Made by a program: the position numbers and the translations under genes | Shown: in pieces, positions 1 to 64,000 of the stretch | Layout of the letters: each line of letters begins with the position of its first letter | Numbering within the stretch: the first letter of the stretch is position 1 | Origin: Sugiyamaella lignohabitans | Lineage: Eukaryota > Ascomycota > Dipodascomycetes > Dipodascales > Trichomonascaceae | DNA: 64,000 nucleotides | Assembly (NCBI RefSeq): GCF_001640025.1 | Contig: NC_031672.1 | Span: forward strand, 124,001-188,000 | Direction of reading: 5' to 3' | Notes under the pieces: model-generated | The model's input: the letters and a program-made list of their open reading frames with translations, nothing else | The model's database searches: none | What the model was told of the DNA's origin: nothing

Positions 1-39
1 ACAACTACTCCACAGCTATTCTGTGCCCCGGATAAACCT

Positions 40-93
40 CTCGAGCGTAGCGAGAGCACGGGGTCTGGGGCTACGCCCCAGCCGCCGGAGGCA
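40..93 (+). repeat. GC-rich double-hairpin element, copy A
   Basis: A GC-rich block in an AT-rich surround. It has hairpin 1 (40-56, CTC..GAG arms around GCGTAGC), a short linker, hairpin 2 (CTGGGGC / GCCCCAG around a 3-nt loop) and the tail CCGCCGGAGGCA. The same architecture recurs at five other places in the window. It lies about 175 bp beyond the stop codon of the transporter gene. In this copy the loop of hairpin 1 is GTA rather than GAA, while the stem is kept. Confidence 0.85.
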
Positions 94-268
94 TGTTCCA
101 TACCCCTCTATTACCGGACTCCGTTACCCATGAAATGTAGACAGATAATTGCAATCATTATTTATTATTAAATAAAAAAATTAAGTATTATATGCCAAGA
201 AATAAAGAGGAGGGTATGTGATGAGTGAGGTGATGTGTTTTATTTTTTTGTAATGCTTCATTGCTTCT

Positions 269-2014
269 CTAGAGATCGAAGGCGAACTTACTCTTCTGTC
301 TGAGTTTCTTTCCGTAGATGTAGAAGAGGACTGGTACTGGAATGAGGACCACAGCAAGACATCCAATCAAAGTACCGGCCCAGTTGATACCCAAGTTGTG
401 GAACATTTGGATAGCGAACAGTGGGAAAGCGGCACCGAAAGATGAACGCATGAAAGTGTTTCCTGCCAAAGCAGATGCTGCAAAAAACAGGTATGAATCG
501 ACAATGTAATTAATAGCGGGAAGGAACACGCAAATCAAGCCGAAGCCAGTGAAAAGTCCTGATACGGCAGGAGCAGCCCAGTGAACGGACTCAGGGTAGT
601 TACCAGTCCAAGTCAACCAGAAAATTCCAATAGGGAAAGCAATTCCTCCAGCAATCATAGGAGGTAATCTAGCCTCAGGAACGGGCTTGCCATTATTAGC
701 AGCAAGTTTCTTATTATACTGGGGTTCAAAAAACAGGGCAATTACGAAGCCACCAACAACACATCCAACAAGAAGTCCAAGATATGGAAGTTCGACAATT
801 CCACCCTTCATTTTGTAGCCACTGAAAATGATTGGGTAGGCCTCCAAACATAGATACAAAATACCGTAAATGAAGGCAGTGTATAACGAGATAAGGAAGA
901 TAATGGGTTCAGTCACCGTCATCACAATAGGTCTGGTAAGGTTCTTGGTGACCAACTCAGCCATGTCGATTTCCACTTGTTCGTGTGGCGCATATACAAG
1001 CTGATTGCCAGTTGCTTTTCTAATAAGCTTTGCCTTTTGAACAAGAATCATAGGGTGGTAAGTCTCCTCATACAAAAAGACACATGAAAGCAGGGCCACG
1101 GCAGCCATGATACCAGTAATATACTCAGTCCATCTCCAGCCCAAATACGAATTCACGATGAAACCACCGACAACTGGAGCCAACAAAGGACCACAGAAAA
1201 CCATCAATGAGAAAATACTAATAGCAGTACCTCTCATCTCATTACCAAACATATCAGCAAAAGCAGCAGCAACAACGGCCAAAGGAGCAGCTCCAAAGAA
1301 CCCGCCAAAGAATCTACATAAAATCAATGTCTGAAAATCCTTGGATGTAGCAGCGGCAAAACTGAACAACATGAAACCGAAAATAGAAATAACACTAGGT
1401 ATCTTTCGTCCGTAGACTTCAGAAAGAGGAGCCCAGAGAATGGGGCCCGAAGCGAAACCCATGACATATAAGGAAACACAGAGAATTCCCACTGTCACAC
1501 TGACATGGTACTTTGCAGCGACGACTTCAACAGCAGATGCAAATATAGCAGAACCCCATGCCACTGTGAAAGTAGTGAATCCTAATGCAGCACAAATGGG
1601 AAGCTTCTTTTTCAAAGGCCAGTTGTGAGGATGCATTGGGTCGTCAGGACCGTCAAACTCAACTTTGTACAGATCTTTATCATAATTAAGAAGTGGAGGA
1701 TAGTCCTTTCCACCACCCATGTTTGGAGTGGGTCTATTGGACCTTCTTGATCCTCCAGTCAACACTCGTGCAATATAATCAGTCTCGACATTAGCTTCTT
1801 CAGAAATATTGGTACTAGTTCTGGATAGCCTACGCTGACTCTCTACATCTCGGTCACCACCATAAAATTTTTGGGGTGCAGCAGCACCACTGTTCTCAAT
1901 GTCGCTATCTTCAGCCATTGGTTTCGGTTCGAACTCTCCTTGTTCTTTATCGAAACCTTTTTCGAATCCGGCTGATTCAGTAGATGGAGGAGCAGAATGG
2001 CTCGTCTCACTCAT
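269..2014 (-). CDS. DHA1-family (MFS) drug/polyamine:H+ antiporter
   Basis: A 581-residue major facilitator protein with about 12 hydrophobic segments from residue ~138 on, preceded by a ~125-residue hydrophilic, Ser/Glu-rich cytosolic N-terminus. The segment DDPMHPHNWP (residues 124-133) just before the first membrane helix is typical of fungal DHA1 transporters of the Tpo1/Flr1 kind. The loop after TM2 carries a motif A-like sequence (PLSEVYGRK, ~196-204). Such proteins sit in the plasma membrane and export drugs, polyamines or weak acids by proton antiport. Substrate cannot be told from sequence. The ATG at 2014 is the first in frame. The long divergent upstream region shared with SNF1 contains a palindromic TCGGC-CA-GCCGA (2385-2396) that could bind a zinc-cluster regulator, which is inference only. 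Confidence 0.88.
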   Translation of the reverse strand: MSETSHSAPPSTESAGFEKGFDKEQGEFEPKPMAEDSDIENSGAAAPQKFYGGDRDVESQRRLSRTSTNISEEANVETDYIARVLTGGSRRSNRPTPNMGGGKDYPPLLNYDKDLYKVEFDGPDDPMHPHNWPLKKKLPICAALGFTTFTVAWGSAIFASAVEVVAAKYHVSVTVGILCVSLYVMGFASGPILWAPLSEVYGRKIPSVISIFGFMLFSFAAATSKDFQTLILCRFFGGFFGAAPLAVVAAAFADMFGNEMRGTAISIFSLMVFCGPLLAPVVGGFIVNSYLGWRWTEYITGIMAAVALLSCVFLYEETYHPMILVQKAKLIRKATGNQLVYAPHEQVEIDMAELVTKNLTRPIVMTVTEPIIFLISLYTAFIYGILYLCLEAYPIIFSGYKMKGGIVELPYLGLLVGCVVGGFVIALFFEPQYNKKLAANNGKPVPEARLPPMIAGGIAFPIGIFWLTWTGNYPESVHWAAPAVSGLFTGFGLICVFLPAINYIVDSYLFFAASALAGNTFMRSSFGAAFPLFAIQMFHNLGINWAGTLIGCLAVVLIPVPVLFYIYGKKLRQKSKFAFDL

Positions 2015-5000
2015 TGTATATGATTATCTGTCTTTTAACGACTACCTTTTAATCTATCTCACCTGTTAGCCTCTATTGTTTGACCTTTCCTTGCTGAGAT
2101 TTTTTTTCAGTTCGATTAACCAGTCAAGAAACCCCCGATTAATCCGCCCTAGGCAATCTTCTTGAGCAAAGTTTCGGGTTTCAACAGCTCCATCGATCTC
2201 CTGAACACACCAGGTCATGTTCAACGTTAAACAAGCAAAACTACTTACATTAACTGTTTTCTCAACTGGACTGTCCAATACAGGTTGTCAGTAAACTCAC
2301 TTGATATGTTGATATCAGCTAGTCAACAAACTACAATTTATTTAAATTTATCAGACAGTTGCGTTTGTTTATATATATATATAGTCGGCCAGCCGATAGG
2401 TGCCGGACCATTAGGCGTTACTTTTTTTTCCGTTTTTCCTCACATTATTTTATTTTTTTTCGATTGTGTTGTTGTTTTCCCTCCTATTTCCGTTCTTGCT
2501 TTTTCCTCTATGCAGCTGTTCGGCCTTAATGACCCAGATGTTCCCTGCTACAGTACCGAAACCTAACCTTTTTGAGGAGAAAATTGATATTACCGCACCA
2601 GCCACTGAGTTGGCAAACTTGGAAATAATGATCCGGCAGTAAAATCCGCTACAGCAGGTCTAAACTCCGGTAAGCACTTAGCTAAGCCCACCTGCTTGCG
2701 CTAGGCGCTACTTGAGCGGTAAACTAGCAATAAACGAAATAAAATGATGCACCACTTTTTTTGTTTTTGAATGTTCTCTACAGTTCTCTGCATTTTGCGT
2801 GTAATCAACTTTGCATCAATTTTAAATCTCCTGCTATCTTTTAGCTTCTACAAGAATTTAAAGAACTCTACATATACTGTTTTTTGGTTGTTCGTCTGTG
2901 TACCATCAGATTGTGGGCACAAAAATACGGGAGTCCGGGACTTGTGTCCACCGAACGCAATCCTTATAGAGCCACTTCTAGTCCGCGGCCATGCTATTGG
3001 CGGCGTATAAACTTTTGTTAAAGCCGACGTGGCAGATCTTCTTCCCACAATAGTATGATGGCCGTGGTTCTATCTGTTTTTAGTTGGAGATCGATGACGT
3101 TTGCGTAAAGGGCTGCATATTGAAGGATCATTCGATGCAGGTCTGTCTTTGTTGAACCGATCGATGGTCGGGTTTGACTCAGCTTTCTATAGATTTGAGA
3201 CCCTTTTCTCCACATAGAAAACAAACCCTGCAGGGGGATATTCTACTCTGACGTACCTCAGTGCCGTTGCTTTTATACTTCTAGAAGATGTAAGCTCGTT
3301 GGTTCCTAGACAAGCCATGATTCTAATTTCAACTTCGTTACACTCTATATAAAGATCATTGGCGTCATAAGGGCTACAGTTTGTGTGGGAATCTAAAAAT
3401 CAGTTGCAATTATGCTGTCTGAAACCACTTTGAGCCAACTCCTATTGTCTGTAACGCGTTTCTCTGCCCACCTCTGCCACCTTGCTCTGCCTTAGACGTG
3501 TTTGCATCTTGTGAGTCAAGCTATTTAGCTCGATCCATTTATCTCTCACTCAATTAAGTTTTGATTGACGTGTGAGATATTAACATTCCCCTTCCAACGT
3601 TTTGCTGGTGGGACTTGTTTTGGTTATTCTCTTACTTCCTATTGCTGTCCTGTGATAGAACGTCACTGCCTGAAAACACTAGGCTCGTTTTGGTTTTGCT
3701 GATAAATATTTTTGTTAGTTCACATTAAATCATTATTAATCTCAGGTGAAGATGACCTGGTAACTAAGGCGCTTACGGCTTACATGCGTCATGCATTTAT
3801 GTGAAGATCGTCAGGCCCTTATTACATATATACGGCTGCTCGGACGGCCGATCGGTACCAATTCTCCCCGATGGCCGGTTTTACATTGATGAAATTTTGC
3901 TGGAATATTATTTGGTACAAACCGTCCATAAACAACATGTCTTTGATCGTTCAATTGGTGCTTTTACTGTATTTTCGGTATAATTTTGTAGGTATTTATC
4001 AAGAATTGATTATATGCGATAATTGATTGTAACGGCTATCGTCGGCGATAGATTGAAGATTTAACACCGACACGGAGCACCGTTGTGCAGTGCAGTTGAT
4101 CGACGCGCTTGACGCTCAACGGGTGGATGCTAGTTGGAGTTTGACATTTCCGTTATGTCTTGTCACACAATACACAATACGGCGGCTGTCAATCGTATAC
4201 AGAAGTGTATTGGTGGTGTTTTTTGGGAATCACATGTGTTAGGAAAGCTTGTTCTGACTAAAACCGAGTTGAATCTGTCACTTTGCAGCCCCGTTATATA
4301 TTTAGTATTAGTCAACTGCCCTTAAACGCAGGGTTTAGAATCGATTTTTGTAGTCTTAACCATTTTTGGCCTCTATTAATGTGTTGTCGGCACCTCTCTC
4401 TACCGAGTTTTCACAGAACATGTCAAGATTGAGCAGATTATTTATTGCCCATGATATAATATGACGTTGGCTCAGAGTAAATAAGATGGGGAAATGCTGT
4501 CTGGCGCCGTTTTGTGTTTGCCGCGGTTTGTATCTGGTTTAAAAATAAAGTCTTCTAGTTTTAGGTTTCTCCTAATTTGACGTCTCGCACAAGCAATTAA
4601 TTCAATAAATATGAACATCATATACAATGTATAACTGACACTCGCATTAGCAATGTGCATATTCACACTGCACAGATAAGTTTCGAAGTTTCGATATATT
4701 TAGCCAGATATTAAACATAATAACATATACCAGTACCCAGTATATCCTAAAACTACTACCGAACTGATTATTATACTCAATTATTAATTGTCAGTCAATG
4801 AATTTCAATGCAAGATATATGGAGAACTACATGGGCACACACCAACCCTTGCCCACTGATAATCAACGGCCGATAATAGAATGTTACTCTATTGTCCATC
4901 AAAGGTGCCCAGGATGCACTTTGTGCACGATTGGGCGTCTCAGTTTAAGAAGGAACCAGGAATGCCAACAACAGGAATGCATGACAGACTGATATATTAG

Positions 5001-5231
5001 ATCCAAATTCGCATTATAAACCATCACAATTGTTATTTCTGAGGTTCATATAGATTCAAAAGAAATTTGGGCTTACCACTGTATTGGATTGATAGGGCTC
5101 AATAACATACAAAGATACATCACATTACTCATTAGCATCGAATTCAACGGTTCCGATCGCAACACGGCAAAGTATCTTGGAATTAACTGTTTCATCTTCC
5201 AAGTAGTCAAGTACGTGATTCCATTGACAGA
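2015..5231. other. Long divergent intergenic region
   Basis: About 3.2 kb between the divergently transcribed transporter and SNF1 genes. I see no convincing gene: the small open frames lack family resemblance and splice signals, and no tRNA-like A/B boxes were found. It holds an AT run (2371-2383) next to the palindrome TCGGC-CA-GCCGA, a TCCGCGG core resembling a pleiotropic-drug-response element (2982-2988), and a second CGG/CCG-rich patch near 3840-3880. Confidence 0.6.
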
Positions 5232-7217
5232 ATGTCAGTTCCTAGTGCACCACCTCCACATGCGGGAGGTCATGGCAACGCTGATGTCATGCCCTCGTTT
5301 GGCCACGAGGGTGGAAGTGCAGGCAGAATTGGCAGATATCAGATTATCAAAACACTTGGAGAAGGTTCCTTCGGTAAAGTCAAATTGGCATATCATATGG
5401 CAACACACGCCAGAGTCGCTCTAAAGATTATCAATAGAAAGACACTGGCCAAATCTGACATGCAAGGACGGATTGAGCGGGAGATATCATATCTTCGTTT
5501 ACTAAGACACCCTCACATTATTAAGTTATATGATGTTATTAAATCCAAAGATGAAATCGTAATGGTTATCGAGTTTGCTGGCAATGAATTGTTCGATTAT
5601 ATTGTACAAAGAGGTAAAATGCGTGAAGATGAAGCAAGACGCTTTTTCCAACAAATCATATCTGCAGTAGAGTACTGTCATCGTCACAAGATTGTCCATC
5701 GAGACTTGAAGCCCGAAAACTTGTTACTGGATGAAGACTTGAATGTCAAAATTGCTGATTTTGGTCTGTCTAACATCATGACTGATGGTAACTTCTTGAA
5801 GACGTCGTGTGGATCGCCCAATTATGCAGCTCCAGAGGTCATCTCTGGTAAGCTTTATGCTGGTCCTGAAGTGGACGTCTGGTCTTGTGGTGTCATTCTA
5901 TACGTCATGTTATGCGGAAGACTACCGTTCGACGACGAGTTTATTCCTGTCTTATTCAAGAAGATTAGTGGTGGTGTTTACACAATTCCCAACTTCCTGT
6001 CTCCTGGTGCAAAGCACTTGTTACAAAGAATGTTGGTTGTAAACCCTCTGAATCGTATCACGGTTCAAGAAATAATAGAAGATCCTTGGTTCAAGGTCGG
6101 CATCGCTTCTTATCTCCTTCCTCCCGTTGAACAAGATGATGGCAACGAAGACCACAAAGAAGGAAACGATTCCAAGACTGCAACAGAGAAAGTTGATGAT
6201 GGAATTGTGGCATCACTCGGTAAAACCATGGGATATGATAAGGAACAAGTTTATGAGGCACTCAAGAGTTCGGATGATAATGGTAGTGAGATTAGAGATG
6301 CATATTACCTGCTCAAGGACAACCATCAGGCTTCTGGAGATATTCATTTTAAGAAGGATGATATTGATCGGTATCTCAGCGAGCATCCAGAGGATGCTGA
6401 TGATCTTAAGCAACCATTTTCTCGTACTTCCACTCCAGTACTCGCTGCTACTGCATCATCTCCTGGAACGCCAGTGTCTTCATCAGGCAAGCCATACGGT
6501 CGAGGTAATCCACCTACATTAACATTTGATAAGCGGTTCCAGGGAGGAGTAGCTATTGATTCAAACTCACTCACAACGCCACATACAACTATTGCGATTT
6601 TACCCACTTCTCTGCCAGCATACCACCGGGCTAATATGATCGCCGAGGGCATACAACCATCTAAGAAGCTGAATCCAATCTCGACGAAAAAGTCAAAGAC
6701 ACGATGGCATTTTGGCATTCGTTCGAGGTCTTATCCTTTAGATGTTATGGGCGAAATTTATCGGGCATTACGGAATTTGGGCGCTGAATGGGCCAAGCCT
6801 GTAGATGATGATTTGTGGACTATCCACGTCCGTTGGAAGTGTGGTTTACCACTCAAGCAGTCCCTTTCAAACTCCTGTTCAGGTATAACAACTTCTGGGG
6901 AGAGCACTCCGCAGACAACAGCTGTAAATTCTGGCGATGTCACGCCTACTGAGGCAAATAACAACACCGACACATCAGTTACACCACGGGAGACACCGAA
7001 AACAGAACTCATGAAGATGCGTATCCAACTCTACCAGTTGGAACAAAACAATTACCTTGTCGACTTCAAGTTTGATGGATGGGAGAATCCAGATGGCACT
7101 GCCCATCCCAAGGGTGCAGCAGCACCAATCCCAGAATTTGACTCATTTTCTGCATATCCATTTTTGCATCTGGCTACGAAACTCATCATGGAACTGGCCG
7201 TCAATAGCCAGGCATAG
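5232..7217 (+). CDS. SNF1: Snf1 / AMPK catalytic subunit, Ser/Thr protein kinase
   Basis: A 661-residue AMP-activated kinase alpha subunit, the master regulator of glucose derepression and energy stress. The kinase domain spans about residues 36-288: Gly-rich loop GEGSFGKV (43-50), VALK lysine at 65, HRDLKPEN from 156, DFG at 176-178. The activation-loop threonine in FLKTSCGSPNYAAPE (T191) corresponds to Snf1 T210. A UBA-like autoinhibitory segment follows (around residues 325-365, with MGYDKEQVYEAL). The C-terminal ~150 residues form the regulatory/KA1-like region that binds beta and gamma subunits (RSRSYPLDVMGEIYRALRNLG onward). Length is close to S. cerevisiae Snf1 (633). The ATG at 5232 gives a short N-terminus with only HAGGHG in place of the poly-His tract of S. 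cerevisiae. Intronless. Confidence 0.97.
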   Translation: MSVPSAPPPHAGGHGNADVMPSFGHEGGSAGRIGRYQIIKTLGEGSFGKVKLAYHMATHARVALKIINRKTLAKSDMQGRIEREISYLRLLRHPHIIKLYDVIKSKDEIVMVIEFAGNELFDYIVQRGKMREDEARRFFQQIISAVEYCHRHKIVHRDLKPENLLLDEDLNVKIADFGLSNIMTDGNFLKTSCGSPNYAAPEVISGKLYAGPEVDVWSCGVILYVMLCGRLPFDDEFIPVLFKKISGGVYTIPNFLSPGAKHLLQRMLVVNPLNRITVQEIIEDPWFKVGIASYLLPPVEQDDGNEDHKEGNDSKTATEKVDDGIVASLGKTMGYDKEQVYEALKSSDDNGSEIRDAYYLLKDNHQASGDIHFKKDDIDRYLSEHPEDADDLKQPFSRTSTPVLAATASSPGTPVSSSGKPYGRGNPPTLTFDKRFQGGVAIDSNSLTTPHTTIAILPTSLPAYHRANMIAEGIQPSKKLNPISTKKSKTRWHFGIRSRSYPLDVMGEIYRALRNLGAEWAKPVDDDLWTIHVRWKCGLPLKQSLSNSCSGITTSGESTPQTTAVNSGDVTPTEANNNTDTSVTPRETPKTELMKMRIQLYQLEQNNYLVDFKFDGWENPDGTAHPKGAAAPIPEFDSFSAYPFLHLATKLIMELAVNSQA

Positions 7218-7399
7218 TAACAGGTAATTTATAGTATTGTACAGAAAAGAGAGCAAAAGGGTCTTGTCATAACATCGATTGGGTTGTCTGGAGTTGAACA
7301 AGTACTGGTGAGCAATATCTTGTGCGGACAGTACAATATAATATATCTATATATCTAAATGCAAGTTAATTAATAGGAGATGCAAAATTCGTTTGTATT

Positions 7400-9696
7400 T
7401 TAAAAATTCGCTGACTGGTACAGCAACTGGGTGTCGTTGATAGCTGTCCTTGTGATTTTTTTAAGAAACAACCGTTGCTCCGACTCTTTGTAGGTGGGCA
7501 AACTGTCATACAATAGTGTCTTCTTGGTCGGTTCGTTGGAAGATTCGCTAGCATATTGAAAAAGAGAAAGACTTTGATAGCCTTGTTTTATAGTTTGTGC
7601 CACTTGCTCGGGCGATAACGATTTGGTCTTGGCTGGCTCCAGCAGCGATGCATAGTGACTGGTAGTAGCAGTAATTACAGCCATTGATGGTGATTTCTCT
7701 AAGCTATAGAGTCGTTTCAGTTTGCTGAATTCATCAGTTGACTCGACTACCCTGTAGAATAGATCGTCGTGTTCATGATTATCAGGAAGAATGTTTTCTC
7801 CATGTATAAGCAAGGCAGCGATAATGAGAACAGCCAAGTCAGCAGTTTCACTGGCTTCTTGGGCTTGTTTTGAAGAGCCTGATCCTCCGCTAGGTGGATG
7901 TGTATTAAGAAACTTAATAAGAGAAATAATCGACTTCCAAACTTCACTCCAGTGATATGTTGTTCTTGTTTTGGTCGATCTCAGTGAAGCAATCACTTGA
8001 AACAGTACAGTCAATGTGAGATTATACATGTCGTAATCAATAGTTCTCTTCATATTGAACCGAATGCACCCCAAAAGTGAATCCATAATTCCATTTAATA
8101 ATGTTGTCTTTCCCGTGACCAAGGGGAGTGCTGGATTTCGCAGCCTACACAAACTTATGTGTGTTTGTAACTCTTCACTTACCAATTGCTTAGAAACAAT
8201 AGCAGAGTCTTCAGCAAATATCCGTAGGATAAGTAGAGAAAGTCTCGCATAGCTTGCGGCACGAAGTGTTTTATGCTGATTTTGAAGTAAATAAGAGCAC
8301 AAAGAAATGAACAGCACAAATGGAGGAGGCGATTTATTTCGAGCAGAGCTAGATGAAGTGGAATTTGCGGCACCCACATTGTCCTTGCCGCTTATGCTAC
8401 CAGAACGATTATCACTGGCCGGTGTCTCGACCAACAACCTACGAAACACCTTATTCGCCTGGATAAACTCATAAACTGGTAGAAGTAGTGACATTGTAGG
8501 ATGGGGCAAATCTTCATCTAACGCACTAGGAGAAGTTTCGTCAGTCCCGGAGACATGTTCTTCAGTACCTGTGCTACCACGTCTCCAGATCAACCCGCCT
8601 AACTCACCCAGACCACCACCAATCCAAGAAGCAATAGTACCACCTATTCCAGCTGACCCAGCTTCAGGGCCGAGTAAATATGCTTTTGAAGCTGGGCTAG
8701 AATATTTAGATAAATTAATACTCCAAGCCCCTCCTGAAGCACGAATGATACGCAGCATCGTAGCGTCATCAACGAAATCAGCAAATCGAACTTGATACGG
8801 ATTCAAGCCTTCAAGCTTATCATAACTGGCAAGGATCCCAAGCAAACTAAATGCATCACCGACATAGAGCTTTGTCTCTTCATCAGCAATAAACTTCATA
8901 ATAGAAGTAAACAAGTTTTTATTCAAAAAATATGAAGCCAAACTTGTCTGGTATACTCCTCCGGCCAATATCGTTGTAGTTCGAATGGCCAACACTCTAA
9001 TAGAAAGCACAGGACTGTCTTGAACAATGACATTGACCAGTCCCAAGAAAGTTGGAAACACGCGATCAATTTTTTCGAGCCCAGCAATTACCGTGATAAT
9101 ATCTGCACTATAGCTCACGAAGTTCTTCCTAAAGAGACTTTGGAAAAACACCGAAAGGACCTGGTCATTGTTAGTATGTCATTTCGAGTAAGACAAAGTT
9201 GATTCTCACATAATCTTGAAGCCACATTAATATGAAAGTGAGTAACTATCCTACTTACCATTAGTGAGTTTTCCACCGAAGAATCCCGACTGGCCAGATG
9301 CTCGAGTGCATGCTCGAAAAGTTCCTGGGTGACCTCCTTGCGCATTAACATTTGCTCACTCGAAATACCATCGAGCACTGCAAAAAGTCCTCCTGGATTG
9401 CATCGTAGAAGAAAAAACTCGGACCAATACGAGTCTGGTTTCGAGTAGTCGCCCCGACTGGATGGAACATACAGCTTGTCGTACAAACTCAGTACTTTTG
9501 GTCGTAAAGGTGTCCTTTCGACTTGAACAAGAGGCGATTGACTGACATTTCCAGAGTTAGGGGTTGATAATGTCACTGCTGATGACACAGAACTCGAAAT
9601 ACTGGGCGAACCGGTTGGTGAGCTTACGGAATTCGGCCTCTGGCCAGTTCCTGAAGTTGCACTGCCTCGACGTGGTTCGCTGGCCATATTAAACAC
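7400..9696 (-). CDS. ARMH3-like (DUF1741) armadillo-type helical protein, two exons
   Basis: Exon 1 runs 9696-9259, exon 2 runs 9160-7400. The 98-bp intron (9258-9161) has a GTAAGT donor, a perfect TACTAAC branch site and CAG acceptor ten bases on. Joining is phase 0 and gives 732 residues. The N-terminus is Ser/Thr-rich and disordered (about 1-65). It is followed by a segment containing LYDKLYVPSS and YWSEFFLLRCNPGGLFAVL, then an all-helical repeat protein. This pattern resembles the ARMH3/C10orf76 (DUF1741) family, Golgi-associated proteins that in animals act with GBF1 and PI4KB. The family is found in many fungi but not S. cerevisiae. Function here is inferred from family resemblance. A second ATG three codons in (9687) is an equally good start. 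Confidence 0.66.
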
Positions 9697-11013
9697 AACC
9701 GAATCTTATATCTTCACCCTTCTGAGATAATAACAGATTCCTCTAATGGCCGTAGAAGAGGGATTTAATACAAAACCAGTCGATGTCTAATTTAGCTTCT
9801 CAAGGAGTATTATTTATGTTTAATCTCCTGAATTGCCGAGTCTGTGCGGCGTTGATTCGAACGCGCGTTCCATTATAGGGTGAACTACTACACTAACAGG
9901 AAGGAGAAACTAATTTTGAAAGATAATTCTAGAATTGAATCTAGAATATCTCGTACTGCGTCCTCAATTAGGAATCTAATTTGTATCCTTAGTATGAAAA
10001 TTCGAGATGAGAAATTTCATCGATTTGATTGACGAAGATCAGCAGGGTCCGGGAATCACTTCCGAATTTGGGGTCTTACCGGAAGTACGCTGAAAAAAAA
10101 ATGCTAGACGTTTATTCAAACCGAAATGGTGGCATATCAACATATCCTACCCAAAGGATGTCTGGTATGATACGTTATCTATGACTCTTTTCCTTTTTTA
10201 CTCTAGCCTTAACACTAATTTTTATATTTGTAGTCTTTGATACTCTCATATCCTATTTTGAACGACATCACTTACATCAACTTTGTAGTGACAAGAGAGT
10301 TATGTCAGCGGAGACTATATCAACTTTGCCTTCTACAGATATGATATCGATTTAATGACATACTCCACGTCGACACTCCAGCTGTTGACTCACTTACATA
10401 GCTATAAGAAACAGATTGTCTTCAGCAAACTCTAATGACTTATGGCATATGTATGACGTAGAACCAACCTTCATAAGCATACTGACCAAAATATTAAGAG
10501 CAAGAGCTAATTAAGGTTGTGTTGTTGGTTATCTCTGTCAATTCTTCCGGCTGTTTGTTTTGGTCTTGAAAAAACCCTTACCTTCAATGCAGGTGCCAAC
10601 GCCAGTCAGGGACCAGGGTTCGCGTTTTAACGCGATAAATCTTGCAGCATGCAACGTACGGCGGATGGTCAAATCGCACACTCAACAGGGCGTATAGCGT
10701 ATTTTTTGACCAGAACAACCAGCCAGCTGTTTTCCATCATTATAGCATTCAAGACACGACTTTCATTAAAACTTTTTTTGGCCCAAAGTGGTATATCCAT
10801 TCGTTTTCACGTCGTTTCACCAGACATCTTCCAGTTGCCATTTCCTCGACCACGGTTCGTACTTCAACATCTTTTTGTTGTCCCAGATCCATCAACCCAA
10901 TATTGTCTGGCTGATTGAGAGCTGAAATTGTGGAGTTTCGTTACACACTCATTTACTTTTTTGATTTTTTTATCTTTCTTTTTGACTCGTATATCAGATC
11001 CGACCCTTCGATC
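9697..11013. other. Intergenic region between divergent ARMH3-like and sirtuin genes
   Basis: About 1.3 kb without a supportable gene. A B-box-like GTTCGAATC on the minus strand near 9860 was examined as a tRNA but cannot form the T arm. T-rich tracts just before 11014 look like promoter sequence of the sirtuin gene. The open frame continuing upstream of 11014 is hydrophobic, has no family resemblance and is probably not translated. Confidence 0.5.
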
Positions 11014-12401
11014 ATGACGATAAAACTGGAGCTGGACTCCATGGACACAGGTGTCCGCGACAAATTGAACACAATTGCGAGAAGATTAACCAAAGCCCGA
11101 AGGGTGGTTGTTATCACGGGTGCGGGCATCTCTTGCAATGCAGGAATTCCAGTAAGTTTTGATAGGATAACATTGAGTCCTCATTCTCAATAAGCTCTAG
11201 TTTTAGGAAGAAACAAGCTAACAGTACCTAGGATTTCCGATCTAAAGATGGTTTGTATAACCTCGTCAAACATCAATATCCCAATGCTGTTGTCAAGGGA
11301 AAAGATCTATTTGATGCTATTCTATTCAGCTCAGAAATGTCGACAAAGATATTTTTTACATTCATGGCGAGTCTTAGACGTCGCATTTTAGCAGCTAGAT
11401 CGACACCCACACATTGGTTTATTCGACACTTGAAAGAACGAGGAAAACTACTCAGATGTTACACACAAAATATTGATGGATTGGAGGAGCAAGAAGGACT
11501 ACTGATTGGTGGTCTAGGCTATGGATTAGAGACAATCCCTATTCAAGCAGCAGAAGTGGTGCAACTTCATGGAGATATCAACAGTTTAAAATGCATGTCA
11601 TGCTCTACCAAATACTCTTGGACACCCGACACTGAAGAGCAATTAAATAGAGGAGAGGCCCCGATTTGTCCTAATTGCAATCAAATTCAGGAAGAAAGGA
11701 CCAGTGCCGGTAAGCGATTTACTGGAGTGGGCTGTTTAAGACCCAATATAGTTCTCTATGGAGAAGAGCATGCTGATGGTTACTCAATAGGCGATTGTAC
11801 AGTCAAAGATATAAAATCCAAACCCGATTTTCTTATCATTTCAGGAACTTCGCTTAAAGTAGTCGGGATTCGTAAACTAGTTAGGTGCATGGCAAAGGCA
11901 GTGAAAGAAAAAGGCGGTCTTGTTATCCTGGTAAATATGACTGAATTAGGACAGTCCATGTGGAACGATCTAATTGACTACTATATTGAGGGCCAGTCGG
12001 ATGCGTGGGTCGCTGATCTCAAGATTCAAGTACCAGATTTTTTCCAGACTCAAACCAAAATTACTGGTATGTCTGTCAAAAAGGGAGTTCCTGGGATGGT
12101 GGGGAAACTCCCAAGTTTCAATATGCCTTCACCACCAAGCACTCCGAAGAAAGTCAAGCGTCCTGCAGACAGCTCTTGGACATCCATGACTCCCTCAAAG
12201 CACACAAGAATGGCCTCTTCATCACCGAGTAAACCCAGGACCCCTTCTACTCCCCGAGTTTTACGTACTCCACGAACCAAACGAATCCAACAAGGCAACC
12301 TCTCTTTTGAGGTCATGCTTCAGCCAGAAAATCGTACACCCTTGGCAACTCTATCTGTCAACCGACAGACAGCCAGGTCGCCCACCAGGGCGGGCAAGTG
12401 A
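11014..12401 (+). CDS. Hst3/Hst4-type sirtuin (NAD+-dependent histone deacetylase), two exons
   Basis: Exon 1 is 11014-11151, exon 2 is 11232-12401. The 80-bp intron has GTAAGT, GCTAAC and TAG, and interrupts the signature between GAGISCNAGIP and DFRSKDGLY exactly in phase 0. Product 435 residues. Sirtuin hallmarks: NAD-binding GAGIS..AGIPDFRS, TQNIDGLE, catalytic His in QLHGDI (about residue 159), a Zn knuckle CMSC...CPNC (Cys ~167, 170, 192, 195), and RPNIVLYGEEH, which is characteristic of the Hst3/Hst4 branch. Those enzymes remove H3K56 acetylation and protect genome stability. The C-terminal ~110 residues are basic and rich in S/T-P sites (SPSKPRTPSTPR), likely phosphorylated and nuclear. 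The start at 11014 is the first ATG after the promoter-like T-rich tract. Which of Hst3 or Hst4 it matches cannot be decided. Confidence 0.9.
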
Positions 12402-13522
12402 AATTTGTATATAACTAGCCTGACACATCTGAAATCTGCCTTTAGCGATTTATATTTATTAACCTAGATCATGATCTCCCTTTAATGATTTTATTCATCT
12501 ATTTTATGCGATTGATTTTAAATGCTATGGGCTGCACCTGTTGCACTTCATCGTTTTTAATGAGAGGTGGTGGTGGTGGTGTCCCAGTGTCAATCTCATC
12601 GCATGTGGCGGTGTTGTAAGTACCATGTGCCAATAATTATTGAAATCAAGTGGGCCCTTCACCAAAAATCGAGAATAGAATTTTGATCTTTCAGATTAGA
12701 TTGTCCTACGGGTAAAAAGAGAAGTACCCCACCCCAAGCCCCAAGCTTTTAACCAACGGAATCCATTCCCGAAGGGCATAAATAAAAATCCGGGGATGTG
12801 GCTGTCAGAAAATATAATATTGTGCGGGAAAGGATATCCGCATTTGCTGACGCCATATCACGTACTTGAATTGTGCAGGAGCTGCTAGCCCCAATGTCTC
12901 AGAATTGACCAACCTGGATCATTGCAATTGATATTGCTATTACTTCTCAACATTGGAGCCAGCATATCGAAAAGTACAAATTTACATTATGGAATTGAAT
13001 TCTTTCTATGTTATAAATTTATAAGGAGAAATTTAATCTTTTCAAAAACCTTGTTATATCTTTAACTTGGCATGCATTATCTTTAATGATAAGAGTCATG
13101 CTTAAATTGCCCTGCATATAATTTGCTTGTCTTTAGCCCTACTTAGTGGCTTGCTCCACTCATCCAAAAATTTTTTTAATGAAAAACCAAGCTAGCCTAT
13201 TATATTGCATGCTTCGCCTCAATTGTGGCTCACCAGTTTCCATCGGTGGAGGTGCTCTCATTGCTGAAGGTGCTCACCGCCTCAAATGCTATCATGCCCC
13301 ACGCATTGAGTACTTGTCGACAGCCGAAGCAAAGATGACGTGCTTACAGATGTTTGTAACATCACCTCATGTCGATGATAATACAAACTTTTTCGAAAGG
13401 AAACAGAGTCCCGAGACAAAACGCAATTGACCTATAGCTATATATATCAGTCAATATATCTTGTATTGTTAAATTACAAAATTTGAAAACCTTTTTGTCT
13501 TCAGAACTTTACACAACTTAAA
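12402..13522. other. Intergenic region upstream of the TauD-type dioxygenase
   Basis: About 1.1 kb with no convincing gene. It holds three same-strand TGTGGC hexamers (12604, 12797, 13224), matching the core of the Met31/Met32 sulfur-regulon motif, and a TATATATA run at about 13440-13447, roughly 75 bp before the next ATG. A more GC-rich patch at 13200-13330 has a 94-codon open frame with no recognisable relatives and could be a decayed fragment. Confidence 0.45.
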
Positions 13523-14677
13523 ATGGCTCCTCCTACTACTGCACCTGTTTATCAATTGACTGATAAGGCTCTATCTCCCAAGGAGATAATTAAGGGTCCA
13601 TCTACATATGCCAACACAATCAATGAGGGTCCTTCAGTTTTGAAGAATTGGTCGGGTCCTTTGAAAGTTAGCGGAGCTCTCGACACTGCATACAAATTCA
13701 AAGAGATTACTCCTGCTATTGGTCGTGAATACCCTGACCTTCAACTCAAAGATGTCCTTGAGAATGAAGAACAGTTGAGAGACCTTGCCATTACTATTTC
13801 TAGAAGAGGTGTCGTCTTCTTCAGAAACCAAGATATCACAATTGCGCAGCAAAAGAAGCTGGCTGATCAACTCGGTAAACTGGCAGGTAAACCAGAAACT
13901 TCTGGTTTGCACATCCACCCAGTTGCTCCTGCTGGTGGTTTCCTCAAAGAAGGATCCGACGAGATTGATGAAGAGGTTTCTATCATCACATCCAAGATCA
14001 ACAACGATGTTTACAACAACGCTAGAATTGCGTTTAGAAAATCGAGTGAAAAGTACCACACTGATGTTAACTTTGAGCCCGTCCCTGCTGATTACACTAC
14101 TTTAAGAATTATTGAGACTCCTGACCATGGTGGTGACACCCTTTGGGCCAGTGGATACAGTCTTTATGACAAGCTTTCTCCTTCGTTAAGGGCTTACCTG
14201 GAGACTCTTGTTGGAACCTACAGCCAGCCTACTTTCAAGGATTCCACAAAGGGTGAGCACGGTATTTATTCTGCCAAGCGTGGCGCTCCAGAGAACTTTG
14301 GTGACGAACTGATTGCCAAACATCCTGTCGTCAGAACGAACCCTGTCACTGGATGGAAGTCCATCTTCAGTCTGGGAACACACTTCACATCTTTCGACGG
14401 TCTTACTGAAGATGAGAGTACTCTTCTTAAGACATACATTCATAACTTACTAGTTTCAAGTCACGACATTCAAGTTCGTTTCAAGTGGAACAAGAACGAT
14501 ATGGCCATTTGGGACAACAGATCCGTGTTCCACACTGCTACTAATGACTATCCCATTGGCGCTGGTACTGTTGTCAGAACTGGTGTTAGAACTGTATCAG
14601 TGGGTGAGCGTCCATTTTTCAGTGAGAAATCTAAGAGCCGCGAAGAAGACTTATACGAGAACAAGCTTCTTGTTTGA
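13523..14677 (+). CDS. TauD/TfdA-family Fe(II)/2-oxoglutarate dioxygenase (Jlp1-like sulfonate dioxygenase)
   Basis: A 384-residue non-heme iron dioxygenase. The facial triad is visible as His179-x-Asp181 (KYHTDVNF) and distal His337 (WDNRSVFHTAT). The 2-oxoglutarate-binding Arg is in VVRTGVRTVS (352 or 356). A conserved DTLWASGY lies in between. Fungal members such as Jlp1 convert taurine or other sulfonates to sulfite plus an aldehyde, letting the cell use organic sulfur when sulfate is short. Others act on related substrates, so the exact substrate is open. The upstream region carries TGTGGC motifs and a close TATA box, consistent with a regulated scavenging gene. Intronless, with a good AAAATGGCT start context. 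Confidence 0.88.
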   Translation: MAPPTTAPVYQLTDKALSPKEIIKGPSTYANTINEGPSVLKNWSGPLKVSGALDTAYKFKEITPAIGREYPDLQLKDVLENEEQLRDLAITISRRGVVFFRNQDITIAQQKKLADQLGKLAGKPETSGLHIHPVAPAGGFLKEGSDEIDEEVSIITSKINNDVYNNARIAFRKSSEKYHTDVNFEPVPADYTTLRIIETPDHGGDTLWASGYSLYDKLSPSLRAYLETLVGTYSQPTFKDSTKGEHGIYSAKRGAPENFGDELIAKHPVVRTNPVTGWKSIFSLGTHFTSFDGLTEDESTLLKTYIHNLLVSSHDIQVRFKWNKNDMAIWDNRSVFHTATNDYPIGAGTVVRTGVRTVSVGERPFFSEKSKSREEDLYENKLLV

Positions 14678-14750
14678 ATGGGCTAGCTGATATATATATT
14701 GCAATATTTTGTTTTATAAAAATTAATGAAGAACATACCATTTGACTACC

Positions 14751-14760
14751 ATCACGTGAT
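14751..14760. promoter_or_regulatory. Palindromic E-box (Cbf1-type site)
   Basis: The 10-bp perfect palindrome ATCACGTGAT lies about 60 bp before the Snm1-like start codon and just after the dioxygenase gene. TCACGTGA is the consensus of the bHLH factor Cbf1. Binding is inferred from sequence only. Confidence 0.55.
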
Positions 14761-14818
14761 TACTGGCTGAAAAATCTAAAGTTCAAAGTGCATCATTAAT
14801 TAATTTAAGCTACAACCA

Positions 14819-15469
14819 ATGTCACAAGAATCGGATGAGGCCAAAATTGTTCACTTGTACAAATCGGCCAGGGCTTTAGCGCTATCGCCTATTTCACAGG
14901 CAATTCAATTGAGATGTTTTCAAACTTCGAGTTCAAAATCGATCAATTTGCCTGAAAATGCATATCACCAACAAGCATGTCCCCAATGTTGTATACCTTG
15001 GGTACCAGGGCTAACTGTGAAAATCAGGATAAAGCTTGGCAATAGTATGAGAACATCTGGAGGTTTATCCAAAAGGGCCCGTAAGCGAAGGCAGCTTTTA
15101 CTGCAAAAGAAATTTTCAAATTCCCCTCCACAATTAGAAAGAAAACGGGCTTTAGTTTATGACTGCTTAGTTTGCGACAACAGATTGGTATCTGATCTGA
15201 GTAACAAAATTACTGTCAGGGATACTGGCTCAGCTGAGAACATAAGCTCTGTGAGGGATATCAAGATGGAACTAGCAAATAACACATCACCTTTAGAAGT
15301 GGTAGCGAGTTCAGCATTAGAAACAAATTCCATCAGTTCGGCCAAAAAGCGGGCTAAAGAGAGGAAATCCAAGTCTTCTCTAAAATCATTACTGGCGAAA
15401 AATAGAGATAAAGCCTCAACCTCATCAACGACCAAATTAGGACTATCAGACTTTTTCAAGCCAGGTTGA
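14819..15469 (+). CDS. Snm1/Rpr2-like RNase MRP/P protein subunit
   Basis: A 216-residue basic protein. A hydrophilic N-terminal helix region is followed by two Cys pairs, CPQC (54-57) and CLVC (116-119), separated by a very basic stretch with KRARKRRQ. This zinc-ribbon layout is that of the Rpr2/Rpp21/Snm1 family, which in S. cerevisiae gives RNase P (Rpr2) and RNase MRP (Snm1, 198 aa) a specific subunit acting in tRNA or rRNA processing in the nucleus. Length and the basic spacer favour Snm1. The tail is lysine/serine-rich and ends with KLGLSDFFKPG, which resembles a PCNA-interacting peptide. It lies tandem after the dioxygenase gene and converges with the giant wall-protein gene (240 bp between stops). 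Confidence 0.62.
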   Translation: MSQESDEAKIVHLYKSARALALSPISQAIQLRCFQTSSSKSINLPENAYHQQACPQCCIPWVPGLTVKIRIKLGNSMRTSGGLSKRARKRRQLLLQKKFSNSPPQLERKRALVYDCLVCDNRLVSDLSNKITVRDTGSAENISSVRDIKMELANNTSPLEVVASSALETNSISSAKKRAKERKSKSSLKSLLAKNRDKASTSSTTKLGLSDFFKPG

Positions 15470-15708
15470 CGACAAACCACTACTAAGAGTTCTTAAATAT
15501 TTGGTATTTATTTATTTAGTATATATTTATTTTGATAATTATTATAATAAAGGTGTTCAAATTTTGAATAATAGAAAAAATGAATAAGTAGTACAAAAGA
15601 AGATAACGAGTGACGAGAACTGTGGACATATAACCACTTCTATGATTCCATGAGTAAAAATGAAAATAAAAAATTAGTGCGATTCGAAAACCATCTATAC
15701 ATCCCTTT

Positions 15709-18700
15709 TTAAACCAATGCAATTATCATAAGGATGCAGGACACATTTGCCAACCATGATATAGAAGTGTCAAGAAGGTGACCAGAAGCACTATTGCTCT
15801 GTTCAACAGGAGCTGTACATGAAGCTCCTTCACATGGGGCTTCAGAGGGAGCAGGAACCACAGCTGGTGGTGGCTCCTGACAGTCTCCGCCGGAACACGA
15901 GCTAACTGACGGAGGAGCTGCTCCTTGACAATCCGCACCGGTACAAGGTGTTGGAGCGGGAGGCGGACAATTGGGTCCCGAACATGGACTTCCTTCTGGA
16001 AGTGCAGCAGAAACCACTGGCAAACTTGTACAAGTAGTTCCAGAGCACGGTGTAGCTGGAGGACCAGTTGGAACTGGCAGAGCCGGGCTAGTTATACAAC
16101 CTGAACCGGAACAGAGAGGTTGAGGTTTGACAGAACCAGTAGCAACCGGCTGAGAAACACATTCAGGTCCAACACAGGGTGTCTGACTAGCAACTGAAAG
16201 CGATGATTGCAATGTGGGTACAATTGAATTACAATCGGCTCCAGTGCAAGGACTCACAACAGGGGGAACTGCTGAGACACATGCTACTCCAACACAAGAA
16301 GTCTCCACAGGGACAGGGATACTCGAGCCCGAAGATAGAGGACTCTGAACAGATGGTCCTGAAAGTGGAACAGGTGGAGAATTAGGTGGCAAAGAAGGAG
16401 AAGCGGCAGGCATGGTCTGAGGCCCTGAGATGCTTTCGGTGCAGCTTAGACAAGGAGTAGTCAGCGTTGTTTGGCACTCCGGACCAACACAAGGTGAAAT
16501 CGGAGCTGACAAAGTTGAAACAGAAATGGGTACCGATGGTGCCAGGTTAGTTCCTGGAATCAGGGATGATGGAGCTGGTCCTTGCAACGTATTTGGCACG
16601 TACACAGGAACATTCGACAGTGCGCTTGCAGAGCCAGGAGCTTGTACCCCAGGAAGAACGACTCCAGTTGGAATAGATACTGGAGTTCCTGACTGGGTCT
16701 TGATTGAGAACTGCTGGGGTCTGGAAACTGACTGTGACTGAGTTCGTGGGAGAACTGTAACTGTTGACTGGGCAGTTTCCGGTAGAGGAAGACGCGGGCC
16801 AGGTAGCAATATTCCTGTCGTGGCTATGGTGTAAATTGAATCCTTACAAGTCGTGGATGGCTTCATTGTGCTAATTGTTAAGACTTCCTCAGAAATTGGT
16901 GTCTCACCAGGATAAAGTGGTGTATTGGGCGCACTAACAGGGTATGTAGAACATTCTTCTCCAGAGCAGATGACAGTTGTGCTTTGCTCTTCTGGGGGTG
17001 CCGAGGGAACAGACAATTCTTGTGTGGGTGCTAAAAGTGGCATCGTAGAGCAAGAGTCACCTGTACATACTTCCATATTCACAGTAGTTACTGGACTCGA
17101 CGTGGAGATCGAGGCAGAGGAAACAGCCAAACTGGTAGCCGCTGAAGTTGAAGCTTGCAATGGGCTAGTCTCTTGTGGAGCCGAACCACAAACTGCTGTA
17201 GTAACCGTACTACAGACATCTTTAGAGCAAACCACTGTGGTTCGAGTCGACATAGGCATATTGCATGACGACAAGGGAGACATAGTTATCTGGGAAGTTG
17301 ATGAAGAAGACAATGTAGATGGTCCAGAAACTGGCAATTGCTCATGGCTTTGGGAGGCAGAAGTGCTAGGGGATTTCGAAAGGGCTTCATTAGTTTGAGG
17401 TACACTCGAAGTCATTGGAGTGGTCGGCAAAGCAGAGGGTCCACACATTGTCAAGGTAACAGTACTACAGGCACCGTTAGAGCAAATCTTAGATGTTTGA
17501 GTAGACATTGGCAAGGTGCACGTAGGTGATCCAGTAACCGTTGTAGACTTGGGAGACTGAGAAGAGACGGATGCGGAAGAAGAAGCGGCCTGCGATTTAG
17601 TAGTCTCAGGTGCCATAGACTCAGGAGACTGCGAAGAAACAGGTGTGGCAGAAGAAGCTGCCATTGACTGAGTAGTTTCCGGAGACGTGGACTCATGAGA
17701 CTCAGGAGACTTCGAGGAGACAGGGGTAGAGGGAGAAGCTGACATTGTCGGTTTAGTCTCAGGTACCGTTGACTTAGGGGACTCCGTAGAGACAGGGGTG
17801 GCAGAAGAAGCTGCCATTGACTGAGTAGTTTCAGGAGAAGTGGACACAGGAGACTTCGAGGAGGAAGAGGTGACTGGAGAAGCTGACATTGTCGGTTTAT
17901 TCTCAGGTGACGTGGTCTCAGAGACAGGAGTTGAAGGAGCTACAGAAGTAGGTAGAGTAGAAGGTCCACACATTGTCAACGTAACGGTACTGCAGACACC
18001 GTTAGAGCAAATCTCAGTTGTCTGGGTTGAAATTGGCAAGCTACATATAGGGGATTCAGTTACTGGAGTAGACTCAGGTGACATTATCGGTTTAGTCTCA
18101 GGTGCCGTAGACTCAGGGGACAGAGAAGAGACATGACTGAAAGAAGATTCTGCTATTGTCTCTTTAGTCTCAGGAGATGTGGACTCAGGGGATTGTGATG
18201 ACACAGGAGTTGAAGGAGCCACTGTAGTAGATAGAGTAGAAGATCCACACATTGTCAAGGTGACAGTACTACAAGCGCCGTTAGAGCAAAGCTCGGTTGT
18301 CTGAGTAGACATTGGCAAGGTGCATGTAGGTGATTCAGTAATAGGTGTAGACTGAGGAGTCATGGACTCAGGGATGGCAAAAGAAACTGACATTGTCGGT
18401 TTAGTCTCAGGGGTTTGAGAAGAAACAGGACTGGCAGAAGAAGCTGCCATTGACTGAGTAGTTTCAGGAGACATGGACTCATGGGTGGCAGGAGAAGCTG
18501 ACATTTCAGGTGCCGTAGACTCGGGGGACTGAGAAGAGACATGACTGGAAGAAGATGCTGCCACTGTCTGTTTAGTCTCAGGCGAAATGGACACAGGGGA
18601 TTGTGAAGAGACGGAAGTTGAAGCAGCGATCGTAGTAGGTAGAGTAGAGGGTCCACACATTGTTAAGGTGACAGTGCTACAAGCGCCGTTAGAGCAAATC

Positions 18701-21700
18701 TCGGTTGTCTGAGTAGACATTGGCAAGGTACATGTAGGTGATTCAGTAGCAGGTGTAGACTGAGGAGACATGGACTCAAGGGCGGCAGGAGAGGCTGACA
18801 TTGTCGGTTTAGTCTCAGGTGACGTGGTCTCAGGGGGTTGAGAAGAAACAGGACTGGATGAAGAAGCTGCTATTGTCTGTTTAGTCTCAGGAGATGTGGA
18901 TTCAGGGGACTGGGAAGAGACGGGAATGGCAGAAGAGGCTGCCATTGATTGGGTAGTACCAGGAGTGGCCGACTCAGGAGATTTCGAGGAGACAGGAGTG
19001 GTAGAAGAAGCCATTGATTGAGTAGTTTCTAGTGCTGTGGACTCAGGGGACTCAGAAGAGACAGGACTGGCAGAAGTAGCTATCATAGATTGAGTCGTCT
19101 CAGGGGACTGTGAAGAGACAGGGGTTGAAGGAGATGCTGCCATCGTATTAGGCAAAGTAGCATGTCCACACATTGTCAAGGTGACGGTACTACAGGCACC
19201 ATTAGAGCAAACCTCAGTTGTCTGGGTAGACATTGGCAAGGTGCACGTAGGTGATTCAGTAACAGGTGTAGACTGAGGAGACTTTGAAGAGGCAGGAGTG
19301 GCAGGAGAAGCTGACATTGTCGGTTTAGTCTGAGGTGCTGTAGACTCAGGGGACTGAGAAGAGACAGAACTGAAAGAAGAAGCTGACACTGTCGGTTTAC
19401 TCTCTGGCGTAGTAGACTCAGGAGATTGCGAAGCAACTGGAGTGGCAGGAGAAGCTGCGGTCGATTGAGTAGTCTCAGGCGACGTGGTCTCAAGAGACTG
19501 TGAAGAGACAGGGGTTGAAGGAGATGCTGCCATCGTATTAGGCAAAGTAGCATGTCCACACATTGTCAAGGTGACGGTACTACAGGCACCATTAGAGCAA
19601 ACCTCAGTTGTCTGGGTAGACATTGGCAAGGTGCACGTAGGTGATTCAGTAACAGGTGTAGACTGAGGAGACTTTGAAGAGGCGGGAGTGGCTGGAGAAG
19701 CTGCTTGCGATTGACTAGTCTCAGAAGTTGTGAACTTCGGGGATTGGGGTGAGACGGGGATAGCAGAAGAAGCTGAAATTGTCGGCTTGGTCTCAGGTGA
19801 CTGCGATAAGACAGGAGTGGCAGAAGAAGCTGCCATGGAGGTGAGTTGAATAATAGGCGATTCAGTTTCCTCACTAAGTGGACAGGGTTCAGTCACCGTT
19901 ACTATACTGCAGACTTGTTCAGAACAGGTCACTTTCGTATGTGTGGTCATCGAAGCTGATGAGACCGAACTGACCAAAGAGGGAGCTGGTGTTGAAGGAC
20001 TCAGCGATAGAGATAGTGTAGAGCAACTCTCCCCGGAACATACCACAGTTGTTGTCAAGGCAGTTGTGGCCGAAGTAGACTCTACCGTAGCTGGGATTGT
20101 CTCGCACCCCTCTTCGGAGCAGACAACAGTTGTCGAGGCAACTATTGGTGAAACTGAGCGTGTCGTTGATGGAGTAGTTTCAGGTGACATAGACTCGGAG
20201 GAATGGGATGAGACCATGGTTGAAGGAGCCGCTGCCATCGTATTGGGTAAGGTAGTGGGTCCGCACATTGTCAAGGTAACAGTGCTACAGGCACCGTTAG
20301 AACAGATCTCAGTTGTCTGAGTTGACATCGGCAATGTGCACGTAGAGGACTCAGGAGCGGAGGCAGCCTTAATAGAGTTTGACGAGACAAGAGTGGAAGA
20401 AGCAGTCGCAACAGACTCTGTTGTCTCTGGCGAAATAGACTGACTGGTGTGGGACGAGGTAGGAGTAGGAGAAGTTGCGACAGACTCTGGTGTCTTCATA
20501 GGCGTAGACTGAGTGGACGGTGGGGAGATGGGAGCAGTAGGAGAAGCTGCCATTGATTGCGTGATCTCAGGATGCGCAGATTCAGACGACTGTGACGAGA
20601 CAGGAGCTGAAGGAGCCATCGTAGTAGGTAGAGTAGATGGTCCGCACATTGTCAATGTGACGGTACTACAAGCGCCATTAGAGCAAATCTCGGTTGTCTG
20701 AGTAGACATTGGCAAGGCGCACGTAGGCGATTCAGTAACTGGTGTAGACTCAGGGGACTCTGAAGAGGCAGGAGTGACAGGAGAAGCTGTCATTGATTGA
20801 GTACTCTTCGATACTGTTGACTCAGGGGACTGAGAAGAGACAGGACTGGATGAAGAGGCTGCCATTGTCTGTTTAGTCTCAGAAGAAGTGGACACAGGGG
20901 GTTGTGAAGAGACAGGAGCTGAAGGAGCCATCGTAGTAGGTAGAGTAGATGGTCCGCACATTGTCAAAGTGACGGTACTACAGGCGTCATTAGAGCAAAT
21001 CTCGGTTGTCTGAGTAGACATTGGCAAGGTGCACGTAGGCGATTCAGTAACTGGTGTAGACTCAGGGGACTCTGAAGAGGCAGGAGTGGCAGGAGAAGCT
21101 GCCATTGATTGAGTAGTCTTAGATACCGTAGACTCAGGGGACTGTGAGGAGACGGGGGTGGCAGAAGAAGCTGTCGTTGATTGAGTACTACCAGGAGAGG
21201 TGGACTCCGGAGACTTCGACGAGACGGGAGTGAAAGGCAAAGCTGACATTGTCATCTCTGGCGATGTAGACTCAGGGGACTCGGAAGAGACCGGACTGGA
21301 AGAAGAGGCTGCCATTGTCTGTTTAGTCTCAGAAGAAGTGGACACAGGGGGTTGTGAAGAGACAGGAGCTGAAGGAGCCATCGTAGTAGGTAGAGTAGAT
21401 GGTCCGCACATTGTCAAAGTGACGGTACTACAGGCGCCATTAGAGCAAATCTCGGTTGTCTGAGTAGACATTGGCAAGGTGCACGTAGGCGATTCAGTAA
21501 CTGGTGTAGACTCAGGGGACTCTGAAGAGGCAGGAGTGACAGGAGAAGCTGCCATTGATTGCGTAGTTCCAGGAGATATGGACTCAGGAGACTTTGAGGA
21601 GACGGGGGTGGCAGAAGAAGCTGTCGTTGATTGAGTACTACCAGGAGATGTGGGCTCAGGAGACTTCGAGGAGACAGGAGTGGCAAGAGAAGCTGCCATC

Positions 21701-24700
21701 GATTGAGTAGTCTCTGGTGTTGTAGACACAGGGGTCTCTGAAGAGACAGGAGTGGCAAGAGAAGCTGCCATCGATTGAGTAGTCTCTGGTGTAGACACAG
21801 GGGTCTCTGAAGAGACAGGTGTGGGAGAAGAAGCCGACATTGTCGGTTTAGTCACAGACGACGTTGACTCAGGGGACTGTGATGAGACTGGACTAGTAGG
21901 AGCAGTTCCGACAGATTCTGTTGTCTTCGGAGAAGTAGACGAAATCGTCATTGATTGGGTTGTCTCAGGTGCCTTGGACTCAGGAGTCTGAGAAGAGACT
22001 GGAGTTGAAGGAGATACCGTAGTACTAGGCAGAGTAGATGGTCCACACATTGTCAAGGTTACAGTACTACAGGCACCGTTAGAGCAAATCTCGGTTGTCT
22101 GAGTAGACATTGGCAAGGTGCACGTAGGTGATTCAGTAGCCGGGGTAGACTCAGTGGTCTGAGAAGAAGCGGGAGTGGCAGAAGAAGCTGCTGGTGATTG
22201 AGTAATCTCAGGTGCCATAGAAGAGACTGGAATTGATGGAGACACTGCCATCGTATTGGGCAAGGTAGCAGGTCCAGGTCCACACATCGTCAAAGTGACT
22301 ATGCTACAGCCGCCATTAGAGCAAATCTCGGTTGTCTGGGTAGACATTGGCAAGGTGCATGTTGGGGATTCAGGAGACTGCGAAGAAGAAGGAGTAGCAG
22401 GCGCTGCCTGTGATGTAGTTGTCTCAGGTGCCATAGACTCAGGAGACTGTGAAGAGACAGGAGTGGCAGAAGAAGCTGCCATTGACTGAGTACTTTCAAG
22501 AGAAGTGGAGTGAGAGGACTTAGAGGAGACAGGGATAGCAGGAGAAGCTGAAATTGCCGGTTTAGTCTCAGGTGCCGTAGATACAGGGGGCTGAGAAGAA
22601 ACAGGACTGGATGAAGAAGCTGCCGTTGTCTGTTTAGTCTCAGGAGAAGTGGAAACAGGGGGTTGCGAGGAGACAGCAATCGTACTAGGTAGAGTAGAGG
22701 GTCCACACATTGTCAACGTGACAGTATTGCAGGCGCCGTTGGAGCAAACCTCGGTTGTCTGAGTAGACATAGGCAGCGTGCAAGATGGCGTCTCAGGAGA
22801 AGGCGAAATTGTTGAGAGCTTTACGCTACTAGACCCAACGCTACTTTGAAGAGCTGGCACTGAAGCACTTGATGGAGTGACAGAAGACATGGAAGTTACA
22901 GAGGGGCATGGCATAGTTATAGTCACAGTGCTGCACACATTATTTGAACATGATACTGTGGTCTGTGTAATCATAGAAACAGATGCAGGCGCTGAGGTCT
23001 TGAGTGTAGATACAATGGATGCAGGCGACGATGAAGATGAAGCAGGTGGGTTCTCAAGAGCCACAGAGACGGATGATGTAGTGGCCACCGATGTCTCAGG
23101 AGTAGGAGCAGGTTTTGGCATCATTGTGGTGCAACCACCTTCATTGCAAACGACAGTTGTAGAAGCAATTGATGATACAGGTGCTGGGGTATGGGATGTA
23201 GAAACCGTAGACGGCAGTGATGAAGCAGGAGAGCTCTGAGGAGCAACAGAGACAGGGGAGGTAGTGGCCACCGATGTTTCAGGAGCTGGAGCAAGAGTAG
23301 GCGCTGGTATCATAGTGGTGCATCCACCCTCATTGCAAACGACAGTTGTAGAGGCCACTGACGATTGTGCTGAGGACTCGGGTGAAGAAACAGTAGATGC
23401 CGGTGATGAAGAAGCAGGAGAGCTCTCAGGAGCAGCGGAGACAGGGGAGGTGGTGACCACCGACGTCTCAGGAGCAGGAGCAGGAGCAGGTGCTGGCATC
23501 ATGGTGGTGCATCCACCCTCATTGCAAACGACAGTTGTAGAGGCCACTGACGATGGTGCTGAGGGCTCGGGTGAAGAAACAGTAGATGCTGGTGATGAAG
23601 AAGCAGGAGAGCTCTCAGGAGTAACGGAGACAGAGGAGGTGGTGGTCACCGATGTTTCAGGAGCAGGAGCAGGTGCTGGCATCATGGTAGTACATCCGCC
23701 TTCGTTACACACCACCATAGTAGAACCGACTGACGATGGTGGTGAGGGTGAAGAAACAGTAGATGCGGGTGAGGATGAAGCAGGAGAGCTCTCAGGATTA
23801 ACGGAGACAGGGGAGGTGGTGGTCACCGATGTTTCAGGAGCAGGAGCAGGTGCTGGCATCATGGTAGTACATCCGCCTTCGTTACACACCACCGTAGTAG
23901 AACCGACTGACGATGGTGGTGAGGGTGAAGAAACAGTAGATGCGGGTGAGGATGAAGCAGGAGAGTTCTCAGGAGCAACAGAGACAGGTGAGGTGGTGGC
24001 TGCCGATGTTTCAGGAGCAGGAGCAGGTGTTGGCATCATGGTTGTGCATCCACCTTCATTGCACACAACTGTTGTAGAGGCGACTGAAGAGACCAGGATC
24101 AAAGGAGAAGTAGAGGCTACCAATGACATTGGTGTAGATGCCGGTGATGAAGAAGCAGGAGAGCCCTCAGGAGCAACGGAGACAGGGGAGGTGGTGGCCA
24201 CCGACGTCTCAGGAGCAGGAGCAGGTGCTGGCATCATAGTGGTGCATCCACCCTCATTGCAAACGACAGTTGTAGAGGCCACTGACGATGGTGCTGAGGA
24301 CTCGGGTGAAGAAACAGTGGATGCTGGTGATGATGAAGCAGGAGAGCTCTCAGGAGCAACGGAGACAGGTGAGGTGGTGGCCACCGATGTTTGAGGAGTA
24401 GGAGTAGGCGCTGGTGTCATGGCGGCGCATTCACCTTCACTGCAAACGACAGTCGTAGAAACCACGGAAGAGGGTGCTGAGGACTCGGGCGAAGAAACAG
24501 TAGATGCGGGTGAGGATGAAGCAGGAGAGCTCTCAGGAGCAACGGAGACAGGTGAGGTGGTGGCCACCGATGTTTCAGGAGCTGGAGCAGGTGCTGGAGT
24601 CATAGTGGTGCATCCACCTTCATTACAGACAATCGTTCTAGAGGCGATTGATGATGGCGCCGATGACTCGGGTGCAGAAACAGCAGATGCTGGTGAAGAT

Positions 24701-27700
24701 GAAGCTGGAGAGCTCTCAGGAGCAACGGAGACAGGGGAGGTAGTGGCCACCGATGTCTCAGGAGCAGGAACAGGTGCTGACATCATGGTGGTGCATCTAC
24801 CCTCATTGCACACAACTGTATTAGAAGCAACGGATGATGCTGATACCGATGACTGGGGCTTAGTACTCTCAGATACGGGCGAAGATGAAGGAGGAGAGCT
24901 CTCAGGAGCAACAGAGACAGAAGATGTAGCGGTCACCGATGTTTCAGGCGAAGATGAAGCAGAAGAGCTCTCAGGAGCAATCGAGACAGAAGATGTGGCG
25001 GTCATCGATGTTTCAGGCGAAGATGAAGCAGGAGAGCTCTCAGGAGCAACCGAAACAGAAGATGTAGCGTTTTCCGATGTTTCAGGAGTAGGAGCAGGCG
25101 CTGGTGTCTTGGTGATGCATCCACCTTCATTGCAAACAACAGTCGTAGAGGCCACTGACGATGGTGCTGAGGATTCGGGTGAAGAAACAATAGATGCCGG
25201 TGGTGATGAAGCAGGAGAGCTCTCAGGAGCAGCGGAGATAGGGGAGGTAGTGGCCGCCGTTGTTTCAGGAGCTGGAGCAGGTGTTGGCGTCATAGTCGTG
25301 CATCCACCTTCATTACAGACAGTCGTTGTAGAAGGAACTGATGATAATGGCGCTGGGGTTTGTGAGGTAGAAACACTAGTAGCGGGTGAAGATGAAGCAG
25401 GAGAGCTCTCAGGAGCAACAGAGACAGACGATGTAGTAGCCACCGACGTCTCAGGCGCAGGAGCAGGTGCTGGCATCATGGTGGTGCATCCGCCTTCATT
25501 ACACACGATTGTGGTCGAAGCAACTGGTGATGTGGGAGCTGAAACAGGGAGTGTAGAAGCACTAGACATGAGTGAAGATGAAGCAGATGTGTTTTCAGTA
25601 GCAACGGAGACAGGGGTAGTGGCCAACGATGTTTCAGGAGCAGGAGCAGGTGCTGGCATCATGGTGGTACATCCACCTTCATTGCATACAATGGTTGATC
25701 CAATTGAAGGGGTTAAAGTATATTGTGAGCTCGTCATCATGGAAGAAATTATTGAATATGCTCCAGAGCTTGGAGGTACAGAAAACTCAGGGGGACCAAC
25801 CTTAGGTGTGGGGGATACATTTGGAGCCGATGAATAAGGGATCGGGTTGCGGTTACTAGAGGCACTGACGGACTCAGCTCTAGAGACTGTCATTACTTCT
25901 GAAGCCTGAGAATTCGTTTCAGAAATCGAATTTGACGACATAGTTGTGCAGACCCCAGCTGAACAGATAACAGTGATTGGGGTGGTTTCGACTAACGAAG
26001 ATGAGGAATAGGTTTTCAAGATGGAGTTCTCTGGCGGCGCATTAACTGTTATTGGAGTCGTGGGTATCCGAAGGGAAGGTGTCTGTGAATATGGTAACAT
26101 CGTCGAACAAATGCCGCCACTACAAATTACTGTAAGTTCGGCCGTAGCTGGTGAATTAGTGGACTGTTCAACCGGCTGACCAAAAGTAGAAGGACTAACA
26201 GAACTGACGATTGTAGGAATCATAGTACTACATATACCTTCTGAACAGATGACCGTAATAGATGGTGTGGATGGCGTGGAACTAGCAGTAACGGAGTAAG
26301 TGGATTGAGGTGTAGCTTCGAGCGTGCTGACAGTTGAGTGCGTGGCTGGTAGCATTGTGGTACATGTTCCAGCAGAGCAGACAACGGTAATTGATTCGAT
26401 TCCATTGTTGACGCCAGCTGCGCTAGTGCTCATTGTCGCCGTAACCAAAGACATAGAGCTCACACTATTTGATAAAGTCTGACAAACATCGCCATTGCAC
26501 ACGACTGTTATTGTCGGGGCAGATGTAGCGATTATTCTAGAATTGGATACGACCGTTTGGACTGGGCCTGGAAACTTAGTTAGTCCTGCAGCTAATGACC
26601 ATTATTTCTCATTAGTTTCGCACTTACCGTTAACAGTAGCGTATTGAGTTATCTCACTACTTTCTGTCTTCAATGGACACGGAATGGTTACTGTTACCGT
26701 GATTTCTTTGGTATTGCCTTGGATAGTGATCGGCATAGATGAAACTATGGTAGTGAGGGGTTCTGAAAGTTAGTAAAGTTGTAGAACTGCTGCTTCTGAG
26801 GGGAACTTACCGTTGGAGTAGGATGGTGTTGGAAGAACCATTGAAACCGTAGTTACAAATTGGTTAGTAGTACAGCCTGTGGCAGTACAAGGAACCGTGA
26901 CAGTGGTAAACATAGTTGTACCACCCTCGGTAACCCGCGCTGTATTCATTTCCGTTAGAGGACTCTCGTAAACAGTCAATTCAGACAGAGCCGTCTTCTC
27001 TGGACAAGGGAGAGTGACTGTCACGGTTATCATCTTGGTATTACCCTGGACTGCAATAGGAGTAGAAGAGACCACAGTTGTAACGGGCTCTAGAAAGTTG
27101 TTAATAGCTGTTCAGGTTTTAAATTTAAGTGGATTCACTTACCATTAGGATAGGAAGGGGTGGGCAAGACCATTGTGACAGTCGTTACCAACTGCTGCGT
27201 GGTACATCCCTTTGCTGTGCATGGAACAGTTACAGTTGTCAAGAGAGTTGTACCCTCTCCAGGTACTGGAGAGTTCTGAACCGAAATAAACTCAGTATAT
27301 GGGACCGACTGGGTGACAGTAGCACTTTCTGATATACTAGGGATGAATGTTCCGTAGATTGGAATTGTCGTCAGGACGTAAGATCGTCCAGAACATTTCG
27401 TTGGATGCTGGCAAGGAACTGTCTCTGTGCGATAGGATGTGTATGGAATACCTGCGGGAGACACAATGGAAGTCTCCACTGATGGTTCTATGCTTGAGGA
27501 CGTTGTCGGAACATTGGTGCCGTAAATAGGAATTGTGGTAACAATATAAGACTTTCCTGAGCATTTAGTGGGATGCTGACAAGGAACTGTCATCGTTGAA
27601 TAAGAAGTATAAGGAACTCCAGTTGGGAAAATACCTGGTGCTTCTGAAATGCCAATAGTGGTAATTGATGTCGAAATTGCTAATGAGGCAGTCTTTGTAG

Positions 27701-30700
27701 CGACTTCAGTCGCTTCAGCAGACATAGATGTGACCAATGCAATTGTAGTAACCATATAAGATTTTCCAGAACATTTCATAGAATTTTCGCATGGCACAGT
27801 CTTGGTTAGGTACGAAGTGTACTGCCCAACGGTTAGGCTGCTCATAGCTACTCCAGTTTGTGTTTCGCTTGGAAGCATAGCAATTGTCGTCACCAATACC
27901 GAACTACCAGAACATTCTGCAGGATTAGTACAAGACACAGTCATGGTGGTGTAACCGGTGGCACCCCTTTCAGTTGAAACAGGGACGATTGGTAAGGTTG
28001 TGACCATGACAGACTTTCCGGAACATTCAGCAGGATTAGTACATGATACAGTGACCGTGGCATATCCTGTTGATCCAGCTTGAACGGGGTTCGCGGACTG
28101 GGATACTGGGACAGTAGTTACCATGATAGACTTTCCAGAACATTCAGCAGGATTAGTGCAAGAGATAGTCATAGTCGTGTAGGCGGTAGCACCCATTTCA
28201 GTTGGAGTAGGAACAATAGGCAAGGTGGTTACTATGATAGACTTTCCGGAACATTCAGCAGGATTAGTACATGATATAGTGACCGTGGCATATTCTGTTG
28301 ATCCAGCTTGAACGGGGTTCGCGGACTGGGATACTGGGACAGTAGTTACCATGATAGACTTTCCAGAACATTCAGCAGGGTTAGTACAAGAGATAGTCAT
28401 AGTCGTGTAGGCGGTAGCACCCATTTCAGTTGGAGTAGGAACAATAGGCAAGGTGGTTACTATGATAGACTTTCCGGAACATTCAGCAGGATTAGTACAT
28501 GACACAGTGACCGTGGCATATCCTGTGGATCCAGCTTCAATGGGGTTTGCGGCTTGGGATGCTGGGATAGTGGTGACCATGACCGAGTTACCAGAACACT
28601 CAGCAGGATTAGTGCAAGAAATAGTCATTGTGGTGTAGGCGGTAGCACCCATTTCAGTTGGAGTAGGAACAATAGGTAAGGTTGTGACCATGACAGACTT
28701 TCCGGAACATTCAGCAGGATTAGTGCATGATACAGTGACTGTGGCATATTCTGTTGCTCCAGTCGATTGTGGAACAGCAAGCGTCGTTACTATTGCCGAG
28801 CTACCAAAGCATTCAGCAGGATTAGTGCAAGAGACAGTCATAGTTGTGTAACCAGTGGCACCCATTTCAGCTGAAGTAGGAACAATAGGCAAGGTGGTTA
28901 CTATGATAGACTTTCCGGAACATTCAGCAGGATTTGTGCACGACACAGTGACCGTGGCATATCCTGTGGATCCAGCTTGAACGGGGTTCGCGGACTGGGA
29001 TACTGGGACAGTAGTTACCATGATAGACTTTCCAGAACATTCAGCAGGATTAGTGCAAGAGATAGTCATTGTGGTGTAGCTGGTAGCACCCATTTCAGTT
29101 GGAGTAGGAACAATAGGTAAGGTTGTGACCATGACAGACTTTCCGGAACATTCAGCAGGATTAGTGCATGATACAGTGACTGTGGCATATTCTGTCGGGC
29201 CAGTCGATTGTAGAACAGCAATTGTTGTGACCTTTACTGAGTGACCAGAGCATTCTGCAGGATTAGTGCAAGAGACAGTCATAGTTGTGTAGTCGGTAGC
29301 ACCCATTTCAGTTGAAGCAGGGACGATTGGTAAGGTTGTGACCGTGGCATATCCTGTGGATCCAGCTTGAACGGGGTTCGCGGACTGGGATACTGGGACA
29401 GTAGTTACCATGATAGACTTTCCAGAACATTCAGCAGGATTAGTGCAAGAGATAGTCATAGTCGTGTAGGCGGTAGCACCCATTTCAGTTGGAGTAGGAA
29501 CAATAGGCAAGGTGGTTACTATGATAGACTTTCCGGAACATTCAGCAGGATTAGTACATGATAGAGTAACCGTGGCATATCCTGTGGATCCGGATTCAAT
29601 GGGGTTCGCGGCTTGGGATGCTGGGATAGTGGTGACCATGACCGAGTTACCAGAACATTCAGCAGGATTAGTACAAGAGACAGTCATAGTTGTATAGCCG
29701 GTAGCACCCATTTCAGTTGAAGCAGGGACGATTGGTAAGGTTGTGACCATGACAGACTTTCCGGAACATTCAGAAGGATTAGTGCATGATAAAGTAACAG
29801 TGGCATATTCTGTTGCTCCAGTCGATTGTGGAACAGCAAGCGTCGTTACTATTGCCGAGCTACCAAAGCATTCAGCAGGATTAGTGCAAGAGACAGTCAT
29901 AGTTGTGTAACCAGTGGCACCCATTCCAGTCGACGTCGGGACAACTGGTAAGGTCGTGACTATAATAGACTTCCCGGAACATTCAGCAGGATTAGTGCAA
30001 GGCACAGTCATTGTGATACAGGGAACCGTAGTCACTACAACCGATTTTCCGGAACACTTTGTAGCATCTGTGCAGGGAATGGTCATGGTTGTGTAATCAG
30101 TAGCGCTGAACTCAGTTTGTGAGCTAGACTGAGGTACCGCGACTGTTGTAACGATAAGAGATCTTCCAGAGCATTCACTAGGGTTCGTACAATCCAAAGT
30201 GATAGTATTGTAAGAAGTTACCTGAGGTGTACTGATTGGTGGCACTGGTAGAGTTGTAACAAGGATTGAGCTACCAGAACAATCAGCCGGATTGGAACAA
30301 CTCACTGATACTGTCACATAGGATGAAAGAGATAGATCGGTTAATGTTGTGGTACCGATTTCGGTCAAAGGGATGGTTGTTGTCTGTTGTGGTCTTTTAC
30401 CCGTTAGTCTTCCTCAAAATATTCTGTAGCCCTTTGTGGCAGGTTTAACTTACGTTGATTCGGATTGAGAAGAATTTGACCATCTCACTGATGACGCTGG
30501 AACCATAGATGAGTTTTCAAATGAAGAGGAAAGTCCGCTTTGCTGCTTAGTACTCATTGGATTGTTGGTTGACATATTCATGCTCATTCCTGTAGATAAC
30601 GGAAGAGAATTAGTACGAATAGAGGAAATTTCAGAACAGGTTGAGCATATCGTGGAAGTATTCAGAGCGCCATTTTCCGTTCCGGTGATGATTGAGCTTA

Positions 30701-33700
30701 CTGTTCCTGAAGTAGATAAGCATGTTATACATTCCGTGGTGCTATTCAGCGCGCCTGTTTCTACTCCACCCTTAGAGGAGGTAGACCCACTGATCTCACT
30801 GGCTGGAGTAGTGGACACATATGAGGTCTTAGACGAACAAGTTATACATTCTGTGCTTGTATTTCTGGCACCATTATCGGCACCCGAAATCGAAGAAGAC
30901 TTGCTTGCACTAGTGAAACTGGTCTCTGCCGAGCACGTGAGGCAAATAGAAGAGTGGGAAGTGGTTGAGACAGCTTCATTTCCTTTCGATGAGGATAAAT
31001 TCGAGGATAATGATGCCGATGAGCTGCACGTTAAGCACACAGTACTAGAATTAAGAGCACCTGTCTCTGTTCCTTTGTTGATTGTGCTAGAAGATAAGTT
31101 AGTAAACAAATGGGATGACGTTAGAGACTTGAGAGTTGACGCTGTGGAATTATAAACAAGGGAAGCCGAACTTGTGACTATAGACGAGTTTGATTGCACC
31201 CCTCCAGTTGAACTACAGGTCAGACAAATAGAACTACTGATATGACTTGTGCTCAAAAGTGAAATGTTACTGGAAGAGGAGATAGAGTGTCCAGTGGATA
31301 CAGCAGCAGATGAATGTGTTGATTTAGACTCGATCGACGAAGTACAAGTTAAACAGTTCGTACTAGTGTTCCGAGCTCCTGTTTCAGTTCCACTGATAAT
31401 GGATGACTTAGTACCTGCGGTCTGGCTAGTCGAAGTTAAGTTTGAGAAATGACCCGACGAGTATGTGCTGGTGTTCAAAGCACCCGTCTCAGAACCGCCG
31501 AACGTAGATAGGACTGATTGTGATCCGGTAGCTGAGCTGTTGGAGAACACATAACTGTTTGTGGCATTTGACACTATCGTAGAGTTATTTGAGAAGAGAG
31601 GAGCAGTGGTAACATTGACTGGAGCAGTAGAAGTGGGACTCGAGACGGCACTCGTGCTGTTCGAGAACAGTGGAGAACTAGTAGTATTCAATGGCACCGG
31701 AGTACTGGACAAAGCAGGTGTGGTGATGTTAAAGGATCCAGAACCACTCGTAGTATTGACTGGTGCAGAAGCAGTGGAACTGTTCGAAATCACAGGAGCA
31801 CTAGTAAGAGGAACCGTGGTGCTATTGGAGAATACTGGACTGCTTGTGGTGTTCAAAGCAGCAGAGGTAATGTTCGACGAAACTGGACTACTAGTAGGGG
31901 AAACTGTGGTACTGTTGGAGAACACCGGACTACTGGTAGTATTCAGGGGCATAGAAGTAGTGGTGTTCAACGCAGCAGATGTACTGTTGGCGAACACAGG
32001 AGAACTAGTAGGAGGAACTGTGGTGCTGTTGGAGAACACAGAATTGCTTGTAGTATTCACACGTACAGAAGTTGTGTTCAGGGCTCCAGTGGTACTATTT
32101 GAGAAAACAGGAGTGCTTGTTCGATTAACAGGATTCGTGGATGTGCTATTCAAAAGGTTTGAGCTGCCGGTACCTGTACAAGTTGGGCATAACATTGACG
32201 AAGAGTTCGAGAATGTCGGACTAGAAGTAGCATTTACTGGTGCAGAGGTAGTTGTGTTGAGAGCAACGCTGGAGGCATTGGAGAACACCGGAGCACTCGT
32301 AGTATTGAGTAGCACGGAAGCAGTGGTGTTCAAAGCTGCAGTTGTGCGCTTGGAAGACAAAGGAGTACTATTAGGAAGAACCGTGCTGTTAGAGAACACT
32401 GGACTGCTCGTAGTGTTCACGGGCACATAAGTAGTGCTGTTCAACGCAGCAGACGTACTGTTTGAAAACACAGGAGTAGTGGTGGACAAGATTGTGGTAT
32501 TAGAGAACACTGGACTACTGGTAGTATTCACGCGCACAGAAGCAGTGGTGTTAAGTCCAGCAGTGGTATTATTTGAGAACACAGGAGAACTTGTGCGATT
32601 TGCAGGATCCATGGATGTGCTATTCAAAAAGTGTGTGCTGCTGTTTCCTGTACAAGTGGGGCACAACGTAGTTGAAGAGTTTGAGAATACTGGACTAGTA
32701 GTAGCATTTACTGGTGCAGAGGTAGTCGTGTTCAGTGCAGTACTGGAAGTGTTAGAGAATACAGAGGTACTAGTAGTATTCACATGCACAGAAACAGTCG
32801 TGCTGTTGGAGAATACAGGAGTGCTTGTTCGATTAACAGGATTCGTGGATGTGCTACTCAAGAAGTGTGGGCTGCTGTTACCTGTACAAGTAGGGCACAG
32901 CGAAATCGAAGAGTTCGAGAATACTGGACTAGTAGTAGCATTTACAGGGGCAGAGGTAATAGCGTTAAGAGCAGCACTAGAGGTGTTGGAGAATACCGGA
33001 GCACTCGTAGTATTCACATGCCCTGAAGCAGTGGTACTGTTTGTCAAAACTGGGCTGCTAGTAGTATTCATACGCATAGAAGAAGTGGTGTTAAGTGCCG
33101 AACTGGTGCCATTTGAAAACACAGGAGTACTTGTATGATTGACAGGTCTCACGGATGTGTTATTCAAGAAGCTTGAGCTGCTGTTACCCGTACAAGTTGG
33201 GCATAACGTACTCGAAGAATTTGTGAATACTGGACTCGTAGTAGCATTCACCAGGGCAGATGTAGTCGGGTTCAGAACAGTGCTGGAGGTGTTAGAAAAC
33301 ACAGAGGCACTAGTAGTATTCACATGCACAGAAGTAGTGGTATTCAACGCAGCAGAACTGTTCGAAAACACTGGAGAAGTGGTAGGCAAGGTTGTGGTAT
33401 TAAACGCAGCTGTGGTACTATTGGAGAATACCTGGCTACTGGTAGTATTCACATGTACTGAAGTAGTGGTGTTCAAAGCAGGGGTGGTACTATTCGAGAA
33501 AACGGGAGTACTGGTATGATTGACAGAGCTTATGGATGTACTATTCAATGAGTCTGAGCTGCTGTTACCTGTACAAGTAGGGCATAACGTACTCGAAGAA
33601 TTTGTGAATACTGGACTCGTAGTAGCATTGATGGGGGCAGGAGTAGTCGTGTTCAAAGCAATACTAGAAGTGTTGGAGAACACAGGGGTACTAGTAGTAT

Positions 33701-36621
33701 TGAGTGGTACAGAAGCAGTGGTGCTGTTCGAGAACACAGGTGTGCTTGTGTGATTGGTAGGATCCATAGATGTGCTATTCAAGAAGTGTGAGCTACTGTT
33801 TCCTGTACAAGTAGGGCACAACGTAGTTGAAGAGTTTGAGAATACTGGACTAGTAGTAGCATTTACTGGTACAGAGGTAGTCGTGTTCAGAGCAACGCTG
33901 GAGGTATTGAAGAATACCGGAGCACTCGTAGTATTGACTGAGACAGAAGCCATGGTATTCAAAGCAGCAGTGGTGCTGTTGGAGAACACTGGGCTACTGG
34001 TCGTATTCACGGGCACAGAAGCAGTGGTGTTTAGTCCAGCAGTGGTGCTATTTGAGAAAACGGGAGTGCTTGTGTGATTGGCAGGATCCATGGATGCGCT
34101 ACTCAAAAAGTGTGAACTACTATTTCCTGTACAAGTTGGGCATAACGTTGATGAAGAGTTCGAAAATACCGGACTCGTAGTAGTATTTACGGGGGCCGAG
34201 GTAGTCGTGTTCAGAGCAACTCTGGAGGCGTTAGAAAATACAGAAGTAGTGATAGCAGAAGTCACATTCTTCAAGGGAACAGTCGAGCTGTTCCCGAACA
34301 CAGGAGCACTGGTAGTATTGACTAGCGCAGAAGTAGTGGTGTTAAGGGAATGAGATGTGCTGTTGTAGTGTGGAGCAGTGGTGCTATTGGCACGTATATC
34401 AGAAGTAGTGGTATTCAGAGCAACCGTCGAGCTGTTAGGAAAGACAAACGTGCTGTAATTCATTGAACTACTGTTCTGGGAAAGCGAAGTTTTATTTCCA
34501 GAGTACGAAGCTTGAGTAGTAATGTTTGAAACTCCTGTTTCTGTGCATGTTGGGCATATTCTCGTTGTATTAGAAAATGTAAGAGAACTGCTAGCATTGA
34601 GTGTACTTTGTGTGAATGTAGTCAGGTTGGCAGTCGAGCTATTAGAAAACATAGGAGAACTGGTTCTATTAACACCAAGAGAGCTAGTGTTCAACGAAGG
34701 GCTCGAGCTGATGGACAACAAGGAATTAGTATTCAAAACAGTAGAACCATTGGAAAACACGGAGCTGCTTGTCGCATTCAGTGGTTTTGGTGTTGTGATA
34801 TGCAAAGAAATAGAAGTGTTTGATGCTGAAAGGCTAGTACTGTTAAGAGGATAACTAGCGGTAGTAGCCAGAGGAAGCGTAGAACTATTAGAAAATGCGT
34901 GTGCACTAGTGCTGTTTGTCTGCGTGGAGCTTGTGATATTTAAAAGAGAAGTAGTGTTGCTCGATTGTAGTGCTGTCGCAATTGTATTTGAGGATGTGGA
35001 ATGAGTACAAGTTAGACACCACGTTGAGTTATTAGAAAAGGCGGAGATAGAGGTTCCATTGACAGGTGCTGAACTAGTTACATTGCCGTGGAGGCTAGTA
35101 GTAGTATTTCTGATCGTGTAACTTGTAATAGATGCTCTGTTAGCAGCAGTCGATACAGAGACTCTCGTTGTATTAAATGAAGCAGTCGAGCCATTGAATA
35201 ATGAACTCCCTGTAGTTCCAACAGTGGTAAGATTGGACAGATTCTGCGAAGCGGTAGTGATATCTAATGATTTCGTTGTATCGAATTGTGTAGATGTAGA
35301 ATTAGTGACAGAGGTGGGTTTTAAACTACTGGTTGTGCCATCAGTATTTGGACCCAGAGACTGATTACTACTCAAGAATGATGTTGTAGATAAATTCATA
35401 GAACTCAGAGTGTGACTCTGTACTGTTGTTATGCTACTGTTTAGACAAGTGAGACAGGCTGTAGTGGTATTCGAGGCAGTTGTGACATTGGAATATATCG
35501 AAGTTGAGCTCGACAAAGAAGAACTAGTTTTTGGGGTCACTACACTTGAATTCGAAACAGATGTTGTATTCAAAATGTGACTTGTTAGACTCGACGAGGC
35601 TTGGGATATACTGCTAGAACTTGAATTGAATCCCGAGGAAAGGAAACTGACCGAGCCCGATGTTTTATTTCGAGTCTGTATAGAAGAGGATGTTCTAGTC
35701 GAGAATACCAACTCACTGGTAGAGCTTGTATTTGATACAGATGTTAAACTCGACCTTGCAGAAGATGCTCCTAGACTGCTATTAGAGGTCGAAGAAACAG
35801 AACTCGCACTGGAAGTAGATAGCAGGGCACTCGTGTTGGAGATTGAAGTTGCTTTCACAGAACTATTGTTTTTAATCCAATCCGTGGATGTCTCCACCAC
35901 TTGATGCAGTTCACCGCTGTAGTATTCATAACTTGTAAATGTTACGACGCTAGGGACCCAAGATCCACTTCGGGTTGATGCTGAGTATGTTAGTTGTAAA
36001 GTAAAAATAGTGTACAATTAAATCATACTTACTTGATGATGCGCTGGTGGAATTGCTTGTCACTAGAGAGCTTGAGGATGGCTCAGAACTAAGTGAGGTT
36101 TCTATCCTTGTTAATTTATTTCACATTTTTGCTCGCCTCTGTAATGGCTATACATACTTGAAGTACTAGAATTTGTCTTGAATTCTGAGCTTGACCGAGC
36201 AGTACTACTTGATTCTAATATCGGTTAGTTTGGCGGCTTATTGATTGATCTCATTCAAAATAAACCTACTTATTGACGAAGACAAGGAGGAAGACAAAGA
36301 CGATGATGAAGATATTTGAGACGATGAAGCAGTCAGAGATGTACTGGAGTTAAAAGTGGACGATGTTGAGTTCAAATAAGAGTTCGAAGTTGTATTAAAA
36401 CCGCTGATTCCTGGTGAGGACATATACAGTGCACGTAAGGCAGTTGGACGAGTAGGAGCATCAGTCAAGTCATCGGTTTTAGTTATTACCACTAGTTCTG
36501 AATTTGATAGAGAGTTTGCATGAGCATCATTCCCCGGAGACAATCCAGGACCAACACTCAAGCTATTCCCCAAGGAAAGCGAGCTAACGACCAAAATGGC
36601 GTTGCTGAGAATTGCTCGCAT
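15709..36621 (-). CDS. Giant GPI-anchored mucin-like cell-wall protein/adhesin, eight exons, 6,842 residues
   Basis: Exons (minus strand): 36621-36270, 36214-36158, 36101-36033, 35980-30454, 30393-27143, 27089-26811, 26762-26628, 26567-15709. The seven introns are 48-60 bp, each with GTAAGT, GTATGT or GTAGGT donors, a CTAAC/TTAAC-type branch site and AG within about 11 nt. Phases match at every junction (1,1,1,2,1,1,1) and the sum is 20,529 nt. The first exon begins MRAILSNAILVVSSLSLGNS, a signal peptide. The last ends in NSASGHLLDTS plus a hydrophobic tail ILMIIALV, a GPI-attachment signal. In between: a sequon-rich Asn/Ser/Thr region, then Cys-pair modules of four kinds in tandem arrays. 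No PA14, lectin or other known ligand-binding head is visible. Expected role is wall structure or adhesion. Exons 6 and 7 are duplicates of one unit. The gene could be split wrongly by automated callers because each large exon is open alone. Confidence 0.82.
15800..16500 (-). repeat. C-terminal Cys-x4-Cys stalk of the giant wall protein
   Basis: About ten short units of the form CxGxxC separated by Pro/Ser-rich linkers (CVGPEC, CVGVAC, CTGADC, CSGSGC, CSGTTC, CSGPNC, CSGGDC, CEGASC). They lie immediately before the GPI signal. Spacing and sequence differ from the longer modules upstream but the Cys-x4-Cys pair is retained. Confidence 0.85.
17180..22790 (-). repeat. Array of LPMSTQTTE-CSNGAC modules in exon 8
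   Basis: About 14 modules, each with TCTLPMSTQTTEICSNGAC followed by STVTLTMCGP, so four Cys per module. They are separated by variable Ser/Thr/Pro linkers built from SSQSPEST-like decapeptides. Module cores are nearly identical while linkers vary in length, which indicates repeated unequal exchange. Confidence 0.9.
23050..25700 (-). repeat. Array of VVCNEGGCTTMMPAPAPAPETS units in exon 8
   Basis: About 14 units of roughly 60 residues. Each begins with TTVVCNEGGCTTM and a PAPAPAPETS segment, then a Ser/Ala/Pro-rich linker. One unit (about 24,900-25,080) has an internally triplicated linker. Earlier related units (CSAGTC, CSEGIC, CSGGIC, CSAGVC) lie N-terminal to it up to the exon start. Confidence 0.9.
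27160..30350 (-). repeat. Array of CTNPAECSGKS-VTT modules in exon 5
   Basis: About 26 tandem units of 35-40 residues, each with YTTMTVSCTNPAECSGKS followed by an IMVTTLPIVP-like strand-forming stretch. Each unit has one Cys-x5-Cys pair. The C-terminal units diverge (PCQHPTKC, then PCTAKGCTTQQ) and grade into the modules of exons 6 and 7. One unit has lost its Cys pair by an in-frame deletion near 29335-29350. Confidence 0.92.
30550..35900 (-). repeat. Sequon-rich mucin-like region in exon 4
   Basis: Degenerate repeats of the SPVFSNSTTAALNTTTS type, packed with N-x-S/T sequons (NTT, NST, NSS, NAT), so very heavy N- as well as O-mannosylation is predicted. Cys-x2-Cys pairs (LCPTCTGNSS in the middle, CLTCSS near the C-terminal end, ECITC) recur between blocks. 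Sequence is low-complexity but has kept its reading frame across more than 5 kb. Confidence 0.88.
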
Positions 36622-39381
36622 TATTTAGAACCAGATTCAAAATGTTTTCTATAGCTTTTCTTCTGATTTCAATAGATGGTTAAATTGAAAAGAAAAGACC
36701 AATTAATAGATACAAATAAACCTGGTGGAAATCGATCAGAAGATTTCTTTTGCCGTTACTGATATGTTAGCTTATAGCAAGTTTCTGGTAGTGATGAAAC
36801 GATGGATTCTAACAGAACAGCTATAATGATCAATTGAGGCAAATGGAAAAAAACCTGATTGCGATAAGTGTTATGATATATTCTTTTTGGCAGAGACAAG
36901 TTTTATTTTTCAAGACAAGGTCCAGTTCTCAATGAGACATTGGAGTCTATATAAAGAATGCTTGATGCTCGCTCCTGAAGCGTTTTGGAAACTCTTGTGC
37001 CTGAATGATCCTAGACATAATACTAGAAAGGGCGGGAGAAATAGGCGGTTTGCAAAACAAATAATATTTGTAACTATAATTATACAGAAAAATACCAATA
37101 GGCAAGTTTGGCGGAAAGTTTTCGCGCATCTCGAGAATAGCTGCCATTGAGTTTAACGAAGAAGGTTATAGTAGTTGGGTGGCAGAATCTAGTCACCATT
37201 GACCACTGATGCATTTCACATTTCATCATTGATTTTTATCGTTTACTGCCTATTACATTTAAGAGACATTGGCAAAATTCCGTGACAACCAACGTGAAGG
37301 TGCTCCTGTTTGTATGCATTGCCGTTGTTGATCTGTGGGAAATGGCTGTCGATCAGGTACCAGGTTGAGTGGTTTCTTTTTCAGGAACCCGCATGATAAT
37401 GCATAAGTACCTGCTGTTTAATTTAATAAAGAACAAGGCATTTGCTTCTAGATCTGAAACATTAATAAGGCAGCCTCTTGTATATAATACGACTGACAAT
37501 TGAACTGGTATTAATTTTCCTGTTCTACTATTGGGTGATCTACTATACTACCTTACTAGACTTCGATAATCGAAGTCAAACCCGTATAGATAGCAGTAAA
37601 CGTGTGAGTTTGTATTGCCAATTGCCTCAGTGGACTTGAATGTTTTGAGTAGTAGCATTACCGGTAGTGTCTGTGTTGGCTGGTCATGGTGGTCAACAGC
37701 AGCGGTCAGATATAGTTAAAATGATCTTAACTGCAGTCTAGGGCTACAGCAAAACAAAAGATATTAAACTTAAACCACAATGCTGTGCATTATAATATGG
37801 ACTGCAATGACCTCTGGTGTGCTCGGGAGCCAAGCGTACAAGATGGGACCAATTGTAATTGCAGTTTTCATTGAAGATTATAAATCAATACGGCGGAAAT
37901 ATAGTTGCTATACTGCAAAAAGTGAGGGCTACTAAGAATAGACCTTATTGATGCAAGCAAACGACCTTCTATTATATATACGGTTTAATATCTAATAGAA
38001 AAAAAGCTTCACACTGCACTTGAGCTCTGAGCTTGGGCTCCTAAACCCTCATATCCACCAGAAGTACAAACCAGACTACCAGGTTGTCACGAGAGCCCGT
38101 ACTACTAAATATAGGAAGTCATTGCTATCGTAAGTTAATATCTAAAGTCGCCGCAATTATATTGAGGGAACGAGAAAGATGAATGCATTGCACAATAAGG
38201 TAGATAATACAATCAGACGACGCGGTGAGGGCAGAATGAAAGGTGCCTCGTGCTGAGCCTCAAGGGCCATTTTACGAACAGACACGCCGTTTTACTGATT
38301 TCATTCACTGGTTTATCCTGCTACCCTATTAAAGAGCTTATTTAGTACCAGCTACAATGTTGTCTGCTTTTAAATTTGAATCCAACTGTTTTAGACTGAA
38401 ACTCTGCTACACCTGCGAATCAGTATCGAATTGATACAACAGTCTGACCTCGACAATAATCACAGGAACCGAGTTTCGTATGCTAGCCTCAGACCTGTAT
38501 TAGCCTCTTTAGCACTGTCTCCGGCGCTTTGATGTCAACACTGAGTTCTATGAACCACCCTACAGGGCAGCTCGCATGGTAGTAGTCTGCAATTGTCCGG
38601 AGTGGGAAACTACCGCAAAAAACGTTTTGGCACCTGGAGTTTGGCGGTAGACTATCCCTAAAGCCATTTGACCAACACTGAAGTTCATGATCGTGAAAGT
38701 ATATATAAAAATCATAAACATGTGTCATGTAGTAAGATAGACAGGATACTCTACAGTACTTGACACCCTGTGAGGTTTAGACAAAAATTGGGCAATGGCC
38801 CAGAAATTAAGCACGGCATTTCCATATACAATCAAACTGTTATAGCCATATTTGGTTCAACCAGAAAAATCAACAATCTACTAAAAACTATAAACACATG
38901 GGTTCACATGAAACGTACTTAGGCGTTTATTTAGACCAGTGAAGAGAGCGCACGGCGCTAGCTGAACTGGCAGGTGAACTCTGGCAATTCACACGATCAA
39001 ATTGGAGTTTTCTCGAACGTTCCGATAAGGCTGTTAGATGTACATGATACATAATATTCCTTGCCCAGACCCAAGATCCCAGTGACATTATTCTCCATAG
39101 AACGCGATTTGATTGAATTTGTTGATCTACTGTGATATTTTTCAGGATTAGATCAAAAATTTGAACAGTTTTGGGCCATTCCAGTCATTTCCGATACATC
39201 TGCAACTTACAAATAGACGTTGAGGTTTACAACTGGCAGTAATTCCATACAGATAGAGCTAATTAATTTTTTGGGGCTTGATTCGAGTTTTGATCTTGTT
39301 GAATTAGTGATATTCCTGGATCCTAGATATATTTTTTTTCTTTCATTTGCTTTTTTGGTTAATCACTAGAAATTACTTAAA
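36622..39381. other. Long divergent intergenic region between wall-protein and J-protein genes
   Basis: About 2.8 kb with no supportable gene on either strand. Short open frames at 36887-37150 and 38489-38728 have no family resemblance. Long upstream regions are usual for regulated adhesin genes such as FLO11. It contains a three-unit heat-shock element (39009-39023) nearer the J-protein gene. Confidence 0.55.
39009..39023. promoter_or_regulatory. Heat-shock element (three inverted nGAAn units)
   Basis: Sequence tTTCt-cGAAc-gTTCc is a perfect contiguous nTTCn-nGAAn-nTTCn array, the consensus binding site of trimeric Hsf1. It sits about 360 bp upstream of a J-domain co-chaperone gene, the kind of gene Hsf1 controls. 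Match is seen directly. Function is inferred. Confidence 0.7.
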
Positions 39382-40704
39382 ATGTCCCAGACAGAAACAG
39401 CTACAGCCGATAGTGCTGTAACCTTTAAAGAGCAGGGAAATGTAGCTTACAAGGCAGGAAATTATCAGGAAGCTGTCGAGCTGTATGGCAAAGCTATTGA
39501 AGCTGATCCAACTAACCCTGTATACTATGGTAACCGTAGTATGGCGTTGATGCAGTTGAAAGAATACCAGCTTGCTTTGAACGATACTCTGGAATCCAAC
39601 AGTTATGGCCCAGGAGTCGCTAAAACGCTCAATAGATTGGGCAAGTTATACACAACTCTCGGTAGACCCGACGAGGCTCTTCAAGCATACAGTTCAAGTG
39701 ACCCTCCAGCCAGTGGACCCGAGGTTATGTATGCTCATGAAATGTCTAGAAACTTAGTACAAGCAGAACAACTTCTACACAGTGAAAACCCTGCTTTGGG
39801 AATTCATTCATTAGATGCTGCTGAGAGATATCTTGGAGCAGGTGTTAAAATACCAAGAAAATGGACATTGTTACGAGGACAGTTATATTTGGCTTCAGGA
39901 AATATTGATGGTGCTACTTCGCTGGTCATGTCCTTGTTGAGATCCGATTCACAAGACCCTGACGCTCTTACTCTGCGAGGAAAAGTCCTGTATCAAGAAG
40001 GAGATGTCAGCAAGGCAGTTGCTCACTTCACCGAGGCTTTAAGGTGTGATCCTGATAATGCCAATGCTCGTAAATCATTGAAAGTTGCCAAAGAACTGGA
40101 AAAGCTGCGTACTGAGGGAAACAATGCGTTCAAATCAGGCAGTTATGCTGCTGCCAAGGAATTATATACCCGGGCATTACAAGTGGATCCAACCAATAAG
40201 GGCATAAACTCCAAGTTGTACTCTAACCGAGCAACTGTGAACATTAAGCTGAATCTCATTGAAGAAGCATTAGCAGACAGTGACGAGGCTCTCTTATTAG
40301 ACCCTGGTTTTGTCAAGGTGAAGAAGACCAGAGCCCGAGTGCTTCTTCAACTGGAAAGATATGAAGACGCAGTTCAAGAGTTCAAGTCTGCTATTGAGAT
40401 GGACTCTGCTGACACTTCGCTGAGACAAGAGTTACAAAATGCCGAACTCGAGCTCAAGAAGAGCAAACGCAAGGATTACTACAAGATTCTGGGCGTTAGC
40501 AAGACCTGTACAGAAACCGAACTCAAAAAAGCATATAGAAAGCAAGCACTTATCTACCATCCCGACAAGAATCCCGACGACCACACTGCACAAGAGAAGT
40601 TCAAGGAGGTAGGTGAAGCCTACGAAACGCTGTCGGACCCACAAAAGAGAGCAAGATACGATTCTGGCGTCGATCTCCAAGATCCATCTGACATGTTTGG
40701 CGGT

Positions 40705-40736
<32 letters not shown>

Positions 40737-40872
40737 TGGAATGGGCGGTATGGGAGGCATGGGAGGCATGGGAGGCATCGACCCTGAAATCCTCTTCCAG
40801 ATGTTCGGTGGTGCTGGCGGCGGAGGCCGTGGTGGCCACCCTGGATTCAGCTTCTCTTCCGGAGGCTTCTAA
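39382..40872 (+). CDS. TPR plus J-domain co-chaperone (DNAJC7/Tpr2-like)
   Basis: A 496-residue protein. Residues ~10-350 are tetratricopeptide repeats (e.g. [18 protein letters not shown] near the start, [18 protein letters not shown] in the second block). The J-domain is at about 365-430, with DYYKILGVS and the Hsp70-activating HPD at 393-395. The C-terminus has a Gly/Met tract of eight or so GGM repeats, then a Gly-rich end. This layout is that of DNAJC7 (Tpr2), which binds Hsp70 and Hsp90 through TPRs and returns clients between them in the cytosol. The mild repeat of GGCATGGGC at about 40700-40780 is likely to vary in length between strains. An Hsf1-type site lies upstream. Confidence 0.9.
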
Positions 40873-40942
40873 AGTTAGATAGAAACCCATCTCCTAATTA
40901 TTCCGCATCATAATATATTCATCATTTTTCTTTACTGGGTGC

Positions 40943-41003
40943 TGCCTCCGGCGGCTGGGGCTCTGCCCCAGACCCCGTGGCTCCTCTCGCTTCGCTCGAG
41001 TCG
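40943..41003 (-). repeat. GC-rich double-hairpin element, copy B-left
   Basis: A 61-bp copy in minus orientation starting 71 bp after the J-protein stop codon. It matches the copies at 48748-48808 and 48981-49041 almost completely. The only variation is in the 3-nt loop of hairpin 2 (TCT on the plus strand). Confidence 0.9.
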
Positions 41004-41026
41004 GTAAGTCGACGGTCCCATCCAGT

Positions 41027-41082
41027 CTCCTGCGAAGCAGGAGCTACCAGGGTCTGGGGCGGAGCCCCAGCCGCCGGAGGCA
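41027..41082 (+). repeat. GC-rich double-hairpin element, copy B-right
   Basis: Plus-orientation copy 23 bp from B-left. Hairpin 1 is recoded to CTCCT-GC-GAA-GC-AGGAG (41027-41043), a perfect 7-bp stem. Hairpin 2 and the CCGCCGGAGGCA tail match the other copies. Confidence 0.85.
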
Positions 41083-41415
41083 GTCGCACACGAACTACTG
41101 GCGGAATACGTATATTATGACAAGATTATAGATCTACAAGGAAACAGAAGAAAAACAATAAGAAAAATTAAGACGGCGTGTGGCTTGCGGGCTGATGCGA
41201 GGCAGCAAGACAAACGGGTGGAAGCGGTGTACGTGGTACTAGTAACTGAAACAAAGAGGGCAGAAAAACGAAACGGGTCAGGTTTGTGGGAGCAGCAGAT
41301 TGCTGGCTCCACAGAGTCAATGCAATAATATGGGCTCGAATTACACAAGAACGCCATATGAAACCGCTGCCGCAGCAGACAACGCTGGAATATACGGTTC
41401 ATGGCAACAGCAAGT

Positions 41416-42933
41416 TTAGCCACAGCAGAAAGCCCCGATCTTGGCCCAGAAGCCCTTGTTTTCCTCGGTACCTTGCTGTTGTTGCTGTTGTTGCTGATTC
41501 TGGTAATCGTGACCGTACTGGTGCGAACCAAGGTTTGATTGTTGTTGCAGTTGTTGGTTGGTCGATTGATATCCTTGTTGTGCGTACTGGTTGCTGCTAA
41601 GAATTTGTGACGAGTTGTTCTGGTACTGAGCTACGTTGGATCCTCCAATACTGCCACCAGTACCATTAGCAGGCACTCCTAGGGCGGCACCAGACTTGGA
41701 TAATCTCTGACCAGCAAGAGCCTGTTGTTGAGCCTGTAATTGTTGTTGAGCAGCCGTGGTAGCTTGCTGTAACTGGCCAGGGGTGCTCTGTCGAGTATTA
41801 CGTCTGGATTTGGATGCATGGCGGATAAGTGCAGCATTTGGCGGTGGAGGAGGTGGTTGAGCTGCGTTCAATCTAGATGATGACAGGTGGACTTGAGAAT
41901 GTCTGTTATTAGCAGTAGCATTGGCATTGTTATTGGCATTGCTAGAGTTGTGACCTGGTGGGTAGGGGTGACCGTATCCATGCAAATTGGGCTTTTTGTT
42001 AGTGGCCGAATCCCAGCCTTTTCCACCATTGAGCTTCATCCAGTCATACTCGCCATCCTCAACTTCACCAGTGCTCTTCAATGCTTGAGTAAACAAGTCT
42101 CGCAAATAGTCATAATCAGGCGTCTCTTCGAAACCAAGGTTACGCACGTATGTCAAATATTGCTCAAGTTGTTCTGGGAATCCTTCACACAAGTCGCGGA
42201 TTTGGGTGGTTTGCTTCTTCTCACCGATTTTCTCGTATTTTTGTTTATTAGTAGCGGCCTTGAGTCCTTGCCATGGCAGACCACCTCGCAAAAAGTACAT
42301 AAACACATGACCAAGAGCTTCTAAATCATCACGACGACTCTGTTCTCGACCTAAATGGGTGTTGATGGACATGTATCTGGCAGTACCAGACAAGGATTTG
42401 CGCTCTCTATAAGGGATATGCTGTTTTGTCTTGGGGTCACGGTATTGTTTAGCCATGCCGAAATCAACCACATACACCAAATTGGCGTTTTTTGTACCTG
42501 GTTTACCAATCAGAAAGTTGTCTGGCTTGATGTCTCTATAGATGAGGTTCTTCTCATGAATAGTTTGCACTCTGGAAATCATTTGCTTAGCAACCATGAC
42601 AACAGTTTTTAGAGTGAATCTACGGCCACACCAGTCGAACAAATCTTCCAAAGATGGCCCCAACAAATCAATAACAAGAATATTGTGGAGTCCTTCTTGG
42701 CCAAAGTAGTAGACATTGGGCATTCCCAAACAGCCAACGAGAATTTTGTAGGTTCTGTATTCATCACGAAGTTGAGGAGCATCTGATTTACGAGGTTCAA
42801 ATTTAATAGCCACTTGTTGGTTGTTGAGAAGATTGGTTCCTTCGAAAATAACACCAAATGAACCCTCACCGATCTTCTTTCCCACGCGGTAGTGAACGCC
42901 CACCACGTTGGACGACTGGATATGACTAGACAT
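41416..42933 (-). CDS. YCK2: Yck1/2-type membrane-anchored casein kinase I
   Basis: A 505-residue casein kinase 1. Kinase domain about residues 15-300: [11 protein letters not shown] (from 23), VAIK lysine 44, RDIKPDN (133-139), DFG (157-159), and the CK1-specific [15 protein letters not shown] in place of an APE motif. [10 protein letters not shown] is typical of Yck1/2 rather than Hrr25. The tail is Gln/Asn-rich with a polyglutamine run. The protein ends [11 protein letters not shown], whose C-terminal Cys pair matches the palmitoylation site that holds Yck1/2 at the plasma membrane. The palmitoyl transferase that does this in other yeasts is Akr1, not the Erf2 encoded at 55273. Roles of the family include sugar sensing, endocytosis and morphogenesis. 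Symbol given by homology; only one copy is seen in the window. Confidence 0.9.
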
Positions 42934-44063
42934 TGTAGCCGATTAAATGCGTTGAATGATCGAGCAGTTGACTAATCGACAATTCGAGTATGAAAAAAAT
43001 GAGTGGAGATATTGCCCTAACTGTGACGTACTTCTATTAGTTATGTTGACTTGTCTTGTCTTTTTGATTGGTTTTTTTTCGATATCGTTGGATTTGCTGA
43101 CACCGTTGATATTGAGCGTTGTAGTGCTTTTGGTTTTGTTGATCTGTATATACAATCAATCAAATACTGGCCAGTGTGGATTTAACAAACACATGAATAA
43201 ATGCAAGTCGATAAACAAAAAACGTACCAGGAAAAGCAGCCAGGTTCAAATGAAAGAACCAGTTTGAAAGTAGCTACTTTGCAACAAATCAAGTCAACTA
43301 AAATCAAATCAAATCAAATCAAGAACTGAAAATTAATGAAAAGCTTGATTGATTGTTTGATGGAATGACCTTTGTAGTATTGTCGTCGATGTTTATTTTC
43401 TAGTGTCCTTATCAATCCTATAGTTGGATTAGCACTAACGTCAAAGTCCAACTAGTCGCAATCACTATACTACTTGTAGCGATTGATTGAGACCCTTGAC
43501 AGAATAGGCCAGACCGTCAATAAAAGGGTGTATGCTCGAATTCGTATCGACTTCACCGAACAGAAAATGCACTAAAACCTAGTCGCTAGTAACTATTCGA
43601 AATAGAACCAAAAAAGGGAAAAGATATATACCAATAATACCACAGACAGAGAAATATTCAATAGAAAGATCTTTGTCGCGTTTCGGTAGATTTCCTTTCT
43701 TATTGGGTGTCGATTTTTTTTAACTGGTTGTCCAGTTTTAGGGAGTATCGACGGTAGAGTCAACAGTGTATGGCGTTTGTTGTGTGTAAGATGGAGAAGA
43801 ACAAGTGGGTATGCGAGGGAAACCGACCTAGCGGGTTGAAGCAAAAGCGCGAGCTTGTGTACGACGATACTTGGCGCGGTGTCAAGTGTTAGGGAGAAAA
43901 TGCAGGAGGTACAGTAGTGTAGCAGCTGGCAGGCAGGAGGGATTGAAGGGTGGGCTCTAGGCTTGGACAGAAGGGAGTTTGGAGCGGCTTTGGCTTGTAA
44001 CGTAACCCCAAAACCAAGCGGCAGCTGCAGACCACACCGAAGCGCCAGAACTAGCGGCATCAA

Positions 44064-44099
44064 AACAGCAGCCCTAACAGCAGCCCTAACAGCAGCCCT
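44064..44099. repeat. Three exact copies of a 12-bp repeat
   Basis: AACAGCAGCCCT occurs three times head to tail, followed by more GCAGCAG sequence. Length variation between strains is likely. Confidence 0.85.
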
Positions 44100-44439
44100 A
44101 GCAGCAGTTTGGCAGCAGCTTAACAGCACCCTCTAGCGGCAATTTTGGGCTTGACTTTTCCCAAAGGATGGGCTCCGTGGAGCGAGGCAGGAGGCTGATA
44201 AAGTGAGTTAGGGAGGCAGAAAGCAGAAATTCCAGGAGACACAGGGGGACCGGGAGGAAGGGGTACATAGCAGATGGACGGGCACAACTGAACGGAGTAA
44301 ATTCACCTCAGCAACAGAATTTACTGATAAAACTACCTGAAGATGCTGGACCCAACTAGCGACCTGGCATTTTTTTTGCTATGACCAACTCGATTCGGCT
44401 GTCCATCAGAGAGCTGGGCTTGAAATTCAAGCAGCAGAA

Positions 44440-44463
44440 GCTGCTGCTGCTGCTGCTGCTGCT
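44440..44463. repeat. GCT trinucleotide repeat, eight units
   Basis: Eight perfect GCT units, preceded by GCAGCAGAA so that the tract can fold back on itself. No gene runs through it convincingly. Confidence 0.9.
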
Positions 44464-44947
44464 CCACCTTCTGCCCCAGACCCGCTCCCGCTGCTCCTGT
44501 TGCTCCAGAGCCACACTGGCTGCTTCCTGCCGCTGTACTTCTGTTCCTCCTACCCAACCTCCCAGCTCATGGTACCATGGGAGGCTGCTGCACAAATTTT
44601 CTCGATAGGGTTGCGGTATTTAGTGCATGCATATACCTGATGATACATCATACAGTTTACTCTTTCGAGCCGAGTTTCTACAGATACGCCATATTCGAGT
44701 GTTTACATTATTTATGAACTATATCAGAAAAGGCTTGAGACGGATTGGTAAATGAAACCACATTGACATATGGGCATGTATGAGAGCAGGATATTTTGAA
44801 CAGGAGATTCTGAGGGTATATATTGAAGGCGGTAGATGATACGATATCAGTAAATAATTGTCTAGACCTGAAAAATTGCTTTATCAACGAATAGCAAACA
44901 ACGGCAACAATAGGAACCACTTGTACGGTATATGGCACTGGCACTGG

Positions 44948-44970
44948 CATGACATGACATGACATGACAT
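44948..44970. repeat. CATGA pentanucleotide repeat
   Basis: Four to five perfect units of CATGA, grading into related AGCATGGCAT sequence on the right. Confidence 0.9.
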
Positions 44971-45402
44971 AGCATGGCATATAGCAATAAGATAGTTCTA
45001 GTGCAGTTACCATATATCCTAAGCTGTAATAAACCAATGATAGCCATGCTACCAATGTGACCAATGCTGCCACCAATGCTGCCACAAATGCTACACCACC
45101 CAACCCAACCCAACCTAACTTAACTTTAGAGCTACAGTACGACGGACGTATTGAGGTACATATATCTGTATAACATTATTTCCTGTATAGAACATTGATG
45201 ATAACGTATAATATGTAATATAGTAGTAGAGAGGCTAGATATTTTATTATGTGCTCGGCATTGAGCTCGGCAAATCGAGCTGTTGACTACGACAAAGACT
45301 CAAACGTAGGTTTATATGACTGAGGATGGCCTTTAACTGGTGAGGTGAGATCGATAAACTGCATAGCAACAAACTACAGGATATCAGTCGTATGACAAAC
45401 AG

Positions 45403-45521
45403 TATGATATTCATAAGTTATCATATTCGTAGGCATGACATTCAGATTCATTATCACATTCACGGGCTATAACATTCATTGGTTATCACATTTATAGGGT
45501 ATGACATTCATCAGCTATAAG
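45403..45521. repeat. Degenerate 32-bp tandem repeat
   Basis: About 3.5 units with rough consensus TATGACATTCAT then NNGTTATCACATTCATAGGC. Units diverge by several substitutions each and by one or two bases in length, suggesting an old array. Confidence 0.7.
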
Positions 45522-46671
45522 CTAGGCTAGGATAGTCAGATGAGCAGATAGACAGAGAATTGAGGGTCATAAATGGTCGGATAGTGTATAGTGGATATGT
45601 AAGGTGGATAGTGTAATGTGTGATAATCCAATTTAGATCGCAGTATATCGCAGATATTATTTATATTTTGTATCATGCACTGGACTGGACTCAAGCTGAT
45701 CAATTGACTTAATAACTGTAACTTCTAAATCCGAGGCGAGGCTAACATAATTAGCTTGAGGTATATCTGTATTGCACAATCAGGCCATAATGTTGTAATT
45801 TAGAAGAAAAAAAAGGATTATTAAATTTATTTAATATCATGACTTATCTGACAGAGTTATTGAGAGGTCAAGATTCTGACATACCATGCAACCAATATAT
45901 GCATGAATATATTTATAGTATATACTGATGAAGATCTGAAGATTGTGTTTTTTAACTGAATACGGAATGATACCTGACGGTGAGAAGTCTGATAATCAGC
46001 AACATCTCCAACATCTCCAGCGGTTGTTAGAAGCAATTATGGTTAGTAAAACTGCCGATTCTCTACTAGACCAGCCAAGTCGTCCATAGAAAGAAACAAA
46101 AAACAAAAACAAGAGACTCAGCCTCGGAACGTTTCTGTATATTTTGTAACAGTTTGGTTTCAAACTGGATGGGCGGCACGGACCGTTACAACGGTAGTCT
46201 GATCGTAATTGAGTTTAATACCACCACCAAGGTTTATAGTTTAGGTTCTAGTTAGACTTTTATAGGAAGCAAGACCTCCGACGCCAGACTTTTGCCAACT
46301 TTGGCCAATAGCCAGAGACAAAATGAGATAAAACTGTAGCTAAAACTCGACCCCCCCTGCCTCGTCTGTCTCGTCTGTATTGTACGAACTTCCTCCCAAG
46401 GGCTAGATTTAGCGATCATGCGAGAGTTACAGATCCATACTTGAGCTCCGTCCACTCGCCGAGTTTAAACAGAGAAAAAAAATGCAAAAGAAACATCGGT
46501 CCTTGATAGACTGGATCCAGCCTTTGTGACGCCCATGCCTAAGGAAAATATAAATGCATTCCCGACAGTTTAGTCCTACCACTGACGGGGAATGAGACGC
46601 AGGACACGGTCCGTCCCACAAGTCAGGAACCTTTTTCCTAGACAAAAAAAAATTACCATAGCACGCGAAAA

Positions 46672-46722
46672 GCTCGCGAAGCGAGCACAACGGGTCCGGG
46701 CGGAGCCCGGCCGCCGGAAGCA
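46672..46722 (+). repeat. GC-rich double-hairpin element, copy C (diverged)
   Basis: Most diverged copy. Hairpin 1 is GCTCGC-GAA-GCGAGC, a perfect 6-bp stem (46672-46686). Hairpin 2 is CCGGGC-GGA-GCCCGG, again fully paired though different in sequence from the others. The tail is CCGCCGGAAGCA. It lies about 400 bp upstream of the 47118 gene. Confidence 0.8.
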
Positions 46723-47117
46723 TGACCACCCCCGATAAAAGCCGTGACACAGGCGCTGACAGGAAGATAATGATGCAGAGAGCCGAGGCCAGTTGCGGGT
46801 AAAGGTAAACAAACCGACACCCTAACCCACATCGACTACCCCTCACGATACAGTAGGACAGAAAAGATTGACGATAAGTGAGAGGGGTAACTGTAATCAA
46901 AACAGCAACGAGTGAGAAGGAGGAAGAAAAACGAAGTTTGGCGCGATTAATCGAACAAACGAACGAAACCACTAATTTTTTAAGGCATTATTTTTGTGAA
47001 CTTCAACAGTAGTGATATCCCGATTTCGAAATAGATATTTGGATGGATAGCTGCTACTGGTGCTGTTGTTTGTAGCACAAAGCGATATATGAACGACGTG
47101 TGAAGTGAAGAAACAAA

Positions 47118-48686
47118 ATGACGTCGCAAACTGGAATTTGGCGACAGAGTAGGAACAGGCTTCGAAACAGTTTACGAATAGCAACCAAGCGCGTTGTATC
47201 CGGGTTTGAGGATGATAAAAGTGCAACAATACCTAGCGACACGAACGCTCTGGCCACTGGAATGAACGCGGGACTTGGTCTTAGAATGAGCTCATCAACA
47301 CTATCCTTTCATCAGGAAGGAGTTTATTCGGAGAAGTCAGCATCGACAGACTCAACATCAAAAAAGACTACGAGCTCGAAACCGAAATCTAAGAATAATA
47401 AAAAGAAAAACAACAATAAGAACAAGAACAAAAACAAGAATAAAAGCAAATCGCAAACCGACTCGAAATCCACAAGATGTAGTTCAGGTCCAATTGTAAT
47501 TTTGGGAGCATCTCCTATTGAGATTCTCGACGAGCTCACTTTTGATAGCAATGCTGTATTCGATGAAATTAGCTTCGATCCGAAACGGCAGTCAGTTGTA
47601 TCGAAAATTAATATCAAACAACTGGAATTGAACAGTAACACACTTCCGCTAGACTGGTACAGTCCTAGAGCTGAGCTTTTGGATGAAAAGAGACGCCAGT
47701 TGCGGAACCAGCACCGCTTTTTAAACGACGACCACGATGTGTTTGCCTGGCACGATACAAGCACGCTTGATGAGACCGCTGTAAGCGATAACGATAACGA
47801 AAACGAAAAGGATATCGAGGTCAGTTCAAGCTCTACAAAACAAACGACACACACCGACTCGATTGATCAAGATATGAATTCTAATCCAATTGAGACAGGT
47901 GATGAGACACAGGTCATGACACAGCAGCCACGCCATGTTCTAGTCCACTCACCATCACAAGCGTACTCTATTGGAAGCAACCACACAAGAGACTCTCAAA
48001 TGACACATATTGATGACGGACTATCATCCTGGGGTCTTCCAAAGGTATTACTACCGAATATCGACCAAGAGGAAGACGAGGAGGAGGGGTCTCCAGACAG
48101 TCAGAACTGGCCAGCTCTAGATGGGCCCCACTCTATAATGCACTCTTTAGACCTACCACTACCAGCAGCGCCATCACTGTCGCATTCAAAGTCGTCTTCA
48201 CCAACTGAGTTCGGACTCGAGAGCGATAGCGAGACAGAATACTACAGAAAAATAGTCTGTCGCTCCAGTACCTATTCCAGCGGTCTGACCTATATCAACA
48301 GAGAAGACAACGCGAGCATATCTTCTAAAGACAAAGCGAACCATGCTCCAATCTCAGCACCTGGCGAGCCAACCTCTACCCCCGAAACCAAACCAAACGT
48401 CGTCCAAGACGACTTTGACGAATGTTTAGACCTCCTGGTGGCCCCAGTGTCACGAAACATATCCGTGCTGGCGTTTCGTCGCCGCGTAGGACTCGTCATG
48501 ACAATTGTCTACTTCGCTGTCCTCCTCTACAAGATCCCATCTGTCAAACCCAAACTGCGACAGGCTCTTTGTCCACCAGGCGGAGCACGCAGACGCTACT
48601 ACCATCGACGCAACCTGTCCAGTCACCGCCGCCAGGTCTACATGCGTCGACGGACGCCACAATCCTTCCCTGACTGGGGTTTCTGA
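47118..48686 (+). CDS. Orphan protein with a single C-terminal membrane segment
   Basis: A 522-residue protein I do not recognise. Residues 1-30 are basic and amphipathic (RQSRNRLRNSLRIATKR). A Lys/Asn-only tract follows (about 88-112, KNKNKNKN-type), then acidic and Ser-rich disordered sequence. One more conserved-looking segment has GPIVILGASPIEILDELTFD. Near the C-terminus, DDFDECLDLLVAPVSRNISVLAFRRR leads into a hydrophobic helix VGLVMTIVYFAVLLYKI, after which comes a very Arg-rich end (HRRNLSSHRR, MRRRTPQ). The arrangement suggests a tail-near-anchored membrane protein with a short basic lumenal or cytosolic end. Start context AAACAAAATG is good and the frame is long and intact. Function unknown. 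Confidence 0.7.
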   Translation: MTSQTGIWRQSRNRLRNSLRIATKRVVSGFEDDKSATIPSDTNALATGMNAGLGLRMSSSTLSFHQEGVYSEKSASTDSTSKKTTSSKPKSKNNKKKNNNKNKNKNKNKSKSQTDSKSTRCSSGPIVILGASPIEILDELTFDSNAVFDEISFDPKRQSVVSKINIKQLELNSNTLPLDWYSPRAELLDEKRRQLRNQHRFLNDDHDVFAWHDTSTLDETAVSDNDNENEKDIEVSSSSTKQTTHTDSIDQDMNSNPIETGDETQVMTQQPRHVLVHSPSQAYSIGSNHTRDSQMTHIDDGLSSWGLPKVLLPNIDQEEDEEEGSPDSQNWPALDGPHSIMHSLDLPLPAAPSLSHSKSSSPTEFGLESDSETEYYRKIVCRSSTYSSGLTYINREDNASISSKDKANHAPISAPGEPTSTPETKPNVVQDDFDECLDLLVAPVSRNISVLAFRRRVGLVMTIVYFAVLLYKIPSVKPKLRQALCPPGGARRRYYHRRNLSSHRRQVYMRRRTPQSFPDWGF

Positions 48687-48747
48687 TTGTCTTTTATATT
48701 ATTTATTTATTGAGAAACGAATTATGGATACTGCTTCTCTGCCTCGC

Positions 48748-48808
48748 TGCCTCCGGCGGCTGGGGCTCCGCCCCAGACCCCGTGGCTCCTCTCGCTTCGC
48801 TCGAGTCG
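48748..48808 (-). repeat. GC-rich double-hairpin element, copy D-left
   Basis: 61-bp copy in minus orientation, starting 62 bp after the orphan gene's stop codon. It pairs with D-right as a 59/61 identical inverted repeat. Confidence 0.93.
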
Positions 48809-48980
48809 TTGCGTCTGCCGTCGCTGCTTGTTTTCACGCTCGGTGGCAGACAACTCTTGTACTGGAGAGTGAGTTGCCGCTGGAGGGAATTGAAAGAATC
48901 CCTCATCAGGGCCAAAATCCAACCCACTGTTCGACCGGGACAACTTGACCCATCCCATAAGCGCTGGGGACACCAAGGCC

Positions 48981-49041
48981 CGACTCGAGCGAAGCGAGAG
49001 GAGCCACGGGGTCTGGGGCAGCGCCCCAGCCGCCGGAGGCA
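48981..49041 (+). repeat. GC-rich double-hairpin element, copy D-right
   Basis: 61-bp copy in plus orientation, 172 bp from D-left. Hairpin 1 (48984-49000) has CTC/GAG ends, two adjacent G-A mismatches and the inner GC-GAA-GC. Hairpin 2 is GGGGC-AGC-GCCCC. Confidence 0.93.
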
Positions 49042-49276
49042 GGACCACCCCCCGGACCTGAGCAGGCCGTAGGGGGCAAATTCAGGGGTAGCCGGAGTCC
49101 GCTTGTCAGGGGTGCATGTGCATGCGCGCGGCAGAGATGCAGAATAAAGAGCCTGATTTGCCACAAGTGCCGTGCCAGAGCTGCTTTATCAGTCAGAGGG
49201 TTAATATATAAAGAGAAAGGGTGATAATCGCTGTGGTTTTCTTTTTTGTTGCATCAGGGACTAATCTTTCTTTGAT

Positions 49277-49926
49277 ATGGCTTCAGCTTGTTTTATTATG
49301 TTTGATGTCTTTCTAGTTCTGTTGGCTGTTTTTCTACCGCCTGTTCCCGTGTGGATCAAGGCTGGATTGTGTAGCGCTGATTGTAAGTTGCTTCGAACGG
49401 GGAGTGAATTGAGACTCTAGGAGAGTGTGGCCGGGCTCAGATATGAGAACTGTTTGAGGTTATTCTTCTATAGCAAAGATTGCGTGTGAACAGTAATGCT
49501 GGAAATCGGATTTGTGTCCGTGTTGGGGAATTAATGCGATGGTATCGAGAGGTTTCGAATGTTGAATGTGGTTAAATTTGATGTGCTAACTTAGTAGCTC
49601 TTATAAATATTGCGTTGTGCTGTTTGGGTTATCTGCCTGGTGTTATCCATTCATGGTATATTATTGCCAAGTATCCTGAGGTGATAGAATTGGACGTAGA
49701 GCGTCAGGATATTCTTCCTAGAGACGGAAGACAGAGTTCGGTGTATATCACAGTAGCTCATTCTCCTAGTCCTCCTCCTCATCAGGGCCAGAACTACGGA
49801 CACAATTACGGAACCGTTGTGCCTCCTCCACCTCCTCCAGGATCTGCTTCTCACGAACCTCACCCAAGACCAGATCCCAGTGTTCCATCAGGGCCACCAC
49901 CCGAGTATGCCGAGTTCAGAAAATGA
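49277..49926 (+). CDS. Sna-type (Pmp3/UPF0057) membrane proteolipid with PY motif, two exons
   Basis: Exon 1 is 49277-49382, exon 2 is 49595-49926. The 212-bp intron has GTAAGT, GCTAAC and TAG. Phase 1 joining gives 145 residues. The N-terminal half is the Pmp3 fold of two helices: FDVFLVLLAVFLPPVPVWIKAG (first part) and, after the junction, LALINIALCCLGYLPGVIHSWYII. The C-terminal half is a cytosolic Pro/His-rich tail ending GPPPEYAEFRK. PPPEY is a PPxY motif of the sort by which S. cerevisiae Sna3 and Sna4 recruit the Rsp5 ubiquitin ligase for sorting to the vacuole. The tail length suits Sna4/Sna3 more than the minimal Pmp3. Exon 1 is too short to be seen as an open frame on its own. Confidence 0.88.
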
Positions 49927-52235
49927 TTAGCATAAACATCATTTTTTTTTTTTTGTGGATTGCTGTCAATCTCAGAAAATATGACAGCTCTAAATTTACG
50001 GATCCGTTAAAGCTTGGTGGAGTGTGCCTTATGAACGTGTGGTAGTATTGTTGAGTTGAGTGACTATCAATCAATCACTCAAAGAATGAGTGCCAAAATA
50101 ACATGCTTATAACGATAGGGATAAGGCTTTAATAAGATTGTTGCAGTGCTTTCATATAAATATCATGACTTCTTTTTTCACTTTTATTTTGTTTTCTTGT
50201 GACTGAAAGAGGTTGGTCAGCGAACTGAGAGTAATATATAATATCGTGAGAACAGCGGTGATATCTTACTACTTAGCTTAGACTGATAGAGCAGGGTATA
50301 TGCGAGTTGTTATATACCAAGTTTATGCTGTCTCCGAATTTTTTGGGTTTGTATGGGTATTTTCCGGAGATTCTCTATAAGCAGTCTCAGTCAGCTCTCA
50401 CCATGCATAGATCTTGCATAAAAAGCAAACAAGTTTTCAACCTTAGTGTTTATCTTGCTTAAAGTTCAGATCTGACATCTGATTCTTGTATCTAGCCAAA
50501 ACCGATGAAATTCTTGATTACAGATGAAGAAATGGTAAACCAGAATTAATTAATTAATTAGTTGTGCATATTATAATTTGAAAGATTCTTATATATTCGG
50601 TTATGCTGAAAATATACTTTATACTCATTTTCTACCAATTTTCACCTATTTTTGCTAGACCCATTGTCAGTATCCTGGTCCTGTTTTTGAAATTCACAAT
50701 CACGTGTGAGTTTTGGCCATGATTTTTTACTGGTACATGATACTGGAATGGAATATCCAGATTCTAATCCAATTTTCAATCTACCACATATACTGATATT
50801 GACATTTCCTTTGTATCGTCTCTGTTAGGTCTATGTCGATCCCCGCACATGTGTTGATCTGAGACAGCTGTCGATCTCTGCGCTCAATGGAATTCAGAGC
50901 AAATCCTGAAAAGGATCCAATGATCAGTAGTTAAAAGGCCTATCCGAACTATTGAAACATATCAATATATTAAACAGTAAACAGTAAGCATTTTTTGTAT
51001 TCCTATGGCGATTGAGCAGCGCTTGGCCGTAATCACCAACACCTACTCATTTATGAGAATATTAAACAATTTATATTGTATAAATAGATCTCTTTGTTTC
51101 GGTATTTTTTTAAAATTGCAAACTCTTGTTAAATTGTTATTTTCTTATTTTATGCTATGTGTTTTCTATATTTATTTCTTTATGCCTGTTATGACCGTAA
51201 TATTCATGCTACATGCAGTGCTCATGGCCCGTAGTAATATTGAGAATATTCCATGATTAACTCCTAGTTTAGCAAATATCCAATCACCTATTATATTTTC
51301 TCGAAACTTCTCGTATTCATTGTCAGATGAATGTATGACTTGTTAGCAGATATAATTGAAGTTCCATAGAGCATTTGGAGCACAGTGATTAGATTGAAAA
51401 TTCCCTGCCCTAGTCGAAATATGTACGTATCGAGCACAGCGAATCGATGCTCTTTCAGTCATACGCCTAGTGATGAATAATTAAGCCAAAGTTGATAGCA
51501 AAGCTACACCATTGAACTACCCTGTGATATTATTTTCTATGGGTTATTCAAGAGGCGTAGGTTGAACTGCGAGATAACGGTACAAAGAGATTATCTGAAG
51601 GCCTTTAGTTCAGCTTATCAGAATGGATCAGAATTTCCCCTATCTACAGCAAGACTGGTATCTTCTCTGATGCATTGACTCTAAATTCTGGGATTAGATT
51701 GTAACGATACAATAATCTACTCTGAGTGGATTGATAAGAAATTGTGAACGGCACATGAAAAATAATATCCATGGGTTTATTGTAGTCAGTATAACAGAGG
51801 ATACCGTGACTAATTAAGTAAAGAGTCGAATATTCGATAAACCCGGCAATAAACTGCCATAGTCTAGAGAGGATAGATTATATATCACCATATTTGATTC
51901 ATTTAGAATACTCCGTTCTACAATTTTCTCATCACAGTGATCTGACGTTTAGATAGCATATGCGGACAAGTGACTATTGTCGAAAACTTACCTTCTGGAT
52001 CGCAATCCAATTACATATTAAATTAGCATAATCTATTGCTGAGAAAAGAGAGTTTTAAAACAATACAATATATCAAATATCTCATTTCATAAGATAAGAA
52101 TTTGTTCAACTGTCTCCTGGCCTTTAAATAGAGTGAGTATGCGGCGCGAGCCGCATGATTCCATATAAGTTTTCAACTTCACGTATCTGCACTTCAACTT
52201 TCAGCTCGAGATTATAGAACGAAAGGGCCCACAAT
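49927..52235. other. Gene-poor AT-rich intergenic region
   Basis: About 2.3 kb with no convincing gene. An 83-codon hydrophobic frame at 51005-51256 is unsupported. It contains a T run at 49943-49954, an AATT-rich palindromic run (about 50545-50561) and an E-box CACGTG at 50701-50706. No tRNA-like boxes were found. Confidence 0.5.
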
Positions 52236-52665
52236 ATGCCACCAAGATATCCTGGATTCAAATCGATCCCGCTTCCGGGTGGTGACAAAGTCACTACTCG
52301 TATGATCCGGGATAATTTCAAGCGTTACAAAGTGGCCGAGGAGGAAGTCAACCGTACCGCTCTCCGATACATCTCCAGAAATACAACTCTTCCAATGAGA
52401 GTGAGATTAGAGGCCCAACTCCAGCTTTCCGCCATGCCTAAATACACTTGCGAAACTGTCGTAAAGAACAGGTGTATTGAAAGTGGATATTCTAGATCAA
52501 TCATAACTGATTTCCGATTATGCAGAGTAAGTGATATTCTAACAACTACGACCTTTTGATGATAAGACTAAATTGCGATTGAGTATCTAACAGGTTAAAC
52601 AGATGAAATTCAGAGAACTAGCATTAAAAGGAAAGCTTCCTGGGGTTACCAAGGCAAGTTGGTAA
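52236..52665 (+). CDS. MRP2: Mitochondrial small ribosomal subunit protein uS14m, two exons
   Basis: Exon 1 is 52236-52526, exon 2 is 52594-52665, phase 0. The 67-bp intron has a GTAAGT donor and ends CTAACAG, the branch site abutting the acceptor. Product 120 residues. The uS14 signature is split by the intron: DFRLCR in exon 1, then VKQMKFRELALKGKLPGV and the terminal KASW in exon 2. The N-terminal half (RMIRDNFKRYKVAEEE, ISRNTTLPMRVRLEAQ) fits mitochondrial uS14 (S. cerevisiae Mrp2, 115 aa). It binds rRNA in the head of the mitochondrial small subunit. No zinc-binding Cys quartet is present, as usual in the mitochondrial form. A perfect 11-bp stem spans its stop codon. Confidence 0.94.
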
Positions 52666-52669
52666 CCCC
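52642..52669 (+). terminator. Perfect 11-bp stem-loop spanning the uS14m stop codon
   Basis: GGGGTTACCAA, a 6-nt loop GGCAAG, and TTGGTAACCCC form a perfect stem in the mRNA. The TAA stop lies in the 3' arm. Typed as a terminator for want of a better class. An RNA-level function is inference. Confidence 0.45.
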
Positions 52670-52845
52670 TTGTATATATTTAATTTAAATTTGTAAATAC
52701 TTAAAACATGGAATATCTTAGATCTTGTTTGATACTACAAGTGTTTTGGTGCTGATCGATAATCTTATGGGTACTTTGGACTGAACACGTTTGATATGAT
52801 ATTGAAAATTATGTGTTCAGTATATTGTATGGAAATGTAAGAAAA

Positions 52846-53466
52846 ATGACCTTTAGTAGAAGTCGTCAACTAATGTCAACTTCAACATCTAGGGCCTATT
52901 TTGCGCTGATAAGTCTTATCGTCAATATTGGTCTGCCGGTAGGGTTTGCTATAGTTACCGAGAAAAAGCTAGTAAAACTTCAAGTAGTGCTTCTGACTGC
53001 GATTCCGCTGTGTAACTCTACCATCTATATCTGTACATCGCTCATGGGAGGTTTTGCACTACAGCCAAGAATGGGAGGGTATATTTGGATGATTGCATCT
53101 GGAGTTTTGCTTACTGTAATGTCAAGGAATGAAGGAATACGAGTTTGTTTTCCTGGATTGGCTGTATTATATTTTAGCACGGGCTTAATTGGTATTGGCT
53201 CGCTGATTTACGACTTGAAAGTTTCCGAAAAGACTGAAGAAAATGAAACAGATGAAGAACTCCAAGAATTAAATGATCTTGATGAGCCCCAAGAAATGGC
53301 AGTTTATAGCCAAAGGGTAGGGCAAAATAATAATACTGCAGCTCAAGTAGAAAGTGAAAGTGGAAAACAGAAAGAAGGATCTGAATTGACAAAAGAAGAA
53401 CAGACCGCTGATCCCCAGAAACCAGAAGAGGACGTAACGAATGGCGAACAGGTATCAAATCCCTGA
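52846..53466 (+). CDS. Small polytopic membrane protein of unknown function
   Basis: A 206-residue protein from the first in-frame ATG at 52846. Four hydrophobic segments lie in the first ~125 residues (YFALISLIVNIGLPVGFAIV; LQVVLLTAIPLCNSTIYICT; YIWMIASGVLLTVM; FPGLAVLYFSTGLIGIGSLI). They are followed by a ~75-residue acidic, Glu/Gln-rich soluble tail. I do not recognise the family. A nine-codon upstream open frame (52811-52840) sits just before the start. It is tandem after uS14m and converges with the Mgr3-like gene. Confidence 0.6.
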   Translation: MTFSRSRQLMSTSTSRAYFALISLIVNIGLPVGFAIVTEKKLVKLQVVLLTAIPLCNSTIYICTSLMGGFALQPRMGGYIWMIASGVLLTVMSRNEGIRVCFPGLAVLYFSTGLIGIGSLIYDLKVSEKTEENETDEELQELNDLDEPQEMAVYSQRVGQNNNTAAQVESESGKQKEGSELTKEEQTADPQKPEEDVTNGEQVSNP

Positions 53467-53716
53467 CCTGAATCAACTGGTCAGCCTGGATAGCACCACC
53501 TAAACACGCAGGCTTAGTTGATAATCAGATACAACTCACAGCTCATTTTATTATTTTGCCAAGCAGTAGCACCAAGCAACTCACAGATTTTATTGAATCT
53601 CGCTATATACCCTCTGTACATCTTTAATTATTGGTCAATTGATTCGGCCGATTTTGCATAAATAAGTGTAATAACTATACCAAGCATGAATATATACCAT
53701 TTTACAAAAAAAAGTC

Positions 53717-55014
53717 TCAGTCAAAATCTAAAGACTCATGGATATTTTTAAAAGTCTCACTTTGCTCAGACATGCCCATATTCCTGTACATAATGTAAAG
53801 ATTGTTAGCTACCATTTTTGCACAAAGTCGACATTCCACCACGCCATGACTTCTTGGAAACGACTCATAATAACTTCCTTCTCCCCAAATCACGGCATCC
53901 TGTTTTTTCCCTAATTTCCACAATATCTCTGATATATAACTCATAATAATTGCCTCATTACATTTGACATCAAAGTTTTGCAAATGTAAATCTAACGGCA
54001 CACCTGATCCTGACTGATTGATGAATACGTCTTTGGCGTTACGTAGAGCTCTTAAGCTCGCTAAAAATGATGAAAATGCACATTGGTATCTTTTCTGTTT
54101 CACATATAATTTTCCTAGCTCTATCAGGGGTGCCATTTGATAGTCATTTGCAACAATGTTTTCAGGCAGGACGACTGGAGATGGTCCAGTCGCCAAATAT
54201 TGAAGAATTGGTGCTGATGCAACTTCCTTCAGACTCTCTACAAATAGCTTTTCACTCTCTGAAAATTTATTACTCTCCAAAGAATATTGCCCAAGCTGGA
54301 TAGCAGCTTTAGATCTAACATGCGGTGTTCCCACGGGCATCGAATATCCCGCTTCTAATGCTTCTCGGGCTTCTTGTCTGTGGTTTAACATCTCTTGAAC
54401 AAGACCAAACCGTATTAGAAGATCGGCATAACCAGTAAGCCATTGTTTTGACTTCGTACTAATATCAGTTTGCTTGTCTTTACCAAGGAGAACATCAATG
54501 GCCTGTTGATAGTACTTTGCTGCCTGTTCAATGTTTTGAGCTTGTTCGCTATCTACACCCGCTTGAACCAGAAGTTTCGTTTGAAAAGTCCACTCAGAAG
54601 GAATAGGTTGAATGGCCTGGATTTTGCGAAATGAATAAAACTGCAAGCCTGCAATACCACCCACGGTAAGTGCCAGACCAAGAACTGTTCCTATAAAAAT
54701 GGCACGGGATGCTTGACATGTTAGTACATACATAGACTTATGATGAATACTTATCGTTCTCCCGTTTACTTCTAAACGTGGCAGCCATTACTCTAAAATA
54801 TTCTCTATTGTAGATCAAGACAAACTGACTACAAGATCAGTCTGATATAGATCAGGGGAAATCAACAGTTCAACTTACATCTATAAATGGCATTTCCCAC
54901 TGTAACTTTGCGATAATGCCTCACCGATATTGCTGGGCTAAACGTCCGAGGTAAAAGACAATTCTTTCCTACAATACCGCATTGCCGGATCGAGATCCTT
55001 GTCCTCAGAGACAT
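53717..55014 (-). CDS. Mgr3-like mitochondrial inner-membrane TPR protein, two exons
   Basis: Exon 1 is 55014-54879, exon 2 is 54711-53717. The 167-bp intron has GTAAGT and TACTAAC, and AG eight bases after the branch site. Phase 1 joining gives 376 residues. Exon 1 supplies an Arg-rich N-terminus with no acidic residues (MSLRTRISIRQCGIVGKN), a classic mitochondrial presequence. Exon 2 begins with a single membrane helix (AIFIGTVLGLALTVGGIAGLQFY). Then come tetratricopeptide-type helices (EQAAKYYQQAIDVLLG; AREALEAGY; QLGQYSLESNKFSESEKLFVESL). Presequence, one helix and a TPR domain are the layout of Mgr3, which with Mgr1 delivers substrates to the i-AAA protease Yme1. Family assignment is moderate. 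Divergent from ERF2 with a 258-bp shared promoter. Confidence 0.65.
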
Positions 55015-55272
55015 TGCTCTCTTTATTTGACCCGAGAAATTAACAGATAAATATATCCTACTCTGGATTGATCGGCTCTGCAATGAGAGTTTGTTGCAGG
55101 AAGTTCACGTACCTACGTTGGTACGGCTGCAAAATCATCATTTAAAGTGTGGAGACATTCGGTGCTCTATCTTCGACTATGGACTTGGTGATTCGAACAG
55201 GTATTTCAGAAATGATACAAGTGAGAATCAAACTATACATTGACCGTTTATGACGATACGTTTTGACAAAAA

Positions 55273-56658
55273 ATGGAAGAAAGTCAAGTTAAACTTCCAA
55301 GTAGTGGACGTGCCAGACTGGGTCCTCGGCATGTTAGTCAATGGATCGTAAGCACAGGCAAGACTCGGGTCCAGAGGATTGGGCTTCTTGAGAACCGTCT
55401 TGATGAAAAACGTGATGGCATTCGAAATTTTGAATTATTGGATGGTCCATTAATATTTCTATTTGGTGGTCGTGGCATATCTACCTCTCGCGGCAGACCC
55501 ATTGTGGTGTTTATATTTCTAGCCATTGTTATCCCTGTTGGTTTATTTTTCGGATTTACGTAAGTAGTTCGAAGTCTGGACGCTGAATGTCGAGATAATC
55601 CACAAGGATTCAAGGGTCATCGCTGGCCATTTTTATAGCACTTCTTTGGAAAAATCATAAATTTCTGGGAGTCTAATCCGGCTTGCAAATGGAAATTCCA
55701 AGCAAACCTGGCTCATTGCTTATACTAACTTCCCCAGTGCTCCTTGGATATGGCACCATGTCAGTCCAGCAGTTCCAATACTATTTGCATATCTGTTTCT
55801 AATTTGCATGACATCTTTTTTTCGTGCTGCTCTGGGTGATCCAGGGGTAAGTACAGCGGTTCACGAGAATCGAGAGTGGTTTGATACTAATAAAACTAGA
55901 TCCTACCACGTTCTGTCCACATTCTTGATAATAATCAAGTAATGCCTAGGGAGTATGCTGCTGGTGTCCGTTTGCCGGGAAAGACAGTGGATCAACCAAT
56001 CTATCTAAAGTACTGCGGTACCTGTAGAATATGGCGTCCTCCAAGAGCCAGTCATTGCGGAAGCTGTGATAGATGTATCGATTTGCATGACCACCATTGC
56101 ATTTTTTTAAACAACTGCGTGGGAAGGAGAAACTATAAATATTTTTTTTCATTTATCTGGGCACTCTCATTATGTTGCTATTATATTGCGATATGTTGCT
56201 TCTACCATGTGATCAAAAGATGGAAGTTAGAATCGGGCCATATATCCTTTGCAGATAGTGCAAGACACACACCTGTGAGCTTATTGTTAGGGATCTATGC
56301 AATTTTAGGATCTGTATTTCCTGTTTTATTACTAATTCTTCACATTGTTCTTGGCTTAAGGGGTCAGACAACTCATGAATACGTAAGTCTCGATATGTCC
56401 AGCAATCTACTTGTTTTTGCTAACAATACCAGCTTAGATCAACCAACAAAAGTAGACGACCATTTGCATCCAAAAATCTTTTCTGGAATTTATGTGAACG
56501 TTTATGTCGCCCTCGAGGAATAGAGTAAGTCCCCTAGATTCCATAGGACTAAGAGTAAAGCTAACATATATTATAGCTTGTTTCTAGCACGAGAACCTTA
56601 CACTGCTGGAGATACGAGATTCGAAAAGATGACGCAAATGGAGTCGTTAGAAAATTAA
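55273..56658 (+). CDS. ERF2: DHHC palmitoyltransferase Erf2, five exons
   Basis: Exons: 55273-55559, 55738-55846, 55900-56382, 56433-56524, 56577-56658. Introns are 178, 53, 50 and 52 bp. The total of 1,053 nt gives 350 residues (S. cerevisiae Erf2 is 359). The Cys-rich domain is in exon 3: YCGTCRIWRPPRASHC..CDRCIDLHDHHCIFLNNCVGRRNY, holding the catalytic DHHC. Two hydrophobic segments precede it and two follow. After TTHEY the protein continues LRSTNKSRRPFASKNLFWNL, then LCRPRGI, the conserved C-terminal box of this subgroup. Erf2, with Erf4, palmitoylates Ras at the ER. The acceptor of intron 3 must be the CCAG at 56431-56432. The next AG, five bases on, puts a stop in frame. Confidence 0.93.
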
Positions 56659-57957
56659 CATTATTGTAGATTGTAACTTATTGTCTTTTCCTCATTCGCC
56701 TCAAGTGCTGTGAGTATGTAAATTCGTTTTTGCATGCTAGTATATTTATTAATTATAGTTTTTACTTGAATAAAATCTTATTATAAACCAATTCAATAGA
56801 TATAGTAAAAGTAGTTGATTTAGTTTGGCAACTTCCGCTATATCCTTTACTTATCGGACTGGAGCTCACAATGTTAATTCCTCTTTAGGCGGTTAATTCA
56901 CATAATTCAGCTGTTTCCGACATCATGCAGCCAGGTTGTTCTCTAGATTGCACCAGTGCACTGAACCCGTGCATACCTTCTGTAATTCAAATCAGCTAAC
57001 AAAAACTACCCGTCAAGTTATTCTTGAAGAAGTAATTTTGATTCCGGTAATTTTTAATGAACTCACAACACCATACCTGTAGTTTTGAACATTAGTGCTC
57101 TGTCAAGGTCTAGTCTTCACCCATTCGTAGACATTTGACTCCTGCATCTCCTTTGGCTTAATTAAACATCACGGGTCGCATATCTCAAACATCAAAAACA
57201 TGTCAACAAAATTTCAAAATTGTTTATTTCAAACCATATACAGGAAAATCATAAATAGAGGCGAATTAAACATTTTCCAACTCAAATGACAGGGATTAAG
57301 CGAATTTTCATTAAGTTCTTGGGAAAAGTAGCAGGTGGATCTTCACATTATGCCACTTCAATTTTGCATATTTAACGTTGCTTTTTCATGTTTCTCATGC
57401 ATCATGGAGGTACCCTTGACCTAAGCGTCTTTTCCCAAGTTCATCATTTCAACAAACATACGAATCGTTGCATACTAGCAGTGATTTCTATCAGTTGGAA
57501 AGATTACTTAAGAGTTTTTGATTGTTGGATCACATTGTAATACCTTGCATGATACTAAAAGTATCTGATTTGCACGGTTTCTTTGCTAATAACCAAATTG
57601 GAGATTTATTTACAAAGCATTTTGCAGTTCCTGAGGTATATTTGACGTCAGGTGCATTCAACAACAGATTTCAACATTTTGAGGCACCAGTTTGCATCAA
57701 GGTCTCTTATCAGTTGTGGTGACTTCAAAAGAACCTGATAAAGCGATTTGGAATCAAGAAACGATAAACAGAGAGCACAAAGCGGTTTTTTTTTATTAGG
57801 AGCGACTTTTTTGCAGTCCTTTAGTGACCAAACTTAGAAACGCAGCTTGGATCCGAGCTAGCTTGATATAAGTTATTAGGCACTGCCTGTCATTAGTCAA
57901 ACGGAGTTGATCTGAAGGATCTATTGTCATAATTGATTCTATTACGAATCTCCGGAG
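56659..57957. other. Intergenic region upstream of the ASH1-type gene
   Basis: About 1.3 kb, AT-rich, with no supportable gene. The 66-codon frame at 57522-57722 lacks resemblance to anything known to me. A T run (57785-57794) lies about 165 bp before the next ATG and looks promoter-like. Confidence 0.5.
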
Positions 57958-60900
57958 ATGATGACCTCTCATAATCGAACATATAATCGACGCGAAAGAA
58001 CGCGATTGTTTCCACCTAATGGTGATGGATACACCTCTTTGGATCAAGTAAAATGGTTTTTCAAGGATTCCCCAATACCACGATGGTCGGATCCACTGGA
58101 GCAGCTGATCCCGGCCTCTGAACATATAGACATGGACAAGATCGTGTTGAATCATGATAGGAGGCCAGTAGAAAGCTCAGTTTCAGAAGACGAAAGTAGC
58201 GTGGCTCAAAGAACAAGGGGTAAGCCCCTGGCAAGACCCATTGAAGATTTAATGCGTCTTGATGGTTCCGAGAAAGCGATCCCATCGCCCCCTCCTGCTA
58301 AGAGTGATTCTCCTGTCTCACCTGCGAAAAAGGAGGTTACAAAGAGGAGACTATCGTCTCGGGCGTCTCCTTTGAAACTAAATGGCGGAAAGAACAAGAG
58401 AGGTCCGAAATCACCTTCCAAAGTCACTCCTGAGGCAGTTGCTGATAATTCTAGTAGCAGCGAAGATGACAATGACGATAACAAAGGATCTGATGACGAC
58501 AGCGAGAAAGAATCTGTTATCAGCCATGAAGTTATTAAGCCCAAAAAGTCTTATCTGACACAAGGTGCTTATTATGGGATAATGAGGAGGGGCCGACTGT
58601 CCAAGGGGGTTAGAGACAATCATGTTTTCCCCCTGCCCATGTTAGATGGCTTGAAAAGGATGAATACTGAGAAGCCGTTTCAGCTGCCTTGGAATATATA
58701 CTGCCCATCAGAAGACGGGCCTAAAGCAAAATGGCGAACTCTTAAAAAAAGTAAGTGACGACAGTGTTGGGGCGAAACGCCATCAGACGATTTATTTCAG
58801 TACTAACAAATTTGTAGATGCCTGGTTGGATGTAACACCTCCATCAGCTGAAAAGTTTCAACGGTTGCCTTGCAATTGCGAACAGAATTGTGATGACAAC
58901 TGTTTGAACCGGTAAGTTAGAATTACTCTTGAACTCTAATGAGATGCAGCTGACTAACAAACTAGTGTCCTTCAATATGAATGTGATCCTGAAACTTGTC
59001 CTTTCGGAACCAACGATTGCGGCAATCGAGCCCTCCAAATGTTATCGCGAGATGTAGTGGCTGGCAAAAGATATGCCCAAGGTTATGAAGTAGTCAAGGT
59101 GAGTACTATATGAAAGGTTTTAAAATATTTCACAATGGTATACTAACAAAATACAGACCCAGTCAAAAGGCTTCGGTTTGCGAGCTACTCGAGGCTACAA
59201 GCCTGGTGAGCTTATTATTGAATATACCGGTGATGTAATTTCTCAAGCAGAGATGCAGCGTCGTATTCGTCATGAATACCAAGGCATTGAAAACTACTAC
59301 TGCTTGAGTTTAGAGAAGGGATATGTTATTGATAGCGGCATGCGCGGATCGGCAGCAAGGTTTGTGAACCATTCTTGCAATCCCAATTGCGAAATGCAAA
59401 AGTGGTATGTCAACGGGGTTCCTAGAATCGGATTGTTTGCGGGTCCTGCATATATTGAGGCTGGTACTGAGCTGACATATGATTACAATTTTGACTGGTT
59501 TAAAGGGGCAGTTGCTCAGTTCTGTCACTGCGGCTCTGATAACTGTCGTGGTGTAATTGGAAAGAAGTCGTCTTCTGTTAGTACTTCAAGATCCGATGAT
59601 AGCAGTGTTCCATCTAGTAGAAATGGAACTCCTATTACGGGATTGAATGGGTCCAAGAAAAAAAATCAAGCATCTGTTAAATCTACTGTGAGTCGAATTG
59701 TTAAAAAGTCAGTTCATTCTGCTAAGATGAAGCGTGTAACATCAGTGAACGGACCAGCTTCAAGCATCGCTCGTGCTAAGTACGCCAAGCAAGGGCTGAG
59801 AGGTAGAAAGACACCGTACACCGACTCTAGGGTTTCAATACCTGTTAAAAAGGGACTTCAACTTAAGATAAGACTGGCTAAGGCTACTCCTCTCGCCGAG
59901 GCGGATCCGCCTCGGCGGCGTCCAGGGAGGCCACGAAAAGATACAAATATATCGGTGGCCGATTCAGAATCTAGTGCACAGGAGAATGTGCGAACCAGAA
60001 CCCGGTCATCAGCATCAGTAACTGACTCGGAGACGGCCAAGAATTTGAAGAAAGGAAAGAAGATGGTAATTCCGCGTACCAAGCCGACCATTGTGTTTTC
60101 AAGTTCCCTGGTGACGAAGCGGAGAGGGAGGCCCAAAAAGAACTTGTCTCCAGAGCCGGTACTCCCTAAAAGAAGAGGACGACCTAGAAAGGAAGAGTCT
60201 CAATCAATAACGAATACAGACGTGTCGACAGTAAAGAGGGCAAGGAGTAAAATAGGAACTGTTTCTAATGGAGAAGCCGCCAACATCGACAATTCGGAAA
60301 ACAAACGGAGGACCAGACGGTCAGGATTACAGCCTCTAATAGATATTGGCAATGAGGACAATAATTTGTTATCAGCGGAAGCGCTAGGATTTCTCCACCC
60401 TCCAGGTATAACAGCTACTTTGATGAAGATTAGAAATCCCAAGAGACAGTTCAAGCGTAAAAGAATTAACACAGAGAATAACCTACAGGAAGAGGACGGT
60501 ATGGACGATGAGAATTCGGAAGATGACAGGCCATCGGAAAAGATTGAACGTGGTCTTCGATCTAGGACCGTGCCATTAGTGGGTGACTTGGAATGGAAGC
60601 GTGAAAGGAGGACTAGTCAGCGAACTCAGTCGGTTCCTAGTACCGGAACAGCGGATCGCATGGAAATTTCCGATGCGGACATTGAAGTTGAGGAGATTGG
60701 AGCATCTGATGATAACTTCAATGAAGAGATTGGAGCATCTGATGATAACTTCAACGAAGAAATTGGAGATTCGGATGACAATTCAATTGATGATAACCAG
60801 AATGATGCGAACGATGAGTTTGTTGCACAGTCTATTGATGAGGATGATAGCTCTAGTCTTTCGGAACTTGATAGCAAAGCTTCGAATTTCAGCGATTATC

Positions 60901-63900
60901 AGTTATCGATGGATGAAGAAGTGGTATCGGATAATGACGATAGTGAAGTTATTATTTTGGATCAATCACCGGCAGTAGATGGTGGTAAGGAAATCAATTC
61001 TGGAGCCAAACAGAGGGGCAGTCTTCTGGTAGAAGAGAAAGGGATGGGTGTGCAAAATTCAGAACTGAACCAAGACAATGATGCTGACGATAGGTTGGAC
61101 ATTAGAGATGAGGAGGAAAAGAACCAGTCATTGGAACAACTTAGTGAGATGAAAGAAAGAACTCACAATGAGACTCCGGAAATGCATACTAATGGTCGGC
61201 AACAGATTACAATTGACCATGATAATGATCATGATCAGAATGTAGAAGGGAATATAGACGAGAGTGCTCGGATTATTCCAAAGAAACGTGGAAGACCACC
61301 TAAAAACAGAATGCAGTCAGGTCTGCCGAATGGAGATGGTGAGGCACCAACGCAGCCTGTTCGGCGGTCTACTAGGGTAGTGAACCAGCCCCAACGGTTT
61401 ATTGATATGGTGGAGGCGCCTGAACCTAAGCGAAAGTTGCGTAATAGAAAAATAGGGAGACCAAAGAAAAACACTGCAGTTTTGGAATTTACAAGTCTTG
61501 ACATCGGCAGAAGTAGGCAAGAACAACCTAGTCATGTAGCAATGTCTCACTCTCGTCCAGAGACAGTTAACAACTCTGGTGACAGATCGAATTCGGGATC
61601 AAATTCGGGGTCAAATTCCGGTTTGGATATATTGGCGCTTGCAATAGCTAGCACTGAGGCAACTTCTCGTACTCCTAACAATGTTAGGACGATTGCCCGA
61701 CCTTCGGTGATCAACAGACCTTCGCATAATCCTGTAAGTATTGGCCGCTATTACAGAGATGACAGTGGGAGTGAGGATGATAGCGAGGATACAGATGGCG
61801 GGAGAGCTCCTCGTTCATTGACTGCATCTAGCACTCCAATACAAATTGAGCAAAGGTCAACATCCCAGTCGTCACCCAAAACAGAGTCGAGAGGACAACT
61901 AAGACAAACGCATTTGACTGAATTTATTGGACCAACAGCGAATCGGTCTCGGGTCGAAGATGAGCGAACTGGTCTGCCAGCTCCACAGGAAATACCAAAG
62001 GAGTCCACTGAGACGAGGATGACTATAGATGAATATGTGAGTAAACAAGCTCTCGCAGAGAAGCAATTTATTCCTCTTGATGTATCATCTTTGGCATCGA
62101 GGAGGCCCTATATGCCCGTACCCGTACCAGTGGTCGATGCTAAAGATGGTAAGCAGCCGGATGGCCCACTAATCGAATGCCAGGTCGTTCTTCCAGAGAA
62201 GTTGTCAAAGGAACTGAGTGAACATCCAGGGTCACTCTCTTCAGGGTCCTCGAGACAAGCACAGCCATCACAGTTGCCAGGTCCGCCAGGTTCAACCCCA
62301 CCGAATACTTTGGTACCCATGACCCCTGTCCCGGCAGTAACATACCAAGTTGTATCATCTCCTAATGGTCCTCAAATGATACCACAGGGGATACCATATT
62401 ATTCGAGCCCGATGGGGCCCCCAATGGGCGTTCCTCAGATGATGCCTCAGATGGGACCGTCTTATCCATCAGAAATGAGTATGCCAGATCAGCAGATGTA
62501 CCCCCAGATGGGACCTCAGATGGGTTCTCAAATGGGTCCTCAGATGGGTCCTCAGATGGGTCCTCAGATGGGTCCTCAGATGGGTCCTCGGATGGGTCCT
62601 CAGATGGGTACTCCTATTGGTCCCCAGATGGGGCCTCACATGGGACCACATATGGGATCACCTATGGGGCCACCTATGACAGCACCTATGGGAGTGCCTA
62701 TGGGAATGCCTATGGAACAGGCCATGGGACCGCCCATGGGACAGCCTATGGGACAGCCTATGGGACCATTTGTGGGACAACCTATGGGACAGCCTATGGG
62801 ACAGCCTGTGGGACAGCCTATGGGACCGCCTATGGGACCGCCTATGGGACCGCCTATGGGACCGCCTATGGGACCACCTATGGGACCAATGGGGCACCCT
62901 ATGGGACAACCTATGGGACAATCTATGGGGCCATACATGGGACAACCCATGGGCCCTTATTATGGACCGTCAATGATGCCTCAGACTGGGCCTCCTGTAG
63001 AACCAATGGCTGGACATATGGGACCTCCAGCAGGTTCGCCTTCGGGATATCCAATGAGTATGCCCAGTAACGGTACTCAGAGTGGACCACCAGGGACATC
63101 TCCTTCTCTGGGTGCTCCGAATAGTCCTGTTGATGGTCGCCGATATAGCTCTACGACCAGGGTTGTGTCTGGATCTCCTTCGCGAAATGTACAACCCCAC
63201 TTTCCAACGCAAATTGGACCGAATGGGAGTTCAGTGAGCTATCGACCAGACACTATTCCTGGGAAGTCATCACCAAGTTCCCAGTTGTCTGATGGTACAA
63301 AGGTAATGGAGACGTCAGTAAATACGTTCGATAATAGATCTGAGAACGTCACAACTAAGCAAGATCCATCTCAGACAAGTTCTTCGGAAGAAGAAGAATC
63401 AAGTGAAGATGAAAATCAGGTCGCTTCTTCAGGACATACAGAATCGACAATCTCATCAAGTGGTATGCCTAATCATGTTGGAATCACATCAACGGGTAAT
63501 GTCCCGGCTAACCCGAGGATGGCACAATTTACTCCTTTAGGGAGATCACCAATAACAAGTGGGTCAACAGGAAATTCATATCACCCTGCAGCACCTTCAG
63601 CATCTCAAATTACTCCTTCCAGTACCTCCAGAAATAAAAGGGAGGAAAACCGTATCTCGGAAACTCATGCTCCTATTAATTCTGCAGCTGGTTTGGTGGC
63701 TGAATACTTGGCTAAAACCCCGACATCTACTTCATACAAGCCCACGGAATCGACCGTGATTGGGGAGAGTACTCCATCCGGGAGCAAAAGAACGGGAGTT
63801 ATGACTGGTACCCCTGCAAAAATAGCTCCATTGACGAACACTCAAAATTCCAATAACGATGAGGAAGCTCAATTACCCCCAATGGGCACCTTTGCACCTC

Positions 63901-64000
63901 CGCAGTCTCAAGTCCAGCCACCTAAGGGGATTCAAACACCTACTCGCAAATACACTACTTCGATTGTGAACAAAGAGTCTTATAGCAGAAGCAAAAGCCC
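57958..64000 (+). CDS. ASH1-type SET-domain histone H3K36 methyltransferase, partial (runs off the window)
   Basis: Exons: 57958-58750, 58818-58911, 58966-59098, 59157 onward. Introns are 67, 54 and 58 bp, with TACTAAC or ACTAAC branch sites. At least 1,954 residues lie in the window and the frame is still open at 64000. AWS Cys cluster: PCNCEQNCDDNCLNR and CDPETCPFGTNDCGNR (about 285-325). SET domain about 345-455: GFGLRA, NHSCNPNCEMQKW (from 411), ELTYDYNF (Tyr448, Tyr450). Post-SET CHCGSDNC lies at 463-470. NPNCEMQKWYVNG and ELTYDYNF resemble ASH1L more than Set2. After the SET domain come about 1,480 disordered residues with five AT-hook-like cores (RPGRPRKD, RGRPKKN, RGRPRKE, RGRPPKN, IGRPKKN) and a long Met-Gly-Pro repeat. 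Two adjacent ATGs start the frame. A longer or differently spliced C-terminus outside the window is possible. Confidence 0.88.
62502..62960 (+). repeat. 12-bp minisatellite coding for Met-Gly-Pro/Gln-Pro repeats
   Basis: Roughly three dozen 12-bp units in two families. First come CAGATGGGTCCT-like units (Gln-Met-Gly-Pro), then ATGGGACCGCCT and ATGGGACAGCCT units (Met-Gly-Pro/Gln-Pro). The frame is kept throughout because the period is a multiple of three. Confidence 0.92.

Follow-up and report, generated by a model that had tools for sequence, protein, structure and literature searches.

Large GPI wall proteins that are rich in Ser/Thr and contain tandem repeats are already known. For the Als proteins, repeats of about 36 residues and, in the case of Als5, the amyloid core SNGIVIVATTRTV have been described (PMC6308950, PMC10144551, PMC9306254). 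The mating mucins Aga1 and Fig2 of S. cerevisiae are wall adhesins with repeated CX4C motifs, and cysteines in both partners are needed for adhesion (PMC6308950, PMC10144551). In bacteria, the so-called periscope proteins are surface stalks whose reach is set by tandem repeats (PMC9704523). Within a stretch of 64,000 nucleotides of the Sugiyamaella lignohabitans genome (contig NC_031672.1, positions 124,001 to 188,000; in the following, the window), we analyzed a minus-strand locus that, as judged from its sequence, very probably constitutes one functional eight-exon gene. S. lignohabitans is a wood yeast that is not known to be pathogenic. The genome analyzed here encodes a GH30 protein of 470 residues with Glu at positions 199 and 292 and a mature mass of 49,533 Da, and the xylanase SlXyn30A published for S. 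lignohabitans has 470 residues, the catalytic Glu199 and Glu292, and a mass of 49,539 Da (PMC8840591). The fuller interpretation, namely that one functional eight-exon gene encodes a 6,842-residue mucin-like GPI wall protein that is probably an adhesin, appears likely to us.

A sequence-only reading of this DNA had proposed eight exons on the minus strand between 36621 and 15709, and splicing bore out the coordinates, lengths, and phases of this model. The spliced sequence has the size that had been claimed, namely 20,529 nt or 6,842 residues without an internal stop codon, and all seven proposed introns of 48-60 nt could be retraced in the sequence, each with a donor, a branch site, and an acceptor. 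The five ORFs that had been counted could also be retraced: three long minus-strand frames are listed at a 150-aa cut-off (15709-26601, 27135-30413, and 30450-36017), and the open frames behind exon 1 (127 aa) and exon 6 (113 aa) bring the total to five.

Exon 1 (36270..36621, 352 nt; all gene coordinates refer to the minus strand) starts with the ATG at 36621, which is preceded by an in-frame TAA two codons upstream, and encodes a putative signal peptide (MRAILSNAILVVSSLSL) and Ser-rich sequence. Intron 1 (36215..36269, 55 nt; GTAGGT..ACTAAC..TAG), intron 2 (36102..36157, 56 nt; GTATGT..ATTAAC..TAG), and intron 3 (35981..36032, 52 nt; GTAAGT..ACTAAC..CAG) set off exon 2 (36158..36214, 57 nt) and exon 3 (36033..36101, 69 nt) and lead to exon 4 (30454..35980, 5,527 nt), which is Ser/Thr/Asn-rich and contains CX2C (LCPTCTG) motifs. 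Intron 4 (30394..30453, 60 nt; GTAAGT..ACTAAC..AAG), which has the weakest acceptor of the seven, is followed by exon 5 (27143..30393, 3,251 nt) with its CX5C units. Intron 5 (27090..27142, 53 nt), which has the branch TTAAC, forms with its exon flanks a duplicated unit whose other copy contains intron 6 (26763..26810, 48 nt), and the two introns enclose exon 6 (26811..27089, 279 nt). Exon 7 (26628..26762, 135 nt) and intron 7 (26568..26627, 60 nt), which ends at an in-frame CAG, precede exon 8 (15709..26567, 10,859 nt), which encodes a Ser/Thr/Pro-rich stalk with CX4C motifs and extends through the stop codon.

The phases of introns 1 to 7 are 1, 1, 1, 2, 1, 1, and 1. Retention of any single intron leads to a stop (at residue 128, 152, 187, 2003, 3088, 3192, or 3232 for introns 1 to 7, respectively), which falls inside the retained intron or just past its end. 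Alternative donors and acceptors for introns 1 to 5 were rejected, as the length differences that they cause are not multiples of three and the frame is thereby broken. At intron 7, a second in-frame CAG lies 6 nt downstream, ending at 26562, and this acceptor is equally possible as the chosen one, so two residues at the exon 7/8 junction are uncertain.

The agreement of phases and frame over the seven junctions had been regarded as unlikely to arise by chance. The agreement itself stood, but it is weaker evidence than had been supposed because the introns had been picked to fit, and the count of splice signals and the duplicated exon-intron unit described below are stronger evidence than the frame arithmetic. 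For the signal count, we used an intron pattern (GTA[AGT]GT, YTAAC, then HAG, in a total of 40-95 nt) that was devised after the introns were seen. On the gene strand, this pattern matched seven times in 20,913 bases, each time at a proposed donor, and the ends of the matches coincided with the proposed ends for six of the seven introns, the match at intron 7 halting at an AAG that lies 7 nt short of the in-frame CAG. In 300 first-order Markov sequences, there were 0.67 matches on average and 4 at most, and the opposite strand of the gene contained one. Chance open frames were ruled out by the spliced frame without a stop codon together with seven pattern matches where 0.67 were expected. A 200-kb genome sample contained 10 matches per strand (5.0 per 100 kb per strand, which corresponds to about 1 per 20.9 kb), and no 20.9-kb segment of the sample had more than 4; outside this locus, the plus strand of the window had up to 5 matches in 20.9 kb, spread over several genes.

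Genome-wide, GTAAGT..CTAAC..YAG was found 648 times, compared with 124 times in a reversed control (overlapping acceptors being counted separately), and is therefore the usual look of an intron in this genome. When intron signals were required to join frames of at least 50 codons on both sides, the 200-kb sample yielded seven introns, with the donors GTAAGT (six) and GTAGGT (one) and a branch-acceptor distance of 7-10 nt. In the window, the same test returned introns 4, 5, and 6 of the giant gene and three introns outside that gene, including a doubtful one at 3988 with a GAG acceptor and one at 11152 that precedes a SIR2-family frame (PF02146). Exons 2, 3, and 7 are too short for more than three of the seven giant-gene introns to pass, and introns 1 to 3 and 7 rest on signals and frame. 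As introns are reported in only about 5% of S. lignohabitans genes (PMC5499181), seven introns in one gene make this gene an outlier.

The predicted protein has a mass of 683 kDa without sugars, a pI of 4.6, and one [KR]R site. With 22.6% Ser and 18.1% Thr, it displays the high Ser/Thr content that is a feature of fungal wall mannoproteins. It contains 223 cysteines, with 51 CX4C, 25 CX5C, and 18 CX2C pairs, and five tryptophans (167, 194, 480, 1993, and 6828). A hydrophobic stretch at residues 3-18 belongs to the putative signal peptide (residues 1 to about 20). Residues 1-2001 (exons 1-4) are Ser/Thr/Asn-rich and harbor CX2C motifs and nearly all N-X-S/T sequons (170 of 174). Residues 2002-3223 (exons 5-7), about 1,200 residues, comprise CX5C units, then related larger units. 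The CX5C array (27873..30320, minus strand) consists of 21 units, each about 37 residues long and marked by CTNPAECSG or a variant of it; an Als5-like beta segment ([IVMLA][IVM]VTT) is present in most of them, and the units are 34-39 residues apart, two longer gaps excepted. According to a simple rule for beta-prone segments, which was devised after the sequence was seen, 30 of 32 such segments are in exons 5-7, where shuffling of the region gave an expectation of 7.1 and a maximum of 13 in 500 shuffles, and the 2 segments outside exons 5-7 compare with 7.4 expected.

Residues 3224-6842 (exon 8) make up a Ser/Thr/Pro stalk of about 3,600 residues, in which CNEGGC and CTLP..CSNGAC units are followed by a CX4C end rich in Pro and by a GPI-type tail. 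An array of 14 VC[NS]EG[GERI]C units (22990..25707, minus strand), 12 of which read exactly VCNEGGC, has a PAPAPAPE-like stretch after most units, and 13 units like CTLPMSTQTTEICSNGACSTVTLTMCG are found amid Ser/Thr/Pro linkers (17365..22806, minus strand). The putative GPI signal (15712..15804, minus strand), recognized by eye, consists of NSASG, a short spacer, and the hydrophobic tail WLANVSCILMIIALV, and this C-terminal tail is the hydropathy maximum of the whole protein. Similar long blocks also occur within exon 8 (20591-21153 and 20747-21771; 312-bp period with 94% match and 450-bp period with 87%), and these repeat blocks suggest that the length of the stalk may still vary among strains.

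As neither a homologue nor a known adhesive domain was found in the parts that were searched, the functional assignment rests on analogy, and by this analogy we lean towards a surface adhesin. The chain would be secreted, heavily O-mannosylated, and, over its first 2,000 residues, N-glycosylated; its GPI anchor would then be exchanged for a link to wall glucan, and the chain would project from the wall as a very long, flexible brush. The anchor-proximal Ser/Thr/Pro part of 3,600 residues would serve as the stalk, and the 1,200-residue zone of exons 5-7, with a beta-prone segment every ~37 residues, would be the sticky part, which could cluster molecules side by side and zip them to neighbors or surfaces, as is thought for Als/Flo repeats and amyloid cores. 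The CX4C pairs may either hold small loops closed or form bonds between molecules, as suggested for Aga1/Fig2.

A serious rival reading accepts the gene model and sees in the protein mainly a protective or spacing mucin coat instead of an adhesin, with possible roles as an anti-adhesive brush or in wall porosity, desiccation, or enzyme retention. It would agree with the fact that Pfam recognized no folded ligand-binding domain at the N-terminus, with the Ser+Thr content of 40.7% and the 170 sequons up to residue 2,001, and with the internal position of the beta-prone zone, away from the tip. However, the regularly spaced beta-prone segments exceed the composition-based expectation, and a plain coat would not need them; we regard this alternative as somewhat unlikely.

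Within the adhesin reading, a bolder version can be formulated, which we consider quite speculative: a micrometre-long wall mucin, enlarged partly through duplication of whole exon-intron units, whose adhesive part is an amyloid-like zipper of 20-30 evenly spaced beta segments in the middle of the chain and which is produced in up to 16 splice variants. Exons 2, 3, 6, and 7 are all of phase 1-1 and multiples of three in length, and each is therefore skippable in frame; with four skippable exons, splicing could yield up to 16 surface variants from one gene, and alternative splicing by skipping of these exons would be possible in principle.

If the main interpretation is right, a yeast that is reported to have introns in only 5% of its genes (PMC5499181) has a wall protein gene with seven introns. 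The reach of a mucin is roughly 0.25 nm per residue, and the 6,842-residue protein would then be long enough to extend well over a micrometre from the cell. Annotation readily misses or splits genes of this type, and the largest members may therefore be absent from inventories of surface proteins in yeasts other than Candida and Saccharomyces.

As the sequons stop at intron 4, two genes that meet there are the natural rival of the single gene. Exons 1-4 would then encode a secreted, N-glycosylated protein of 2,002 residues, with the TAA in the donor of intron 4 as its stop codon, and exons 5-8 would belong to a separate wall protein with its own unseen first exon. The composition does change sharply at this point, with 170 of the 174 sequons before and 4 after it, the cysteine motifs switch from CX2C to CX5C/CX4C, and the AAG acceptor makes this the weakest junction. 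AAG acceptors are mildly enriched genome-wide (116 compared with 64 in the control, with a slightly narrower branch-acceptor gap than in the YAG count), and in the 50-codon test another intron with this acceptor connects frames of 104 and 76 codons. Several aspects speak against two genes. The exon 5 frame opens only 36 nt after the exon 4 frame has reached its stop, introns of 48-60 nt offer little room for a terminator and a promoter, and the donor GTAAGT and the branch GACTAACG of intron 4 are canonical. Exon 5 opens in phase 2, and exon 4 is the sole exon that ends in phase 2. Coding-like repeats reach up to the exon 5 acceptor, with 103 residues in frame before the first ATG (194 in exon 4 and 38 in exon 8), and exons 1-4 by themselves have no wall anchor.

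We also scanned the gene strand between 35980 and 26600 for the 12 most hydrophobic starts among 147 ATGs, considering GTAAGT donors only, and none of these best 12 was a separate signal-peptide-like start with a GTAAGT donor feeding exon 5. The ATGs at 34597 and 29578 score above the exon 1 start, yet they have no GTAAGT donor, and the third high-scoring ATG, at 27944, is a repeat within exon 5. Separate genes with their own starts for exons 5-8 were thus not found among the best 12 of the 147 ATGs, and we judge the two-gene arrangement to be highly improbable.

The single eight-exon gene is supported, as it appears to fit every test that we ran, and the duplicated exon-intron unit offers, if the model is right, an internal control for splice-site prediction. 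The end of exon 5, intron 5, and the start of exon 6 resemble the end of exon 6, intron 6, and the start of exon 7, and the two units are copies of one ancestral unit. Over the 70 flanking codons, the copies differ at 12, 4, and 50 first, second, and third codon positions, respectively, which amounts to 38 synonymous codon changes and 15 amino-acid changes, and the third-position excess is seen on each side of the junction (5/1/27 upstream and 7/3/23 downstream). The cores of introns 5 and 6 are 61.5% identical, compared with a shuffled mean of 60.7%. Third-position divergence beside unlike intron cores is what two real introns would be expected to leave and gives strong support to these two junctions.

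Coding constraint was also examined in the repeat families of exons 4, 5, and 8, where pairs without a defined positive dS were dropped. The median dN/dS was 0.08 for LCPTCTG (21 of 21 pairs), 0.14 for CX5C (176 of 210), 0.19 for CNEGGC (88 of 91), and 0.10 for CTLP (75 of 78), although dN is biased downward in these values because the repeat units were chosen by amino-acid motif; the duplicated unit is the cleaner evidence. That the gaps are frameshifts and stops in a decayed or wrongly assembled gene is extremely improbable, for although the frames are broken seven times and giant repeat genes are prone to assembly error, every interruption has a donor, branch site, and acceptor with spacings like those of other introns of the genome, the long repeat arrays of exons 4, 5, and 8 are free of such interruptions, and the third-position divergence in the duplicated unit and the low dN/dS also argue against decay.

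Elsewhere on the contig that contains the window (C1, 232890-233389), four similar GTAAGT..GCTAACA..TTAG introns are about 150 bp apart with short repeated exons between them, as if exon-intron units had been duplicated in tandem in another gene. Several neighboring features of the window were noted as well. A region of ~2.7 kb without a 150-aa ORF (36622-39369) lies between the giant gene and a divergent TPR/DnaJ gene, and a long promoter region at this place would suit complex regulation. On the plus strand, a SET-domain frame (PF00856) that stays open for at least 1,625 residues runs off the window (59124-63998); the domain is followed by AT-hook-like and acidic stretches, as seen by eye, and by a long (QMGP/MGQP)n repeat that is encoded by 12-bp tandem repeats at 62505-62929. 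Earlier exons of this gene may be located at 57937-58911, beside the intron-pattern matches at 58751 and 58912. On the minus strand, 9115-9705 and 7400-9178 form one gene that is split by a 98-nt GTAAGT..CAG intron at 9258 and has an ARMH3_C domain (PF08427) in its downstream frame.

Searches for relatives of the giant protein covered domains, structures, proteins, and the genome itself. With exons 4, 5, and 8, Pfam gave nothing over the cut-off up to E = 1, and DUF1908, Hikeshi-like_N, and DUF1508 appeared below it; the first 260 residues and exon 6 had no match up to E = 0.001. A PDB search with exon 5 up to E = 1 had no hit, and no protein relatives were obtained for exon 4, exon 5, or residues 3160-3630 of the exon 8 frame in a length-filtered search of a collection that is possibly poor in yeast proteins. 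In the S. lignohabitans genome, where only the best candidates were scored, no copies outside the gene were detected for exon 4, exon 5, the last 600 residues, or the CNEGGC array; the second place for exon 5 was exon 6, and the last 600 residues led to three further places, all within exon 8. In the literature searches on these points, we found neither a size ranking of yeast wall proteins, which was also absent from word look-ups in PMC6023273, PMC11542307, PMC6308950, PMC8621652, and PMC8746771, nor publications that link Sugiyamaella with cell wall and adhesin; the claim of the sequence-only reading that the protein is among the largest yeast wall proteins is plausible.

Compared with known systems, the giant protein shares with Als5 and Als1 the apparent plan of a GPI wall protein with a long Ser/Thr stalk. 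The tandem repeats of ~36 residues in Als and ~37 residues here resemble each other in length and pattern only, and the SIIVTTLPIV-type beta segments resemble the amyloid core SNGIVIVATTRTV of Als5. In contrast to Als, neither an Ig-like/invasin N-terminal domain nor Candida_ALS repeats were found by Pfam in the scanned exons (1-6 and 8), the repeats have a CX5C pair, the beta-prone segment recurs some 20-30 times in the middle of the chain, and the gene has eight exons. The protein is also several times longer than Als proteins. With Aga1/Fig2, it has the repeated CX4C in common, with 51 pairs, which is a match at the level of the motif only; unlike in those adhesins, there is no WCPL, as none of the five tryptophans is in such a motif and residue 480 reads WCLT. 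The Flo flocculins likewise have Ser/Thr tandem repeats and a GPI-type end, and the promoter of FLO11 is long, which can be compared with the ~2.7 kb upstream of the giant gene (36622-39369), whereas PA14, Flo11, and flocculin-repeat (PF00624) domains gave no Pfam match in the exons scanned here. Periscope proteins are similar in being surface stalks with tandem repeats, but these bacterial proteins have folded rod domains and a bacterial type of wall anchor. What is unusual here is the length, the eight exons in an intron-poor genome, the duplicated exon-intron unit, and the beta zone in the middle of the chain.
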